Of a stretch of 64,000 nucleotides of DNA, positions 1 to 64,000 are shown one piece after another. The stretch covers positions 6,637,087-6,701,086 of the forward strand of contig OX442314.1 of assembly GCA_949358305.1 (NCBI GenBank), given 5' to 3'. Both the position numbers and the translations under genes were made by a program. Position 1 is the stretch's first letter. The number at the start of each line of letters is the position of its first letter. Under the pieces are notes generated by a model. That model did no database searches, was not told where the DNA came from, and saw nothing but the letters and a program-made list of their open reading frames with translations. The stretch is from Strigamia acuminata. Taxonomy: Eukaryota; Arthropoda; Chilopoda; Geophilomorpha; Linotaeniidae.

Positions 1-1297
1 CGAGTATAAAACTCCCTGACAACAGGAAGTTAGTTAGTTCTGTTTTCTGGTTATTTGGTATGTTCCGCATGTCAAATAACCGTTTCTCACTCAGGGCATG
101 GTCCTACCGGACCATGCATAGCATGGCTCTGCTGAGCCATGCAACCCCCGCCAACTGAAGGCGAAGTTCGGACTGTTAATGTTTCCGTCAAACGGTCTTG
201 CCGAGGAGAAAGCCTCCCGCATAAGTATCCTCGTGGTCGGACAATATAATCACGTGTGATACCAAAGTATTTAGTAACCGTCGGTAGCACTGTTACTGCA
301 AGAGATTGACTCCATCACCTGATGGTGCCAAAGCAGTCTGCATGCAAAACATGCAGTTACCGCCAGTAGCACTATGTGTTTGGGAATGTTATATCTCTTC
401 GGTGATGGTGCCAAAGCAGTCTACTTACGAGTAGTATCTCGGGTGATTAATTCTGTTGTGCAGAACTGCGGGCTATATCCCCCTGAGTATCAGTGCCGTC
501 TCTCACCGCACTGTTATTTAGGGCACGCGCGATACTGTTCTGCTCGGCAAGGCGAACTTTGACGGCAATTGTGTGTTGCGATGTTTAACCTTTATTATAT
601 TTTGTAGTTGATAAATACACCTTAATTGTTTAAACTTGGCAACAAGTTAACAACCGAAGTAAGTCACGAGACTTATTTCACTGTATGACGAATCAAATTC
701 GTAACAATAAATTGAATACAATTTATTGAGTTAATTTATTAAACTCACAACATCGCGAATTAAATATAATTCGCAAGCGGAACCTTGGCGAATAAATGAC
801 TTCATTTATTCATTACCAATTTCCAACCCTAGTTGTGGCGGTGCACATGAGTCAACCGCACCTCTCGAATCGAACCAAACAGCATTACACGGACCATTAC
901 ACGATACGAACCCGGAACGCGAAGGAACCAGTTCCACGATTACGAAGCGCCGACGGAAACCGCGAGGACACAGCCAGCCCGGCTACGCGTAGATGACGTC
1001 TTTTAACTCGGTCGAGCGGGCGTTTTGCCGTTCCCGAACTCCGGATCACCAATAACCGTAATGTTATTATTTTAGGGCCATTCGGCCATTTTATTGTATA
1101 GTTAAATGTGCTTTTAACTTGCCAAATGTCGGCATTAGTTTATGTATAACTTTTAGATTTGATTCTATTGTTTGACAACAATAAATGTAGTGTTTTGAGA
1201 AACTTGTTGTCTTTATTTTATCTCGTATTATTCACTATTTCACGCGACTTATACCCGGTACTATCATGCGATAGGAGTTGTGGTCGTCACCGTCACA
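1..1297 (+). mobile_element. LTR-A family long terminal repeat, left end outside window
   Basis: About 1.3 kb that is closely similar, segment by segment, to 17100-18368. Shared landmarks are a TATA-like GTATAAAAC at 4-12, a CTGACAACAGGAAGTTAG block, GGTGCCAAAGCAGTCTGC, and an AATAAA near 1180. It ends in GTCACCGTCACA at 1297. The right edge falls directly inside a coding exon of DEG/ENaC gene A. The left end is out of the window, so a target duplication cannot be checked. Small reading frames in it are not conserved between copies and are not called as genes. Confidence 0.75.
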
Positions 1298-2330
1298 AAC
1301 TGATCGGTGAATTAAGCAAGATGAACTACAATTGTAAACAAGGTGTTGCCCAGGAATTTTAAGTCTTTAAATTAAACTTTACTTTGTTATAACTAAAATT
1401 TATTGTAGATGTTGAACCAGGATACATCGCTGGTAAAAGATAGGGATTTTTAACATTATTGAATGTCAGGTAAACCTAACGGCAAAGAGGAAAAAATTAA
1501 TGTAGCAGTTACCATTGTAATTTTATTAAGTTACTAGATAATAAGGCATTTTGCATGTCCAGTCGTAATTTTTTTTTAAATTCACTGTCAGTAATTTTCC
1601 GGCAAATGATTTGCTAGAAGCTTCAGCTTTGTCAATGAATAATATTAGTGTAACAATGAAGGTAGTGATAAATGCTCGTTTGTAGTTACCAAATCGAAAT
1701 GTTGAGCATATTCCTAATCCACTGTCAGTTTCCGTCTGAACAACAGAAGTATCTGAATATCCCTATGCAAATTGTGATTTTGTGATTTTTAACTGAATAT
1801 TTCTATTTTTTTTTAATTTTAATTTTTACTTTCATTTTTACACTGTCGATGTCATCAGTATTGTTAGTTGCTTTCCAAAGTGTATCCATATCGTAAGTTG
1901 GGTTTTTAATGCTCATTAGTGCTTCGAGCATGTTATCACATGAAATGGATTCTGGTGTTTGTTTATTTGCTATAAGAGTTTCTTCCAAAAGCCTATTCAT
2001 TTTCTTTGTATCTGAACTACTGACCATTAAGTCTGGTAAAGTAACTTTTTCTGATCTACTCGTTACGTCGACAGCTGTAGGATAACTGAAGTAATGCATT
2101 ATTCTGTCGTATGTCTGATATGTGAGCATGCACATGCAAAATGAGAATAAAAGCAGCCAAAGGATTTGATGTTTGCTCCTCCAACGTTTCCCACTGTTTA
2201 CAAAATCTTCCAACCCAATTATATTGCAGTTGGGTTTGTTGGCATCATCCTTCATTAATTGGTGAATTGTCAAATGCAGTTTTTTTTTCATCAGTCGATT
2301 TTTCCTCATCAAATAATTATTCTTCATCAT
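1298..2330 (-). pseudogene. DEG/ENaC gene A, 5' half (exons 1-4 and part of 5), disrupted by an LTR
   Basis: This is the first half of a two-unit DEG/ENaC channel gene. Exon 1 (2330-1830) gives a cytosolic N-terminus, TM1 (core ILWLLLFSFCMCML) and a degenerate post-TM1 motif LPDLMV. Exons 2 (1762-1690), 3 (1626-1535) and 4 (1475-1383) match genes B and D in length and in phases 0,1,0,0. Exon 5 starts at 1325 and is cut at 1298, just after the NSPIS stretch before its first cysteine, where the LTR at 1-1297 begins. The start is the first ATG (2330). Everything visible is open, so the LTR is the only lesion seen. Whether the rest survives to the left of the window is unknown. Confidence 0.85.
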
Positions 2331-2690
2331 TTTGGTTCTTTCCAAATGCAAGCTCGCAGCTACCGAATGAGTTAGATAAAAAATGTTTGTGTGCTTGAGC
2401 GAACGGCCAAACTGAAAAACAAAACAACTTGAATTTTTTTATATTTTTTGTTTTTTGATTTTCCAATGTCAGAGATGCTATGTTTGTATGTTTTCTGGAA
2501 GTTCTTGGATAGCATGAAATAACTAGGTGGACATGTTGGCATGTAGAATATACATAAGTGAATATTTATTACGTAAAAGTACAGGAGGCGCTGCTTGCGA
2601 CAAGCGTCACATAAAATGATAAATTGTCAGTACTGATCAATGGACTTCAAACACTCCAGTATCCCCTCAAAAGGGGAAACTACTAATTAT
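2331..2690. other. 5' flank of gene A, no gene seen
   Basis: AT-rich sequence upstream of gene A with a T-run near 2435-2460. No conserved exon, repeat match or RNA gene was recognised. Confidence 0.5.
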
Positions 2691-3240
2691 AAAAATCAAT
2701 AATCAAAAATGAAGATTAACAAAATAAACTATACCAAATTATTAAAATATAAAACACGTTCGGCAGTCTTGTATTGCGTTTCGTCGTTTTGTTCAAAAGC
2801 CACACTGTATTGTGACCAGTTGCCCACGCAGGCTGTTCACTTGCAACACAGCACTCCACAGCTCTCGCGCACCATGCGTTTCTCGTGTGCAACCTGTTGC
2901 GGTCTCCCACAACCCGGTGGAGCTGCGGGCTATTGGTCTCAACCAATTGGGACCCGGAAGTGCCCCTTCCGGAAGTGGGTGGGCCCCGCAGAGGCCCACG
3001 AGGGAAAGACAGTTCTCTTGTAGCCAGCATGACAAACGGTCGCTTCTGTGATTGCTCCTCCACACTGTATATGATGAAGACCCGAACGATCGACGTGGCG
3101 ACTCTATCGCCCACCGGGACCTGAGCGTCCGTGTAAGCCGCGTTCGTCCTGCGTTCTCCGTGAACGCTACGACGACGCGGCCCTACTGTACTCCGACCAT
3201 GTGTGTCATGCGACCAATGGCTGCCGTGCCACGTGGTCTT
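2691..3240. other. GC-rich unassigned segment
   Basis: About 550 bases clearly richer in G+C than the neighbours, open in several frames on both strands, as GC-rich sequence often is. None of the translations resembles a known family. It abuts a copia remnant and may be part of that older element. Confidence 0.35.
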
Positions 3241-4299
3241 GTTAGGGATGGCTGTTCGCAACCATCACATTGGGAAATACACCTGAGACACCAATCATAC
3301 CCCTAGACAACAATAAAGCTACAATCATAACTAAATCTGTGTCTTTGGTTGTATTTCGGTGAATATTCATTGTGTGTGTTGTGTCCAGTGTCTGTGGCTC
3401 CCCCGACCACGTGGCGTCCGTCCAAACAATCACAGTATCATTGCTTGATGTCCTCTTCCATCCTTGTGGAATATTCATGTAGACTTTGTAGTCCAGGTCA
3501 CTGTACAGATATGCACATTTTACCTCTATGTGTGTATTGTTCCACCTTAGGAGCTCTACCAAAAGGCAGAAGAACAGACGGATTAGCACGTAATTAACGA
3601 CGGGGGATAAGACTTTGTCAAAATTGATCCCGTACGTCTGTCTAAAGTCTTGTGCTACTAGGCACGCACGATAACGTGCAATGGCTCTTTGTGCGTTGCG
3701 TTTCAGCTTGAAGATCCACTTCAATCCTAATACGGTGGAGTCCTTTAGTCATGGAACTTCTTCAAAAACTTGTCGTTTCTTGAGTGTTCTGAAGTCTTCA
3801 TTAACTAAATCCAATCATTCAACATTCTGGACCGAATCCATGGCTTCTTTGAATGTGATTGGCTCCTTGACAACTAAGTTTGCTCGAACTCTTGGATGAT
3901 TCGCTGAATACAAAGTTGCTGTTGCTTTCGGAGTTGCTGGCTTCGGTTGCTTGAAATCGAAGTAGTTCGGATCAAAATCAATTTCTTCGGATTCGCAATA
4001 ACGTTTGACATCTGGTATGCTGCGGAGTTTAGTTTCGTCTGGTGGATAATAGTAACTGTCACTGCGTCATGGCATCGTTCCTCCAGTTTGTGTAATTTCC
4101 TCACGCCTCTAGGCAGCATAAGGATTTGCCGGTGCTACGTGTATATCAATGGCAATGGCTGGACTTGTACCAGCTGTTTCTTGATGACTGGTGGAGAAAC
4201 TGGTGGAGAATGTGTGGGTGTACCACAAGGAGAACTAGCTGTACTAGTTGGAGGCTTTGAAGTATCCGACTCCTCTTCCACGGCCTCGGTTGATGTGGT
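3241..4299 (-). pseudogene. Decayed copia pol fragment (reverse transcriptase region)
   Basis: The minus frame 3724-3242 contains recognisable Ty1/copia RT sequence: KWIFKLKRN, then ARYRACLVAQDF, LSPVV and an IPQGWK tail, the usual order in fingers and palm. Upstream (about 3900-3725) a linker of the type ITFKEAMDS is readable in another frame, separated by a stop. No YVDD motif, RNase H, LTR or target duplication was found. It is an old truncated insertion, not close in sequence to the three copias further right. The right part (4120-4299) is proline- and serine-rich and could be the integrase-RT spacer. Confidence 0.75.
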
Positions 4300-4741
4300 G
4301 AGCAAGAGACGTTGCTGAGAGAGCAGAGAGTGAGACCATGTTAGTGTGAGCTTCCACGGTCCTAACCACAGCAGAGACAACTGCTGACTCTGCTCCGCTC
4401 ACCATTCACCATTGTGACACTCAGTAGCAGGAAGATGTGCCTGCTGCAGTCTCCATTAGTGATCACGTGGACTGTACGAGGTAAGTACGGCAGAATCTTC
4501 ATCTGTGGCAACCGACCATGTCATACATGGGACTTAGGTTCTGTGTGTGACGGGACGGTTACTGGTGTAGCGTGCCTAACGGCACAGCCACACAGTGAGA
4601 TAGGTGACCCCACCCGTAGACAACGATATTAAAGGCCAAAACAAAACAATCTGGAGTCCCTGTATTATTATTACGTGAGGATGCGTCCCTCCCATGGTGG
4701 TAATCCCCATATCTCTGTGGGTAAGACCATATCCAGTCACA
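4300..4741 (+). mobile_element. LTR-B family solo LTR, 5' truncated
   Basis: Matches the internal and 3' parts of the copies at 15270-15822 and 24263-24772, including CACAGCCACACAGTGAGATAG, a CCCCATA block and the terminal CCAGTCACA at 4741. The first ~110 bases of the family are missing. Confidence 0.7.
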
Positions 4742-5020
4742 TGTTCGTTGTTAAATTTCAAATTTCATTTAACTTTAATATAAATTTACAAATGTAAACA
4801 GACACTATAACAAAACTTTAAAATTTGTAAATCTATAATTTCTTGCAGTGGCTGCGGTCCCGAAAGTGGTCTTGGACAAAGAATATGGGCAACAGACTTC
4901 TGAGCCTTATCACTGATGTAGACTGCCATCTTTAGAGCACTGCCAGCTTAATCATTTAATCCCAAAACGGAAGATTCCCCATCATTTCTTCAAATTTTAT
5001 TTATTCGAATTTTCGAATTT
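4742..5020. other. Intergenic, nothing recognised
   Basis: AT-rich sequence between an LTR fragment and a tandem-repeat block. No ORF, RNA or repeat family recognised. Confidence 0.4.
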
Positions 5021-5270
5021 TTTGTTCATTTCTTCGAAAGTCTTTACTTCGAAAAGTAATTTTAAACTCCATTTTAAGTTCCATTTCTCCCACGAACAGT
5101 GCTCGAATTGGTCATTTCTTCGAACTTCATTTCTCGAATCGGTCATTTCTTCGAACTTCATTTCTCGAATCAGTCATTTCTTCAAACTTCATTTCTCGAA
5201 TCGGTCATTTCTTCGAAATTTGTTTCTTGAATTGGTCACTTTGTCAAAATTTATTTCTGCTAAGGGAAGC
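5021..5270. repeat. Degenerate tandem repeat, ~31-35 bp unit
   Basis: Successive copies of GGTCATTTCTTCGAACTTC followed by ATTTCTCGAAT, with substitutions. The same motifs reappear at 5700-5790, so it flanks the cleaner array at 5377-5680. Confidence 0.7.
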
Positions 5271-5376
5271 AAGAATACGCCATTTGATGACTGAAAGATG
5301 CACAATGTCTTCATTAGCCTTCATTCGTGGCATTGCCCACAACTTTGCTAAGTTTGATTAACTTTCATTACTAATT

Positions 5377-5685
5377 TAACATTTCAAAAATTGGAAATCT
5401 CCTACTTTAACATTTCAAAAATTGGAAATTTCCTACTTTAACATTTCAAAAATTGGAAATTTCCTACTTTAACATTTCAAAAATTGGAAATTTCCTACTT
5501 CAACATTTCAAAAATTGGAAATTTCCTACTTTAACATTTCAAAAATTGGAAATTTCCTACTTTAACATTTCAAAAATTGGAAGTTTCCTACTTTAACATT
5601 TCAAAAAATTGAAATTTCCTACTTTAACATTTCAAAAAATGGAAATTTCCTACTTTAACATTTCAAAAATTGGAAATTGAGGGTC
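5377..5685. repeat. 31-bp minisatellite, about 10 copies
   Basis: Unit TTAACATTTCAAAAATTGG plus AAATTTCCTACT, repeated head to tail about ten times with single-base variants. Each unit contains an imperfect inverted repeat (AATTTC/GAAATT). It has no spacer structure, so it is not CRISPR-like. Confidence 0.9.
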
Positions 5686-5939
5686 ACTTCTCAGACAATC
5701 ACTTCTCGAATGGGTCGTTTCTTCGAAAAAAAATGCCTGCGGAACGATCTATTCGAGAAACGTGGTCTTTGAAATGACAGTCTGAGAAGTGAAATTCGAA
5801 GAAGTGACCCAGACTCAAACGGGAGGCTGTAGTCTACTGCCAAATAGCTCAATCAGCTTTCCAGTTTTTATGATTTTTAATATTTTTTCTTTCTATTTTG
5901 CTACTTGTATAAGTAGCAAAATTCACAACACTTTTCGTT

Positions 5940-6260
5940 TAACTATTGACAACGCGATGGCGAGAACGTAAGCCAACATTCAGCATGAGTTTTGGGCGTC
6001 ATTGGATGACGGTGAATCGGAAGTGTAGAATTTTTGTCATAAATTATCAGAAATGACCGTTTGTTCCTTTGAGTTTGTATTTGGAGACCTCAAAAGACTC
6101 AATAAAATTGTTTTCGACCCAAATAGACATGGTTTATTTTTGCGAGACCAGAAAATTGATAAATCAGTAAATACAACTACTGTAGTTTTTCAACATAAAT
6201 ACGATCAAAACGACTTACAAAAATTCAAAATAAGCAAGATTGCAGCCCAGTAAAAAGCTA
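5940..6260 (+). repeat. Dispersed repeat C, copy 1
   Basis: A ~310-bp segment found again in inverse orientation at 43010-43370 and partly at 41700-41890. It can be read as a short peptide with FQHKYDQNDL, and the other copies are partly open in the matching frame. That suggests derivation from a coding element, but no known family is recognised. Confidence 0.65.
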
Positions 6261-6675
6261 CCGGTGCTGAGTCCAGAATCAACTGTTGTATTTTTGTTTA
6301 CTGTAAGTATACTTATTTTCCATAGTAACTTTTGTGGGATGATTATTGATGCATTCATTTCTCATTAACTTGGCTTAGTCTGGGCGTGGAGGAGAGTAAT
6401 TGAGTTTGAAAATTGTGTGTTTAATTATTTAAGCAAATCGTTTGTTCGGAAAATTTGAGTCTAGAAAGTGTATACTTTGGCATAAAAGGTCCACAAAAGC
6501 TAATTGGACCGAGCAGGAAATGATACGTTTACTATAATTACATATCAGTAGATTGATCCGCAAATGAAGTTGTTTTCATGGAATAAAAACTACACAATAA
6601 TATAGATTTATATTATTGTCTAGAGCAATTGGGAGAAGAATTGCCACACTTTCTTGGAAATACGACATGACGGAT

Positions 6676-7178
6676 TGTAACCGTTTGGCCACCCTAGTGG
6701 CCTACGCCACTCTACACACCGCCTGATGGCCCCAAGCCATCCCCCTCACGAAGGAGTGGACCAGCCTAGTAAGGGAGGTAAGAGCTGAGTGGTGTGGTGA
6801 GAGAGCCGTTGCTAAGGGAGCCGAGAGTGAAGACGTGCCAGGGTGAGCTGCCACGATCCTAGCGATGGCAGAGACAACTGCCGACTCTGCTCCTCTCACC
6901 ATTCACAACTGTGACACTCAGGGGCAGATCGAGGTGACTGTTGCAGTACCATGAGTGGCTACATGGGTACAGGTGAGTACAACAGAATGTTCGTCCAACA
7001 CGCCTTGTGTGTGACGGGTCGGATGCCGGTATAGTGTGCCTAACAGCACAGCCACACAGTAAGATAGGTGATCCAACCCCTAGACAACGATTAAAGGCCA
7101 AAACCCAACAATCTGAGGCCCTGTCGCGTTATTTCGTGAGAGATATGCGTCCCTCCCGTGTAGTAAATCCCCATACTA
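6676..7178 (+). mobile_element. LTR-B family solo LTR, 3' truncated
   Basis: Begins TGTAACCGTTTGGCCACC (family consensus start TGTGACCGCTTGG) and runs through the family blocks to CCCCATACTA. There it joins directly to LTR-A-type sequence, so the terminal ~25 bases of LTR-B are missing. Confidence 0.75.
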
Positions 7179-7179
7179 A

Positions 7180-8039
7180 GGGATTAATTCATGTCTTGGA
7201 ATGTGTCCTGGATATCCACTTCCTGTTTTGGGTATCCACTTCCTGTCTCAGCTATCCACTTCCTGTCTCGGGTATCCACTTCCTGTCTCAAAGTATCCAC
7301 TTGTGTATCCACTTCCTGTTTCATATCTAGGATTAAGTTTAATCCACAAAATGTTCTTTAGTATCTAGTTCCTGTATCACGGGATTGGTGGAGTTCATGG
7401 CACCCATGTTCCAATTGGATAATTGGTTAAATCCCCTAATTTAACAAAGTGTATATATCTCCTGACAACAGGAAATTAAAGAGGTTATTCTGGTTTGGTT
7501 TCGAATTGTTGTTCACTTGAAACTATTGTATTATTATGGTATCGTATTATTCCGCTTATTGCCCATGCCGTTGGTCGTGGGGCACTCTATACCGACATGC
7601 CGGTATAGAGTGAAACACGCCGGTATAAGTGAAAGAACTAGTTTTTTGTTTTTTTTTTGTTTAAAAGAGCCCAGATGATAGTTTTTGTTAAAATTTGGGC
7701 CTGAAAGTTAAGTTTTCTTAATATTTCGAAGATTACTAATATATTTTGGAAAATTTATATAAATTTAGGCCAATTTCCTACATTTTGGACATCTAAATAG
7801 GCGTTTTAAGTATTTTTTGGGCTCAAAATTAAAAAAAAATTGTACTCACTTACACCAACATACTGTTAAAAACGGGGTTTATCGGTGTGCCAGTAATACT
7901 CACACTATACCGACATGTGGCAAGAAGTGGGTTAATACGGTAGGAATAGGTACAACCCCAATCAATTGAAGATGAAGGTCTCAATGTGAACGTGCCATGG
8001 AAGGAGATAATACACCGTCTTGCTGAGCAACGAATACCT
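7180..8039 (+). mobile_element. Diverged LTR-A copy, left part
   Basis: Starts with the same GGTATCCACTTCCTG repeats as 16960-17020. It continues through a TATA box (GTATATATCTCC, 7451-7462) and the CTGACAACAGGAA block, and is interrupted at about 7583-7915 and at 8040. Homology to the family resumes weakly after 9738. It is an old copy used as a landing site by two later elements. Confidence 0.65.
7583..7915. mobile_element. Small palindromic insertion inside LTR-A
   Basis: The left edge carries a 12-bp perfect inverted repeat, CACTCTATACCG and CGGTATAGAGTG, around a short ACATG-containing loop. The right edge again shows CACACTATACCGACATG. The sequence between is AT-rich without an ORF. 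It is probably a small foldback element; exact borders and target duplication are uncertain. Confidence 0.5.
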
Positions 8040-9738
8040 TGTGACGATTATAGGATCGTATTAACCAATGTTCACACTAGATAGCGCTGTTTAATAACCG
8101 CGCCATGTTTAAATTCGATAAAACTAAGAAATATGATTAAAATCATATTTTGATGCAGTGAATAAAATATGAGTATTTTATGTAACAACTATTAAGTATA
8201 AATTACTTGAGATATTGATTCTATCGAATCAATAACCCTTTACTTACCTTAAGGGAGAGAACCAATCGGACTCTTCTTGACCCAATTCCATATTAGGTCC
8301 GAACCCCAGTCTCTATTAGGTCCGGACTAGTGATCCACGAATCCATCAATTCGGACACCCGATTGGCTACCGCCAATCTGATTATTCTACAGACTATATA
8401 AACTCTGGTCGGCTGACCAGTACCCCCTTGGCTTGATTCTGAATATGTCTATATTGTCTGTAGTTGAATTGTTGTTATCGTTTGATATCACTTTCTCTAT
8501 CGACACATCAGGCCTCCTCAGCTCTTCACAGTTAGTATTCATTACTATATTGTTATTGTTGTTGTAGGGCTATTTCGGGAAGGCTAACTCCGGTAATAGA
8601 CATGTTAAATACATGAAATGGCCCCGTAACGTTAGCCTGCTGTTCTACGGGACAGTTGGAGTTCGTATGGTGGCATAATATAACGGTCTTACACAGTAAG
8701 ACCTTGCTAAATGAAAGTGGGTCCCTCAGCTAACTGGCCTCAGTCTGCTGCAGGATAGTTGTTGTAATTATTCTCCCAGGTTCCCCACATTCGTGGCTGG
8801 ACCTTCCGTATGTTAAAAGTCGGTTAAAGGCTTATTTATAGGCACACTACGCCGGGTTGGTAGCCCGTGAGCAATATCCGTGAAGATATTGCGTTAAATA
8901 ACTACCTGGAACATGGTAATCCAACAGCGACGGCTGGTTAATATTTTACCCGGTGCTCGATCTACTGATCCCGCCATCGTAAGGCATGCTGGCGGACGGT
9001 CCCCGCCCCATCGTATACTCCGGGTTGGTAGCCCGTGAACGATATCTCAATATTGTGCTAAACAAACTACTTGGGTATTGGTAATCCTGTATTGGCAATC
9101 GTTGTTTTATTAAGTCCATAGAAATGTTTACCTAGTGGTTGGTACCACCAATAGCGATTAAAAGCGTACAAACAAATACTCGGCGTTTGATCACGAGATC
9201 TTGTTGTCGTAAGGCATGCTGGCGGATGGAGTCTCAACAACTCCTGCAACGTTCTCTCAATTGTTGTGACGGTCCCCGCCCAATTAATATTTATACAACA
9301 ATTCATTTGTTGTATTACACTAATCACTTTATATTTATTCGGGAATATTCTACAAGAATATTCCTTTCATTACGAAGGACTCTTCGTACTATTAGATATT
9401 CGAGCTGCGGACCAAATACGTCTCCGTAGCGTTATTTGTGACGATGCCGCAAGTCAGCCGTATCCCTCTGCCTTCGCCTGGATCCTCAACCAGTTGATGC
9501 CGCCCATTTACACGCGCTCAGAACCCCCATTCTATTTATTATGCCTAATAAATATATTATTGTATCACACAGAAAACTGTAAGTTATTTCTATATTGATT
9601 AGTCAGTCAAATCACACAGAATTTTATAGCTTATCTCGGTTGGGTTGTTGCTAGTCTTAGCAACGTCTTGTATAAACCGATTTATATCTATCTCACTTAA
9701 AAAGGTTAATTATTTAGCCTAAAAGTAGAATCGTCACA
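8040..9738 (+). mobile_element. Solo LTR, 1.7 kb, 4-bp target duplication ACCT
   Basis: Ends are a perfect 10-bp inverted repeat, TGTGACGATT and AATCGTCACA (TG...CA), flanked on both sides by ACCT (8036-8039, 9739-9742). A TATA box (ACTATATAAACTC) lies at about 8393. Two related ~170-bp blocks inside (from 8843 and 9004) each contain GGGTTGGTAGCCCGTGA and GTAAGGCATGCTGGCGGA. A 4-bp duplication and TG/CA ends fit a Gypsy- or BEL-type LTR left by recombination. No internal genes remain. Confidence 0.8.
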
Positions 9739-9779
9739 ACCTCTTTGCATGGTGAATACAACACTATGGTGTTATTTTC

Positions 9780-10090
9780 GAGGGAAGACGGTGTTTTTCA
9801 CCAAATGTTGCCTTTGTAAAGGTTTGCTGTTTTTAATACTTTTAAGTCATGTTGGCCATTGGGAACGTTAGCAGTTACGTCATTTTAACATTTATCATTG
9901 ATCAGAATCACCACAGTGCCTAATAGAACAATTTTATTTTATTTCATTTTGTCAAACGAGAAACGTTTTCCAAGGGCATCATTTGGTAAAAAACATAGCC
10001 TAAAGGCGACTTTTGGGGGTGTTGCCGTTAAGGGGCGGTCCATAATTACGTAACGCTCCAAGGGGGGGGAGGGAGGGGGTATCAGATTTT
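9780..10090 (+). repeat. Dispersed repeat E, copy 1 (uninterrupted)
   Basis: Contains CACCAAATGTTGCCTTTG, then CCACAGTGCCTAAT, CATTTTGTCAAACGAGAAACG and GGCGACTTTTGGGGGTG. The same order occurs at 15175-15269 plus 15823-15975, where an LTR-B solo LTR has been inserted. It serves as the empty-site reference for that insertion. Confidence 0.7.
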
Positions 10091-10098
10091 GTTACCGG

Positions 10099-10261
10099 CA
10101 GGGCCGTTCCGACCCATGAGGCAAAGAGGCGGCCGCCTCAGGGCGGCAAACTGACAGGGGCGGCAATTTGAACCCAGAAATTCTTTTTTTTTTTTGCGGG
10201 GGGGGGGGGGCGGCATTTTTAATGCTCGCTTCACCACACATATTTCCTAGGAACGGCCCTG
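10099..10261. mobile_element. hAT-like miniature element, 12-bp TIR
   Basis: Terminal inverted repeats CAGGGCCGTTCC and GGAACGGCCCTG enclose 139 bases with an A-run/G-run. CAGGG ends are usual for hAT-type MITEs. I could not find a matching 8-bp target duplication. A partial second copy is at 14545-14617. Confidence 0.6.
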
Positions 10262-11190
10262 TAAGTTGTCCCGCACAAAAACGAAGTAAACGCCATCTGT
10301 CCAGTGGCGTAGCTAGCATGGGTGACACCTGGGGCGGTTAAAATGTTAAAATCAACATTTTTTTCAATCCCGGCTGGGTTTCACCCCCCTATAGATATAT
10401 GTATATGTATATACAGTATAGCGGTTGTAGTCATTTTAGCGATGCTCGTTTTAGTGACAATATGGCAATTTTCCCGTCGGAGATTTCGTGATTTTAATTA
10501 ATTGAACTGGCTTCACTTTAGAGAAAAGAATGGTGTTACTCATGTGGCATTATTAATGGTATCATGGTTACGGTCATGTCGTAGTAAATGTTTTACACGT
10601 ATTAGTCATTGAAATTAAATCTCTTTAGTGCGCCAATGTAAGAGTTGATATGATATAATTTTTAAAACGTGAAGTTCGTTTGGTTGGCTTACCCTACTTA
10701 CTTGATAGTACTTACAGTTTCGAAGTTTTGTTTTGTGGAACCTTCACACTCGTTTCGTATGTATTCAAGCAGCGATGAAAAACAGGTGTATTGATGTTGT
10801 AGAGTCTTTGGCAGAAGAGTTATAGAAGATCAATGAGAATTTGAATAAATCATCACAAAGACACCGGTGAAAATATGGAAATCGTGATTACCATAATCAT
10901 CAGACCAACATCTGCTGTGTCTATCATTAAAGTGTTTTTCTAATAGAAATAATATCTGCAATATGTGGTTGACATTCTTATTGACATTTTTATTGACATT
11001 TTTATGTCAACACACTATACTTGTCAGGTTTTCTTCGACTATGACATTTTTGAAAAACAAAAACTATTTAACTCAAATCTCTTTAAAAATTGCAAATTAT
11101 TTGTCAACATTAAACATATTTAATTTATTTTCAGGCAATAGTTTTTAAATATTTAATTAAATTCATGAGTTATCATTTGCTGGCTGATGA
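10262..11190. other. No gene recognised
   Basis: Roughly 900 bases of AT-rich sequence. It holds CCAGTGGCGTAGCTAG at about 10300, a motif typical of transposon ends, but no partner end was found. No conserved ORF or RNA gene. Confidence 0.4.
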
Positions 11191-11197
11191 GTCGAAG

Positions 11198-11330
11198 TGA
11201 AAATGAAGAAATATTTATCAAAAACGGTCTAAAATGAAAAAATATTTATCAAAAAAGGTCTAAAATGAAGAAATATTTATCAAAAAAAGGTCTAAAATGA
11301 AGAAATATTTATCAAAAAAGGTCTAAAATA
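11198..11330. repeat. ~30-bp tandem repeat, 4 copies
   Basis: Head-to-tail copies of AAATGAAGAAATATTTATC followed by AAAAAAGGTCT, with small length changes in the A-run. Confidence 0.85.
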
Positions 11331-11953
11331 CTGATATATCCGAATTTTAAATCTAATTTTAAAACAAGTGTTTGAAAAGCAATGTAACATTTAGCCTTGA
11401 CTGACTGTGCGTGGATCGATGTGTAGAGTGGAGAACCGATTGAAGCGTATGTGCCAAACTACCGCCAGACGTAGTGGCTACAGTTTATTCGTGGTAGCCG
11501 ATGGCAACATCGATTACCATTATTAGACGTTACGCGCGTGCAGAAATCAATGGGTCACTACAAAACACGGGGTATACCCCAAATGGGGTACCCCATGGGG
11601 TATACCCCAAAGTCCTGGAATGTGTAATAAATAAATAAAAATTACTAAAATAATTGAAATGAAAATTACAAAAAAAAAATTTAAATTACATACAAAAATA
11701 TGACATTACATGTTAGAAATCACAGAAATAAATTTTTATTTCAAAATATTTTAAATCACAAAAAATTTTTTAGTTATAAAAAATTACAAAAACTTTCAAA
11801 TTTGACAAAAAAAATTAAATCACACATGAAATTTTTTAGTTATAAATAATTACAAAAACTTTCAAATTCCACAAAAAAATTTAAATCACACAAGAAATAT
11901 TTTTGTAAAAAAAATTACAAGAAATTTTTTTGTTATAAAAAATTACAAAAACT

Positions 11954-12277
11954 TTGAAATTGCACAATGGTGGAAAATGGATACAAACTGGAACAGAAAT
12001 AAAGACTTACAAAATTGTGAAAAGATCAGCTGAAGAGGATGATCTCATTATAAAACACAACAAAGGTGACTACAAGGTTATTCGCAGAACTTACAAAAAT
12101 GGATCAGAGTTGTCATTTAAGAAGACTCACGTTTCAGTCATAGTCAATGGAAATAACCATGATTACATTTTTGTGCGATACTACTTTTCCGGACAAGAAG
12201 TGGATGTAGAGGTTAAATCAGTCACATCAAGAATGTACCATTTATTTTTGAAAATGTCAGATGGAATTTGTTTTTGA
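11954..12277 (+). CDS. Short open frame inside the foldback element (108 codons)
   Basis: The translation is not low-complexity, unlike its surroundings: it includes EIKTYKIVKRSAEEDD and YIFVRYYFSGQEVDVEVKS. The first in-frame ATG is at 11967. It could be a captured gene fragment or a remnant of an element protein. I do not recognise a domain, and no splice sites were established. Confidence 0.3.
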   Translation: MKLHNGGKWIQTGTEIKTYKIVKRSAEEDDLIIKHNKGDYKVIRRTYKNGSELSFKKTHVSVIVNGNNHDYIFVRYYFSGQEVDVEVKSVTSRMYHLFLKMSDGICF

Positions 12278-12480
12278 ATAAGATGGCTGCAGTCACACTT
12301 GCAATTTAATAGCAATGGCAGTATAGTTGGGTTATCAAAACTTAGTAATTCATCTTGACAGAACTTCACTGGACTTTCTGTGATGTCAAATACCTCATTG
12401 GAAACCTACAAAAAAAATATTTGAGTAAATGATAGTTCCTTCATAAAAAATTAAAAATAATGAAAGTTCTATTGTTAATT

Positions 12481-12960
12481 TATTTTTTAAAATTTTTTAA
12501 AATTTAGTTTCAAATTTTTTCAAATTTAGTTACAAATTTTTCAAATTTAGTTATAAATTTTTTCAAATTTAGTTACAAATTTTTCAAATTTAGTTACAAA
12601 TTTTTCAAATTTAGTTACAAATTTTTCAAATTTAGTTACAAATTTTTCAAATTTAGTTACAAATTTTTCAAATTTAGTTACAAATTTTTCAAATTTAGTT
12701 ACAAATTTTTCAAATTTAGTTACAAATTTTTCAAATTTAGTTACAAATTTTTCAAATTTAGTTACAAATTTTTCAAATTTAGTTACAAATTTTTCAAATT
12801 TAGTTACAAATTTTTAAAATTTAGTTACAAATTTTTAAAATTTAGTTACAAATTTTTAAAATTTAGTTACAAATTTTTAAAATTTAGTTACAAATTTTTA
12901 AAATTTAGTTACAAATTTTTAAAATTTAGTTACAAATTTTTAAAATTTAGTTTAAATAAG
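12481..12960. repeat. 21-bp minisatellite, more than 20 copies
   Basis: Unit AAATTTAGTTACAAATTTTTC. Later copies switch homogeneously to a variant ending TTTTTA, a sign of local homogenisation. It lies wholly within the foldback element. Confidence 0.9.
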
Positions 12961-13059
12961 GAATTTTTTAAAATTTAGTTTAAATAAGGAATTTATTAAA
13001 ATTTAGTTTAAATAAAGAATTTTTTAAAATTTAGTTTCATTATTTTTTCAGAATTAATC

Positions 13060-13335
13060 TTCATTATTTTTGTTGAATTTATTTTTATTATTTGTTTGTT
13101 TTTATTTTCAACATTATTTTTGTTGAATTTATTTTTATTATTTGTTTGTTTTTATTTTCAACATTATTTTTGTTGAATTTATTTTTATTATTTGTTTGTT
13201 TTTATTTTCAACATTATTTTTGTTGAATTTATTTTTATTATTTGTTTGTTTTTATTTTCAACATTATTTTTGTTGAATTTATTTTTATTATTTGTTTGTT
13301 TTTATTTTCAACATTATTTTTGTTGAATTTATTTT
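13060..13335. repeat. ~50-bp tandem repeat, about 5 nearly identical copies
   Basis: Unit begins ATTATTTTTGTTGAATTTAT and ends TTTTTATTTTCAAC, with near-perfect copies. A related single unit recurs near 13520-13560. Confidence 0.9.
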
Positions 13336-14110
13336 TTTCTGACAATATCTTTTGAAATTATTTATTTATTGACACTTTTATTGATTTATATACACAGATA
13401 TTAATTTTAATTGACGTATGGTAAAAAGAAATTTATTTTCATCTCATTTACCTTTTTGGGAGTTGATGTCCTGATATCATCTTCATTTTCTGAACTCTAT
13501 TTATAAAGATTTTTTCAGAATTAATTTTCATTGTTTTTGTTGAATGTATTTTTTAAATTTTTACTGACAATATCTTTTTAAATTATTTACTTATTGACAC
13601 TTTTATTTATTTATATATATATCCAGATATTAATTTTAATTGACATGTGATAAAAAGAAATTTATTTTCATTTCATTTACTTTTTTAAGAAATGATGTGC
13701 TAATTTCAACTTCATTTTCTGAACTCTACTAGTATTTATAAGATTAAATATAAACATTAGAATTTCTTTTACTAATACAGAGTAATTCGAAATAATTTTA
13801 AAATTACCTCAGCTGAAAGGTTAACAATATCCAGCTCCCGGACAGCCATGGGGACTATTATTATTGATCACTTGTGCCTGGGTTTCAAGCTACATGAAGG
13901 GTAGTTAGAAAATGTGAGACAGACAGAAACAGAAATGAAATTTTCGTTTTTTTGAATGAAAACATTTGAAATTTTTATTTTTTTTTAGAGAATAAGAATA
14001 TTTTTACATAATAATTAATAGATTTATGACTATTTGTTTATTTTTAGAACTTTGGGGTATACCCCATGGGGTACCCCATTTGGGGTACACCCCGTGTTTT
14101 GTAGTGACCC

Positions 14111-15174
14111 GAAATCAATGGTGAACAGCTGCAGGTTTCATACCTTGTTGCAGTAGCAACTCGAATTTGTATTTGGATTAACAAAAAGTCACTTTGGACT
14201 ATCGATGTCAATGGATTGAAACTGATTGTTGAAGATTGCAGAAAGAAAGCACACGTGCGCACAGGTTACATTGAACAGTGATTTATTTCAGTTAAAACCG
14301 GGTATATATGCAAATAAGTTTCCCCCCTACAAACACAATAACTTGACCCATTTACATAGTGGGTCACCGAAGTGACCCTGGCGACCAAAACATGGTGTCG
14401 CCTCCAATTTCCTCCAATTGGCGCGTCCCTTTAAAACGCCAGTTTTTACATACCTGTACATTTTTGTAAATGATTGTAAATTTTCTTTCGAAAATATTTT
14501 CGGACATATTCGAAAATATCGTTTTTTTTTTGTTTTTTTTTTTTAAGGGGGGGGGGGCGGCATTTTTAATGCCGGCCTCACCACAGATATTTCCTTGAAA
14601 AAAAAACGGCCCTGGTTACGGGTCATTAGTAAAGAAGAGGGGGGTTCTCAATACTGTTACGGTCAATAAAAATTTTTTTTTAATGTTTTTAAAATTAAAA
14701 ATATATGCAGTTTTGACACTGATTTTTGAAAATTTTTGGGGAGATGATTTCAGTTTTATTACGTAATTAGGGGGTGGGGGTTTGGGAATTTATTACGGCT
14801 TTATTACAGAGGGAGGGAGGGGGTCTAAAATGCCCAAAATTGGCGTACACACAGGTTGACCCTAACCATGTGTGCCGCGCGTGGTTACAGGTTTGCCGCA
14901 GCAATGCAGCGGTAGCAATAGGAGAAGCATCAGATTCTGACCTCTAGACACTAAATTAAGGCTATAAACCATTAAACACAGTCTCTTGTGCTCATTTCTA
15001 CGGCCAGGCATTCATCAGTACCAAAGAGGAATCAAGAAAATTTTAATTACCGGTAACTGTTTTCTTTGCAAATTATGGCCACAAATTTTGAGTGGGATTT
15101 TGCACCACTCGTGACACGCCTACGGGCGACAGATGAGATTTGCTCAATAATGTCTAGCCCAAACTGCAAATCAT
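14111..15174. other. Transposon-derived debris, no gene
   Basis: Includes a sequence with a TATATATGC motif near 14300, a partial copy of the 10099-10261 hAT-like element (14545-14617, G-run then CGGCATTTTTAATGCCGG), and T-, A- and G-rich stretches. No conserved ORF. Confidence 0.45.
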
Positions 15175-15975
15175 TTCAATCATTTCACCAAATGTAGCCT
15201 TTGGAAAAGTTGTGTTGGCCTTAGCTGTCACTACATTTTGCCATTGGAAACATTAGCGGCTACATCATTTGTGACTGGATATGGTCTTACCCATTGTAGT
15301 ATGGGGATTTACCATCTTGGGTGGGACGCATACATTACGTAATAACGAGACAGGGACTCAGATTGTTGGGTTATGGTCTTTAATCGTTGTCCAGGGGTTG
15401 GGTCACCTATCTCACTGTGTGGCTGTGCCGACGGTAACTGACCCGTCACACACAGGACGTGACCCCCTGGGTGATGTGGTCGGTCACATCGGACGAACAT
15501 TTTGCCGCACTTACCCGTACGGCCCATGTAGCCGCTCATGGAGGCTGCAGCAAGCACATCTACCTGCACAGTGGTGAATGGTGAGAGGAGCAGAGTCAGC
15601 AGTTGTCTCTACTGTAGTTAGGACCGTGGCAGCTCACCATGGCATGTCTTCACCCTCGGCTCTCTCAGCAACGTCTCTCTCTCAGCAACGTCTCTCTCTC
15701 ACCACACCACTCAGCTCCCTCCTCCCCTGCTAGGCCGGTCCACTCCCATGAGGGGGACGGCTTGGGGCCACCAGGCGGTGTGTGGAGTGAAGCAGGCCAT
15801 GTAGGGTGGCCAAGCGGTCACACATTTTAACATTTGCCATTGGCCAGAACAACCACAGTGCCTAATGGAAAAATTTTATTTTATTTCATTTTGCCAAACG
15901 GGAAACGTTTTCCAAGGCGACATTTGGTAAAAGCACAGCCTAAGGGTGACTTTTGGGGTGTCGCCCTTACGCATG
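15175..15975 (+). repeat. Dispersed repeat E, copy 2, split by an LTR
   Basis: Aligns with 9780-10035 except that 15270-15822 plus one CATT is extra. Left part has CACCAAATGTAGCCTTTGG; right part has CCACAGTGCCTAATGG and GGTGACTTTTGGGGTG. Confidence 0.75.
15270..15822 (-). mobile_element. LTR-B family solo LTR with 4-bp target duplication CATT
   Basis: Full-length family member in reverse orientation: ends TGTGACTGG and GCGGTCACA, 553 bp. CATT lies at 15266-15269 and again at 15823-15826. The uninterrupted relative at about 9882 has one CATT at this point, which confirms the borders. Open frames across it differ between family copies and are not genes. Confidence 0.85.
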
Positions 15976-16220
15976 ATGTAACAATTAGATGGATAATTTT
16001 TTTGCTCTTATTATTTCATTGCAAACATACTTACTTGTTAGGAATGACCCCTGAATTCATTTTTGCAATTGTGACAAAATATGGCTATAAATGCCTGATT
16101 ACCCACCAGAAGGTGCTGTTGCGCCATTGTGGTGGTATTTTAGGTGTATTTGCTGTAAAACTAATAAAAGCCTTGAATAAAGTTATTTATGCTGTCTAAG
16201 TCGAAAGTATGTTGTATTAA

Positions 16221-16623
16221 CCTTCCCATAGCCATGGTGTTTACTACACATGTACAGCCATGGTCGGTCATTTCTGCCTTCTTTTAAAAAATCCTTCTGC
16301 ACATGTGCAAAATCACATTTTTCCTGGTGCAATCGCATTTTTATTGGTAAAAGCACATGTTTTAGGACTAATTTTAATACGCCACCTAGTGCAAACAGAT
16401 GGCTAAGTGGTCTATGGCGCTCCCATTAAGGGTGTTTTATGTTATAAATATTAAATTATCTTAATAATAATTGAAAAACTATTTGTATTTAGACAATATA
16501 AAATAAGAAAAAAAAGTTTTTGAGGAATAAAAGTTAACCTCATTAATTAATTTTCAAGAAAAAAAAATTACAGGGATTTTTCCACTTCTGTAATTTTTTT
16601 GACCCACCATGGCTATGGGAAGG
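16221..16623. mobile_element. piggyBac-like MITE with TTAA target site
   Basis: 403 bp with perfect 19-bp terminal inverted repeats CCTTCCCATAGCCATGGTG, flanked on both sides by TTAA (16217-16220, 16624-16627). TTAA duplication is characteristic of piggyBac-type transposition. The interior has a CATGTG-rich inverted segment and no ORF. Confidence 0.85.
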
Positions 16624-16639
16624 TTAATAAATATTAAAT

Positions 16640-18368
16640 GGCATTACTTCGTGATATCAAAGTATCACGACCAAAGTTACGAAGATTCATCTGCTCAAAA
16701 CCGCATTAGTCAATGCGCAATGTTGCCACTAGATGGCGCGATGGCAATTTAGCGGTAAATACAAAATGCGGAATTATATGAATAACACCATATATATTAA
16801 AGAATTGTTTTATATATTCACGTGAATTATTCAACATAACAATAATATAAAGTTATATTATTGTATTATACGAACGAGAGAAGAATCTGTCCCATTCTTG
16901 GAAATGTGACAAAACACAGATTAAAGGATTAATGCGTGACTTGGAAATGTGTCCTGGGTATCCACTTCCGGTCCCCGGTATCCATTTCCGGTCCCCGGTA
17001 TCCATTTCCGGTTTATGCTAAAGGATTAGCATAATTTGAACTTTGCATCTCTGTATCCATTTCTTGCGATACGGGATTGGTGGAACTTAATCCCACCAAG
17101 TATATAACCTCCTGTCAACAGGAAGTTAGTCAGTTGTAAAAGTTATAAGTATTTGTCTGGTTATTTGATTATGGTCATGTCAAATAACTGTCTCTTTGCA
17201 ACTCGAGCATGGTTCTGCTGAACCATGCAACCCCCGTCAATTGAAGGCGAAGGTCGGGATGCTTATGTTTCCGTCAACGGTCTCGCCGAGAAGAAAAGCC
17301 TCTCGCTAAAAAGTATTCTTCGTGGTCGAACAATAGAGCCATGTGCGGTACCAAAGTATTCAGTAACCGTCAGTAGCACTGTTACTGTAATGATTGACTC
17401 CAACACCTGATGGTGCCAACACAGTCTGCATGCAAAACATGTAGTTACCGCCAGTAGCACCAAGTGTTTGGGAACGCTAATTTCTTCGGTAGTGGTGCCA
17501 AAGCAATCTGTTTATCAGTAGTACTTCGTGTGGTTAATTCTGTTGTGCGGGGCTGCGAGCCATACCCCCCTGAGTACCAGTACAGTCTCTCACCGTACTG
17601 TTACTTAGGGCACGCGCGATACGGCTCCACTCGACAAGGCGAAACTTATGACGGCAACTGTGTGTTGTGACGATTAACCTTAAATTCAATTGTAGCTAAT
17701 ATAAAATTCAATTGTTTAACTTGAAGCCAAGTTAACAACCGAAATAAGTTACGAGACTTATTTATTTTATGGCGAATCAATTCGTAACAATAAATTGGAA
17801 ACAATTTATTAATCAAATCAGTTAAAAACATTTAACTCACAACAACACAAATTAAATATAATTCGTAAGCGGAACCTTGGTGACCAAATGGCTTCATTTG
17901 GTCAAACCAATGTCCAACCTAAGTTGTGGCGGTGCACATGAGTCAACCGCACCTCTCGGGTCAAACCCTCGATGCATTACACGACACGAACCAGTTACAC
18001 GATACGAACCAGGAACGCGAAGCCGACGGAAGCCACGAGGACACAGCCAGCCCGGCTAGCGATGACATCTATAACCTTCGGTCGAGCGGGCGTTCTGCCG
18101 TTCCCGAATCCAGTGATCCAAGAAATCGTAATGATATTATTTTAGAGCGGTTTGGCTACTTTGTGTATAGTTTAACTTGTATTCTTAACTTGCCAAATGT
18201 CGGCATTAGTCATTTGTATAACATTTATTCTTGATTATATGGTTTGATAACAATAAATGTATTGTTTTGATAACTCTGTTGTCTTTATTATCTCATATAA
18301 TGATCACTATTCACGCGACTTATACCCGGTACTATCATGCAATAGGAGTTGTGGTCGTCACCGTCACA
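16640..18368 (+). mobile_element. LTR-A family solo LTR, near full length
   Basis: Best preserved family copy. It shows three GGTATCCAYTTCCGG repeats at 16965-17020, a TATA box at 17101 (AGTATATAACCTCC), the CTGTCAACAGGAAG block, GGTGCCAAMRCAGTCTGC, AATAAA near 18252 and the terminal GTCACCGTCACA. The left border is not sharply defined and no target duplication was confirmed. No retrotransposon coding sequence is attached. Confidence 0.7.
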
Positions 18369-18454
18369 CAGTTAAAAATTCAATTTGCATTCATCAGAAC
18401 CTCAAAAACTTTTTAAAATGCATTCGTCACGACTGTTAATCCCCACCAATGGCG

Positions 18455-19205
18455 TCGGCAAATCAGAGCGCTGGGCCACTACAAGGCCTTAAAATACATC
18501 GTAAGAACAGAGAAATTTAAATATACAATCCAATTAGGCCTATACTGTATAAATTGGAAAATATTATTTACATAAACGAGGCGATATTTGCTTCCAATTT
18601 AAACTAACAGTTATTGATTTGTAATTACAGAAATGACATCAATGATCCGCAGAAAGACAGTAATGGCCGCCAATGTACAAAGAAACACATCATCCCAACG
18701 GACCAAGCACGACTGAAATCTCGCTAGGATGTCTTTAGATTGCCATAATACCGATACTATCGATTCCCCGGCAGAAAATACACCAAAAACGTGTGTCATT
18801 CGATTTTTTGTTCTGCTCAAATTCTAATCCAGTCCGATATAGGTGTCAAGCAGAAAACAATCGCCTCTGCGAAGCGATTCGTGAAACGTGGCCAGAAACC
18901 GAACAAAGAAACCTCTGATCTCCAAACCAACGACGTTAAGTAATTTCCTTCTCACTGAATGGACTTATTAATGTTTAAAATTATTTTTTATTCTGCCGTA
19001 TATAAAAGTAGGGTGGTCATTTTAAATTTATTCTAAAAACAAACGAAAAAAACCGATTTTAATTTTCATGCATTAAAATAAACGTAAGACGTTTTCGTCG
19101 CAAAACATGTGTTTAATTCGATTATCAAGTATAAATATAATATACAGTAATGCAAAATGGATACACCAGTAGGTTACAAGATTAAAATATTTAATAAACT
19201 GTGGT
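18455..19205 (+). repeat. Segmental duplication, copy 1 (promoter-like block and exon-like frame)
   Basis: Collinear with 54485-54875 plus 55326-55675. It holds CAAATCAGAGCGCTGGGCC (a CCAAT-box-like sequence in the other copy) and, after a TTGTAATTACAG acceptor, an ATG frame beginning MTSMIRRKTVMAANVQRN. Differences from the other copy in the first 35 codons fall mostly at third positions (ATC/ATT, GCC/GCT, TCC/TCT, CAC/CAT). This copy then has an in-frame TGA where the other has TCA, so it is probably the dead one. Confidence 0.55.
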
Positions 19206-20184
19206 GTCGCTAAGGGGGGATGCAACTTCTAGTGCAATTAATCTTAATCCGTCCAAATGTTTTACCTACTGTTCTTGATTTTTGAAGTTTAACCCCATAC
19301 AATAAGTTCATTCGTTGAAATGTTAACCCAATGTGCACAGACACATTTCTTATTTCTCTCACCACAGACCAATACTCATAGCAAACGCGACAAAAAACAG
19401 TAACAACAATTTCCAGTGGCACTCCTGCTCAATGCCACTCTGTTAATTTTTTTTGGTCAATTTTAGACCAGTTTAAATTTGATGATGATTGTAATGTAAA
19501 ATTCAAACAACATGTGCTTTCCAGACGAAACAAGCAATAAACTTAACACACATCCATTTTAAAATAAAAACAACATAAAACTATATTTTTAAAATAGAAA
19601 ATATATTTGATTCCAGAATAACATTTAATGTATATAATTTCAACCATTATTATTCTGGAATAGACTAAAAATCATAAGGAACTACTTTTCCTCGTAGCAA
19701 TAGTTCAACTGCAGTTCTGAGTAATTGGACTAGGCCAATGGGAGCCCAGCTTCCAGGGCTCCTTTTGAATGTGGAACGAGTATAGTGAAATCTTTATAAT
19801 AACGATTTTTGCTCGTGCATGTCAAACTAACAATTTGTGTTGATTCAATACATACTTTTGTGTAATTACGACATGAAATGTTCTTTTGTGCATTAACGAG
19901 CTTTAATGAGCACTATTTTAGGGCCTCATTGTGAGTGGAAAGTACGATGTGTAAAGTTCGTAGGGAGTTAAAAGGGCACACAAAAAATCGGACTGGGCGC
20001 TGATAGACCCGGAGACAAACTCAGACTTGACAATAATGATTTTTGCTGGTGGATGTTAAACAAACAATTCGTGATGATTAAATATACATTTATTTTTTAA
20101 TCTGTGACAAAAGCAATTTTAAATATTCTTATATGTGCTTAGCTAATATTAGTAATATTTTATTTACACACATTAGAGTGTAAA
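19206..20184. other. 3' flank of gene B with duplicated segment
   Basis: Downstream flank of gene B. A ~100-bp block with GATTTTTGCTNGTGNATGT occurs twice (about 19800-19880 and 20035-20110). The same block follows genes C (31610-31700) and D (50840-50930), so the paralogous unit extends past the stop codon. A minus-strand frame at 19422-19210 reads VGLTFQRMNLLYGVKL-like sequence, recalling the exon 7-8 region, but could not be assigned. Confidence 0.5.
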
Positions 20185-23100
20185 TCAACGACCCATCTCA
20201 CGATCCCGATACCAATTATAAGTTTTTAAAATCCAATCGTACAAAGAGAGTAGTGACATTCCCAGACCTAGTCCTACAATGCTACCAAAATCGCTTAAGA
20301 ATTGAGATATTGGATACGCTTGTTTATCTTCTAAAATCTCAACAAAGCTATCAGTAAATCGGAATATTAGTATTGGGACTTTATCTCCTGGCAGTTTATT
20401 CTCCCAAAAATTGGTTTCGTATAAAGTAACTTGGCAAGGTTGTTTACATTTGCATTGTTTTTGATTCGAGTCAAGGTTGCTTAAATACGTGAAATGAGCG
20501 GTAGTTACGGCACCTGTAGTGTTACAAACTGGCCAATTAGGTTTTCCCATGTATGGTAATCTAAAACAAAGAGGAGATTGGTCAAAGATGCAAATGGTTG
20601 CAGTTTATCTGCCGAATTGGGATAGGTGTTTTTTGAACAGATTCAATCTGGTGATGCAGCAAATGAATCTTTAATCGCTGTCATGTCAAAACATGCTTGC
20701 AAATTTGTTTGTGGTTAATGATAGTGCATTGACCCATTGCTAACTTATAACTGGTCGCGGATTAGCACATCAGTCAATGTTTAGAAAAGCAAAAATGAAA
20801 ATGGATGTGATAAAATAATAGCTGCTGTATGAAAAGAAATGAAACATCTGAACTATACCTGCACTTAACACCTCGAAATAGATTGTTCTGCCAGCAAGCA
20901 CTTTTACAGTTGAGGTAAGCACTTTTGTTCTCTTCACATGGATCGCGCTTTGTATTTCTTCGTATGATCTATTTCGCAAAAGGAATCTTAGTATGAGCAT
21001 TTATATAATTAATTTCATTTTCTACCTGAAACTCTCGAAGTACTACTTCGTTGACACACGCATAGTTTACGGTCAACGGTGCCAAAATGTTAACTTCCTC
21101 TTCCCGATTATTTATGATTAGCTGCGTGTTATTATAATCCAAAATATTTATATTAATAATTACTACTGTATGTGCACAAAATTTATTTTTTCTATTTTTC
21201 TATTCACAATTAGGAATACATGTGTATCCAAACCAAACACGAACCATTTTAACATCTTTTTTCAACTTTTTATGCTACTTTGTGCATGAATAAATAGACT
21301 TTCTCGTTATCTCATTTAAGATTGATGCTTAAAAAAACACCGAGACTGTAAATTTATCGCATTATATTTTGGTTGTAAAATTTCAGGTGATTTCGAGTGA
21401 AAATATTTTTGTACACACCTTTAGCTGCGTATCACAAGCTTCTGAAGGAGTTAGATATCTACTAAACGTAATGAAAAGCTTAGTGATTTTGGTGCTTGTT
21501 TTATCTGTAAGACAGCGAAAAGGTCATAATTAATTTTCCAACTCGTCTGCAAGAAAGCAATTTTTAAAGTTAAATAATTCTGTGAAAAAAAGAAAAATTG
21601 AAAAATCTCAAAATTCAAAAGCAAACTTTTTGAATACAGCCATTAATTAACTAAAATCACAAATTAATGTTGTATATTACCTTTTCTTATTTGTGAACAA
21701 TTACCAAATGGAAGTGAAATAAGATTAGTTGATATTACCTGTAAACATAAAACTTTTATTGTTTGGTTTTTGTTTGAGGAATATGACTTATTATAGTTAC
21801 ATCATTCACAATATGGTCGATAGCCACCGTTTCATCGATATTAAGCGATTCCCAGATGTTTTGCAATGACAAATTGCGGTTGAACAATTGCCAGGGTGAT
21901 ATGTTGCCACAGGTTTTATTGGGTTGTTTAAGTAAGTGTAATCGAGCTTTGCGAATTTCTTCATTACTTTTTTCACCACAAACTGTGACAAAAGGAAATT
22001 CGGTGTAGCGTCGTTGACTTATTCGAACGATTGTTGTGCCCGGTTCATTGAGGTAGTAATTGACACGAATGTGCAAGCAATACAAAGTAAATCCTGCAAC
22101 AACTAATACGAATATTAACTTCAACTTTTTTAAGACTGTATATATTTTGGTTTGCTCCTGAGTTTCATCAACTTTTTTTTTGCACATTTCATACAGACGC
22201 CTAATCTTATTGACGGATCTTTTTTGGTGAATGTTTGATGCAACATAATATAAATACCAAATGATGTCAGGTAATGAGATTACGGATAGTCCGATAAACA
22301 AGCCCAGATTGCCTCCTAAATCTGATAATAAGGCAATAACATCATATGAGTACCGTTCTTCATAAACAGTGACTTTCTCATTAGTTATTGCTAATGATAA
22401 ACTCATTGTTTTATTATTTTTAGGTATGCCTAAATCAGTATGTGGTGTAAAAGTTATATGTTGACAAGGATGTTCACATCCGCAATCAGCAATTGGTTCT
22501 GCAAATATAACGAAGTCCTTAACATCATGATACGTCTGATTTGTATCATCTGCAAATTTGCAAAGTGGCAAATCTAGCTTCATGAACGGAAATCTTGTAT
22601 AGAATATATTTAATTAGCTGATTAATTGTGATACCAAACAAGAAGCATTTTCACCACATGTTCTTACCTGCATGTTAGCTTTTTAAATTCGTTAAGTAAG
22701 CAATTCCGATAGCATTCTCTGTATTCGTCTTCGTTAGAGCATGAACTGATCGGTGAATTTTGCAATATGAACTACAAATGAAAACATTAAAAAGTGTTGC
22801 CCAGGAATTTCAAGTATTTAGGTAAAACCTTACTTTGTTATAACTAAAATTTATTTTTAATGTCGAACCAGGATACATCCGTGATAAAATAAAGTGATTT
22901 CCAACGTTACTGAATGTCAGGTAAATCTTAGGGCAAAGAAGAAAGAATTAATGTAGCAATTGCTATTGTAATTTAATTAAATTACCCAATAATCAGGGTT
23001 ATTGCATATCAAGTCGTAATTTTTTTGATAATTCACTTGCAGTAATTTTCCGACAAATAATTTGCTAGAAGCTTTAGCTATATCAATGCATAATATTGGT

Positions 23101-23785
23101 GTAACAATAAAGGTTGTGATAAATGCTCGTTTGTAGTTACCAAATCGAAATGTTGAGCATATTCCTAATCCACTGTCAGTTTCCGTCTGAACAACAGAAG
23201 TATTTGAATATCCCTATGCAAATATAGTTTAAATTGTGATTTTTAACTGAATTTCTCTATTGTTTTTTTTTTAATTTAAATTTTTACTTTCATTTTTAGA
23301 CTGTCGATGTCATCAGTATTGTTAGTTGCTTTCCAAAGTGTATCCATATCGTAAGTTGGATTTTTAATGATCATTAGTGCTTCGAGCATGTCATCGCATG
23401 AAATGGATTCTGATGTTTGTTTATTTGCTATAAGAGTTTCTTCCCAAAGCCTATTAATTTTCTTTGTATCTGAACTACAGACCATTAAGTCGGGTAAAGT
23501 AACATTTTCTGATCTACTCATTACGTCGACAGCTGTAGGATAACTGAAGTAACACGTTATTCTGTCGTATATCTGATATGTGAGCATGCACATGCAAAAT
23601 GTGAATAAAAGCAGCCAAAGGATGTGATGTTTGCTCCTCCAACGATTCCTACTGTTTACGAAATCATCCAGACCTATTAAACTGCAGTTCGGTTTACTGG
23701 CATCATCTTTCATCATTAGTTGAATTGCAGAACGTAGTTTGCTTAATCTTAGCATATTTCTTCTCAACAAGTGATTACCCTGCAT
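20185..23785 (-). CDS. DEG/ENaC gene B: intact two-unit (four-TM) channel, 792 aa
   Basis: Eleven exons with GT-AG borders: 23785-23288, 23213-23141, 23077-22986, 22926-22834, 22771-22668, 22593-21801, 21738-21681, 21504-21419, 21121-21026, 20968-20859, 20560-20185. Together they give 792 codons and a stop. Unit 1 has TM1 (about 54-72), the LPDLMV post-TM1 motif, a CYRNC-type cysteine exon, CEHPC before the pore, and TM2 with GNLGLFIGLS. A charged linker leads to TM3 (IFVLVVAGFTLYCL), then FPFVTVC, a second cysteine block, CKCKQPC, and TM4 with GLGLGMS. In this family such proteins are plasma-membrane cation channels; gating and ligand are unknown. The first ATG opens exon 1. The N-terminal HG gating motif has lost its His (LIG). 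Confidence 0.9.
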
Positions 23786-24262
23786 TATATTTATGCAGTT
23801 CCTGTAATTGGGGCCAGACCTGAGCTGAGTTTAGACTTTCAACCAACAATCGTCACCTGATGCTTGGAGAAATTGTTTTTCAAAACTATACGAGAGTTTC
23901 TCTGTTTGGTGTTGTATCCTTGAGCTAACAAGGCAACTATGCTCTTTATTTACCGTTAACTACAAAATTGATCCGTGTTTTTATTCCCTAGTAACGCCGC
24001 ATGTAAAACTCATAAAATTATCCAAGCAGCAAGAATATTGATATACCGTAACATTCCATTGATTTAGAAAGTAGCAGTTTACAGTAAGTGTTGGATCTAA
24101 CCTGATTAAAAGCTCCTCTTGTGTATAGACACCCAAGTAAGAACAGGACCCAAATGACATGTTTTGAATTGAAAGAATGGGTGCTGAAAACTGAGATCTC
24201 TTTATTACATTCTGTCCTTTCAATAAGAGAAATGCTTTCTAGAGACAATGATATAACGGTTA
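23786..24262. other. 5' flank of gene B
   Basis: Upstream region of gene B, AT-rich. No clear TATA box or other conserved element recognised. An LTR-B solo LTR begins at 24263, about 480 bp upstream of the start codon, and could contribute regulatory sequence. Confidence 0.4.
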
Positions 24263-24772
24263 TGTGACTGCTTGGCCACCCAAGGGTCACCAGCGTCACT
24301 GCCACACACTGCTCAATGGCCCTAAGGTCATCCCTCCTCACGTAGTAGTATGACCCAGCATAGGGAAGGAAGGAGCTGAGTGGTGAGAAGAGAGAGTGAG
24401 AGAGAAGAGCACTCAGTCTCAACCGAGACAGGTGTGTGCAAAATAAGGTCCTGGAGCCAGCAAGGGCAGTCGTGCTCTGTGCTGACTCACCATTCACCAC
24501 TGCGATGCTCAGTAGTGTGATGTTGGATCCACTACAGCCTCCCTGAGCATTTGCATGGGCCGTACTGGTGAGTACGGCAGAATAGTGATGTCCAACAGGC
24601 CACGTCATCCATGGGTCTCTCACCCTGTCTATGACGGGTCGGTCCATAAACAATGGATTAAAGGCCACCAACTAACAATCTGGAATGCCTGTCTAATTAT
24701 GTACGTGAGTAAGCAGCCTATACCATGGTAACCAGTCCCCAGGCAGCCATGGTGAAAACCATACCAGTCACA
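24263..24772 (+). mobile_element. LTR-B family solo LTR, 510 bp
   Basis: Ends TGTGACTGCTTGGCCACCC and CCAGTCACA. Flanking tetranucleotides are GTTA (left) and GTTG (right), a 4-bp duplication with one mismatch. The long minus-strand frame across its left half (24671-24018) is not conserved in other copies. Confidence 0.8.
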
Positions 24773-25190
24773 GTTGCATCACTGGAAACTGACTTATCAA
24801 ATTCACTTAAGCGCAGATCTGCAGATGGGGTCGTGGGAGTTTCTCAGGGCCGGGTCTCGTTGGGCAAAGAATGGGCCGCATCTCACACATCAATGTGTAA
24901 ACTATCCCAAAAGACAGCTGGCTTTGAAAACAAAATGGCGGACCCGCTGGTCCGCGACACACACGCTTGCTTGTTTAAATTCAAAGTAACTTTATTCAAC
25001 AATACACTGGGTTTAAATAGTTCGATCGTCCGCTCCTATTGGCTGTTATAACAAAACGTTTATCGGACGTATCGACAATACGTCCGAACGCCCTCTGGCG
25101 ACATGTTGTCGCCCGTCCTCTGTCTCAAACCCGAAAAACTCCACAAATGCATTTAAATGAGGTACACACGGCGGTTAAAATACAACTTTG
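24773..25190. other. Unassigned, probably element-derived
   Basis: Contains GCGGACCCGCTGGTCCGC (imperfect palindrome, 24940-24957) and, on the minus strand, GTTGAATAAAGTTAC, a polyadenylation-like signal of the kind found in LTRs. No partner end found and no ORF of interest. Confidence 0.35.
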
Positions 25191-25194
25191 AACA

Positions 25195-25824
25195 TGTCGT
25201 GATTCGACTTAGTGGTTAAAGATAATAATAATAACACTCGGGAATACAATACAAGTTATAATACTGCTTTATTAAACACGCTTACTAATACAGTATAGGT
25301 TAAGATGATTCCAATGATGGTCCTCGGATTCGGCTGCGAATACGAGTCGCCGCTAAACAATGGCGGATCCAATTGTTTAGGCCTACGCGTGGTCTGTGTT
25401 GTTGTCTAGGGTTATTTCCACGTGTTATAATAAACACGCGAGAATTCGCTTTCTCGTGCGAATTGAACGAATATCGTTTGGATATTTATTCTAGCTTAGA
25501 TTGGCTACGCTAAATAAATGTGGCTGTTGTACAGTTAGAATGGTCAGCGGGCACCGGTCCTCGATCAATCCGTGAAACGGCCTGAAAGGTGAGGTAAATG
25601 GTGCTCTTGCTGAGATAGGTGAAACTGTAGTGACGTTTCCGGTCCGGTTCGGCAATATATATTGACCGGAAGTGACGTCATATGCAAATCATCGTGATTA
25701 TGCAGGCTCGCAGAAACAAGGGACTAGTCAGTCTAGTCAGTGTTTCTGGCGCACTCTGGTGTCAAGAATAAATACTAATATAATTACTACTAATTATATC
25801 TTCTGGTGATGCCGAATCACCACA
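25195..25824 (-). mobile_element. Solo LTR, 630 bp, 4-bp target duplication AACA
   Basis: Imperfect 14-bp inverted ends, TGTCGTGATTCGAC and GCCGAATCACCACA, with AACA on both sides (25191-25194, 25825-25828). On the minus strand it has a TATA-like CAATATATATTG (about 25662) and AATAAA (about 25270) in promoter-then-polyA order. A different family from LTR-A and LTR-B, but with the same 4-bp duplication and TG/CA ends. Confidence 0.8.
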
Positions 25825-25917
25825 AACATTTGATAAACTGAACCTAATTTTTGCTCATCTACATAGAGCAAAGCTACAGTCAATTACGGGGCGCATTCAT
25901 ACGCCTCAAGTTCACCA

Positions 25918-26333
25918 ACTATACTCTGGCCAACTGTAACTTGAGCCTATTTCCCATTGGATGAGCCTCATTACTCCTAACTGTGGTCTGTGTGCTACCA
26001 CCAGAAAAATAGTTCAGTTTGGTTTTAAATTTGTTTTATTATTTTGATCATTGAAATGATGTAATATTTTTCGTATTTTATCAGAAAATGTATCTCCAAG
26101 TCATAAAGTAAAGAATATGCTAGTTTATTTCAACATTCATGTTCATTAAGTTGATTGCTTGCTTTTTTCAGAAAGCAAACAATTATCTATTTTTTTTATC
26201 GGTTGTTTTGTCTGGATGCATTCAAAATGCAATTCTTGTGTTTTGATTCTTTTTTTTAGTATCACTACACTAGTGAAAAGGCTCAGCCAATGGGAAATAG
26301 GCCCAACCTACAGTTGGCCAGAGTATAACTATA
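25918..26333. mobile_element. Foldback MITE with ~50-bp inverted repeats
   Basis: The left arm TATACTCTGGCCAACTGTA... with GCCTATTTCCCATTGG (25921-25972) is the complement of the right arm at 26278-26330. The interior is AT-rich without an ORF. Target duplication is probably TA but ambiguous because the arms end in TA-rich DNA. Confidence 0.7.
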
Positions 26334-26407
26334 ATGTTGCAAGTGCTAAAGGACCGAATGAAGTTTTTGTGCATTCAAATACTACTAGTATGTCTATGTC
26401 ACAAAAC

Positions 26408-26604
26408 TGTTGGTTTATACGCAAATAAACAGACGTTTGAAAGCAATAAAACGAACATGTCGGCATTTATTCCAACTCTAACGACAACACATTGTAAACT
26501 ACAACACTGGTTGCACTACATTCTTGTGCAATCAGTTCTCGGCAATAATACATTAATCAATAAACTCAACACTCTAATTGCTTTGTGGTAAAAACACATC
26601 CACA
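26408..26604 (-). repeat. Copia-1 3' LTR
   Basis: TGTTGG...CCACA, 197 bp, next to the polypurine tract at about 26607-26620. Confidence 0.9.
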
Positions 26605-28099
26605 AATCCCCTTCTTTTTACACAAAGAAAAATAGCATTTAACAAACAGTAAAAACAATTCAAGAATCGAACTTAATTAAACTCTTTCTTCTCTTCAACT
26701 TCAGTATAAACTCATCCCTCGTATACACTTGAGTAAATTCGGCCCGCTGAGTGGTTTTGTTAGTGCGTCCGCAATCATCTCTGTCCCGGGGATGTGCTCA
26801 ACTCGTACATGGTCTGTCTCCACTCTCGCCTTAATGAAGTGGAACTTGCGGTTCAAGTACTTGCTTCGCACGCGCTGAATTCTGTCTTGTAACATCTGTA
26901 CCGCCGCTTGATTATCGTTGTAGAGTTTAACCTCTTCGTTAAATGTCGCGCCCTAGTCATTCAAAACGGATTTCGTCCACGTTAAGTCTCGTATCGCATC
27001 CGAAATGCCATCGAGTTCGCTCTCACATGACGATTCAGCCACGTCGCCTTGTTTTCGGCATTTCCAATTGATTAGCGAATCGCCATCCTTGACCACGTAT
27101 CCCGTAAACGTTCGTGCATCTGCCGTCGATTCCCAGCTGGAATCATACATCACGCTGCCTATGATTTCTTGATATAGAGTAGCGTCCACCGCCGGGCTGT
27201 CTGCAAACTCTTCCAGTTTCAGCCCCAGTTCGCATGGTGTGGCATTTGCGTTGCATTTGTCCAAACCAAAACGTCGTAGTATTTTTTCGGCGTATTTGTG
27301 CTGGAAAAGTCTGATCTCGTTTTTGTCTCGTTCTACCTCTAATCCCAGAATGTATCTTAGTTCTCCCATGTGTACTAATTCGACAAATTTTCCCAATTGC
27401 GCCATTTTCTCGTCTCGAAACTCTGCGCTAGAACTGGCTGTGACAAGGTCGTCGACATAAACTCCCATCATTACTACGCCTTGCTCACTCCTGCATATGT
27501 ATAGACCAGGATCGTCCGGTGAGCGCTTAAATTCGCACTTCGTCAATACCTCGTGCAACTTCTCGTTCCAGCAGCGCCCTGACTGCTTAAAACCGTACAA
27601 GCTTTTCTCTAGTCTGCACACGCAATTGCTCCCTTCAGCCTCGAAACCCTTTGGTTGCTCCATGTAAATCTTCTCCTTCAGTTTTCCATGTAGATATGCA
27701 GTCTTAACATCATGTTGATCCAGGAGTAAGTCTTCTTTGGCTGCTATGTCCAACAGTGTCCTTAACGATTCTATTCTGACCACTGGAGAAAATGTTTGGT
27801 TGTAGTCCATTCGCGGTCGCTGCCCGCATCCGACCGCTACGAGTCGGGCTTTGTAACGAGTTATCGAGCCGTCCGCATTAAACTTTATGCGAAAAACCCA
27901 CTTGGATTTGACCGGCTTTGCATCGCTAGGTCGTGGCTCTATTTTCCAAACTTTATGTTGGTGCATAGAATCGATTTCCTCCTGCATGGCCTTTCGCCAT
28001 TCGCTAGCATCATCCGACGCCACAGCTTCTTCATAACTATTCGGTGTGAATAATATTTCTGCCATTAGTGCCTGCTTCCTGGTCATTCTTGTTGAGCGT

Positions 28100-28216
28100 C
28101 GCGCTCCTCGCTGTCGCGCTCCTCGCTGTCGCGCTCCTCGCTGTCGCGCTCCTCGCTGTCGCGCTCCTCGCTGTCGCGCTCCTCGCTGTCGCGCTCCTCG
28201 CTGTCGCGCTCCTCGC
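28100..28216 (-). repeat. 15-bp coding minisatellite in Copia-1 spacer
   Basis: Nearly eight perfect copies of CGCGCTCCTCGCTGT (plus strand), encoding RQRGA repeats in the integrase-RT spacer. Perfect copies in an otherwise decayed gene imply recent expansion. Confidence 0.9.
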
Positions 28217-28755
28217 AGTGCCTGCTCTCTAATTCTTGTTGAGTGTCGCACCCCTCGCTGTTGCAAATTCGCCTCTATTCCGTCTACGCGAGCTTGGTTG
28301 TTTGCTGCCAGAACTTCCTTGGTGGTGCCTGGCCTCCGTCCTCCCCTCCGAGCAGGCAACTGTTCCGGTACTAGAGCCACAATAGATGGGTCCGGTTCGT
28401 CCATGTCTACATCTAAATCTATCGGTTCTTCGGATTCATCCGTCCGGTCAAGGTAAGTATCTCCCAGTCGTGACTCTTCAAAAACTACATCACACGATTC
28501 TGTGATTTTCCCTGTGTCTCGCATAAATACTCTATAAGCTTTAAGTTTAGTCGAGTAACCCACTAGTATGCCTTCTCTGGTTTTGTTTTTCAACTTGTTT
28601 TGTTGAAATTTTGGCTCTAACACGTGAGCCACGCATCCAAAGCGTCTTAAGTACTGTAGCTGACGTTGGGTATTCTCCCCTTCCAACGTTCGTAAGGCGT
28701 CTTGCCGTGTGTACTCGTTTTGCATCTGTTGCGTAAATGAGCAGCTGTCAATAAG

Positions 28756-29159
28756 GCTTTTTACTTACCGTTGGGTGGCGCCACTACGCGCATGCGCGTA
28801 GCGCAAATGAGGGGCAAAAACCAAAACAAGACAATAGAAACAGATCAAAATTCTATTTATTAATTTATTTTTTCAACATTTAAAAAAAAAATTTTTCCAG
28901 TTACTTCGGAAAACCCATGTTGCATTCATTTTAATTTCAAATTTAATTTTTTTTTTTTTTGATTTTTTTTTTTTTTTTTAATAATTGAAATTAACATCGG
29001 TTTTCCGAAGTAACTGGAAAATTTTTTTTTAAAATGTTGAAAAAATAAATTAATAAACAGATTTTTAGTCGTGTTGCTGTGGTGTTGTTGTGGTTTTTGC
29101 CCTACATTCGCGCTACGCGCATGCGCTTGGAGCGCCGCCCAACGATAAATAAAAAGCCT
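28756..29159. mobile_element. Foldback MITE (404 bp) inside Copia-1 integrase, TA target
   Basis: Long inverted arms start AGGCTTTTTA at 28756 and end TAAAAAGCCT at 29159, with TA on each side (28754-28755, 29160-29161). The arms contain GCGCATGCGC and further inward a long A/T stem with AGTTACTTCGGAAAAC and its complement. It interrupts the integrase frame of Copia-1. TA duplication fits a Tc1/mariner-type source. No ORF. Confidence 0.85.
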
Positions 29160-31298
29160 TATATGGCTTCGCCCCAGAACTTCTGTGGCAACTTCGAGTC
29201 CACTAATAAAGTTCGCATCGCTTCTGTCACAGTTCTATTCATTCGTTCTGCAACCGCGTTGCTTTCAGGTGAGTATGAGGTGGTCAATTCGTGTAGAATC
29301 CCTTTCTGAGTGAAGTATTGTCCCAAACTGTCGTTCAAAAACTCCCCGCCATTGTCCGACCGTATGCGTTTCACGAGTCGTCCCATCTGCAGTTCAATAT
29401 GCGTCAAGAAGTCTTTAATCGCGGTCCCAGCCTCACTTTTAGTACTCAATACCCTCAAAAATACCATTCTGCTACAGTCATCAACCATAGTCAGTACATA
29501 ACGTGCTCCCCCTAATGTGGGTACGGGCATCGGCCCCATCAAATCAACATGAATCAACTCCATTATTTCTTGGGATTGTTGATATATAACGGCACGTCGT
29601 GGAACCCTTGTCATTTTTCCTTTCGCGCATTCCAGACAAGTCTCATCTGGCAAATTGTCATCCCACTTCAAGCCTTTTACTAAATTTTGGCTTTTCATGT
29701 CTTCCAGATTTTTGAAATTTGGATGCCCCAATCTTTGATGCCATAAAGTTCGTGTCGCGCATTGTGTCACGCACGCTTCCTCGTTATCACGCTGCATATG
29801 AGCGTTTTCGTCGCTGAGTGTCCCAACCATGTCAAACATGAACTTGTCGTCCACACGTTGTGCCCTCATCACGTGATTCCCATCTTTATCTTGCACGTTG
29901 GCGCACTGCCACGTAAATGTCACAGTCAACCCTGCATCGACCATCTTGGGAACAGATAGTAAATTTGTCTGTAGTGTCGGGATATATAGAACATTGTTCA
30001 AACGTAACGTGTTCCCCGAAACATCTTCCGTGACGCGCATTTGCCCCCGTCCTGGTGACTTCGCTTCCGCCTTACCACTTGCCAAACCGACATCTTGTGG
30101 ATATTGTTCAAAAGATTCAAAATCTTCCTTGTGTGAAACCATATGGCTTGTTGCCCCTGAATCCAAAAGCTAACTTTCACATTCATCCTTCGTCGCCTCC
30201 TCGTTCCACCGCTCAACATCTCGACTAATTGGCAAAACTATTGCCCCACACGAGTATTCTCGTGGTTTGGTTGTCGGTCGTACTTCGCTTCGTGCTGAAG
30301 ACTCAGCTGTTCTATTTCCGCCGCGTCCTTTGTTCGGTGTTCTCGTATTTGTCCCAATTCCGCGTGAATGCGCGCTTCCCCTCGTTGCATCATTCGTTTT
30401 ACTCTTGGACCAGCAGTCCCGGGCGTAATGCCCAATCTTGTGGCAATTATAACATTCTACATTGCATTTCCCCTTTGGTCGTTCCCATTTCCATCGTGAC
30501 TTTTTTTCTTTACACGCTGTCTTTCCTCTTTAAATCTCAATGCGGTTCGAGCTTCACCCAAAGCCAGGTCATTGCTTTGTCCCTCAAAAATTCGCACATT
30601 GTGCTCAAACTCAACTCGCAGTCCTCGTGCTACGTAACTTAGCATTTCCTGATTGCTAAATATTTTCCCAAGTTCCGCTGCTTTGGTCTTTATTGCCTCC
30701 GCACGATTGATGTAAGTTTCAACCGTTTCTTTTTCGTTCATCTTCACCTGCGCTAATTCTATGCCGCATTTGACCACTTCAAAATCATTTTTCGGTTCCT
30801 TGTGAGTCTCAATCGTTTCCCACAGCTTTTTGGCGTTCGTTTCCATACTGTATCGCACTCCTTGCTCTCCTGAAAGTGACAGCATCAAGATCCCCATGGC
30901 CTCGTCATTTTTTCGCTCTCAATCCTCCCAAATGGCCCGCATCTGGCCGTAATTCGACTGTCCTAGTCGTTCTTTCTCCGGTTCGTCATTCACGATCACT
31001 GTCTTCCATAAGCCTTTCATCTTTAATACTGCACGCAATCTCATCTTCCACAGGAAATAATTCCTGTCGGTCAGTCTCTCAACCGTCGTTGATGAAGAAG
31101 AGACGTTCACGAACGATTCCGCCGTCGCCATCTCGTGTCGAAATTCCGTAGCAGACGACAGAAATAAACGGGAATTAATTTCACGGCAAATATTTTCAAA
31201 AACTTAGTGACACTATAAACTTGCGGTTTTCTGGCCCGTTTTTTTGCTTCAGCAGGTCAATTTGGCTTCAGTAATCAAACCATCCATCTGCTACCACT

Positions 31299-31496
31299 TG
31301 TTGGTTTATACGCAAATAAACAGACGTTTGAAAAGCAATAAAACGAACATGTCGGCATTTATTCCAACTCTAACGACAACACATTGTAAACTACAACACT
31401 GGTTGCACTACATTCTTGTGCAATCAGTTCTCGGCAATAATACATTAATCAATAAACTCAACACTCTAATTGCTTTGTGGTAAAAACACATCCACA
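31299..31496 (-). repeat. Copia-1 5' LTR
   Basis: 198 bp, one A longer than the 3' copy in the run near its end. The primer site lies just inside it. Confidence 0.9.
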
Positions 31497-31993
31497 AAAA
31501 CATGTGTTTTAATACATTTATAAGTACGATTTATAAACTTTTAGGGAATTAAATGGGGAACACAAAAGATCACACTGGTGCTGATAGACCAGGAACCATT
31601 CCAATAACTTTTAAAATAATGACTCTTTCTAGTGCATGTCAAACTAACAATTCGTGTTCATTAAATACTAGTACATACAGTATAGACCTTTTTTAAATTT
31701 GTGATGCAACAGATTTAAAATATTTTATGTGAATAATTTTATTGAAGTAATATTTTATGACCAGGAAAGATCAAACACTTCACATGTGCAAATGATTTTA
31801 AGACGAGTTCCATAAAGATAAATAACTTTAAAATCATTTTTATAATAAATGAAGTAAACTCTATGACAAATGTAACTTTTAAAAACCAATGTCCATTTTA
31901 TATCTTAAACATATGGTAGCCAACCTATTTCCTTTTAAATTTAGCACTAACGTAACATGTGACGTATATGGATAGCTTTTATGTAGCCATATT
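31497..31993. other. 3' flank of pseudogene C
   Basis: AT-rich 3' flank. At 31560-31700 it carries the block (CTGGTGCTGATAGACC..., TGCATGTCAAACTAACAATTCGTG) also found downstream of genes B and D, showing shared ancestry of the flanks. Confidence 0.55.
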
Positions 31994-34004
31994 TTATTGC
32001 TTCTTTTGGAAGCAAATCGACACGATCTTAATCTTATACCAATTATAACTGTTTAAAATACAAATGTAGAGAGACAGTAATGACATTCCCAAACCCAATC
32101 CTACAATACTACCGACATCGCTTAACAATTGAGACATTGGATAAGCTTCTTGCTCTTCAATACTCTCCAACAATGTATCAGGGAATTCAATATCTATCAT
32201 TGTCAAATTACTACCTAAAAATTTAATTCCATGGCAAAAATATTTGTAAAAACTATTTTCACATGGTAGTTTACATTTGCATTGTTTCTGATTTGAATCA
32301 AAATTCTTTTTAGATACATGAAATGAGCGAAAGTAGATTCCTTTGTTGTGTTACAAACTGGCAGATTCGGTCTCCAGAAATAAGGCAATCTGAAACAAAC
32401 AGTAGAAGCTTAAAATTTACATACAACCATGCACATTATTTATTTGCTGAATAAGATAAATGTGTTCATACTGTGTATGTTCTGTATGTTACATACACAA
32501 TGCAATTAGAATTGAGATGTGAAAAAAGTGAAATATTTAAACTGACACACCTGCAGGTAATATTTTGAACTAAATTGTTTCTCATGCAAGCTTTTTTACA
32601 CTTGAAATAAGCACTTTTGTCCTTTTCACATGGATTGCGCTTTGTATTTCTTCGAATAGTCTATTTCATAAAAACAAGGTTGTTAAGTGTAAGCATTTAT
32701 ATAATTAGTTTAATTTTCTACCTTAAATTCTTTAAGTGTTACCATGTTCAACCAATGATAGTTTACAGCTAACGGTGCCAGAATATTAACTTCTTCTTCC
32801 AGATTATTTGGGAAAAACTAAACACAGTTATAATTCAAAAGTAGGTGAATATGTATGTACAGACTTATCCATAAATCACAAAATGTACAGGTTTGGGCAA
32901 TAATACAGTAAACCAAAAGTTTGAATAAAATTTATCTTTATCAACAAAAAATCTCACAGATTGTGTTCACAAATCCGAAGTAAACGTGAGATGATCAATT
33001 CACCAAGAAAATAAATTGCAAGGCCGCTTGACATGCAAAGACTAATATGACCCCTTCCCCCCCCCCCCAACTTTTTGGCAACTTTTTGGGTGTGAAAAAA
33101 GGTTTAAGCTGATTTGGTACACAAGCTTTGATTGCACTTGCACAGAAATTTTCTGGCAAGCAGAAAGTTATACTTTCTACAGCAGTGACGGTGGACGGAA
33201 AAATTCTATTCTTTCTGGAATAGCAAAATTTATTTCCTATTCATTTTTAATTGCTGGAAATTTTTTTGGGTTGATGTTCGAATGGCGAATGACCCAATAG
33301 CGAAAATGTGCAGATTTGTCATTCAAGATGAATTTTATTGTTTCCAATGATAAAATTTGACATTTTTGCCATTGACCATTGCATTTGAACATGATGTACG
33401 ATTATTGCTGTCATTAAACATTCTTTCTAATTCATTTAATATGTATAATATTTTATGAAATAAGTAATCAATGCAAAAGTTTACAGAGGGGCTTAGTAGT
33501 TACTACGCCGCAACGTAGAACTGTAGTCTGTCCAAAAAGTTTACAATGTTCTCCTTTTTTAAAAATGTCACAAATTAGTTTAGCACTGCGTTTTAGTGAT
33601 TTTGTATTCTGATAAAACTATTCACACCATTTAATAGTGTGAAGTTTGAGCTTCCTTGAAAAGTAATTTACAGCGTAGTACCAAAATATTTTTATTTATT
33701 TACCTTTCTTTTAGCATTGTTAGGCCTAATATTTGGCTTAATACTGCTAAATAACAACTGGAATTAGAAAATTGTCTGCGCAGAATGGGATGCGCAGTAC
33801 GAATTTAGTATCAAGATGCCGGGCGCAACCTGTGGTTAAATTAAGGTTTGCCAACATTTGGAGTTGCACCAGTCGCTATTTCCGTTGCTGGTGCTGGTTT
33901 ACATTTCCGCCAAAGAGGAGTGTTCTCTTAGGACGTAGTTCTACGTCAAAAGAGTTTTTATTTAATAACAAATGGTGTTGTAGTACAGTACGGTACCTTT
34001 AGAT

Positions 34005-34260
34005 CAGGGGTCGGCAAGTAATTTTAAGTGGGGTCCGGAAAAATTGAAAATTTTTATCGAGGTCCAGAAAAAGACAACAAAATAAAACAAAAAGAACACA
34101 AAAAACATCAAAAACACCCAAAAAAAACCAAAAAAACCAAAAAAACACCAAAAAACACCAAAAATACCAAAAAAATATATAATAAAAAATATCTGGCGGT
34201 CCAAGTTTCGACCTTCCGCGGTCCGGATCCGGACCGCGGGCCGCCAGTTGCCGACCGCTG
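34005..34260. mobile_element. hAT MITE, 8-bp TSD CTTTAGAT
   Basis: Ends CAGGGGTCGGCAA and TTGCCGACCGCTG (13-bp inverted repeat, one mismatch), with CTTTAGAT at 33997-34004 and 34261-34268. CAG ends and an 8-bp duplication are diagnostic of hAT. The interior is A-rich; its frames are artefacts. It lies in intron 7 of pseudogene C. Confidence 0.9.
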
Positions 34261-34477
34261 CTTTAGATGTTGGTCACATAGTTTCGAAGGAAATAGATTA
34301 TGAAATGTAATAAAAAGATAAGAGTTTGGGTCTTTTGATTGTTCTGAAAAACATTGGAAAGGTGTGAATAAATTTTCAGATGCATCTGCTAGAAATGATT
34401 TTTACTAGATAAATTATTCCAATCAAAAAATTAAATTATCACAAAAAAGTGAGTTCTGTGAGAATAACCAAATATTA

Positions 34478-34869
34478 GGTGCATTCAAGTTAAAATTCAA
34501 ATTTGACTTATCAATAATTCATGTAAGTCATTTGACTTAACTCCAGTGGGCGTGTCATCAACATTCTTAATACGTCCAAGTGCCTCCTAGTGACGTATTG
34601 GTGGCCGTAATACATAATATCCAACACACATGAATAATTAGGCCACTGGAATAAGTTATTCAAGAGGATGCCCCCAGTCAGTCAACCATGAAAAGAGGAA
34701 CCCAGTAAGAAACTGGTCGAGGAATGAAGAATTGAATTTGCTCATTACCTATCTGAACAGCCAAAGGCATGATTAGTAATTGCTGACATTTTAAGCACAA
34801 ATTCATGTTTGAATTATTAATAATTCAGATTATTATAAGTCAAATTTGGATTTTAACTTTGAATGCACC
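34478..34869. mobile_element. Foldback element, short form (392 bp), in intron 7 of gene C
   Basis: Inverted ends GGTGCATTCAAG... and ...CTTTGAATGCACC, with the arm continuing as AAATTTGACTTAT. Left flank is TA, right flank GA. A longer relative is at 47239-48998 in the same intron of gene D and in the same orientation relative to the gene. Confidence 0.8.
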
Positions 34870-37051
34870 GATTGTTAAAGTGTGAAATAATAGAAATTAA
34901 ATTGCTAATTTACTTATGTTTATCCGTGAACAATTGCCAAAAGGAAGTAGAAGAGGATGCTTTGATATGTTTAGCTCTGTTTTATATCCATACAATTTCT
35001 ACAAAAATAATGATTTTCAATGCCATTTGTTTTTAGGTAATATAAAATACTAGAATACCTCATTCTCAATATCAATGGTGTCATGGACACTGAGTGTTTT
35101 CCAAATATCTTCCAGTGACAATTTGTTGTTGAACAATTGCCAGGGCGATATTTCATTGCAAGTTTTGTTGGTCTGTTTCAGTAAGTGTGATCTGGCTTCG
35201 TCCATGGCATCATTTTGATTTTCACCACAGATCGTGACTGACTGATATTCGATGTAGCAGCGTTGATCTATTCTAACCATTGTTGTTATCAGTTCATCAA
35301 TGTAGTAGTTGATGCGAATACGCAACCAATATAAAGTGAATCCCGCAGTCACAAATACTAGCGCAAACTTAAACCTTTTTAAGACTTCATTTGTTATGGT
35401 TTGCTCTTTACTTGCAATGACTTTCTTCTTGCATATCTCGTACAGAGGACGAATCTTATCGACGGATGTATTTCGGTGAATGTTTGTTGCAACATAATAT
35501 AAATACCCAGTGAGTTCAGGTAACGAAATTAACGCTAGGCCAAAAAACAGGCCAAGATTGCCACCTAAATCCGACAGAAGAGCAATTGCGTCGTACGTGT
35601 ATCGTTCTTCATACACGCTAATTTTGTCATTAGAAATTGCTAGAGATACAGATACAGTGTTTTTATCATCTGCTGTGCCTATTTCAGTGAAAGATGTAAA
35701 GGTTATTTGATGACATGGACGTCGACAGAGACACACAGTAATGGGATTTGTGGTCTCAATCAACTGCTTTGCAGCACCGTAATGCATGTATATGTCCTTC
35801 GAACATTTGCAAAGTGGTAAATCGATCTTCATGAAAGGAAATCTTTAATAGAAGATTTGTAATCATTATTTTTTTATGTAGAACTACATCTTTCTCTGCA
35901 CTAAGCGGGCTGCAACAATTGGACAGGAATGACACGGGAATGGAAATGCAATTTTTTTTATTTCTTACCTGCATGGTAGCTGCTTAAATTTCTTCAATAG
36001 ACATCTCCGATAGCATTCTCTGTATTCCTCTTGACTAGAGCATTCATTTATTGGTGAATTCAGAAAAATGAACTAAAATGTTTGAGTAAAATAAGGTGAT
36101 TCGTAGGAATTTTCGGTCTTTGATAAAATTTTACTTTGTTATAACTCAAATAAACTTTTGTTGTTCCACCGGGATATTGTATTCCCACCCCGAAAATTTT
36201 TCCAAAATTGTAGAAACGAAAACCAACCTAAGGGCAAAGGAAAAAAAAGTAGACAACAACTATTTTTGCAATGTATTAAAATTACACCGTATTTCGATGC
36301 AGGGCATGTGTCATCATAACTTGTTTCTATTTTAACTGTTACGACTTGTCCAACAAAAGATTCGCTAGATGCCTTAGCTATATATCAATAAATAATAAAG
36401 TGCATTGAAGTTGATAGTGGTAAATGTTTGCTTATACATACGAAATTGAATTGATGAGCATAGTCCATGATAATTGATCATTTCTGTCAGAACAAATGTT
36501 TTGTTTGAATTAGAATATCCCTATGCAAAATAAAGAGATTTAAATAATTTTTTTTAACTCATTAAAAGTTATTGATTCCATCTTTTTACTTTTATTTTTA
36601 CGCTCACAACTTCTTTCGTCAAATTACTCGCTTCCCAAAGTTCCTCTAGATTGTAAGTTGGGATTGCCATTAGTGCGTTTAACTTGTTACTGCAGGCGGA
36701 ACGTGAAGGTTTGGATTTTGATTAAGTTTTATTCCAAAATCTCGACATTTCTTTTGTATTGCTACTACATATCAACAAAATCGATAGGACGACCTCTTCT
36801 GATCTACTCGTTACATCAACAGTCGTAGGATAACTTAAGTAATGCATTACCCTATCGTAAGTCTGATAAGTAAGCATGCATGTGCAAAATGAGAATAAAA
36901 GTAGCCAAAAGGTGTGACGCCTTGTCCAATGTTTTCTACTGTTTATGAAATCATCCAAACCAACTAAGCTGCATCGAAGTTTATTTGCATCATCCTTCAA
37001 CAATCGATGAATTGCTGGACGTAGTCACCTCACCAAATTATTATTTTGCAT

Positions 37052-37859
37052 TATATATTATTTAAATCAAAGGTTTTTTCTATAATGACAATTGATGATT
37101 ATGAACAATTTAATTATTGAAAGGAATAAGTGTAGATGTTATGATCTTTTTATCTGCTTTTGGTGGTGTGAAAAGGTACATACCTGCTTGTTATTCGACG
37201 TCTCTCAGTGCTGTGAGTTCAAAATTGACTGTAAATTCTCTTTTCTCATAGATCTTCTATTGATTTGTATAATTCTAATTAAAGTGCCTTTGGTGAGTGA
37301 ATGAAAACTTAATTAGATTTTTGAAATGCATTTAATTATTTATAGTAAATGTTATGTTCAGAAAATTCGATAATACACTGCAGTCCACCTTGACACGAAT
37401 TCTGTATCTTGGACAGCCAGCCCATTTCTAGCATGCATAAGCTAATGGGAGTTAAAGAAAAATAAATTATTAATTTTAATTACCTACATGATCAATTTTA
37501 AAAATTAAAACTACCTCCTCTATCTAGAACCGCCTATTTCTGGCACGGACAAGCTACAGTAATTATACGAAAAAGAAAATGGAGTTTTTAATAAATATAC
37601 AATCAATTTTTGAAGTAAAACTTCTTTGGCGCAACAGAGACTCAAAATAGGAAATGACAATAAGTGACGGAAATGATGTAACAGTAAGGGGAAAAGCGAA
37701 GCACAATACAAGCAGTGAAGGGAGAGGAGCAAACCACAGACCAATACAAGATAATTGACTAACACAAAACACAAAACATGTGTTAATTTGTAATAAGTGG
37801 AGATGTTTTATGTCGTTGTAAGCAGTAAGCACATACTCTTTGTTGTCCCCTTGAAGAGT
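37052..37859. other. 5' flank of pseudogene C, no gene recognised
   Basis: AT-rich. Short frames on both strands (for example 37092-37304 and 37520-37832) are leucine/phenylalanine-rich translations without recognisable domains. Confidence 0.4.
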
Positions 37860-38430
37860 TGTACCAAGTTATGAGCCTTTACTTACCATTGTCACAGTGG
37901 CATAGATAGGGGGCGGGGGGAGGTGGGCCATTGTAACGTGTCATGCAACAAAACATACAGTTTCACCTCACTATGCAGGACGAGAAATGACATCCCTTCG
38001 TCCCACACAGTAGCGTCATCACAAATAAGACTATTTTGGCACCATCCGTGCTAAGATTCCTGTCTTTATACACTACAAGGTGCTACTCGCAGTTGCTAAC
38101 CTGCTTTGGCACCAGATATGATGGCACAACCACCCATGAGTACTCATCAGTCATCCGAGTGGAAATTCCTCATAATACGAAGTCGTAGTAGCGCACATTA
38201 ACAGTGACAGCTTCACCTTCAATTGGTGGACTGTACAGTAGGTGTTTACTTCCTACAACATAAAACATGTCACACAACATTCATCACTGAAGTCACTGCG
38301 CACCACTCATTGTTCAAAGTCTGTGAACCAATCATTGTTTGTAGAATTTTGCGTCAGAGCTGCACATCAGCTCACTTGTCAGTACTCACCAACACAGAAT
38401 TGTGATTTTGAAGCAAGGCAGTGAAGCGCA
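37860..38430 (-). mobile_element. LTR-A family fragment, inverted
   Basis: Complement of family blocks: CTGCTTTGGCACCAGAT (38101-38117) mirrors the GGTGCCAAAGCAG block, and TTCACCTTCAATTGG (38211-38225) mirrors CAATTGAAGGCGAAG. Ends not defined. Confidence 0.55.
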
Positions 38431-38857
38431 AAGGGCAATCCCTTAATATTGACGAAATTGTCGCAGTTTTCAAATTTTTGACTGAAAATTTGATAACTAC
38501 TTATAAAAATACATAATATTAAGTCCTGTCGTATTTTTCATGTTACAACTCCTTAATGTGCATAGAACAAATATTGCTCACTCGTTTCTGGCGTTTGTGT
38601 CAATTGGATGGAAGATGTAATCGTATTTCTTTGCAAAATATTATTAATGTTTCTTTTGCAAAACTCTAAAGTATTGATTATTAAAACACCGGAAATATAA
38701 TTCTTGAATGATTAATGTCCAATAAAAAACATCGTAAAATTCACAAACCTGTTTAAACTTTCATTCCAAAGAAAGCAATAGCATTGCCAGTCAGCCGAGC
38801 CAAACTATTGTAGCACACAAAACTGTTCCGTGTTAGGAGCAAACAAGTTTAGAATTT
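38431..38857. other. Intergenic, nothing recognised
   Basis: AT-rich DNA between an LTR-A fragment and Copia-3. No gene or repeat identified. Confidence 0.4.
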
Positions 38858-39063
38858 TGTAGTTTTTAGTGTCGAAGGTTGGGACAATGATAAGACGCGT
38901 GGTTAGGTTTAACAGCAAATGACTAACTTTATTCTAATTGCTAACACATTATATACAGGTGCGCTCAACCCTGATTGGTTTACGCCAAGTACGTCATCTG
39001 GACGTCGTGGGTGCGCAGGTGAAACGTTCACCTGGCGTGAAGACTGGGCACTCAAAACCAACA
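38858..39063 (-). repeat. Copia-3 3' LTR
   Basis: 206 bp, identical to the 5' copy. Confidence 0.92.
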
Positions 39064-39200
39064 CTTCCCCTGAGTGCCAGTCACCACATATTCCAACATT
39101 TTTACATCTCAAAAGTTAAAATAATTAAAAACACTTTTCTTAAACAATTCAAATATTAAACATATTTTTCTCAAACAATTCAAATATTTTGTTTTACTAA

Positions 39201-41129
39201 TTAATACTCTTCATATCGAATTCTTCCTGGTGGTTTTCCATTTCGATTTGAATACAGCCTCCGAGTTCTCGAAGATTGTCGCGGAGGCGCTCGTACGTTT
39301 TTGATCTGGAGAGTTTCGACTTCCCCTTGTTCAGTCTCGTTCTCGACTTCATCATTGATCTTGATTTCGACTTCCCCTTGTTCCGTCTCGTTCTCGAAAA
39401 TTTCTACTTCGTTCTCGTTCTCGGAAATTTCAACTTCGTTCTCGTTCTCGGAAATTTCGGCTTCGCTCTCGTTCTCGGAAATTTCGGCTTCGCTCTCGTT
39501 CTCGGAAATTTTGACTTCGTTCTCGTTCTTGTCTAGTTCCACACTTGATTCCTCACTCGGCTGCAAAATCATATATTGCGCCATTTCCATTAATGTTTGA
39601 CTTATCTGTTCTGCAAAGTCGTTTTTCAGTTTCTTCAAAATTGATTCGTATTCGAGCTTCTCGTGCCATTCGCGAATTTTTACGTTCTCGGTTCTAGTCT
39701 TCTTGACTTCCGCAGCTGTTTTCTTGTTTTCGGCTCTCGTCTTCTTGACTTCCGCAGCTGTTTTCTTGTTCTCGGTTCTCGTCTTCTTGACTTCCGCAGC
39801 TGTTTTCTTGTTCTCGGTTCTTGTCTTCTTGACTTCCGTACTTGCTTTTTCGGTCTTCATGTTCCCGGTTCTGACTTCGATTTCCATTGCGGTCGCAGCA
39901 TCCTCGGTCTTGTCGACGATGTAATATAATCCGTTTCTTTTTTCGGCGGTGAATACGATTTCTCCCTTCGGGCTTATTATTTCTGCTGATTTATTGTCAA
40001 AAATCACCTTGTGTCCCCGCTCTGTGATCTTTCCGACTGACATCAAATTCGTTCGCAAATCCCGTACCAAGAGAGTCTCCGTCAAATCCAACTTCATATT
40101 TCCGTCTCCAGTTTTGACGACGATTTTCGCGGTTCCTTTTCCGTCGATGTTCGTACTCGCTTTACTGGCCAAATTCAATTTCTGGTTCTTCAGGAATTCG
40201 ATCGTTGAAAATGTTGAATTGCTCGAGCACATGTGGGAACTTGCGCCGCTGTCCAAACACCAATTTCTCGGCCGTGACTTCTCGCATTTCAATGCTGTCT
40301 CGTTTTGTTCGCAGAAAAATAATTCGTACTTGGACTTCTCGGCTCTCGATGCGCTTTCCTTCTTGCTTTTACTTCGGCAATCGGCGATTTTGTGGCCGAT
40401 TTTTCCGCAACCGTGGCACTTGAACTTGAAAGTCGGCTTTTCATCAGAATCCGATTCATCGTCGCCGTTCTTCGGCTGCCTCCGTTTTTGGAACGATTTC
40501 TTGGCCAACATTGCGTCGGATACTTCTTCTTTATCTTTTTCTTGAGAAATTGCTGCGGCTATAATTTTAGCTTTTAGCGCTTCCAGCGTCGGCAATGTGT
40601 CTCGCGATTCCATCGTGATCTTGAACGTATCGAATGATTTCGGCAAACTTTGCAACAGCAGCGTCCCAGTAAGTGTCGGATGGATTTCCATATCCATGTC
40701 GAGTAGCTTATCAACCGCTTCAAAAAATCCCTTCAGATAGTCACGCACGTTTTCGTTCTCAGCCATTTTGTTTCCGCAAATTTGTTTCAGCAACATGCCC
40801 ATATTTGCCGGTCCTTTCGCTTCGTAAATTTCGTCCAATTTTCTCCATAATTCGTTTGAGGTTTTACAGTTTTTCAACAATCGAATCTCCGACTGTTTTA
40901 CGTGTAGCAAAATATCGTATCTCGTGTTTCTGTCTCTCACGTCCCAATTTTCGGCGGCTTTCTTGGTGTTATTGTTGCTTGGATCAACTTCTGGTCGCTT
41001 CAATGTTCCGTCCGCGTACTTTAAGAGATCGTTCTTCCCCAAAATTGCTTCCATTTGGACTTTCCAGGCATCGTAGTTTTCTTTCCCCAGTGGTTCGATT
41101 CTAGCCGAAATTCCGCCTGCATTCGCCAT
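39201..41129 (-). CDS. Copia-3 Gag-protease protein, 642 aa
   Basis: Starts at the first ATG (41129) after the leader. Residues 1-200 are a copia-type Gag (YDAWKVQMEAIL, LWRKLDEIY, VRDYLKGFFEAVD). A CCHC knuckle spans C238-C251 (CHGCGKIGHKIADC). The aspartic protease active site is DSG at 293-295 (CLDSGASSHM). After a trace of the pre-integrase motif (REWHEKL) there is no integrase or RT. Instead come a ~14-residue repeat KKTRTENKKTAAEV, about four copies, and an acidic repeat of the SENESEAEI type. The C-terminus is basic. In the copia family, Gag builds the particle and the protease matures it. The repeats replace the missing pol and make the frame look like a filament protein. Confidence 0.88.
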   Translation of the reverse strand: MANAGGISARIEPLGKENYDAWKVQMEAILGKNDLLKYADGTLKRPEVDPSNNNTKKAAENWDVRDRNTRYDILLHVKQSEIRLLKNCKTSNELWRKLDEIYEAKGPANMGMLLKQICGNKMAENENVRDYLKGFFEAVDKLLDMDMEIHPTLTGTLLLQSLPKSFDTFKITMESRDTLPTLEALKAKIIAAAISQEKDKEEVSDAMLAKKSFQKRRQPKNGDDESDSDEKPTFKFKCHGCGKIGHKIADCRSKSKKESASRAEKSKYELFFCEQNETALKCEKSRPRNWCLDSGASSHMCSSNSTFSTIEFLKNQKLNLASKASTNIDGKGTAKIVVKTGDGNMKLDLTETLLVRDLRTNLMSVGKITERGHKVIFDNKSAEIISPKGEIVFTAEKRNGLYYIVDKTEDAATAMEIEVRTGNMKTEKASTEVKKTRTENKKTAAEVKKTRTENKKTAAEVKKTRAENKKTAAEVKKTRTENVKIREWHEKLEYESILKKLKNDFAEQISQTLMEMAQYMILQPSEESSVELDKNENEVKISENESEAEISENESEAEISENENEVEISENENEVEIFENETEQGEVEIKINDEVENETEQGEVETLQIKNVRAPPRQSSRTRRLYSNRNGKPPGRIRYEEY

Positions 41130-41214
41130 CGTTTCTGATTTTGTTTCTCGAAACGGTTCGTATCAAAAACGTTTTGACTTCTTCGATCGTTTCGTCCCAA
41201 ATCTCGATATTATC

Positions 41215-41243
41215 CGCAGTGGAAGCGTGCTGGGCCCATAACC
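41215..41243 (-). promoter_or_regulatory. Copia-3 primer-binding site for a tRNA-iMet half
   Basis: 29 consecutive bases identical (plus strand) to nucleotides 11-39 of the tRNA-iMet gene in this window, so the element RNA is complementary to that region. It abuts the 5' LTR with no spacer. Drosophila copia is known to prime from a 39-nt 5' half of tRNA-iMet, and this site ends at the same nucleotide. Confidence 0.88.
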
Positions 41244-41449
41244 TGTAGTTTTTAGTGTCGAAGGTTGGGACAATGATAAGACGCGTGGTTAGGTTTAACA
41301 GCAAATGACTAACTTTATTCTAATTGCTAACACATTATATACAGGTGCGCTCAACCCTGATTGGTTTACGCCAAGTACGTCATCTGGACGTCGTGGGTGC
41401 GCAGGTGAAACGTTCACCTGGCGTGAAGACTGGGCACTCAAAACCAACA
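41244..41449 (-). repeat. Copia-3 5' LTR
   Basis: 206 bp, identical to the 3' copy. Confidence 0.92.
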
Positions 41450-41699
41450 AATTTAATAGACTGCAGTCTCATTCCAAACTCAGATCATCAGCCCAAAATC
41501 CGAGATCTTGTGTGATCTTGGGTGCCAAACAGAAAAGCCAGCCCTAAAGCAACCCCACGCAATTTCTACAGTATACCGTAGTGCCAGGACCATATGGACA
41601 AAATTCACAGAAGAAACCAGGTGTTCGTATGAAATTACTAAATGAGTGGGTTTTTGCAACTGAACAGGCAATAAAGTGTGAGTACCTTTTTTAATTTGT
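41450..41699. other. Intergenic, nothing recognised
   Basis: Short unassigned stretch to the right of Copia-3. Confidence 0.35.
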
Positions 41700-41890
41700 C
41701 AATCTTCTAGAGAAGTAATTTGCACTGTACATGTTTAGCGTTGCACTGAGCTACAACAGTGCTTGGTTTTAATTTTCCTAAGTCGTTTTTATCGTATTTA
41801 TGTTGAAAAACGACAGTAGTTGTATTTAAGGATTTATCGATTTTCTTGCGAAAATAAACTGTGTCTGTTTGGGTCGAGAACAATTTTGCT
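41700..41890 (-). repeat. Dispersed repeat C, fragment
   Basis: Nearly the same as 43010-43200 (TAGAGAAGTAATTTGCACTG, TTATGTTGAAAAACGACAGT) and the complement of part of 6100-6250. Confidence 0.7.
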
Positions 41891-41899
41891 CCCTCCTCC

Positions 41900-41985
41900 C
41901 CCAGGCTCGATCATTCAACCAATGAGGGGACCATAAGGTAGTGTGTGGCAGTGCCACAGGTCACTTGGGTGGCCAAGCGGTCACA
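41900..41985 (-). mobile_element. LTR-B family terminal fragment
   Basis: Ends GGTGGCCAAGCGGTCACA, the complement of the family start. Only about 85 bases remain, inserted in or next to repeat C. Confidence 0.7.
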
Positions 41986-42057
41986 TTGGTTTCGGCCTTT
42001 ATTCACATGGTTGTCTAGGGCTTAGTTCCCAGAAGTGTTTTTCTTGTCTGGGTTGCA

Positions 42058-42404
42058 TTGCTAGAACCCAAACAAATATCAACCCCTGACCATGTGGTTA
42101 AGAGACCACGTGGCCAGCGAGATCTGATTTCTGCTTTGTCTGCACACGCCTGCTGGCAGCTTCAGGTCGGTACCATCTCAGCGCACACGAGTGCGGACAT
42201 GCATCCGTTCATGTTGCTGTTCCAGAAAGAACCGGTCAAAGAACGTCTCATTCATGAGACCTTGCCAGACCCAGCTTTACATTGGTTGTCAGATCACTTC
42301 CGGGACTGGCAGCACCACCTGACAGGGGGTGCCGCCCAAAATAACATCTAGTAATAAGTGTCAGCAACAGACGGTCACACAAACTCCTGCTTCATAGATT
42401 CGAT
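42058..42404 (+). other. Unassigned segment with a short open frame
   Basis: An open frame (42058-42351, first codon TTG, no good ATG context) includes ADMHPFMLLFQKEPVKERL. No family recognised, no splice sites established. It lies among repeat fragments and may be element-derived. Confidence 0.25.
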
Positions 42405-42775
42405 TTTCTGTGAAATTAGAAATTATACGGTATATCTGGTAAATTATTCATTTTTGGAACGTGACATAGAATGACAAATGAAATCTTTTGCATTTAGATT
42501 AAACGCAAACAAAAAACTGCAACTTTATAAAGTTGATTTTCTTTGAAATTAGAAATTATACCCTACATCTGGTGAATTATTCTTACTTGGAAAGTAACAT
42601 AAATAACAGATGTAGAATTTTGCATTTAGATTAAACTCACGCAAGAAACTTCAACGTCTAAAATTCATTTTCTTTAAAATTAGAAATTATACAGTACATC
42701 TGGTGAATTATTCACTGTTGGAAAGTAACATGAATAACGGATGAAAAATTTTGAATTTAGATTAAACTCGTGAGG
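42405..42775. repeat. ~119-bp tandem repeat, 3 copies
   Basis: Three diverged units, each with GAAATTAGAAATTATAC, TCTGGTGAATTATTC, GGAAAGTAACAT and TTTAGATTAAACTC in that order. Confidence 0.85.
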
Positions 42776-43009
42776 TGTCCGATCACTTCAGTGACCACCG
42801 TGAAGTCATCAACTGGAGAAACCGGTAAGTCAAATTTTGAATTGAAGATAGTTTACTCTGTACGGATCGGACAGTGCTCATCCGGAAAGCTGTGTGTTCC
42901 AGACAGGTTTGCTGGACCCAAAACTATACCCAGTAATTTGAAATTCCCTCTACCAGCCAGGTAGTCCGAACAACTTTCTGAGTGAAGTGTGAGTATCTTT
43001 TTTAATTTG

Positions 43010-43370
43010 CCAATCTTCTAGAAAAATAATTTGCACTGTACATGTTTAGCGTTGCACTGAGCTACAACAGTGCTTAGTTTGAATTTTCGTAAGTAGTTTT
43101 TATCGTATTTATGTTGAAAAAAGACAGTAGTTGTAATTAAGGATTTATCGATTTTCTCGCAAAAAGAAATCACGTCTGTTTGGGTCGAGAACAATTTTAT
43201 TGAGTCTTTTGAGGTGTCCAAATACAAAATCAAACGAACAAAGGCTTATTTCTGATAATTTATGACAAAAATTCTACACTTCCGATTCAGCGTCATCCAA
43301 ATATCGCCCAAAACTACTGCTGAATGTTGGCTTATGTTCTCGCCACCGCCTTGTCCGCCTGGATCTTACA
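43010..43370 (-). repeat. Dispersed repeat C, copy 2
   Basis: Inverted relative of 5940-6260: the complement of GAATCGGAAGTGTAGAATTT, of the AATAAAATTGTT block and of TTTTTCAACATAAATACGAT are all present in order. Confidence 0.7.
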
Positions 43371-43725
43371 CATCCCCACTCTCTCTTAAACGCCAGTTTT
43401 TAAAGTAATTGCCTCTATTGCCTATGACCTACCTCCGCCGTTTAAACTGACTCCGGCCCCTACATGAACCAGGCGTCAATTTAAAGCTTTACGAGATCAC
43501 TTTTTCGATGCGATATATTGCTTCCGTAACTTATCGCAGCCAAGTGAATACTGTAATCGTATTCATATTTGCTTGGAAAAATAATCGCACAGGCCTAGCC
43601 ATTCCAGCTGAAACAGTATTCTATTCAAATTTTTCTACATTGTTTCTAAAATTGTATCTTTAAAAAACTGATGGTGTTGTTTTTGGGTAAGGATGCCAGC
43701 TGGGCCTGATTCCCAGAGACATAAA
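43371..43725. other. Intergenic, nothing recognised
   Basis: No conserved ORF or RNA. Confidence 0.35.
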
Positions 43726-43729
43726 AAGA

Positions 43730-43980
43730 CAAAGAAAGACATAAATATAACATGAAGAGTCATAAAGATGACATGTAGAGTCATAAAGATGACATGTAGA
43801 GTCATAAAGATGACATGAAGAGTCATAAAGATAACATGAAAATATATAAAAAAGATATAAAAGGCATAAAAAGATATGAAAATCATAGAGAGACGTAAAA
43901 ATGACATGAAAAGACATGAAAAGACGTAAAAATGACATGAAAAGACATTAAAACCATATGAAACAACATGAAAAGACAAA
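43730..43980. repeat. Short-unit tandem repeat (GACATGAARAGWCATAAA-like)
   Basis: A core of about four copies of AGTCATAAAGATGACATGTAG grades into ACATGAAAAGAC repeats. The reverse frames are a by-product of the period being divisible by three. Confidence 0.85.
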
Positions 43981-44191
43981 ATGGGAAGGAGGTGGGTCTA
44001 ATTGGATTATGTTGATGAGTGGATATGAGCGGCTTTGAACCCGTTTATGATTAGGACGATTTGTACCGCAATTGTATTTTCGAATTTTGAATTCTACTCT
44101 GTCATCGATCGGCGATTCGAAGTACGAAGTACAACTGGTTCTTTGGTTCTGGGCGCGTGTAAACGAGCGGCATCACTGGTTTGGTCATACA

Positions 44192-44530
44192 TTAAATTAA
44201 CTCACCCATAATCAATGGCTGGAACTGCTTTTGTTTCTTGAGACATGTGATGTTAGCTGGTATTGATGATGTTGATATTTGCAATTGCTTTTCTAAGTTT
44301 GCGTCGGTCAGTGTTGAATTTCGAGTGCCGCCTGCGAGTGCCTTGGCAGGGCCAGACCAAATAATTTTGTAGTCCTTGAAAGGTTTGTGTACCCCTGCCT
44401 GATATGGTACGCCTGATAGTGGACTTGGTTCCTTGACTGGCCGTGATGGAAAATAGGAATTCGCGTGTTTTTCATCCGCTGCCAATTGAGTTGTTTGTGG
44501 GATTGTAAAGCATTGTAGCAGTGTTCACTA
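44192..44530 (-). CDS. Candidate coding exon, product unknown
   Basis: A minus-strand open frame of ~100 codons of balanced composition (for example PYQAGVHKPFKDYKIIW) runs up to a strong GTGAGT donor at about 44210-44205. No ATG is in frame, so it would be an internal exon with an acceptor near 44535 (AAGGTAG). Neither neighbouring exons nor a family could be identified. It could be a host gene exon or captured sequence. Confidence 0.3.
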
Positions 44531-44535
44531 CCTTA

Positions 44536-45059
44536 CACATATCATTATTAAATTTAGCACCGAGTTGACTACAGCGCCTCAGTTACTCTCTTTCGCCACA
44601 CCAACACTAACAACATGTCTGTAACCAGAATAAAATAGTGTCTTGAATTCATGATTAGCCATTAGGAAACACTTTTTTTCAAGCGGTTAATTTAAAATGG
44701 AAGATTAAACTCTGTGTATGTCAATTTATGTAGACGTTAGTTGATTTTCTTGACGTATTTGTAAATTGACACCATTTTGGAGACCCATGTCATGAACTGG
44801 ACTTAGGACTATTTTTCACTTCTATAATTAAGGTGATACTATTATTTGGTCTTTGGTAGTGAATTAATCCATATTCCTTCCAAAGACATGCATAAAGGTT
44901 AATTGATGGATTTTACTGGCGTATGAAACAACCAATGTTAAAAAAATAATGATGTTGTTTCGTTTTTCAGTTTAGCCATCCCTCTGCATGTTTGCTCAAG
45001 CAAACAAACTTTGATCAAACTCTTTCAGTAACTATACGAGCTTGGAAGGAACCAAAATA
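44536..45059. other. 5' flank of gene D
   Basis: Upstream of gene D. It contains TCAAACTCTTTCAGTAACTATACGAG just before the start, with a possible TTTCAG acceptor at 45022-45027 that might join an upstream non-coding exon. No clear promoter element recognised. Confidence 0.35.
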
Positions 45060-48000
45060 ATGGAGAATAATAGTTTGATGTGGAGATACAGAAGAGGGAA
45101 AAGTCAACTGCGTCTGACAATTCACCAATTAATGAAGGATGATGCCAACAAACCCAACTGCGATATAATTGGATTGGAAGATTTCGTAAACAGTAGGAAA
45201 CGTTGGAGGAGCAAACATCACATCCTTTGGCTGCTTTTATTCACATTTTGCACGTGCATGCTCACATATCAGACATACGACAGAATAATGCATTACTTCA
45301 GTTATCCTACGGCTGTTGATGTAACGAGTAGATCAGAAAATATTACTTTACCAGACTTAATGGTCTATAGTACAGACACAAAGAAAATGAATAGGCTTTG
45401 GGAAGAAACTCATATAGCAAATAAAAAAATATCAAAATCCATTTCATGTGCTATCATGCTTAAAAAACTAATGACAATTGAAAACCCAACTTACGATATG
45501 GATACACTTTGGAAAGCAACTAACAATACTGATGACATCGACAGTGTAAAAATGAAAGTAAAAATTAAAATTAAAAAACAAACAATAGAGAAATTCAGTT
45601 AAAAATCACAATTTAAACTATATTTGCATAGGGATATTCAAATACTTCTGTTGTTCAGACGGAAACTGACAGTGAATTAGGAATATGCTCAACATTTCGA
45701 TTTGGTAACTACAAACAAGCATTAATCATTTCCTTCATTGTTACAATAATATTATTCATTGACATAGCTGAAGCTTCTAGCAAATCATTTGTCGGAAAAT
45801 TACTGACAGTGAATTTAAAAAAAAATTACGACTGGACATGCAAAGTGCCTTATTATTGGGTAACTTAATTAAATTACAATAGCAATTGCTACATTAATTT
45901 TTTCCTCTTTGCCCTTAGTTTTACCTGATATTCAATAATGTTGGAAATAACTATTTTGTATCAGTGATGTATCCTGGTTCAACATCTAAAATAAATTTAA
46001 GTTGTAACAAAGTAAAGTTTTACGTAAAAACTTGAAATTCCTGAGCAACACTTGTTAATGTTTACAATTGTAGTTTATATTGCAAAATTCACCGATCAAT
46101 TCATGCTCTAACGAAGACGAATACAGAGAATGCTATCGGAATTGCTTACTTAACAAATTTAAAAAGGAAAAATGCAGGTAAGAACATGTGGAAAAAATGC
46201 TTCACAATTAAACAGCTAATTAAATATATTCTGTACAAGATTTCCGTTCATGAAGTTGGATTTGCCACTTTGCAAATTAGGAAATGATGCAGATAACATG
46301 TATCACATTGTTAGGCACTTAATTAAACATACAGAACCAATTACCCATTGCCAATGTCGACGTCCTTGTCAACATTTAACTTTTACACCATATACTGATT
46401 TAGGCATAGCTAAAAATAATAAAACGATGAGTTTAACATTAGCAATAACTAATGAGAAGGTTACTGTTTATGAAGAACGGTACACATATGATGTTATTGC
46501 CTTACTATCCGATTTAGGAGGAAATCTGGGCCTGTTTCTTGGACTATCCGTAATCTCATTACCGCACATCATTTGGTATTTATATTATGTTGCATCAAAC
46601 ATTCGCCGAAAAAGATCCGTCAATAAGATTAGGCGTCTGTATGAAATGTGCAAAAACAAAGTCGATGAAACTGAAGAGCAAACCAAAATACATACAGTCT
46701 TAGAAAAGTTGAAGTTAATATTCGTATTAGTTGTTGCAGGATTCACTTTGTATTGCCTGCACATTCGTGTCAATTACTACGTCGATGAACCGGGCACAAC
46801 AATCGTTCGAATAAGCCAACGACGCTACACCGAATTTCCTTCTGTCACAATTTGTAGTGAAAAAAGAAATGAAGAAATGCGCACAGCTCGATTGGACTTA
46901 CTGAAACAACCCAATAAAACCTGTGGCAACATATCACCCTGGCAATTGTTCAACAGCAAATTGTCGTTGCAAAACATCTGGAAATCGCTTAGTATCGCCC
47001 AAGTTTTACATGTTGGCTGTGTTGAGAAAAAGGATGTAACTATAATAAGTGATATTCCTCAAATAAAAACCAAACAATTAAAGCTTTATGTTTACAGGTA
47101 CCATCAATTAATTTTATTTCACTTCCATTTGGCAATTGTTCACAAATAAGAAATGGTTATATATAAAATTAATTTCTGATTTTAGTTAATTAATGGTTCT
47201 ATTCAAAGTCTACTTTTGAATTCTAGGATTTTTCAATAGGTGCATTCAAAGTCAAATGAATTATTTGACTGAAATGACTGAAATGACTGATTTGACTGAT
47301 TTGACTTAACAGTCACAGGAAATGATGCAATTTACATCATCAGATGATAATCGAAATTTGAAAATTCATAATCTGCTTATTTTCATGATTTTTTACAAGC
47401 TTTTCAAGACTTTTCACTCAGTTTTCGATGATTTTTGACGATTTTTGACGATTTTTACACAGTTTTTGACGATTTTTACCGAGGCTTTCACAATTTTTAC
47501 CCAGTTTGTCACGATTTTTACCCTTTTCACCCAGTTTTTCATGATTTTTACCCTTTTCACCCAGTTTTTCATGATTTTTCACAATTTTTACTTTGTTTTT
47601 CACATTACATAATTTTTACCCAGTTTTTCATGATTTTACACGATTTTTACCGGTTTTTCATTATTTTACACGATTTTTACCCAATTTTTCACGATTTTAC
47701 ATGATTTTTATCGTTTTTCACGATTTTACACGATATTTACCGAGTTTTTCACAATTTTTACCTTGTTTTTCACGATTTTTTACAATTTTCACCCAGTTTT
47801 TCATGATTTTTCACAATTTTTACCCTGTTTTTCACTGCCCAGTGGAAATGCTCAAAACATAAATTACATGCAAACGAGGTTCAATATTTGCAAGGTTAGT
47901 AGCGCTCTTATAATTAGGTTAGTAAAATGCTAACACAACACTAAGCTAGTTTACAATAATATTCAATGAATAAATTCAAAAAAAATTTCAAAAAAAAATT

Positions 48001-50777
48001 CAAAAATTCAAATAAATCAAGAAAATCTTCAAAAATGATGTTTTCAAGAAGTTGAAAGGTTTGTGAAGTCATCTGGTGCACTTCACGTGCTTTTCCTTGA
48101 AAATCTGGTCCAAAATATCCATAATTCTACTGGTTGAAATATCCGAAACAATCCACACACTTCACGTGTATTTTTCTGGTCAAAATGTCCGAAATTCGCA
48201 ATTTTCGCTGGTCTATGGTGTCCAAATCGATTCCCACACTTCACGTGTGTTTTCCTCTCGAAATTTGGGTCCAAAAAACGTCCAAAAACATGCAAAACGT
48301 TCAAAAATGCCTCGCACGAGTCCAAATGGTACAAATCGTCGTCTGGGCGCATTCTGTGCTGCACGGCACGTCCTTCGCGAACGTTTCGGCGACGTTCCTC
48401 GTTGTTCGCGAACGTCCGTGCGACGTTCCTCGTTGTCCGCGAACGTCCGTGCGACGTTCCTCGTCGATTAGCGGTCAACGCCGCGAACGTGTCGGAAATG
48501 TGCGGCCCTGGCAATCGTACGATCGGCGTGCGCTCGAAAACATAAATTTGTGTTTAAAAATGTCAGCAATTACTAACCTTGCTTTTGCCTAAGTATGGCT
48601 GTTCAGCTAGGTAATGAGCACTGCTCATTTCTTGAGTCCTTGACCAGTTTCTTGCTGGATTCCTCTTTTCATGATAGACTGACTGGGGGCATCCATCTTG
48701 AATGGCTTATTCCAGTGGCCAAATAATTCATGTGCTCAGCCATGATTGGAGGAATTTTTCCATCAGCCACTTATTGATAAGTCATGATTGGAGTGACTTA
48801 TCAATAGGCCACTTATTGCAATTGAATTATCTTTTCAGTGATGTAAATTACATCATTTCCTGTGACTGGTAAGATATTTCAGTCACATCAGCCAAATAAT
48901 TGTTCACTTTGTATGGAATTTAGCCAAATGACTTATATGAATTATTGATAATTCAGATTATGATAAGTCAAATTTGGATTTTAACTTTGAATGCACCTAT
49001 TGTCTTTTTTTTTCTGGAATTATTTAACTGTAAAAATTGCTTACTGCAGACGAATTAGAAAATTAATTCTGACCTTCTCACTTTCTTCCAGATAAAACAA
49101 GCACAAAAACCACTAGACTTGACATTATTTTCACTATAGGTCCAACTCCTGCAGAAGCTTGTGATCCGCAGATAAAGGTGTGTAAAAAAAATATTTTCAC
49201 TCGAAATCACATGTAATTTTGCAACCAAAATGGAATGTTATAAATTGACAGTCTCAATGTCTTTTTAAGCAGCATTCTTAAATAAGATAACGAGAAAGTC
49301 TATTTATTCATGCAGAATGAAGCAAAAAAGTTCTTTAGATAATCCAAATCTAAAAGAAGTTAGAAAAATGGTTTGTGTTTGGTTCAGACACACATGTATT
49401 CCTAATTGTAAATAGAAAAAATAGAAAAATAGTTTTTGTGCACATAACTTACAGTTTTAATTATAAATATAAATATTTTGGATTATATTAACACGCAGCT
49501 AATCATAAATAATCGGGAAGAGGAAGTTAACATTTTGGCACCCTTGACCGTAAACCATCCATGTTACTACTTTGTAGTACTTCGAGAGTTTCAGGTAGAA
49601 AATGAAATAAATTATAGAAATGCTCCTACTAAGATTTCTTTTGCGAAATAGATCATACGAAGAAATACAAAGCTTGATCCGTGTGAAGAGAACAAAAGTG
49701 CTTATCTCAAGTGTAAAAGAGCTTGCTGGCATAACAATGTACTTCGAGGTGTTAAGTGCAGGTATACTTCACATTTCTATTCATGCATCAGCTCCAATTT
49801 TATCACATCTATTTTTATTTTTCGCCGTTCTAAAGATTGACTGATTAGCCAATCCGCAGTCAGTAATTGCACTAGCATTAAACACACACAAACTTGCAAG
49901 CATGTTTTGACATGACAGCGATTAAAGATTCATTTGCTGCATCACCAGATTGAATCTATTCGAAAAACACCTAACCCTTTTCAGCAGATAAACTGCAACC
50001 AGTTGTGACCGTCTGGCCACCGTGGCTACCTACGGTGATGCGTGTCACTCCACACACTGCTCTCTGGTCCCTGGCCACCCCTCTTGCGAGGTATACTGGC
50101 CTAGTGGGAAAGAAAGGAGCTGAGTGGTGGAGAGAAGAGACTGTGAGTCAGAGAGAGAGAGAGTTTGGACAGCACAGGATGAGGAAGTGTGCTCTTGAGG
50201 TCTCTCAGCCAGCCTGGGCAGTGCAGTGCCCCAGTTGACTCTGCTCGTCTCCATTATTACGTGAAGGTCCGGTCCCACCCACGGCGATCAATCCCCAGAT
50301 TGCTGTGAGAGCGAAGACCCGTCACAGCTAGTCTTCAGTTATGTCAATTCTAGAAGAAGCATCTTTGACCAATCTCCTCTTTGTTTCAGATTACCATACA
50401 TGGGAAAACCTAATTTGCCAGTTTGTAACACTACAAGTGTCGTAACTACTGCTCATTTCACGCATTTAAGCAACCTTGACTCGAATCAAAAACAATGCAA
50501 ATGTAAACAACCTTGCAAACATATTTTTTACAAAAGTACTTTTCGGAAGAGTCCTTACCTAAATGATGGAGTTACAGTTCTATTGTTGCAATTTGCTGAT
50601 AGCTCTGTAGAGATTGTAGAAGAGAAACAAGCATATCCAATATCTCAATTCTTAAGCGATTTCGGTAGCATTGTAGGACTGGGTTTGGGAATGTCACTTC
50701 TCTCTTTGTACGATTGGATTTTAAAAACTCTTAATTGGTATCGGAATCAAGATGTGGGTTGTAGATTTGCACTCTAA
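45060..50777 (+). CDS. DEG/ENaC gene D: intact two-unit (four-TM) channel, 797 aa
   Basis: Eleven exons, all GT-AG: 45060-45557, 45632-45704, 45768-45859, 45919-46011, 46074-46177, 46240-47035, 47098-47155, 49092-49177, 49499-49594, 49652-49761, 50390-50777 (2394 nt). TM1 is at about 54-72 and the LPDLMV motif at 97-102. Unit 1 cysteines include ECYRNC and CQCRRPC (324-330). TM2 is about 373-403 with filter GLS 388-390. A basic/acidic linker spans 404-443, TM3 444-464, canonical FPSVTIC 486-492, a second cysteine set ending CKCKQPC 705-711, and TM4 about 752-782 with filter GMS 769-771. A 15-residue tail follows. Both units therefore have cytosolic ends and extracellular cysteine domains. HG motif is IG. 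Intron 7 (1.9 kb) and intron 10 (628 bp) contain transposons; other introns are mostly about 60 bp. Start is the first in-frame ATG. Confidence 0.92.
47239..48998. mobile_element. Foldback element, long form (1.76 kb), in intron 7 of gene D
   Basis: Ends GGTGCATTCAAAG and CTTTGAATGCACC flanked by TA on both sides (47237-47238, 48999-49000). The interior at about 48595-48725 is the complement of the interior of the short form at 34478-34869. Extra contents are a TTTTTCACGATTTTTACC array (47405-47830), three ~80-bp units with ACTTCACGTG (48080-48260), and a GC-rich ~31-bp repeat (48360-48470). Gene B has no such insertion at the same intron position. Confidence 0.85.
48360..48470. repeat. GC-rich tandem repeat, ~31-bp unit, 3 copies
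   Basis: Unit CGCGAACGTCCGTGCGACG plus TTCCTCGTTGTC. The TTCGCGAA palindrome appears in the first copy. Base composition is sharply different from the AT-rich host intron. Confidence 0.85.
50004..50326 (+). mobile_element. LTR-B family solo LTR in intron 10 of gene D, internally deleted
   Basis: Starts TGTGACCGTCTGGCCACC and ends CCGTCACA, 323 bp. No matching target duplication is visible. The corresponding intron of gene B (20858-20561) is 298 bp and lacks it. Confidence 0.75.
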
Positions 50778-51355
50778 TGAGTGTAAATAAAATATTACTA
50801 ATATTAGCTAAGCACATATAACACTTAAAATAAGATTAAAAAATAAATGTATATTTAATCATGACGAATTGTTAGTTCAACATGCACCAACAAAAATCAT
50901 TATTTTCAAAGTCAGAGTGTGTCTCCAGCTCTGTCAGCGCCCAGTCAGAGTTTTTGTGTGCTTTTCTAACTCCCTAACTCTCAATTTTATATTTAATTGG
51001 GTAACTTGTGTAAGTTTGTACTTTTACTTATTGATGTAACCCATTTCATATTATTCGGCAAAAATTGTTGTTATGACTTATACTGCACCTTCTAGAAATA
51101 ATTCATAAACATTAATAGGTTCATTCTACCGTAATTTTTGTCCCTCAGTCCAGCACTGCCTATGGAGTTTGTAAATCGTATTTATAAATTAATCAAAAGC
51201 ACAAGTTTTGTGATTGTGACATAAACGTTGTAAATTGTTTTGAATGCACAAATACGAAAATCGGACCTTTTCTGTTTGCAATAGTCAGTTCGTGAACTTT
51301 GTGGCATATTGATATGCTTCAAGAGTTCCGGCCTGTGTGTGCGGTGGTCTCTTTA
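50778..51355. other. 3' flank of gene D
   Basis: AATAAA at about 50786, 10 bases after the stop, is a plausible polyadenylation signal. The block at 50840-50960 matches the 3' flanks of B and C. No further gene. Confidence 0.5.
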
Positions 51356-51359
51356 ATAG

Positions 51360-51985
51360 TTATTCTAACTCGTGTAATCGATTTTTGTTGATGTAACTAA
51401 GTCTGCCTGTTGATTTTACTAACTCTAGTTGATGTTTTTTGTTGATGTAACTAAGTCTTGCTGTTGATTTTACTAACTCTTGTTGATGATTTTACTAACT
51501 CTTGTTGTGGATTTAACTAACTCTTGTTGTTGATTTTACTAACTCTTGTTGTGGATTTAACTAACTCTTGTTGTTGATTTAACTAACTCTTGTTGATGAT
51601 TTTACTAATCTCTTGTTGTGGATTTTACTATCTCATGTTATTGATTTTGCTTATTCTTGTTGTTTATTTTATTAACTCTTGTTGTTGATTTTACTAATTC
51701 TTGTTGTTGATTTTACTAACTCTTGTTGTTGATTTTACTAACTCTTGTTGTGGATTTTACTAATCTCTTGTTGTTGATTTAACTAACTCTTGTTGATGAT
51801 TTTACTAATCTCTTGTTGTGGATTTTACTATCTCATGTTATTGATTTTGCTTATTCTTGTTGTTTATTTTATTAACTCTTGTTGTTGATTTTACTAATTC
51901 TTGTTGTTGATTTTACTAACTCTTGTTGTTGATTTTACTAACTCTTGTTGTTGATTTTAATAAGTCTTGTTGTAGAGTTTAAGGA
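51360..51985. repeat. ~19-bp minisatellite, about 30 copies
   Basis: Unit TTGTTGATTTTACTAACTC with variants TTGTGGATTT and TTGATGATTT. A block of about 190 bp is itself duplicated (51590-51720 resembles 51775-51910), so there is higher-order structure. Confidence 0.9.
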
Positions 51986-52022
51986 TTAATAATTGGTATC
52001 GGTATCAGGATATTATTTAAAT

Positions 52023-52644
52023 TAGGGTTTGACCGATATCAAAATTTTACGATAAAATTTCGGCCGATAACGTTACCGATATTTTATGACAATTAATTTT
52101 TTTAAGAGAACAGTTTATTTCAGCAAAAATAAACTGTTTAATTTAAAAAACTATGGTTGTTTAAAAATTAGTTATTCAATTAAATGGATACAAATAAATT
52201 CTTTTATCGAATTTACAAAATGGTGCAATTTTTAATGGTGAAAAATCAAATAAAATTGTGAAGAATGAATTAAAATTGTAAAGAATGAATTAAAATTGTG
52301 AAGAATGAATTAAAATTGTGAAGAATGAATTAAAATTATGAAGAATGAATTAAAATTGTAAAGAATGAATTAAAATTGTAAAAAATGAATTAAAATTGTG
52401 AAGAATGAATTAAAATTGTGAAGAATGAATTAAATTCGTAAAGAATGAATTAAAATTGTGCAGAAGCAATTATAACAGTAAAAAACAAATTAAAACAGTA
52501 AAAAACCAATTAAAACAGTAAAAAACCAATTAAAACAGTAAAAAACCAATTAAAACAGTAAAATTAAATCAAAACTCTAGAAAACCTATTAAAATTATGA
52601 AAACATCGATTAAAAAGTCCGATACCGATATTGGCCAAACTCTT
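52023..52644. mobile_element. hAT-like MITE, 8-bp TSD ATTTAAAT, with internal minisatellite
   Basis: Ends TAGGGTTTGACCGATATC and GATATTGGCCAAACTCTTA are imperfect inverted repeats. ATTTAAAT flanks both (52015-52022, 52645-52652). The middle (52235-52570) is a ~20-bp repeat AATTGTGAAGAATGAATTAA that changes to AAACAGTAAAAAACCAATTA. The TSD is AT-rich and self-complementary, so slightly less decisive. Confidence 0.75.
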
Positions 52645-53075
52645 ATTTAAATCTCTCATGTAATAAGTTTCAAAAAATTCTATTTATAACACAAATTCAT
52701 ACGCCAGAGCAAGAATCATTATTGTAAAAGTCAAGTCTATCAGTACCCTTGTGTAGTGTATAGATACAATCCACATTAAAATAAATAACACAGCTGAAAC
52801 AGTCAAGTTTACGCTTTACTCGACCTGCATCTATTCCCACCAACTCGGCCTGGACACACTGCGCCATCTGGCGACTAAATACAAGATACACTATACCTGG
52901 GTGATTTTTTTGTGAACTTGGGCTCAGTTTATTAAATGTGCACACATGTATTTTAACGTCCTTGTGTAACTCATTTTAGATTATCGAGCAATGGATTGTT
53001 GCTTGAAATAAACACTGTACTTTCATACGGCAAAATAAAAAATAACTTGCAAACATTATTATTAATAAATGATAC
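52645..53075. other. Downstream part of a putative minus-strand host gene
   Basis: On the minus strand, after a CACCCAG acceptor at about 52895, an open stretch reads IVYLVFSRQMAQCVQAEL and continues in frame to a stop at 52697. Its phase fits the exon at 53168-53076. It could be the terminal exon, but conservation cannot be judged. Confidence 0.3.
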
Positions 53076-53400
53076 CTGTCACCGGTGCAGGGCTGTCTTC
53101 TACACTTTTATCATCAAATTTTCCAAACCAAACACTGCCTGGTAAATTATGTAAAACAGACGCAAAATCTGAAAAAAATGTAGAATCAAAGAATAATCAT
53201 AACAACAAAGTATATTTCATGATTTAGACCTGTCACCATATTTAGTATTAGTGTACTACGTCGTCTATCGGATGTGATATAATTTATTTAAAGGCTTCAA
53301 AAAGTTAACTTACATTTTATTCCCAGTGATTCAGTGTCAAGGATTCGTTTACAGTTGATCCATGTCGACCATGTCTTACGAATTGCGAAGCAGGGGCGAC
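53076..53400 (-). CDS. Putative host gene, two exons, product unknown
   Basis: The exon at 53168-53076 has a strong acceptor (polypyrimidine TTTTTTTCAG) and an ACAG|GTATCA donor, and reads NLPGSVWFGKFDDKSVED, with good coding character. Immediately upstream, a frame ending at a GTAAGT donor (about 53313) reads KTWSTWINCKRILDTESL and joins in matching phase (1). Its own start may be a splice acceptor near 53400. The combination suggests a real, expressed gene running leftwards. I do not recognise the family. Confidence 0.45.
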
Positions 53401-54151
53401 TCCTTTCTGATTATCGCCCATCGGACACGATTTGAATAATTTGATAGAATAAAAACATTGAATAACATACTTTTCCAGTGTATTTTTCGCCAGGAAATCG
53501 ATTTCCACCCGTGTGTCGACGATCTGAAGTCATCCCAGCAAGATTTGAGCCGTATTTTTGCTCCGTTGATATGATGTATTTGTACGTTGGCGGCCATTTG
53601 TGTTTCTGAAGTTTGTTGACGCCTTTTCTGTAATTATAAATCAAAAACTGTCAGTTAAGATCGAAATCAAATGTTGCCCGTTCATTTAAATAATATTTTA
53701 TAATTTTTGTACTACGAACTGTATTTGAATCGGGCAGCTAAATGTGCCTGTCTTTTTCACGTTGCAATTTAAGGCAGTTTTAGCTACCGAGCGCTCCGAT
53801 TGGGCGAAACGATCCACGACAGTAATGATTGTGCTAACGCATTTTAAGGGTTTTTGAGGCCCTGGATTACAATTTCAACATTATTTTCGTTTTTAACGTG
53901 TCTCTCTGCCCAAGTGAAGTAATTTTATTGTTATTTATTTTGTCGGACCTTACTCTGTGTACGGAAGCTAACGTGGAACATTTTGCTTTATTTTTGCGGC
54001 TAAAATCTAATTTTAGTCCAAAAAATTGATTGTCAAACCAAAATACTGTAGACTGTTGGGGATAGAACTGTTTTTATTTCTTTGCTGAATTAGTTTTGCT
54101 AATAAAAAAACTTAAAAATAAAAATCGAATTAATTAAAAAAAAGAAGCAAT
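53401..54151. other. Upstream of the putative host gene
   Basis: A minus-strand ATG frame near 53597 (MAANVQIHHINGAKIRL) may be a first coding exon but could not be joined with confidence. The remainder is AT-rich. Confidence 0.3.
54136..54143 (-). terminator. Pol III T-run terminator of tRNA-iMet
   Basis: Eight consecutive T on the minus strand starting 9 bases after the mature 3' end. Confidence 0.8.
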
Positions 54152-54223
54152 TAGCAGAGGATGGTTTCGATCCATCGGCCTCTGGGTTATGGGCCCAGCA
54201 CGCTTCCACTGCGCCACTCTGCT
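54152..54223 (-). tRNA. Initiator tRNA-Met (CAU)
   Basis: A 72-nt cloverleaf. Acceptor stem AGCAGAG/CTCTGCT with the A1:U72 pair typical of eukaryotic initiators. Anticodon CAT at 54191-54189, within a stem of three G:C pairs (GGG...CCC). The T loop has AUCGAAA-type sequence (A54, A60) rather than TTC. No intron. The A and B boxes for RNA polymerase III are internal. Downstream on the minus strand is a run of eight T (54143-54136), a Pol III terminator. It supplies the sequence to which the copia primer sites in this window match. Confidence 0.97.
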
Positions 54224-54484
54224 GGTGGTCAAGAAGTGTAGGAGAAAACACACTCATTGCTGATAGTTTAAGTTGAATTTACAATCTAGTCAATGTTACC
54301 TTGTCGCACAATTATCAATAATTTGGGCCCCTTCTACAGTTGATTCTGGCATGATGCGCAGTGTTGGACGGTTTGGTTGCTAAAAGTGCGTTTTTGGCCT
54401 AAAAAGTGCACTTTTAGTTGAATAAAAATGTTTTTTGGGCCTAAACAGTGCATTTTTGGTGCTGGACAAATTACCCTCACCTCG

Positions 54485-55675
54485 CAAGGCTTCGGCCAAT
54501 CAGAGCGCTGGGCCACCAAAACGGCCTTAAAATACATCGTATAAGAAAAGAGAAATTTAAATATATAATCCAATTAGGCCTATATAAATTGGAAAATATT
54601 ATTTACATATATGCGGCGATATTGGCTTCCAATTTAAACTAACAGTTATTGATTTGTAATTATAGAAATGACATCAATGATTCGCAGAAAGACAGTAATG
54701 GCTGCCAATGTACAAAGAAACACATCATCTCAACGGACCAAGCATGACTCAAATCTCGCTAGGATGCCTTTATATCGCCATAATACCGGTGCTATCGATT
54801 CCCAGGCATAAAATACACCAGAAACGAGTGTGATTCGATTTTTTGATCTCCTCAAATTCTAATCCAGTACGATAGACAAGCGACTAAATCCTGACATCCA
54901 CCTCGCTCTTGATTGGTCCATATTTTGATTGTTGTGTTCCAAATTCCACCATCGCGCGATCACCGGCACTGTTCATTGTTGGGAGCGCTGGCGAATAACC
55001 CATCACCTTGCTGACTTAATGATAATGACGGGTATTTTTTTTTATTATTTCTTAACAAGGGTGGGCTAGCGCCCCCCCCTTGACCCCCCCCCCCCCCCCC
55101 CCGCAAACCTCACCTTAACTGGTTTTATTAAAGTTAAGGGAATTGGGCATTTATTGACTCGTGATAAGTATGGGAAAAATTGTGATTGTTGCTCCCAACA
55201 ATGAAAATTTGACGATTCGCCCGTAAAGTGTAAAGCAGTAATCACAACGCGCCATTTTGAAACACAACAATCCAAATATTAGGACCAATCAAGAGCGAGG
55301 TGGATGTCAGGATTTAGTCGCTTGTGTACGATAGGTGACGATAAGAAAACAATCGTGGAACATGGCCTGAAACCGAACAAAGAAATCTCTGATCTCCAAA
55401 CCAACGACAGTAAGTGATTTCCTTCTCACTAAATGAACTTATTAATGCTTTTAAATTATTTTTTATTCTGCCATATAAAAGTACGGTGGTCATTTGAAAT
55501 TTATTCTAACAACAAACGAAAAAAGACCGATTTTAATTTTCGTGCATTAAAATCAACGTAAGACGTCTTCGACGCAAAACATGTGTTTAATTCAATTCTA
55601 AATATAATATACAGTAATTTGAAATGGATATACAAGTAGATTATAAGATTAAAACATTTAATAAACTGTGTAAAA
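54485..55675 (+). repeat. Segmental duplication, copy 2, with exon-like frame
   Basis: Collinear with 18455-19205 apart from the insertion 54876-55325. It has GGCCAATCAGAGCGCTGGGCC, a classical CCAAT-box context, then a TTGTAATTATAG acceptor and the frame MTSMIRRKTVMAANVQRNTS continuing ~45 codons to a stop. Here the codon that is TGA in copy 1 is TCA. A GTAAGT donor follows at about 55410. Possibly the 5' end of an expressed gene or of a captured gene; product unknown. Confidence 0.5.
54876..55325. mobile_element. 450-bp foldback MITE, 9-bp TSD GTACGATAG
   Basis: Inverted arms start ACAAGCGACTAAATCCTGAC and extend about 45 bp with few mismatches. GTACGATAG occurs at 54867-54875 and 55326-55334. 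The homologous uninterrupted site lies near 18840. A 9-bp duplication suggests a MULE/Mutator-type source. The interior contains a C-run of about 20 at 55080-55102. Confidence 0.88.
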
Positions 55676-55782
55676 TTGGTTGCCATATTGAAAAAGTGTG
55701 TTTGGATTGCACTTCAACTTGTTTTGTTTAAATTGTATGTGCATGCCCACTTCAACTAAATGTTACATCGAGACCAATTAAA

Positions 55783-55982
55783 NNNNNNNNNNNNNNNNNN
55801 NNNNNNNNNNNNNNNNNNNNNNNNNNNNNNNNNNNNNNNNNNNNNNNNNNNNNNNNNNNNNNNNNNNNNNNNNNNNNNNNNNNNNNNNNNNNNNNNNNNN
55901 NNNNNNNNNNNNNNNNNNNNNNNNNNNNNNNNNNNNNNNNNNNNNNNNNNNNNNNNNNNNNNNNNNNNNNNNNNNNNNNNNN
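55783..55982. other. Assembly gap, 200 N
   Basis: Exactly 200 N. The 14 bases before the gap (TCGAGACCAATTAA) are repeated immediately after it, so the two contig ends probably overlap or the gap spans a repeat. Confidence 0.98.
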
Positions 55983-55997
55983 TCGAGACCAATTAAA

Positions 55998-56275
55998 ATT
56001 AATATTGTTTAAATCTGCATTTAAGGATTAAAAATGTGCATTTAAGGATTAAAAATGTGCCTTTAAGGATTAAAAATGTGCCTTTAATGATTAAAAATGT
56101 GCATTTAAGGATTAAAAATGTGCATTTAAGGATTAAAGATATGCATTTAAGGATTAAAAATGTTCATTTAAGGATTAAAAATGTGCATTTAAGGATTAAA
56201 AATGTGCATTTAAGGATTAAAAATGTGCATTTAAGAATTAAAAATTTGCATTTAAGGATTCAAAATGTACATTTT
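55998..56275. repeat. 21-bp minisatellite, about 13 copies
   Basis: Unit CATTTAAGGATTAAAAATGTG. The long plus frame through it is a consequence of a 21-base period. It adjoins the assembly gap and probably caused it. Confidence 0.92.
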
Positions 56276-56459
56276 TATATGATAAAACGCATTTTGTATG
56301 TGTACCGTGGCACTCCAATTAAAGTGAAAAATTATTTTCACCCACAAATTAATTGAAAAATTACTCAAATCTATTTAATTGCACACTATTTATTTACCCA
56401 CTATATTTATTTATTTAAACACTTTTTTCCTTGATGTTTCCACCAAATATTAAATATCC

Positions 56460-56681
56460 CCGGTTTTATGTTTGTAACGCCAGTGTTGCCTTTGGCATAC
56501 CTCGTTGGAACATTCTTGGCCTCGGGTGGCACTACCAGAAAGCCCTCTTTTATGGCTATTCCAAGAGTATGCTTGCAACCATATGTTTTATAGAATGTTG
56601 AGCAAGTACAAGTGGCTTCATCCCATTTGTCCCCAGTTATGGTTACAAACCGGAGACGAGTGTACGTTTGTCGGTAGGTAT
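56460..56681 (-). pseudogene. MULE transposase-like gene, SWIM-domain part
   Basis: The minus strand reads a SWIM zinc finger: CTCSTFYKTYGCKH (C-x-C-x8-C-x-H, about 56612-56571) followed by TLGIAIKEGF. SWIM fingers are the C-terminal domain of MULE-type transposases. It continues the frame interrupted by Copia-2, whose other half is at 61910-62345. One GGTAT copy (56677-56681) marks the insertion edge. Confidence 0.75.
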
Positions 56682-56910
56682 TGTTGAGGATGTCGACGAG
56701 AAATAATGCAGTTTAATTGTTTAAACTAAATAAAGACGGTTTATTAGACCTGCGACTTGACTTGTTCGCAAGGTCAAACTTCAAAAAGCAATAATACACA
56801 CTACGTCAATAGGCAGTACAAATCTTTATGCCATCTGACGTGCAAGAACGAATCACAATGTTATAAACAAAAACACACTAGTATGTTCACTGCAAAATAT
56901 CTACTCAACA
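56682..56910 (-). repeat. Copia-2 3' LTR
   Basis: 229 bp, identical to the 5' LTR. Confidence 0.95.
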
Positions 56911-56988
56911 TCTCCTCCGATGTTTTGGAGTGAACATTCATGTTACAAATACATTCTTTTTATCTGTACTAACAATTAAATTATTTAA

Positions 56989-59900
56989 TCAATTATTCAA
57001 TAACTTGAGATCTTCCAAGCATTTCTGAAGTTTTGGTCCGGTTAAAGCCTTCGTCAGGAAATCTGCTTGCATGCGTTCGCTCGCGATATGTTTAACCTTT
57101 ATCCCGTTTCTTTGTAACTCCTCCTTAGTGAAGTGAAAACGTCTGTTCATCAACTTAGTACGCATTCGTTGCGTGGCTCCTTCCAATATCTGTATCGCAC
57201 CGGAGTTATCATTATAAATAACTTTGTTTTGCGTGTCCATTGTTTTTCCGCACAATTCTAATAAAAGGAACTCAGTCCAGATTAATTCTTGGAGTGCTTC
57301 AGCTATTGCATTGAGCTCGCTTTCGGTTGCGGAGAGCGCAACAGTCCTTTGCTTGGTGCTTTTCCAGTTTAAAAGGCTGTCACCGTGTTTAATTACATAT
57401 CCAGTGAAGGATTTCGCATCTGAACTGGTGTCCCACGATGCGTCAGCGTAGCAATGTACCTCTCCGACCTTCTTGCGATAGAATAATCCTTGATCTGCTG
57501 TTCCTTTGATGTATCGGAAAACTCTTTTTATGGCTTGTAAATGCATGGCTCGCGGATCTTTGTTGTACTGTGACAACGCGCTCACAGCGTAGCTAACGTC
57601 AGGGCGGGTCCCAGTTGCGAGATACATCATGGATCCTACCATTTCCTGGTAGAATCGCGCGTCGACTTTGGGACTATCTTCATAAATATCCAAGTTTTGG
57701 TTCGGATCAAGTGGGGTAACCGCCGCATTACAGTCAGTTAATCCATACTTCTGCAATATTTTTCTGATATACTTGTGTTGTGAGAGAAATATTCCTTCTT
57801 TGCTTTGATTTACCTCCAAACCAAGTATGAAAGTAAGTTCTCCGAGATGTACAAGTTCAATTTTCTTGGACAGCTGTGCCATGACTTGTTTTTTGAACTC
57901 GGGGGTTGAACTTAGGGTGACTGTGTCATCCACGTATAGCCCTAAATAGATAAAATCCTTGTTTTTTCTCAAAAGAAATAAGCACGGGTCACATAGTGAC
58001 TGCTTGAACCCCAATTTTAAGAGTTCCTTTCGCATCTTTTTGAACCAGCAGCGCCCACTTTGCTTAAGACCGTAGATACTCTTTAATAAATGGCAAACTT
58101 TCCCTTTTTCATTGGTTGTGTATCCTTGTGGTGCAAGCATATAAATTGTCTCTTCGAGTTTTCCATGAAGATACGCTGTCTTCACGTCATCTTGCTCAAT
58201 TTCTATGCCCATTTTGGCTCCAATATTGATTAGCATGCGCAAAGTCTCCATCCGTATGACGGGTGCGTAGGTTTCATGGTAATCTGTTCCTGGCCTTTGC
58301 GCATAACCAGCGGCTACGAGTCGGGCTTTATATAGCGGGTTTTTACCATGTTTGTCGGTTTTTACGCGATATACCCATATCGATTTAATGGGCTTTGCTC
58401 CCTTTGGTAAATCAACTTCTTCCCATACTTCGTGCTTCGCCATGGATCCCATTTCCTCATTCATAGCTTGCTCCCATTGAGCACGTTGAGGCGAACTCAT
58501 GGCTTCTTTGTAAGATGAGGGAACAATGATTTCTGCTCTATAAGCCGTATGCTGGGGTTTTGGTCCTTTGTAGTCCTTTTTCCTTTTCGAGCGTCTCAAC
58601 CCTGGCGTGGTTGCGGGGTTTGGTTCCGACAATTTTCGTTTTCTTTCTTCTTCCGCCCTTTTAGAACGACGTAATCCGGATGGGCCCGCTTGATTTTCAG
58701 AAATTGTCTGTTTCCGTTGTTGCAAAACCTCCTTTGTCGTTCCTTTTGGACGACCCCGTTTAGGTTTTTGTGACATCTCTTCTGCCGGTGTTGACGACGA
58801 TTCTGACTCCTCGTAATCCTCCAACTCTGATTCATCTTGTTCTTGCTCTTCAGAGCTCGAGGCGAAGAAGTCCGGCGCCGACCCAAAAGACTCGTCGTCA
58901 CCATTCTCATCGTCTGTCTCTTGATATGCTGGGACATGTTGTTTGTGTTCAAGTGGAGGTCCAATATTTAATTCGACTCCATCTTCCTCTTTATTGCGTA
59001 ACAATAATCCAAACCCTAATTTGTCTTCTTCAAATCGTACATCACGTACCTCCATGATGCGTTCCTTTTCAGGTATAAATATTCGATAAGCTTTTCGATT
59101 TATCGAATATCCGACAAAAATTCCCTTTTGTGTTTTTGAACCCAACTTTGTTTGTTGAAACTTTGGTTTTAGCACATGTGCAACGCATCCAAAGCGCCTC
59201 AAATGATCAACCGATGGCTTTCGGTTGGTCCATTTCTCTTCTGGAGATAATCCATGTACAGAAGTCATACAATGATTTCGCGCATGAACGGCCGCATGCA
59301 CAGCTTCACCCCAAAACTTTTTGGGTAATTGTGATGCAATCAGCATTGTCCTGGCCGCCTCCATAATGGTGCGGTTTGCACGTTCAGATATGCCGTTAGA
59401 CTGGGCTGCATATGCCGTGGTGAATTCGTGCTTAATACCTTTCATTTTAAAGAATGCGGCTAGCGATGATGCGATAAATTCGCCCCCGTTATCGCTTCGT
59501 ACCCGTTTTAAACGCAATCCCGTTTGTACTTCTTGTTGAGTAACAAAACTTTGAAATACCTCGGAAGTTTGTCCTTTCGTTTGCAAAATCTTCACGAAAA
59601 TCTTACGGCTAGTATCGTCAACGATGGTCAACACATAACTTCCATCCGAATATGTTGGCGGATTAATTGCCTCAACCAAGTCCAGGTGCAGCAATTCTAA
59701 AATTCGTGACGATTGCTTTCCTTGCACAGCCGTAAATGGCTTGGTGGTTGTTTTTCCCTTAATACACGCCTCGCATGTGTTGGGAATTTCGAATTTCATA
59801 TTTAGTCCCCTGACAATGCTTTGTTTCGACATCTGCATCAATGTCTTGAAATTGACGTGTGCCAAACGCTGGTGCCAATTGTCTTGTGTGACAACGTTTG

Positions 59901-61158
59901 CCTGTTCCGCATGCTTGCGACCTTCTTTCAATACGAAACAGTCCCCCTTACGGTTGGCTTCCATCACTACTTCATTTTTGTCAGTGAGTATCAATGCCTT
60001 TTGTTTTGTAAACAGTACCTGGCAGCCGCTATCTACTATCTTCGGGACAGACAGCAAATGTGTCTTCAATTTAGGCACGTACAAAACATTTTTCAGTTTG
60101 ATGCCCGCACGTTCAGTCCGTATCTCCATATTGCCTTTGCCATCAGCTTGTAATTTATTCCCGATGCCTGCGGTGCTAATCTGCTGGATCCCTTCGTCAA
60201 ATTGCCGGAACTTGCTTCTGTCCGACGTCATGTGGCTGGACGCGCCGGAATCTAACAGCCATTCAAATGAGATATTTGTCGTCTCAATTTCTTCTTTCTG
60301 AGCGACATGAAAAACGAAATGAAATTCTGGCTCGTCCGTGGCGACAGCAACTGTTTCCTTTTTAACGCTGCCTCGCCCTCGTCCGCCTTGCTTTGACTTC
60401 GTGTCGTCACTGCGATTCTTCTCGCTTTTCGGTCGCCAACAATCACGGGCATAGTGGCCTGGTTTGTCACAATTAAAACATTTAAAGTTTTCCTTTTTCT
60501 TGGCTTTGTATGCACTTTCGGATGCATTTTCTCTACCGCCATCATGATTATTTCTGCGTAATTCGCGTTCTTCGTGCTTGAGTTGTGCACGGACCTCGTC
60601 CAATGTTAACGTCTTATTCGCACTCAACGCTTTCTTAGTTACGTTGTATTCTGTTTTCAGCCCGTGCAATATGTACGACGACATTTCTCGATCACTAAGA
60701 ATCTTGCCCAACTCAGCGCTTTTGTTTGCTATCGCCTCTGCCCGATCCATATAAGTGTCGATATCCTCCGACTTCATCATTCGCAATTGCGCCAACTCGA
60801 ACGTGCAATCAATTTTTTGGTCCTCTATGCGACCGGCCATGTGGGTTTCTATCTTTTTCCATAGCTCTTTTGCGATTTCCTCGCGACTGTATCGCATGGC
60901 TTGCTGCGTCGAAAGAGTTAACGCTATAACTGCTAATGCCTGCGCGTTTTTCTCGTCCCACGCTTGCCACTTGACTAAATCATCAGCATAACCGGGCGCT
61001 CCTACTACTGGTTTGGCAGGACCATCATTAACAATTGCGTCTTCCCATATTTTCTTGACGCGCAAAATAGCTCGTACTTTCATTCGCCACAGAAAGTAAT
61101 TGCTGTTCGTGAGTTTTTCCACTGTTGCGACGTTGCCTATGCCTGTGTCCGTCGCCAT
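56989..61158 (-). CDS. Copia-2 Gag-Pol polyprotein, 1389 aa
   Basis: I take the ATG at 61158 (MATDTG) rather than an upstream TTG/ATG at 61227, because Copia-1 Gag starts at the equivalent MAT. Domains in order: copia Gag; CCHC knuckle 227-240; protease DSG 303-305; WHQRLAH pre-integrase zinc motif from 428; integrase with D493, D556 and E592 (D,D-35-E); serine/acid- and lysine-rich spacer; RT with YVDD 1075-1078; RNase H with YADASWD (D1239), E1279 and D1317. All catalytic residues are present and there is no stop or frameshift. In copia elements the single frame makes both Gag and Pol, with Gag excess usually from splicing. Confidence 0.95.
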   Translation of the reverse strand: MATDTGIGNVATVEKLTNSNYFLWRMKVRAILRVKKIWEDAIVNDGPAKPVVGAPGYADDLVKWQAWDEKNAQALAVIALTLSTQQAMRYSREEIAKELWKKIETHMAGRIEDQKIDCTFELAQLRMMKSEDIDTYMDRAEAIANKSAELGKILSDREMSSYILHGLKTEYNVTKKALSANKTLTLDEVRAQLKHEERELRRNNHDGGRENASESAYKAKKKENFKCFNCDKPGHYARDCWRPKSEKNRSDDTKSKQGGRGRGSVKKETVAVATDEPEFHFVFHVAQKEEIETTNISFEWLLDSGASSHMTSDRSKFRQFDEGIQQISTAGIGNKLQADGKGNMEIRTERAGIKLKNVLYVPKLKTHLLSVPKIVDSGCQVLFTKQKALILTDKNEVVMEANRKGDCFVLKEGRKHAEQANVVTQDNWHQRLAHVNFKTLMQMSKQSIVRGLNMKFEIPNTCEACIKGKTTTKPFTAVQGKQSSRILELLHLDLVEAINPPTYSDGSYVLTIVDDTSRKIFVKILQTKGQTSEVFQSFVTQQEVQTGLRLKRVRSDNGGEFIASSLAAFFKMKGIKHEFTTAYAAQSNGISERANRTIMEAARTMLIASQLPKKFWGEAVHAAVHARNHCMTSVHGLSPEEKWTNRKPSVDHLRRFGCVAHVLKPKFQQTKLGSKTQKGIFVGYSINRKAYRIFIPEKERIMEVRDVRFEEDKLGFGLLLRNKEEDGVELNIGPPLEHKQHVPAYQETDDENGDDESFGSAPDFFASSSEEQEQDESELEDYEESESSSTPAEEMSQKPKRGRPKGTTKEVLQQRKQTISENQAGPSGLRRSKRAEEERKRKLSEPNPATTPGLRRSKRKKDYKGPKPQHTAYRAEIIVPSSYKEAMSSPQRAQWEQAMNEEMGSMAKHEVWEEVDLPKGAKPIKSIWVYRVKTDKHGKNPLYKARLVAAGYAQRPGTDYHETYAPVIRMETLRMLINIGAKMGIEIEQDDVKTAYLHGKLEETIYMLAPQGYTTNEKGKVCHLLKSIYGLKQSGRCWFKKMRKELLKLGFKQSLCDPCLFLLRKNKDFIYLGLYVDDTVTLSSTPEFKKQVMAQLSKKIELVHLGELTFILGLEVNQSKEGIFLSQHKYIRKILQKYGLTDCNAAVTPLDPNQNLDIYEDSPKVDARFYQEMVGSMMYLATGTRPDVSYAVSALSQYNKDPRAMHLQAIKRVFRYIKGTADQGLFYRKKVGEVHCYADASWDTSSDAKSFTGYVIKHGDSLLNWKSTKQRTVALSATESELNAIAEALQELIWTEFLLLELCGKTMDTQNKVIYNDNSGAIQILEGATQRMRTKLMNRRFHFTKEELQRNGIKVKHIASERMQADFLTKALTGPKLQKCLEDLKLLNN

Positions 61159-61680
61159 TTTGGAAATAACCTTCAATTTGAACAGGCGAATCAACAAACT
61201 TATTTGATAATAATTACGACTCAACACTTATCTGCTCTTGTGCCAAATTAATCCAGGCACAAGAAATTATTGCGAATGCTCCACGTTGCTATTTCTGCTT
61301 TTCCGTCCGTATTTATTCACCGCCGAAAGCTGCACGTCGCTCGTACGTTTTCCCGACGTGTCAATCTCTGCTCCGGCGTGCGTTTAGGCCTCGTGCACCG
61401 CTAGCGGAACAATATATCAATGTTTGAAATGTAAATGGGCTTATAATGCTTTATAGCCGCCCGAATTTCGAAACAACTTAGCTGTAATGGTGCCTTTTAT
61501 CGTCCCAGGCACAACTACTTCCACTTAGCGTTGCCGAGTCATTCTCTATTCCTCGCCGTCGACCGTAATGGCTGCGCCGTCCCGTCGTCGGTCACGTTGA
61601 CGATACGTTCGCGTTTGCAAGTCGTATTGAATCCAATTCAGCGTGTACCGCAGGGCAGCACAACCGCCCACTGCTACCAA

Positions 61681-61909
61681 TGTTGAGGATGTCGACGAGA
61701 AATAATGCAGTTTAATTGTTTAAACTAAATAAAGACGGTTTATTAGACCTGCGACTTGACTTGTTCGCAAGGTCAAACTTCAAAAAGCAATAATACACAC
61801 TACGTCAATAGGCAGTACAAATCTTTATGCCATCTGACGTGCAAGAACGAATCACAATGTTATAAACAAAAACACACTAGTATGTTCACTGCAAAATATC
61901 TACTCAACA
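61681..61909 (-). repeat. Copia-2 5' LTR
   Basis: 229 bp, identical to the 3' LTR; primer site at 61679-61671. Confidence 0.95.
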
Positions 61910-62345
61910 GGTATCGAATCGGTGCTAATTTTGAAGACTAGTCTGCCTCAAGTATGTGTCAATGTCCAGTTCACGCAGATTGGTTTGGTTCGTGGGCGTA
62001 ATGAAATAAAATTTTTGATTACCCCTAACACGAGTCTTGACACACGGCTTCGATGCTTGCCAGTTGTACACTTCGGTTGACGGTGTCTGGTCTTCGCTCT
62101 AAGAACCAATCAGCCACCATTTGCTTCATCACTTCCATGAACCTATTAAGGAGGAGCCGATCTCTCAAAGTGTAATGCGACTTTATGACACTATTGGTTG
62201 ACTCCAGGCCATTGTTTGTGCAAGGAGAGCCCAGACAATGACCAACATGCCACCCAACAAAACGATTCAAGTACTCCTCCTCAAAGTAATCAAGGAAATC
62301 CACAACGCTTGTTCCAAGTCTCCATTTCTTCAGCAATAGGCCTTT
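61910..62345 (-). pseudogene. MULE transposase-like gene, catalytic-side part
   Basis: The minus frame 62336-62025 reads NNGLESTNSVIKSHYTLRDR and WFLERRPDTVNR, the signature N-G-x-E-x-x-N region just before the SWIM finger in MULE transposases. A stop at 62025 and a frameshift follow; a shifted frame (QKFYFITPTN) leads to the Copia-2 insertion point and then to the SWIM part at 56681-56460. Upstream catalytic sequence is not visible. The gene was already decayed before, or has decayed since, Copia-2 inserted. Confidence 0.75.
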
Positions 62346-62969
62346 TGCTACGTCGAAATGCTAGAAACGTCAAAAACGTCATGAAAACGTTTCCGGGGGA
62401 AAAAAAAGAATTTGGGGGTTCGGTTCAATGATTAGGATAGAAATTCAACATGTGCGCAATTAAATATTTCTGGTATTTTGGAAAATATGAATGGGGGGTC
62501 GATAAATACAACCCAATGTAAACTGTGTTCGAACTCCAATGGTCAATGCTGACCTTTTGTTATTATTCGCTATGCTGTCCAACAATATTTTTGCGATTAA
62601 AATAAACATAAACACTATGCTAATTTTCAATACACAAATGGCTGCTGATTAATTGCGCCTTACAAACATTGAGATAAAGAATCAGCAGTTTACAGTAATA
62701 TTGTTAATTGTTGTGAAAGTAGATAAAAATAGTGAATAAATATAAATAAATAAATTTATAGTTTGCGAATAAGTATTGTACAATTAAATTGCTTAGGTCA
62801 TTTCTTTAAAGTTAAAAATGGGGTGTCAATAGTATATCCCCTTAATGCATCCAGTGTTATCTTTACAATAATGATTTTTGTGTTGAATAAATACATATCT
62901 TTTGTAAAATTGGGACTACATGATTTGAATTTCTTATGTGGATAGTGTTAACAAGTACTTTGTAATATT
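62346..62969. other. 3' flank of gene E, nothing else seen
   Basis: AT-rich sequence. A short A-rich run near 62400. No gene or repeat family recognised. Confidence 0.4.
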
Positions 62970-63366
62970 TTAGGGCTTCATTATGAACGGAAATTGGCAA
63001 CCCTTTTGCTGACGGTACCAATTAACGATGTTTAAAATCCAAGGGTATAGAGACATCAATGACATTCCCAAACCTAATCCTACAATGCTGCCCACATCGC
63101 TTATCAATTGCGATACTGGATAAGCTTGTTTTTCTTCTGTGGTCTCGATTAAACTATCAGCAAATCTAACACCTATGCCTGTCTTAAACTCAAACGGATA
63201 TTCACTCCCTTGTAAAATGGTTTGGTAATAAATAATTTCACAAGGTTGTTTACATTTGCAATGTTTGTGATTTGAGTTATAATTGTTTAAGTACATAAAA
63301 TGAGCGGTTGTGACGTCCATTGTAGTGTTGCAAGCCGGTAAGATAGGTTTTGCCATATATGGTAAT
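62970..63366 (-). CDS. DEG/ENaC gene E, terminal exon (unit 2 pore)
   Basis: Matches exon 11 of B and D: acceptor TTGTTTCAG then LPYMAKPILPACNTT, the CKCKQPC motif, TEEKQAYPVSQLISDVG and a TM4 with GLGLGMS, ending in a short tail and stop at 62970. Fully open (132 codons). Exon 10, expected to the right, was not found up to 64000, so intron 10 is either longer than in B (298 bp) or the exon is lost. The gene continues beyond the window. Confidence 0.85.
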
Positions 63367-64000
63367 CTGAAACAAATAATACGCAAATTGGCGCTCGGTT
63401 CTTGTAACTGCCTGGGCCCGTTTAAGAGGCGGATCTAATTAAGTGCTGCGAGTCATAAACATCACCGATTTTTACGAAAAAATCACCAATTTCTTTCAGA
63501 AAATTGGAATTTTTCTATACTTTTCAGTAATAATTTTTTTTGAATAAGTGCCATGATATAAAGACCAAATTAAATAAATAATCGTTCGGGCGTTTATTTG
63601 AAGCTTACGGCAGTTGGCTCACGGTGTTTAAATCTTTAATTATCACTGTGCGGGAAGCATTCCGAGCTGAAATTTATTTGTATTGCTCCTCAGTTTTTTT
63701 TTTTTTTTAAAAAACTTCCATGCTGAGTGCGTGCATTTGGGTTGTGACAAAAAGACGGATGTGAAGGGTATTAAACATTAAAACAAGCACATTAAACTTT
63801 TATTTTTATTAACTGTTGTTTTTGGTGTACCATAGGGTATTACAAAATAAGAAAAGAAATTTGAAATTGATTAAATGTAAGTGAGCAAATACAAGTATGT
63901 GTGCGCTGATACGACTGGCAACCAGTTAGTTGGTGGTTTACATTTTGTTATTATTTGACGCTTCCACAAGTTTATCCTTAACGAACACATTTTGAATGTC
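63367..64000. other. Probable intron or flank of gene E
   Basis: AT-rich with CACCGATTTTTACGAAAAAATC and a T-run near 63690. No exon, repeat family or RNA recognised. Confidence 0.4.

Follow-up and report, generated by a model that had tools for sequence, protein, structure and literature searches.

DEG/ENaC channels are trimers of two-helix subunits, and a gene that appears to encode two such subunits in one chain raises the question of how the pair fits a threefold pore. Such a gene, here called gene D, lies in a stretch of 64,000 nucleotides (hereafter the window) from the centipede Strigamia acuminata, corresponding to C1:6637087-6701086 in a 237.5-Mb assembly of 157 contigs. As read from the genomic sequence, gene D combines two units with a fused exon and a repeated series of intron phases, is present in many copies, and shares its join with proteins of Strigamia maritima. 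On balance, though with limited confidence, we favour the reading that single genes of this kind carry two DEG/ENaC units in one frame, the predicted four-helix protein of which would fill two of the three places in a trimeric sensory cation channel.

Gene D and its two channel units

Gene D was rebuilt from the raw sequence using a splice check, comparison with the copies A, B and C described below, and the Pfam ASC profile (PF00858). The spliced gene contains 11 exons on the forward strand, with GT-AG borders at 10/10 introns and no internal stops, and encodes 797 amino acids comprising two full DEG/ENaC units, in agreement with what had originally been predicted for this locus. Exon 1 (45060-45557) encodes the N-terminus, TM1 and the start of ectodomain 1, and positions 4-77 of the ASC profile were matched by 45060-45602 (6.4e-10); its donor site (after 45557), consistent with the splice check, was chosen via gene B, since gene B offers no alternative GT. 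Exon 2 (45632-45704), bordered by GT-AG, has copies in genes B (98.6% identical) and A (97.3%), exon 3 (45768-45859) in A and B, exon 4 (45919-46011) in A, B and C, and the cysteine-rich exon 5 (46074-46177) in B and C. Exon 6 (46240-47035), identified by two ASC stretches and by its genome-wide matches, encodes the end of ectodomain 1, TM2 with a GLS filter, a linker, TM3, the motif FPSVTIC and the start of ectodomain 2. It is followed by exon 7 (47098-47155; copies in B and C), in which the phase of exon 2 appears again, exon 8 (49092-49177; copy in B), exons 9 (49499-49594) and 10 (49652-49761), both with copies in B and C, and exon 11 (50390-50777), which encodes the end of ectodomain 2, TM4 with a GMS filter and the stop, and matches profile positions 326-450 (6.5e-15). 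Intron 7 (47156-49091) is nearly 2 kb long and contains short repeats of the TTTTACC type; intron 7 of gene B is shorter than 200 bases.

Intron phases at the ends of exons 1-5 (0,1,0,0,2) recur in the same series at the ends of exons 6-10, indicating that in exon 6 the last exon of unit 1 is fused to the first exon of unit 2. A tandem duplication, with deletion of the sequence separating the last exon of copy 1 from the first exon of copy 2, would produce just this pattern. The rebuilt gene upholds the earlier claims that TM2, linker and TM3 lie in exon 6 uninterrupted by an intron or a stop and that the two units cannot be separated into two genes, the join being inside one exon and in one frame. 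When the exon was shuffled 20000 times, 0/20000 shuffled sequences stayed open.

Analysed alone, unit 1 matched ASC profile positions 4-453 of 455 (2.9e-23) and unit 2 positions 26-450 (3.1e-24). The whole protein gave two ASC stretches, as did exon 6 by itself, where the better one was the profile's end; a search of proteins B and D, for which the original prediction anticipated two matches each, returned two stretches in both. By profile alignment each unit contains two helices, with 12 cysteines between them in unit 1 and 14 in unit 2. Four transmembrane helices had been proposed for gene D: using 19-residue hydropathy means and a cut-off of 1.6, TM2 (1.78) and TM3 (2.16) were clear, whereas TM1 (1.38) and TM4 (1.51) fell below the cut-off and were therefore placed from the ASC profile alignment. 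TM1 of gene B reached 1.79. An AlphaFold2 model of exon 6 based on six sequences had a pLDDT of 37 and was unusable.

Characteristic DEG/ENaC motifs include His-Gly before the first helix and FPxxTxC after it. In gene D, FPSVTIC is found at residue 486 in unit 2, and unit 1 reads LPDLMVY at that place. The G/S-x-S selectivity filter is present in both units, as GLS (residue 378) in unit 1 and GMS (residue 759) in unit 2, with exceptions among the copies such as GLC (unit 1 of locus L028, unit 2 of L070) and GLA (gene C). His-Gly was absent from gene D, where unit 1 reads IIGL and unit 2 has no such motif; because His-Gly was taken as a usual trait rather than a defining one, gene D was kept as a divergent member of the family. 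Unit 2 has neither an N-terminus before its first helix nor a start exon of its own.

A genome-wide family and the age of the fusion

The other copies in the window are on the reverse strand. Gene B (20185-23785) is intact according to a splice model, which comprises 11 exons (23785-23288, 23213-23141, 23077-22986, 22926-22834, 22771-22668, 22593-21801, 21738-21681, 21504-21419, 21121-21026, 20968-20859 and 20560-20185) and encodes 792 amino acids with the two ASC stretches. Gene C (31994-37025) has the same layout, with a fused exon at 35842-35059 and a last-exon remnant at 32371-31994. That genes B and C share exon 6 had been predicted and was borne out, both exons being open, and the label of pseudogene given to C is justified by two stops in its first exon. 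Copies A and E, both cut by the edges of the window, add to those predicted. Exons 1-4 of gene A (1382-2327) are present, with no exon 5 in place before the left edge, and a fused exon on gene A's strand lies about 12 kb past that edge (L021, C1:6624734-6625501, reverse strand); given these two observations, gene A may have been split by an insertion. Of gene E the window contains the last exon (62970-63366), and a fused exon on the same strand (L033) is found about 10 kb beyond the right edge.

Mobile DNA is abundant in the channel cluster. Long open frames that by eye resemble Copia-type retrotransposon polyproteins occupy 26953-28764, 29159-30918, 39201-41162 and 56989-61227 (-), and open frames built of short repeats (KFSYKFF..., RAPRC...) were seen at 12508-12978 and 28037-28456. 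A run of 200 N at about 55780-55985 represents an assembly gap or a masked stretch.

A search of the whole genome with exon 6, in which scoring was confined to the best candidates, yielded at least 145 matches. In 128 of them a single frame runs from the TM2 filter through to the motif that follows TM3, and 123 of these are free of stops, distributed over six contigs (83 in C1, 29 in C6, 6 in C8, 2 each in C3 and C4, and 1 in C32); 22/145 matches are partial or hold a stop. The family, to which the three genes of the original prediction belong, comprises at least 123 open fused exons and is common to this genome and that of Strigamia maritima. For the 84 open fused exons closest to gene D, the order of the end exons was assessed within 10 kb on either side, among the first-exon and last-exon matches listed (150 each). 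On the same strand, a first exon was found upstream in 72/84 cases, a last exon downstream in 68/84 and both in 61/84, against 2/84, 2/84 and 0/84 in an opposite-strand control; in reversed order on the same strand, where tandem neighbours count, the figures were 17/84, 23/84 and 6/84. One or both end exons were missing within 10 kb of 23/84 open fused exons.

Thirty loci (L009-L038, including D as L009 and B as L018) were fetched, and within 1.5 kb of their fused exons the other exons, the small ones included, flanked them in the right order, exon 1 being present in 22/30, exon 7 in 28/30 and exon 11 in 12/30. Gene models were obtained for 19/30 loci, of which 12 joined without stops to exon 8 or further (9 of them to exon 10), 6 through exon 6 or 7, and 1 through exon 2 only, exon 3 being unresolved there. 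Base-by-base reading of distant copies (25-33% identity to D) covered three loci, L069 and L071 in C6 and L070 in C1 at 16.4 Mb, all about 30% identical to D. Each contains a fused exon and a last exon with the pore helix; L070 and L071 also have the first exon and final stop, and the L069 stretch ends before the stop.

Protein searches with D and with two-unit and one-unit alignments retrieved Strigamia maritima proteins together with one weak snail match in the first search and one weak spider match in the wider ones, in a word-filtered tool with which absence from other taxa proves nothing. A search for other doubled proteins had been suggested along with the original prediction, and three Strigamia maritima orthologues were found to resemble D in having TM2, linker and TM3 in one protein: T1JEH2 (P0001, 45% identical to D), T1IYF0 (P0013) and T1JEG4 (P0014). 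They differ from D in being uncharacterised automatic gene models with incomplete or garbled ends. In a tree of units, the unit 1s of D, B and P0001 formed one clade (100/100) and their unit 2s another (100/100). A tree of last exons covering all three groups of doubles, unrooted and with several long branches, placed 13 unit 1s in one clade (95/81) and 10 unit 2s in another (95/88), with single-unit genes between. These separate clades suggest that the fusion happened once, likely before this species and Strigamia maritima parted.

Single-unit genes are also numerous in the genome (e.g. L039-L062 and L072). Large tandem arrays of single-unit DEG/ENaC genes (L039-L068), on the branch of Strigamia maritima P0002-P0012, were seen in C10 (2.05-2.1, 2.8-3.0 and 4.6-5.0 Mb), C3 (10.8-10.9 Mb) and C1 (45 Mb). 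On that branch, the Strigamia maritima models P0002 (T1IU28) and P0003 (T1IZL2) overlap in register with 76% identity, as if three units were contained in one gene. Among the loci of this branch read here, the TM2 motif was found in 29/30 and a stop after the motif in 29/29, located within about 46 residues of the start of the filter in 26 and after a longer tail in L053, L056 and L057. Three-unit channels were rejected as unproven on this ground. By their sequence the loci look like single-unit genes in arrays, and the P0002 and P0003 database models, with two to three units in one protein, are likely joined neighbours.

Constraint on helices, ectodomains and linker

Between genes B and D, some 76.5 silent and 223.5 replacement differences were counted (about 300 in all), among which about 18 stops would be expected without constraint and 0 were observed. 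The dN/dS ratio between them was 0.68 for unit 1 (bootstrap 0.47-1.06) and 0.81 for unit 2 (0.57-1.18), with values of 1.04 and 0.97 for ectodomains 1 and 2, respectively. Given ectodomain ratios of about 1 and unit intervals reaching above 1, constraint on the ectodomains is weak. In the pore helices, with few sites each, the ratio was 0.10 for TM2, 0.0 for TM3 and 0.12 for TM4. Many copies were compared over 276/406 pairs, those with a silent difference of 0.05-0.5, giving 0.66 for the end of ectodomain 1, 0.13 for TM2, 0.52 for the linker, 0.41 for TM3 and 0.40 for the start of ectodomain 2. These values are a description and not a test, because the pairs share ancestry; they are clearer than the whole-unit selection test between B and D. 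The distance from the filter to FPxxTxC was 94 residues in 29/29 copies measured (the partial L034 was left out) and in gene C. In Strigamia maritima it was 94 in P0001 and P0014 and 93 in P0013, and in the distant loci 92 in L069 and L071 (C6) and 100 in L070.

Proposed assembly of the predicted channel

Comparison with solved structures identified BRTNaC1 (broad-range thermal receptor 1 of Scolopendra; PDB 8YMR-8YMX) as the best match both to D (1.7e-17) and to unit 2 alone (9.8e-12). BRTNaC1 shares with the units of gene D a short chain, the RLPYM motif and a comparable arrangement of cysteines, and is unlike D in consisting of one unit of 431 residues, in being a trimer and in keeping GG in the pore helix. 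The second solved match (1e-14) was PDPNaC1 from the Scolopendra antenna (PDB 9JF7), whose pore helix, D-I-G-G-x-L-G-L-F-L-G-x-S, is much like that of unit 1. PDPNaC1 is described as a proton-gated homotrimer of one-unit subunits with two helices each, gated at Asp372 and Gly375 (PMC12714832); unlike in this channel, Gly375 is replaced in unit 2 of D. BRTNaC1 is likewise called trimeric (PMC12804983). The idea of two pores in one polypeptide, put forward in the original prediction, is not supported, since the closest solved relatives are trimers of two-helix subunits and each unit can accordingly supply no more than one third of a pore.

The gate residues of PDPNaC1 were then compared with those of the doubled family. 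Unit 1 has the Asp and the Gly in 32/32 sequences (29 exon-6 peptides and L069-L071), with DxGGNLGL kept. In the ten unit 2 sequences read (D, B, C, E, L026-L028 and L069-L071), the Asp is kept in 10/10 and the second glycine of the gate pair is replaced in 10/10, by Ser in 8 and Asn in 2, so that GS (8) or GN/AN (2) stands in place of GG; the GxS end of the helix is found in 9/10. Because their gate residues differ, units 1 and 2 are not spare copies of each other.

Engineered ASIC chains are a counterpart of such a layout: like D, they join DEG/ENaC subunits tail to head through a cytoplasmic linker, and they are reported to work as channels; unlike D, they are man-made and contain three units with 19-residue linkers (PMC10329638). 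No description of a natural two-unit DEG/ENaC protein, nor of the doubling in the Strigamia maritima models, was found in the open-licence literature, consistent with the original remark that no described natural member of this kind was known. A word find in the Strigamia genome paper (PMC4244043) gave no mention of ENaC, degenerin, pickpocket or sodium channel. The DEG/ENaC family itself is known, and the new elements are the doubling, how old it is and on what scale it occurs. Channel subunits that are naturally doubled within one chain are familiar from two-pore-domain K+ channels and from the two-pore channels TPC; there, unlike here, doubling divides a fourfold pore evenly, and two does not divide three.

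In the arrangement that we favour, the linker and the two termini of the chain would be cytoplasmic, so that joining the units would need no extra helix. Since both units are predicted to begin and finish on the cytoplasmic side, the linker of about 40 residues could tether adjacent positions of a single trimer, and either a single-unit subunit or one unit from another double chain would occupy the remaining position. This 2+1 step is the weakest, because a two-unit chain does not divide into a trimer. Unit 1 would contribute a standard gate and filter and unit 2 a changed pore helix that lacks the gate glycine, which would make the pore lop-sided; without that glycine, unit 2 might not conduct. 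Such double subunits would constrain the assembly of three-subunit channels, and as ready-made natural concatemers their genes could serve work on stoichiometry.

Several other readings of the same features were weighed. Three chains could assemble into a single double-pored complex, in which one trimer is made of the unit 1s and another of the unit 2s. This arrangement has the merit of integer stoichiometry (3 x 2 = 6) and would account for the separate evolution of unit 1s and unit 2s and for the difference between their pore helices, but a pore made purely of unit 2, lacking the gate glycine in 10/10 sequences, would be unusual, and we know of no double-barrelled DEG/ENaC channel; we regard it as unlikely. 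The pore helices also bear on the idea that the channel is a homotrimer of unit 1 alone, with unit 2 tethered to it in a regulatory or non-conducting role. The constancy of DxGGNLGL in unit 1, the GS or GN/AN of all ten unit 2 sequences and the missing N-terminus of unit 2 would fit such a passenger, yet TM4 shows about the same conservation as TM2 when B and D are compared (dN/dS 0.12 versus 0.10), and the upper-gate Asp and, in 9/10, the GxS end are retained in unit 2; this reading is slightly less probable than the double trimer.

Ordinary single subunits would result if the linker were cleaved or if some transcripts ended after exon 6. The 40-residue linker of D is basic (10 K/R versus 6 D/E) and predicted to be cytoplasmic, but 123/145 matches are free of stops between TM2 and TM3, no 2A-type NPGP motif was found in 29 copies, linker length is invariant in 29/29, and a separate start exon for unit 2 is missing; we hold this to be about as improbable as the passenger, or slightly more so. 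An artefact, in which adjoining single genes or pseudogenes were wrongly joined, looks true of the Strigamia maritima P0002 and P0003 models, whose 29/29 related loci have the TM2 motif and then a stop, and gene C is a real pseudogene. In gene D, however, a single exon holds the join, which stays open at 123 sites across six contigs and recurs in three Strigamia maritima models, and an artefact is already very improbable.

Returning to the paired subunit in a 2+1 trimer, the family is large and arranged in tandem, its ectodomains change fast and its pore helices are conserved, and in this it resembles a repertoire of receptors. Its likely use, judging from this evolutionary pattern and from the antennal relatives BRTNaC1 and PDPNaC1, would be chemical, acid or heat sensing. 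Tentatively, and with less confidence than in the arrangement of the single protein, one old fusion may have given rise to a centipede superfamily of covalently paired DEG/ENaC receptors, with more than 100 genes in one genome and a 2+1 pore with two unlike gates, serving as a main sensory repertoire and providing the first natural double chain in a threefold pore. Centipedes may in that case sense through a very large ion-channel family, in addition to the heat and acid channels known from their antennae, and a natural, abundant and long-kept double subunit would break the one-unit rule, the question being how the pair fits the threefold pore. In the unit tree, unit 1 joined BRTNaC1 and PDPNaC1 at 93/89 on long branches, a grouping not repeated in the last-exon tree. 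A separate last exon (L006, C6:3525127-3525474), some 0.2 Mb away from the double-gene array on C6, grouped with BRTNaC1 (97/90) in the last-exon tree.
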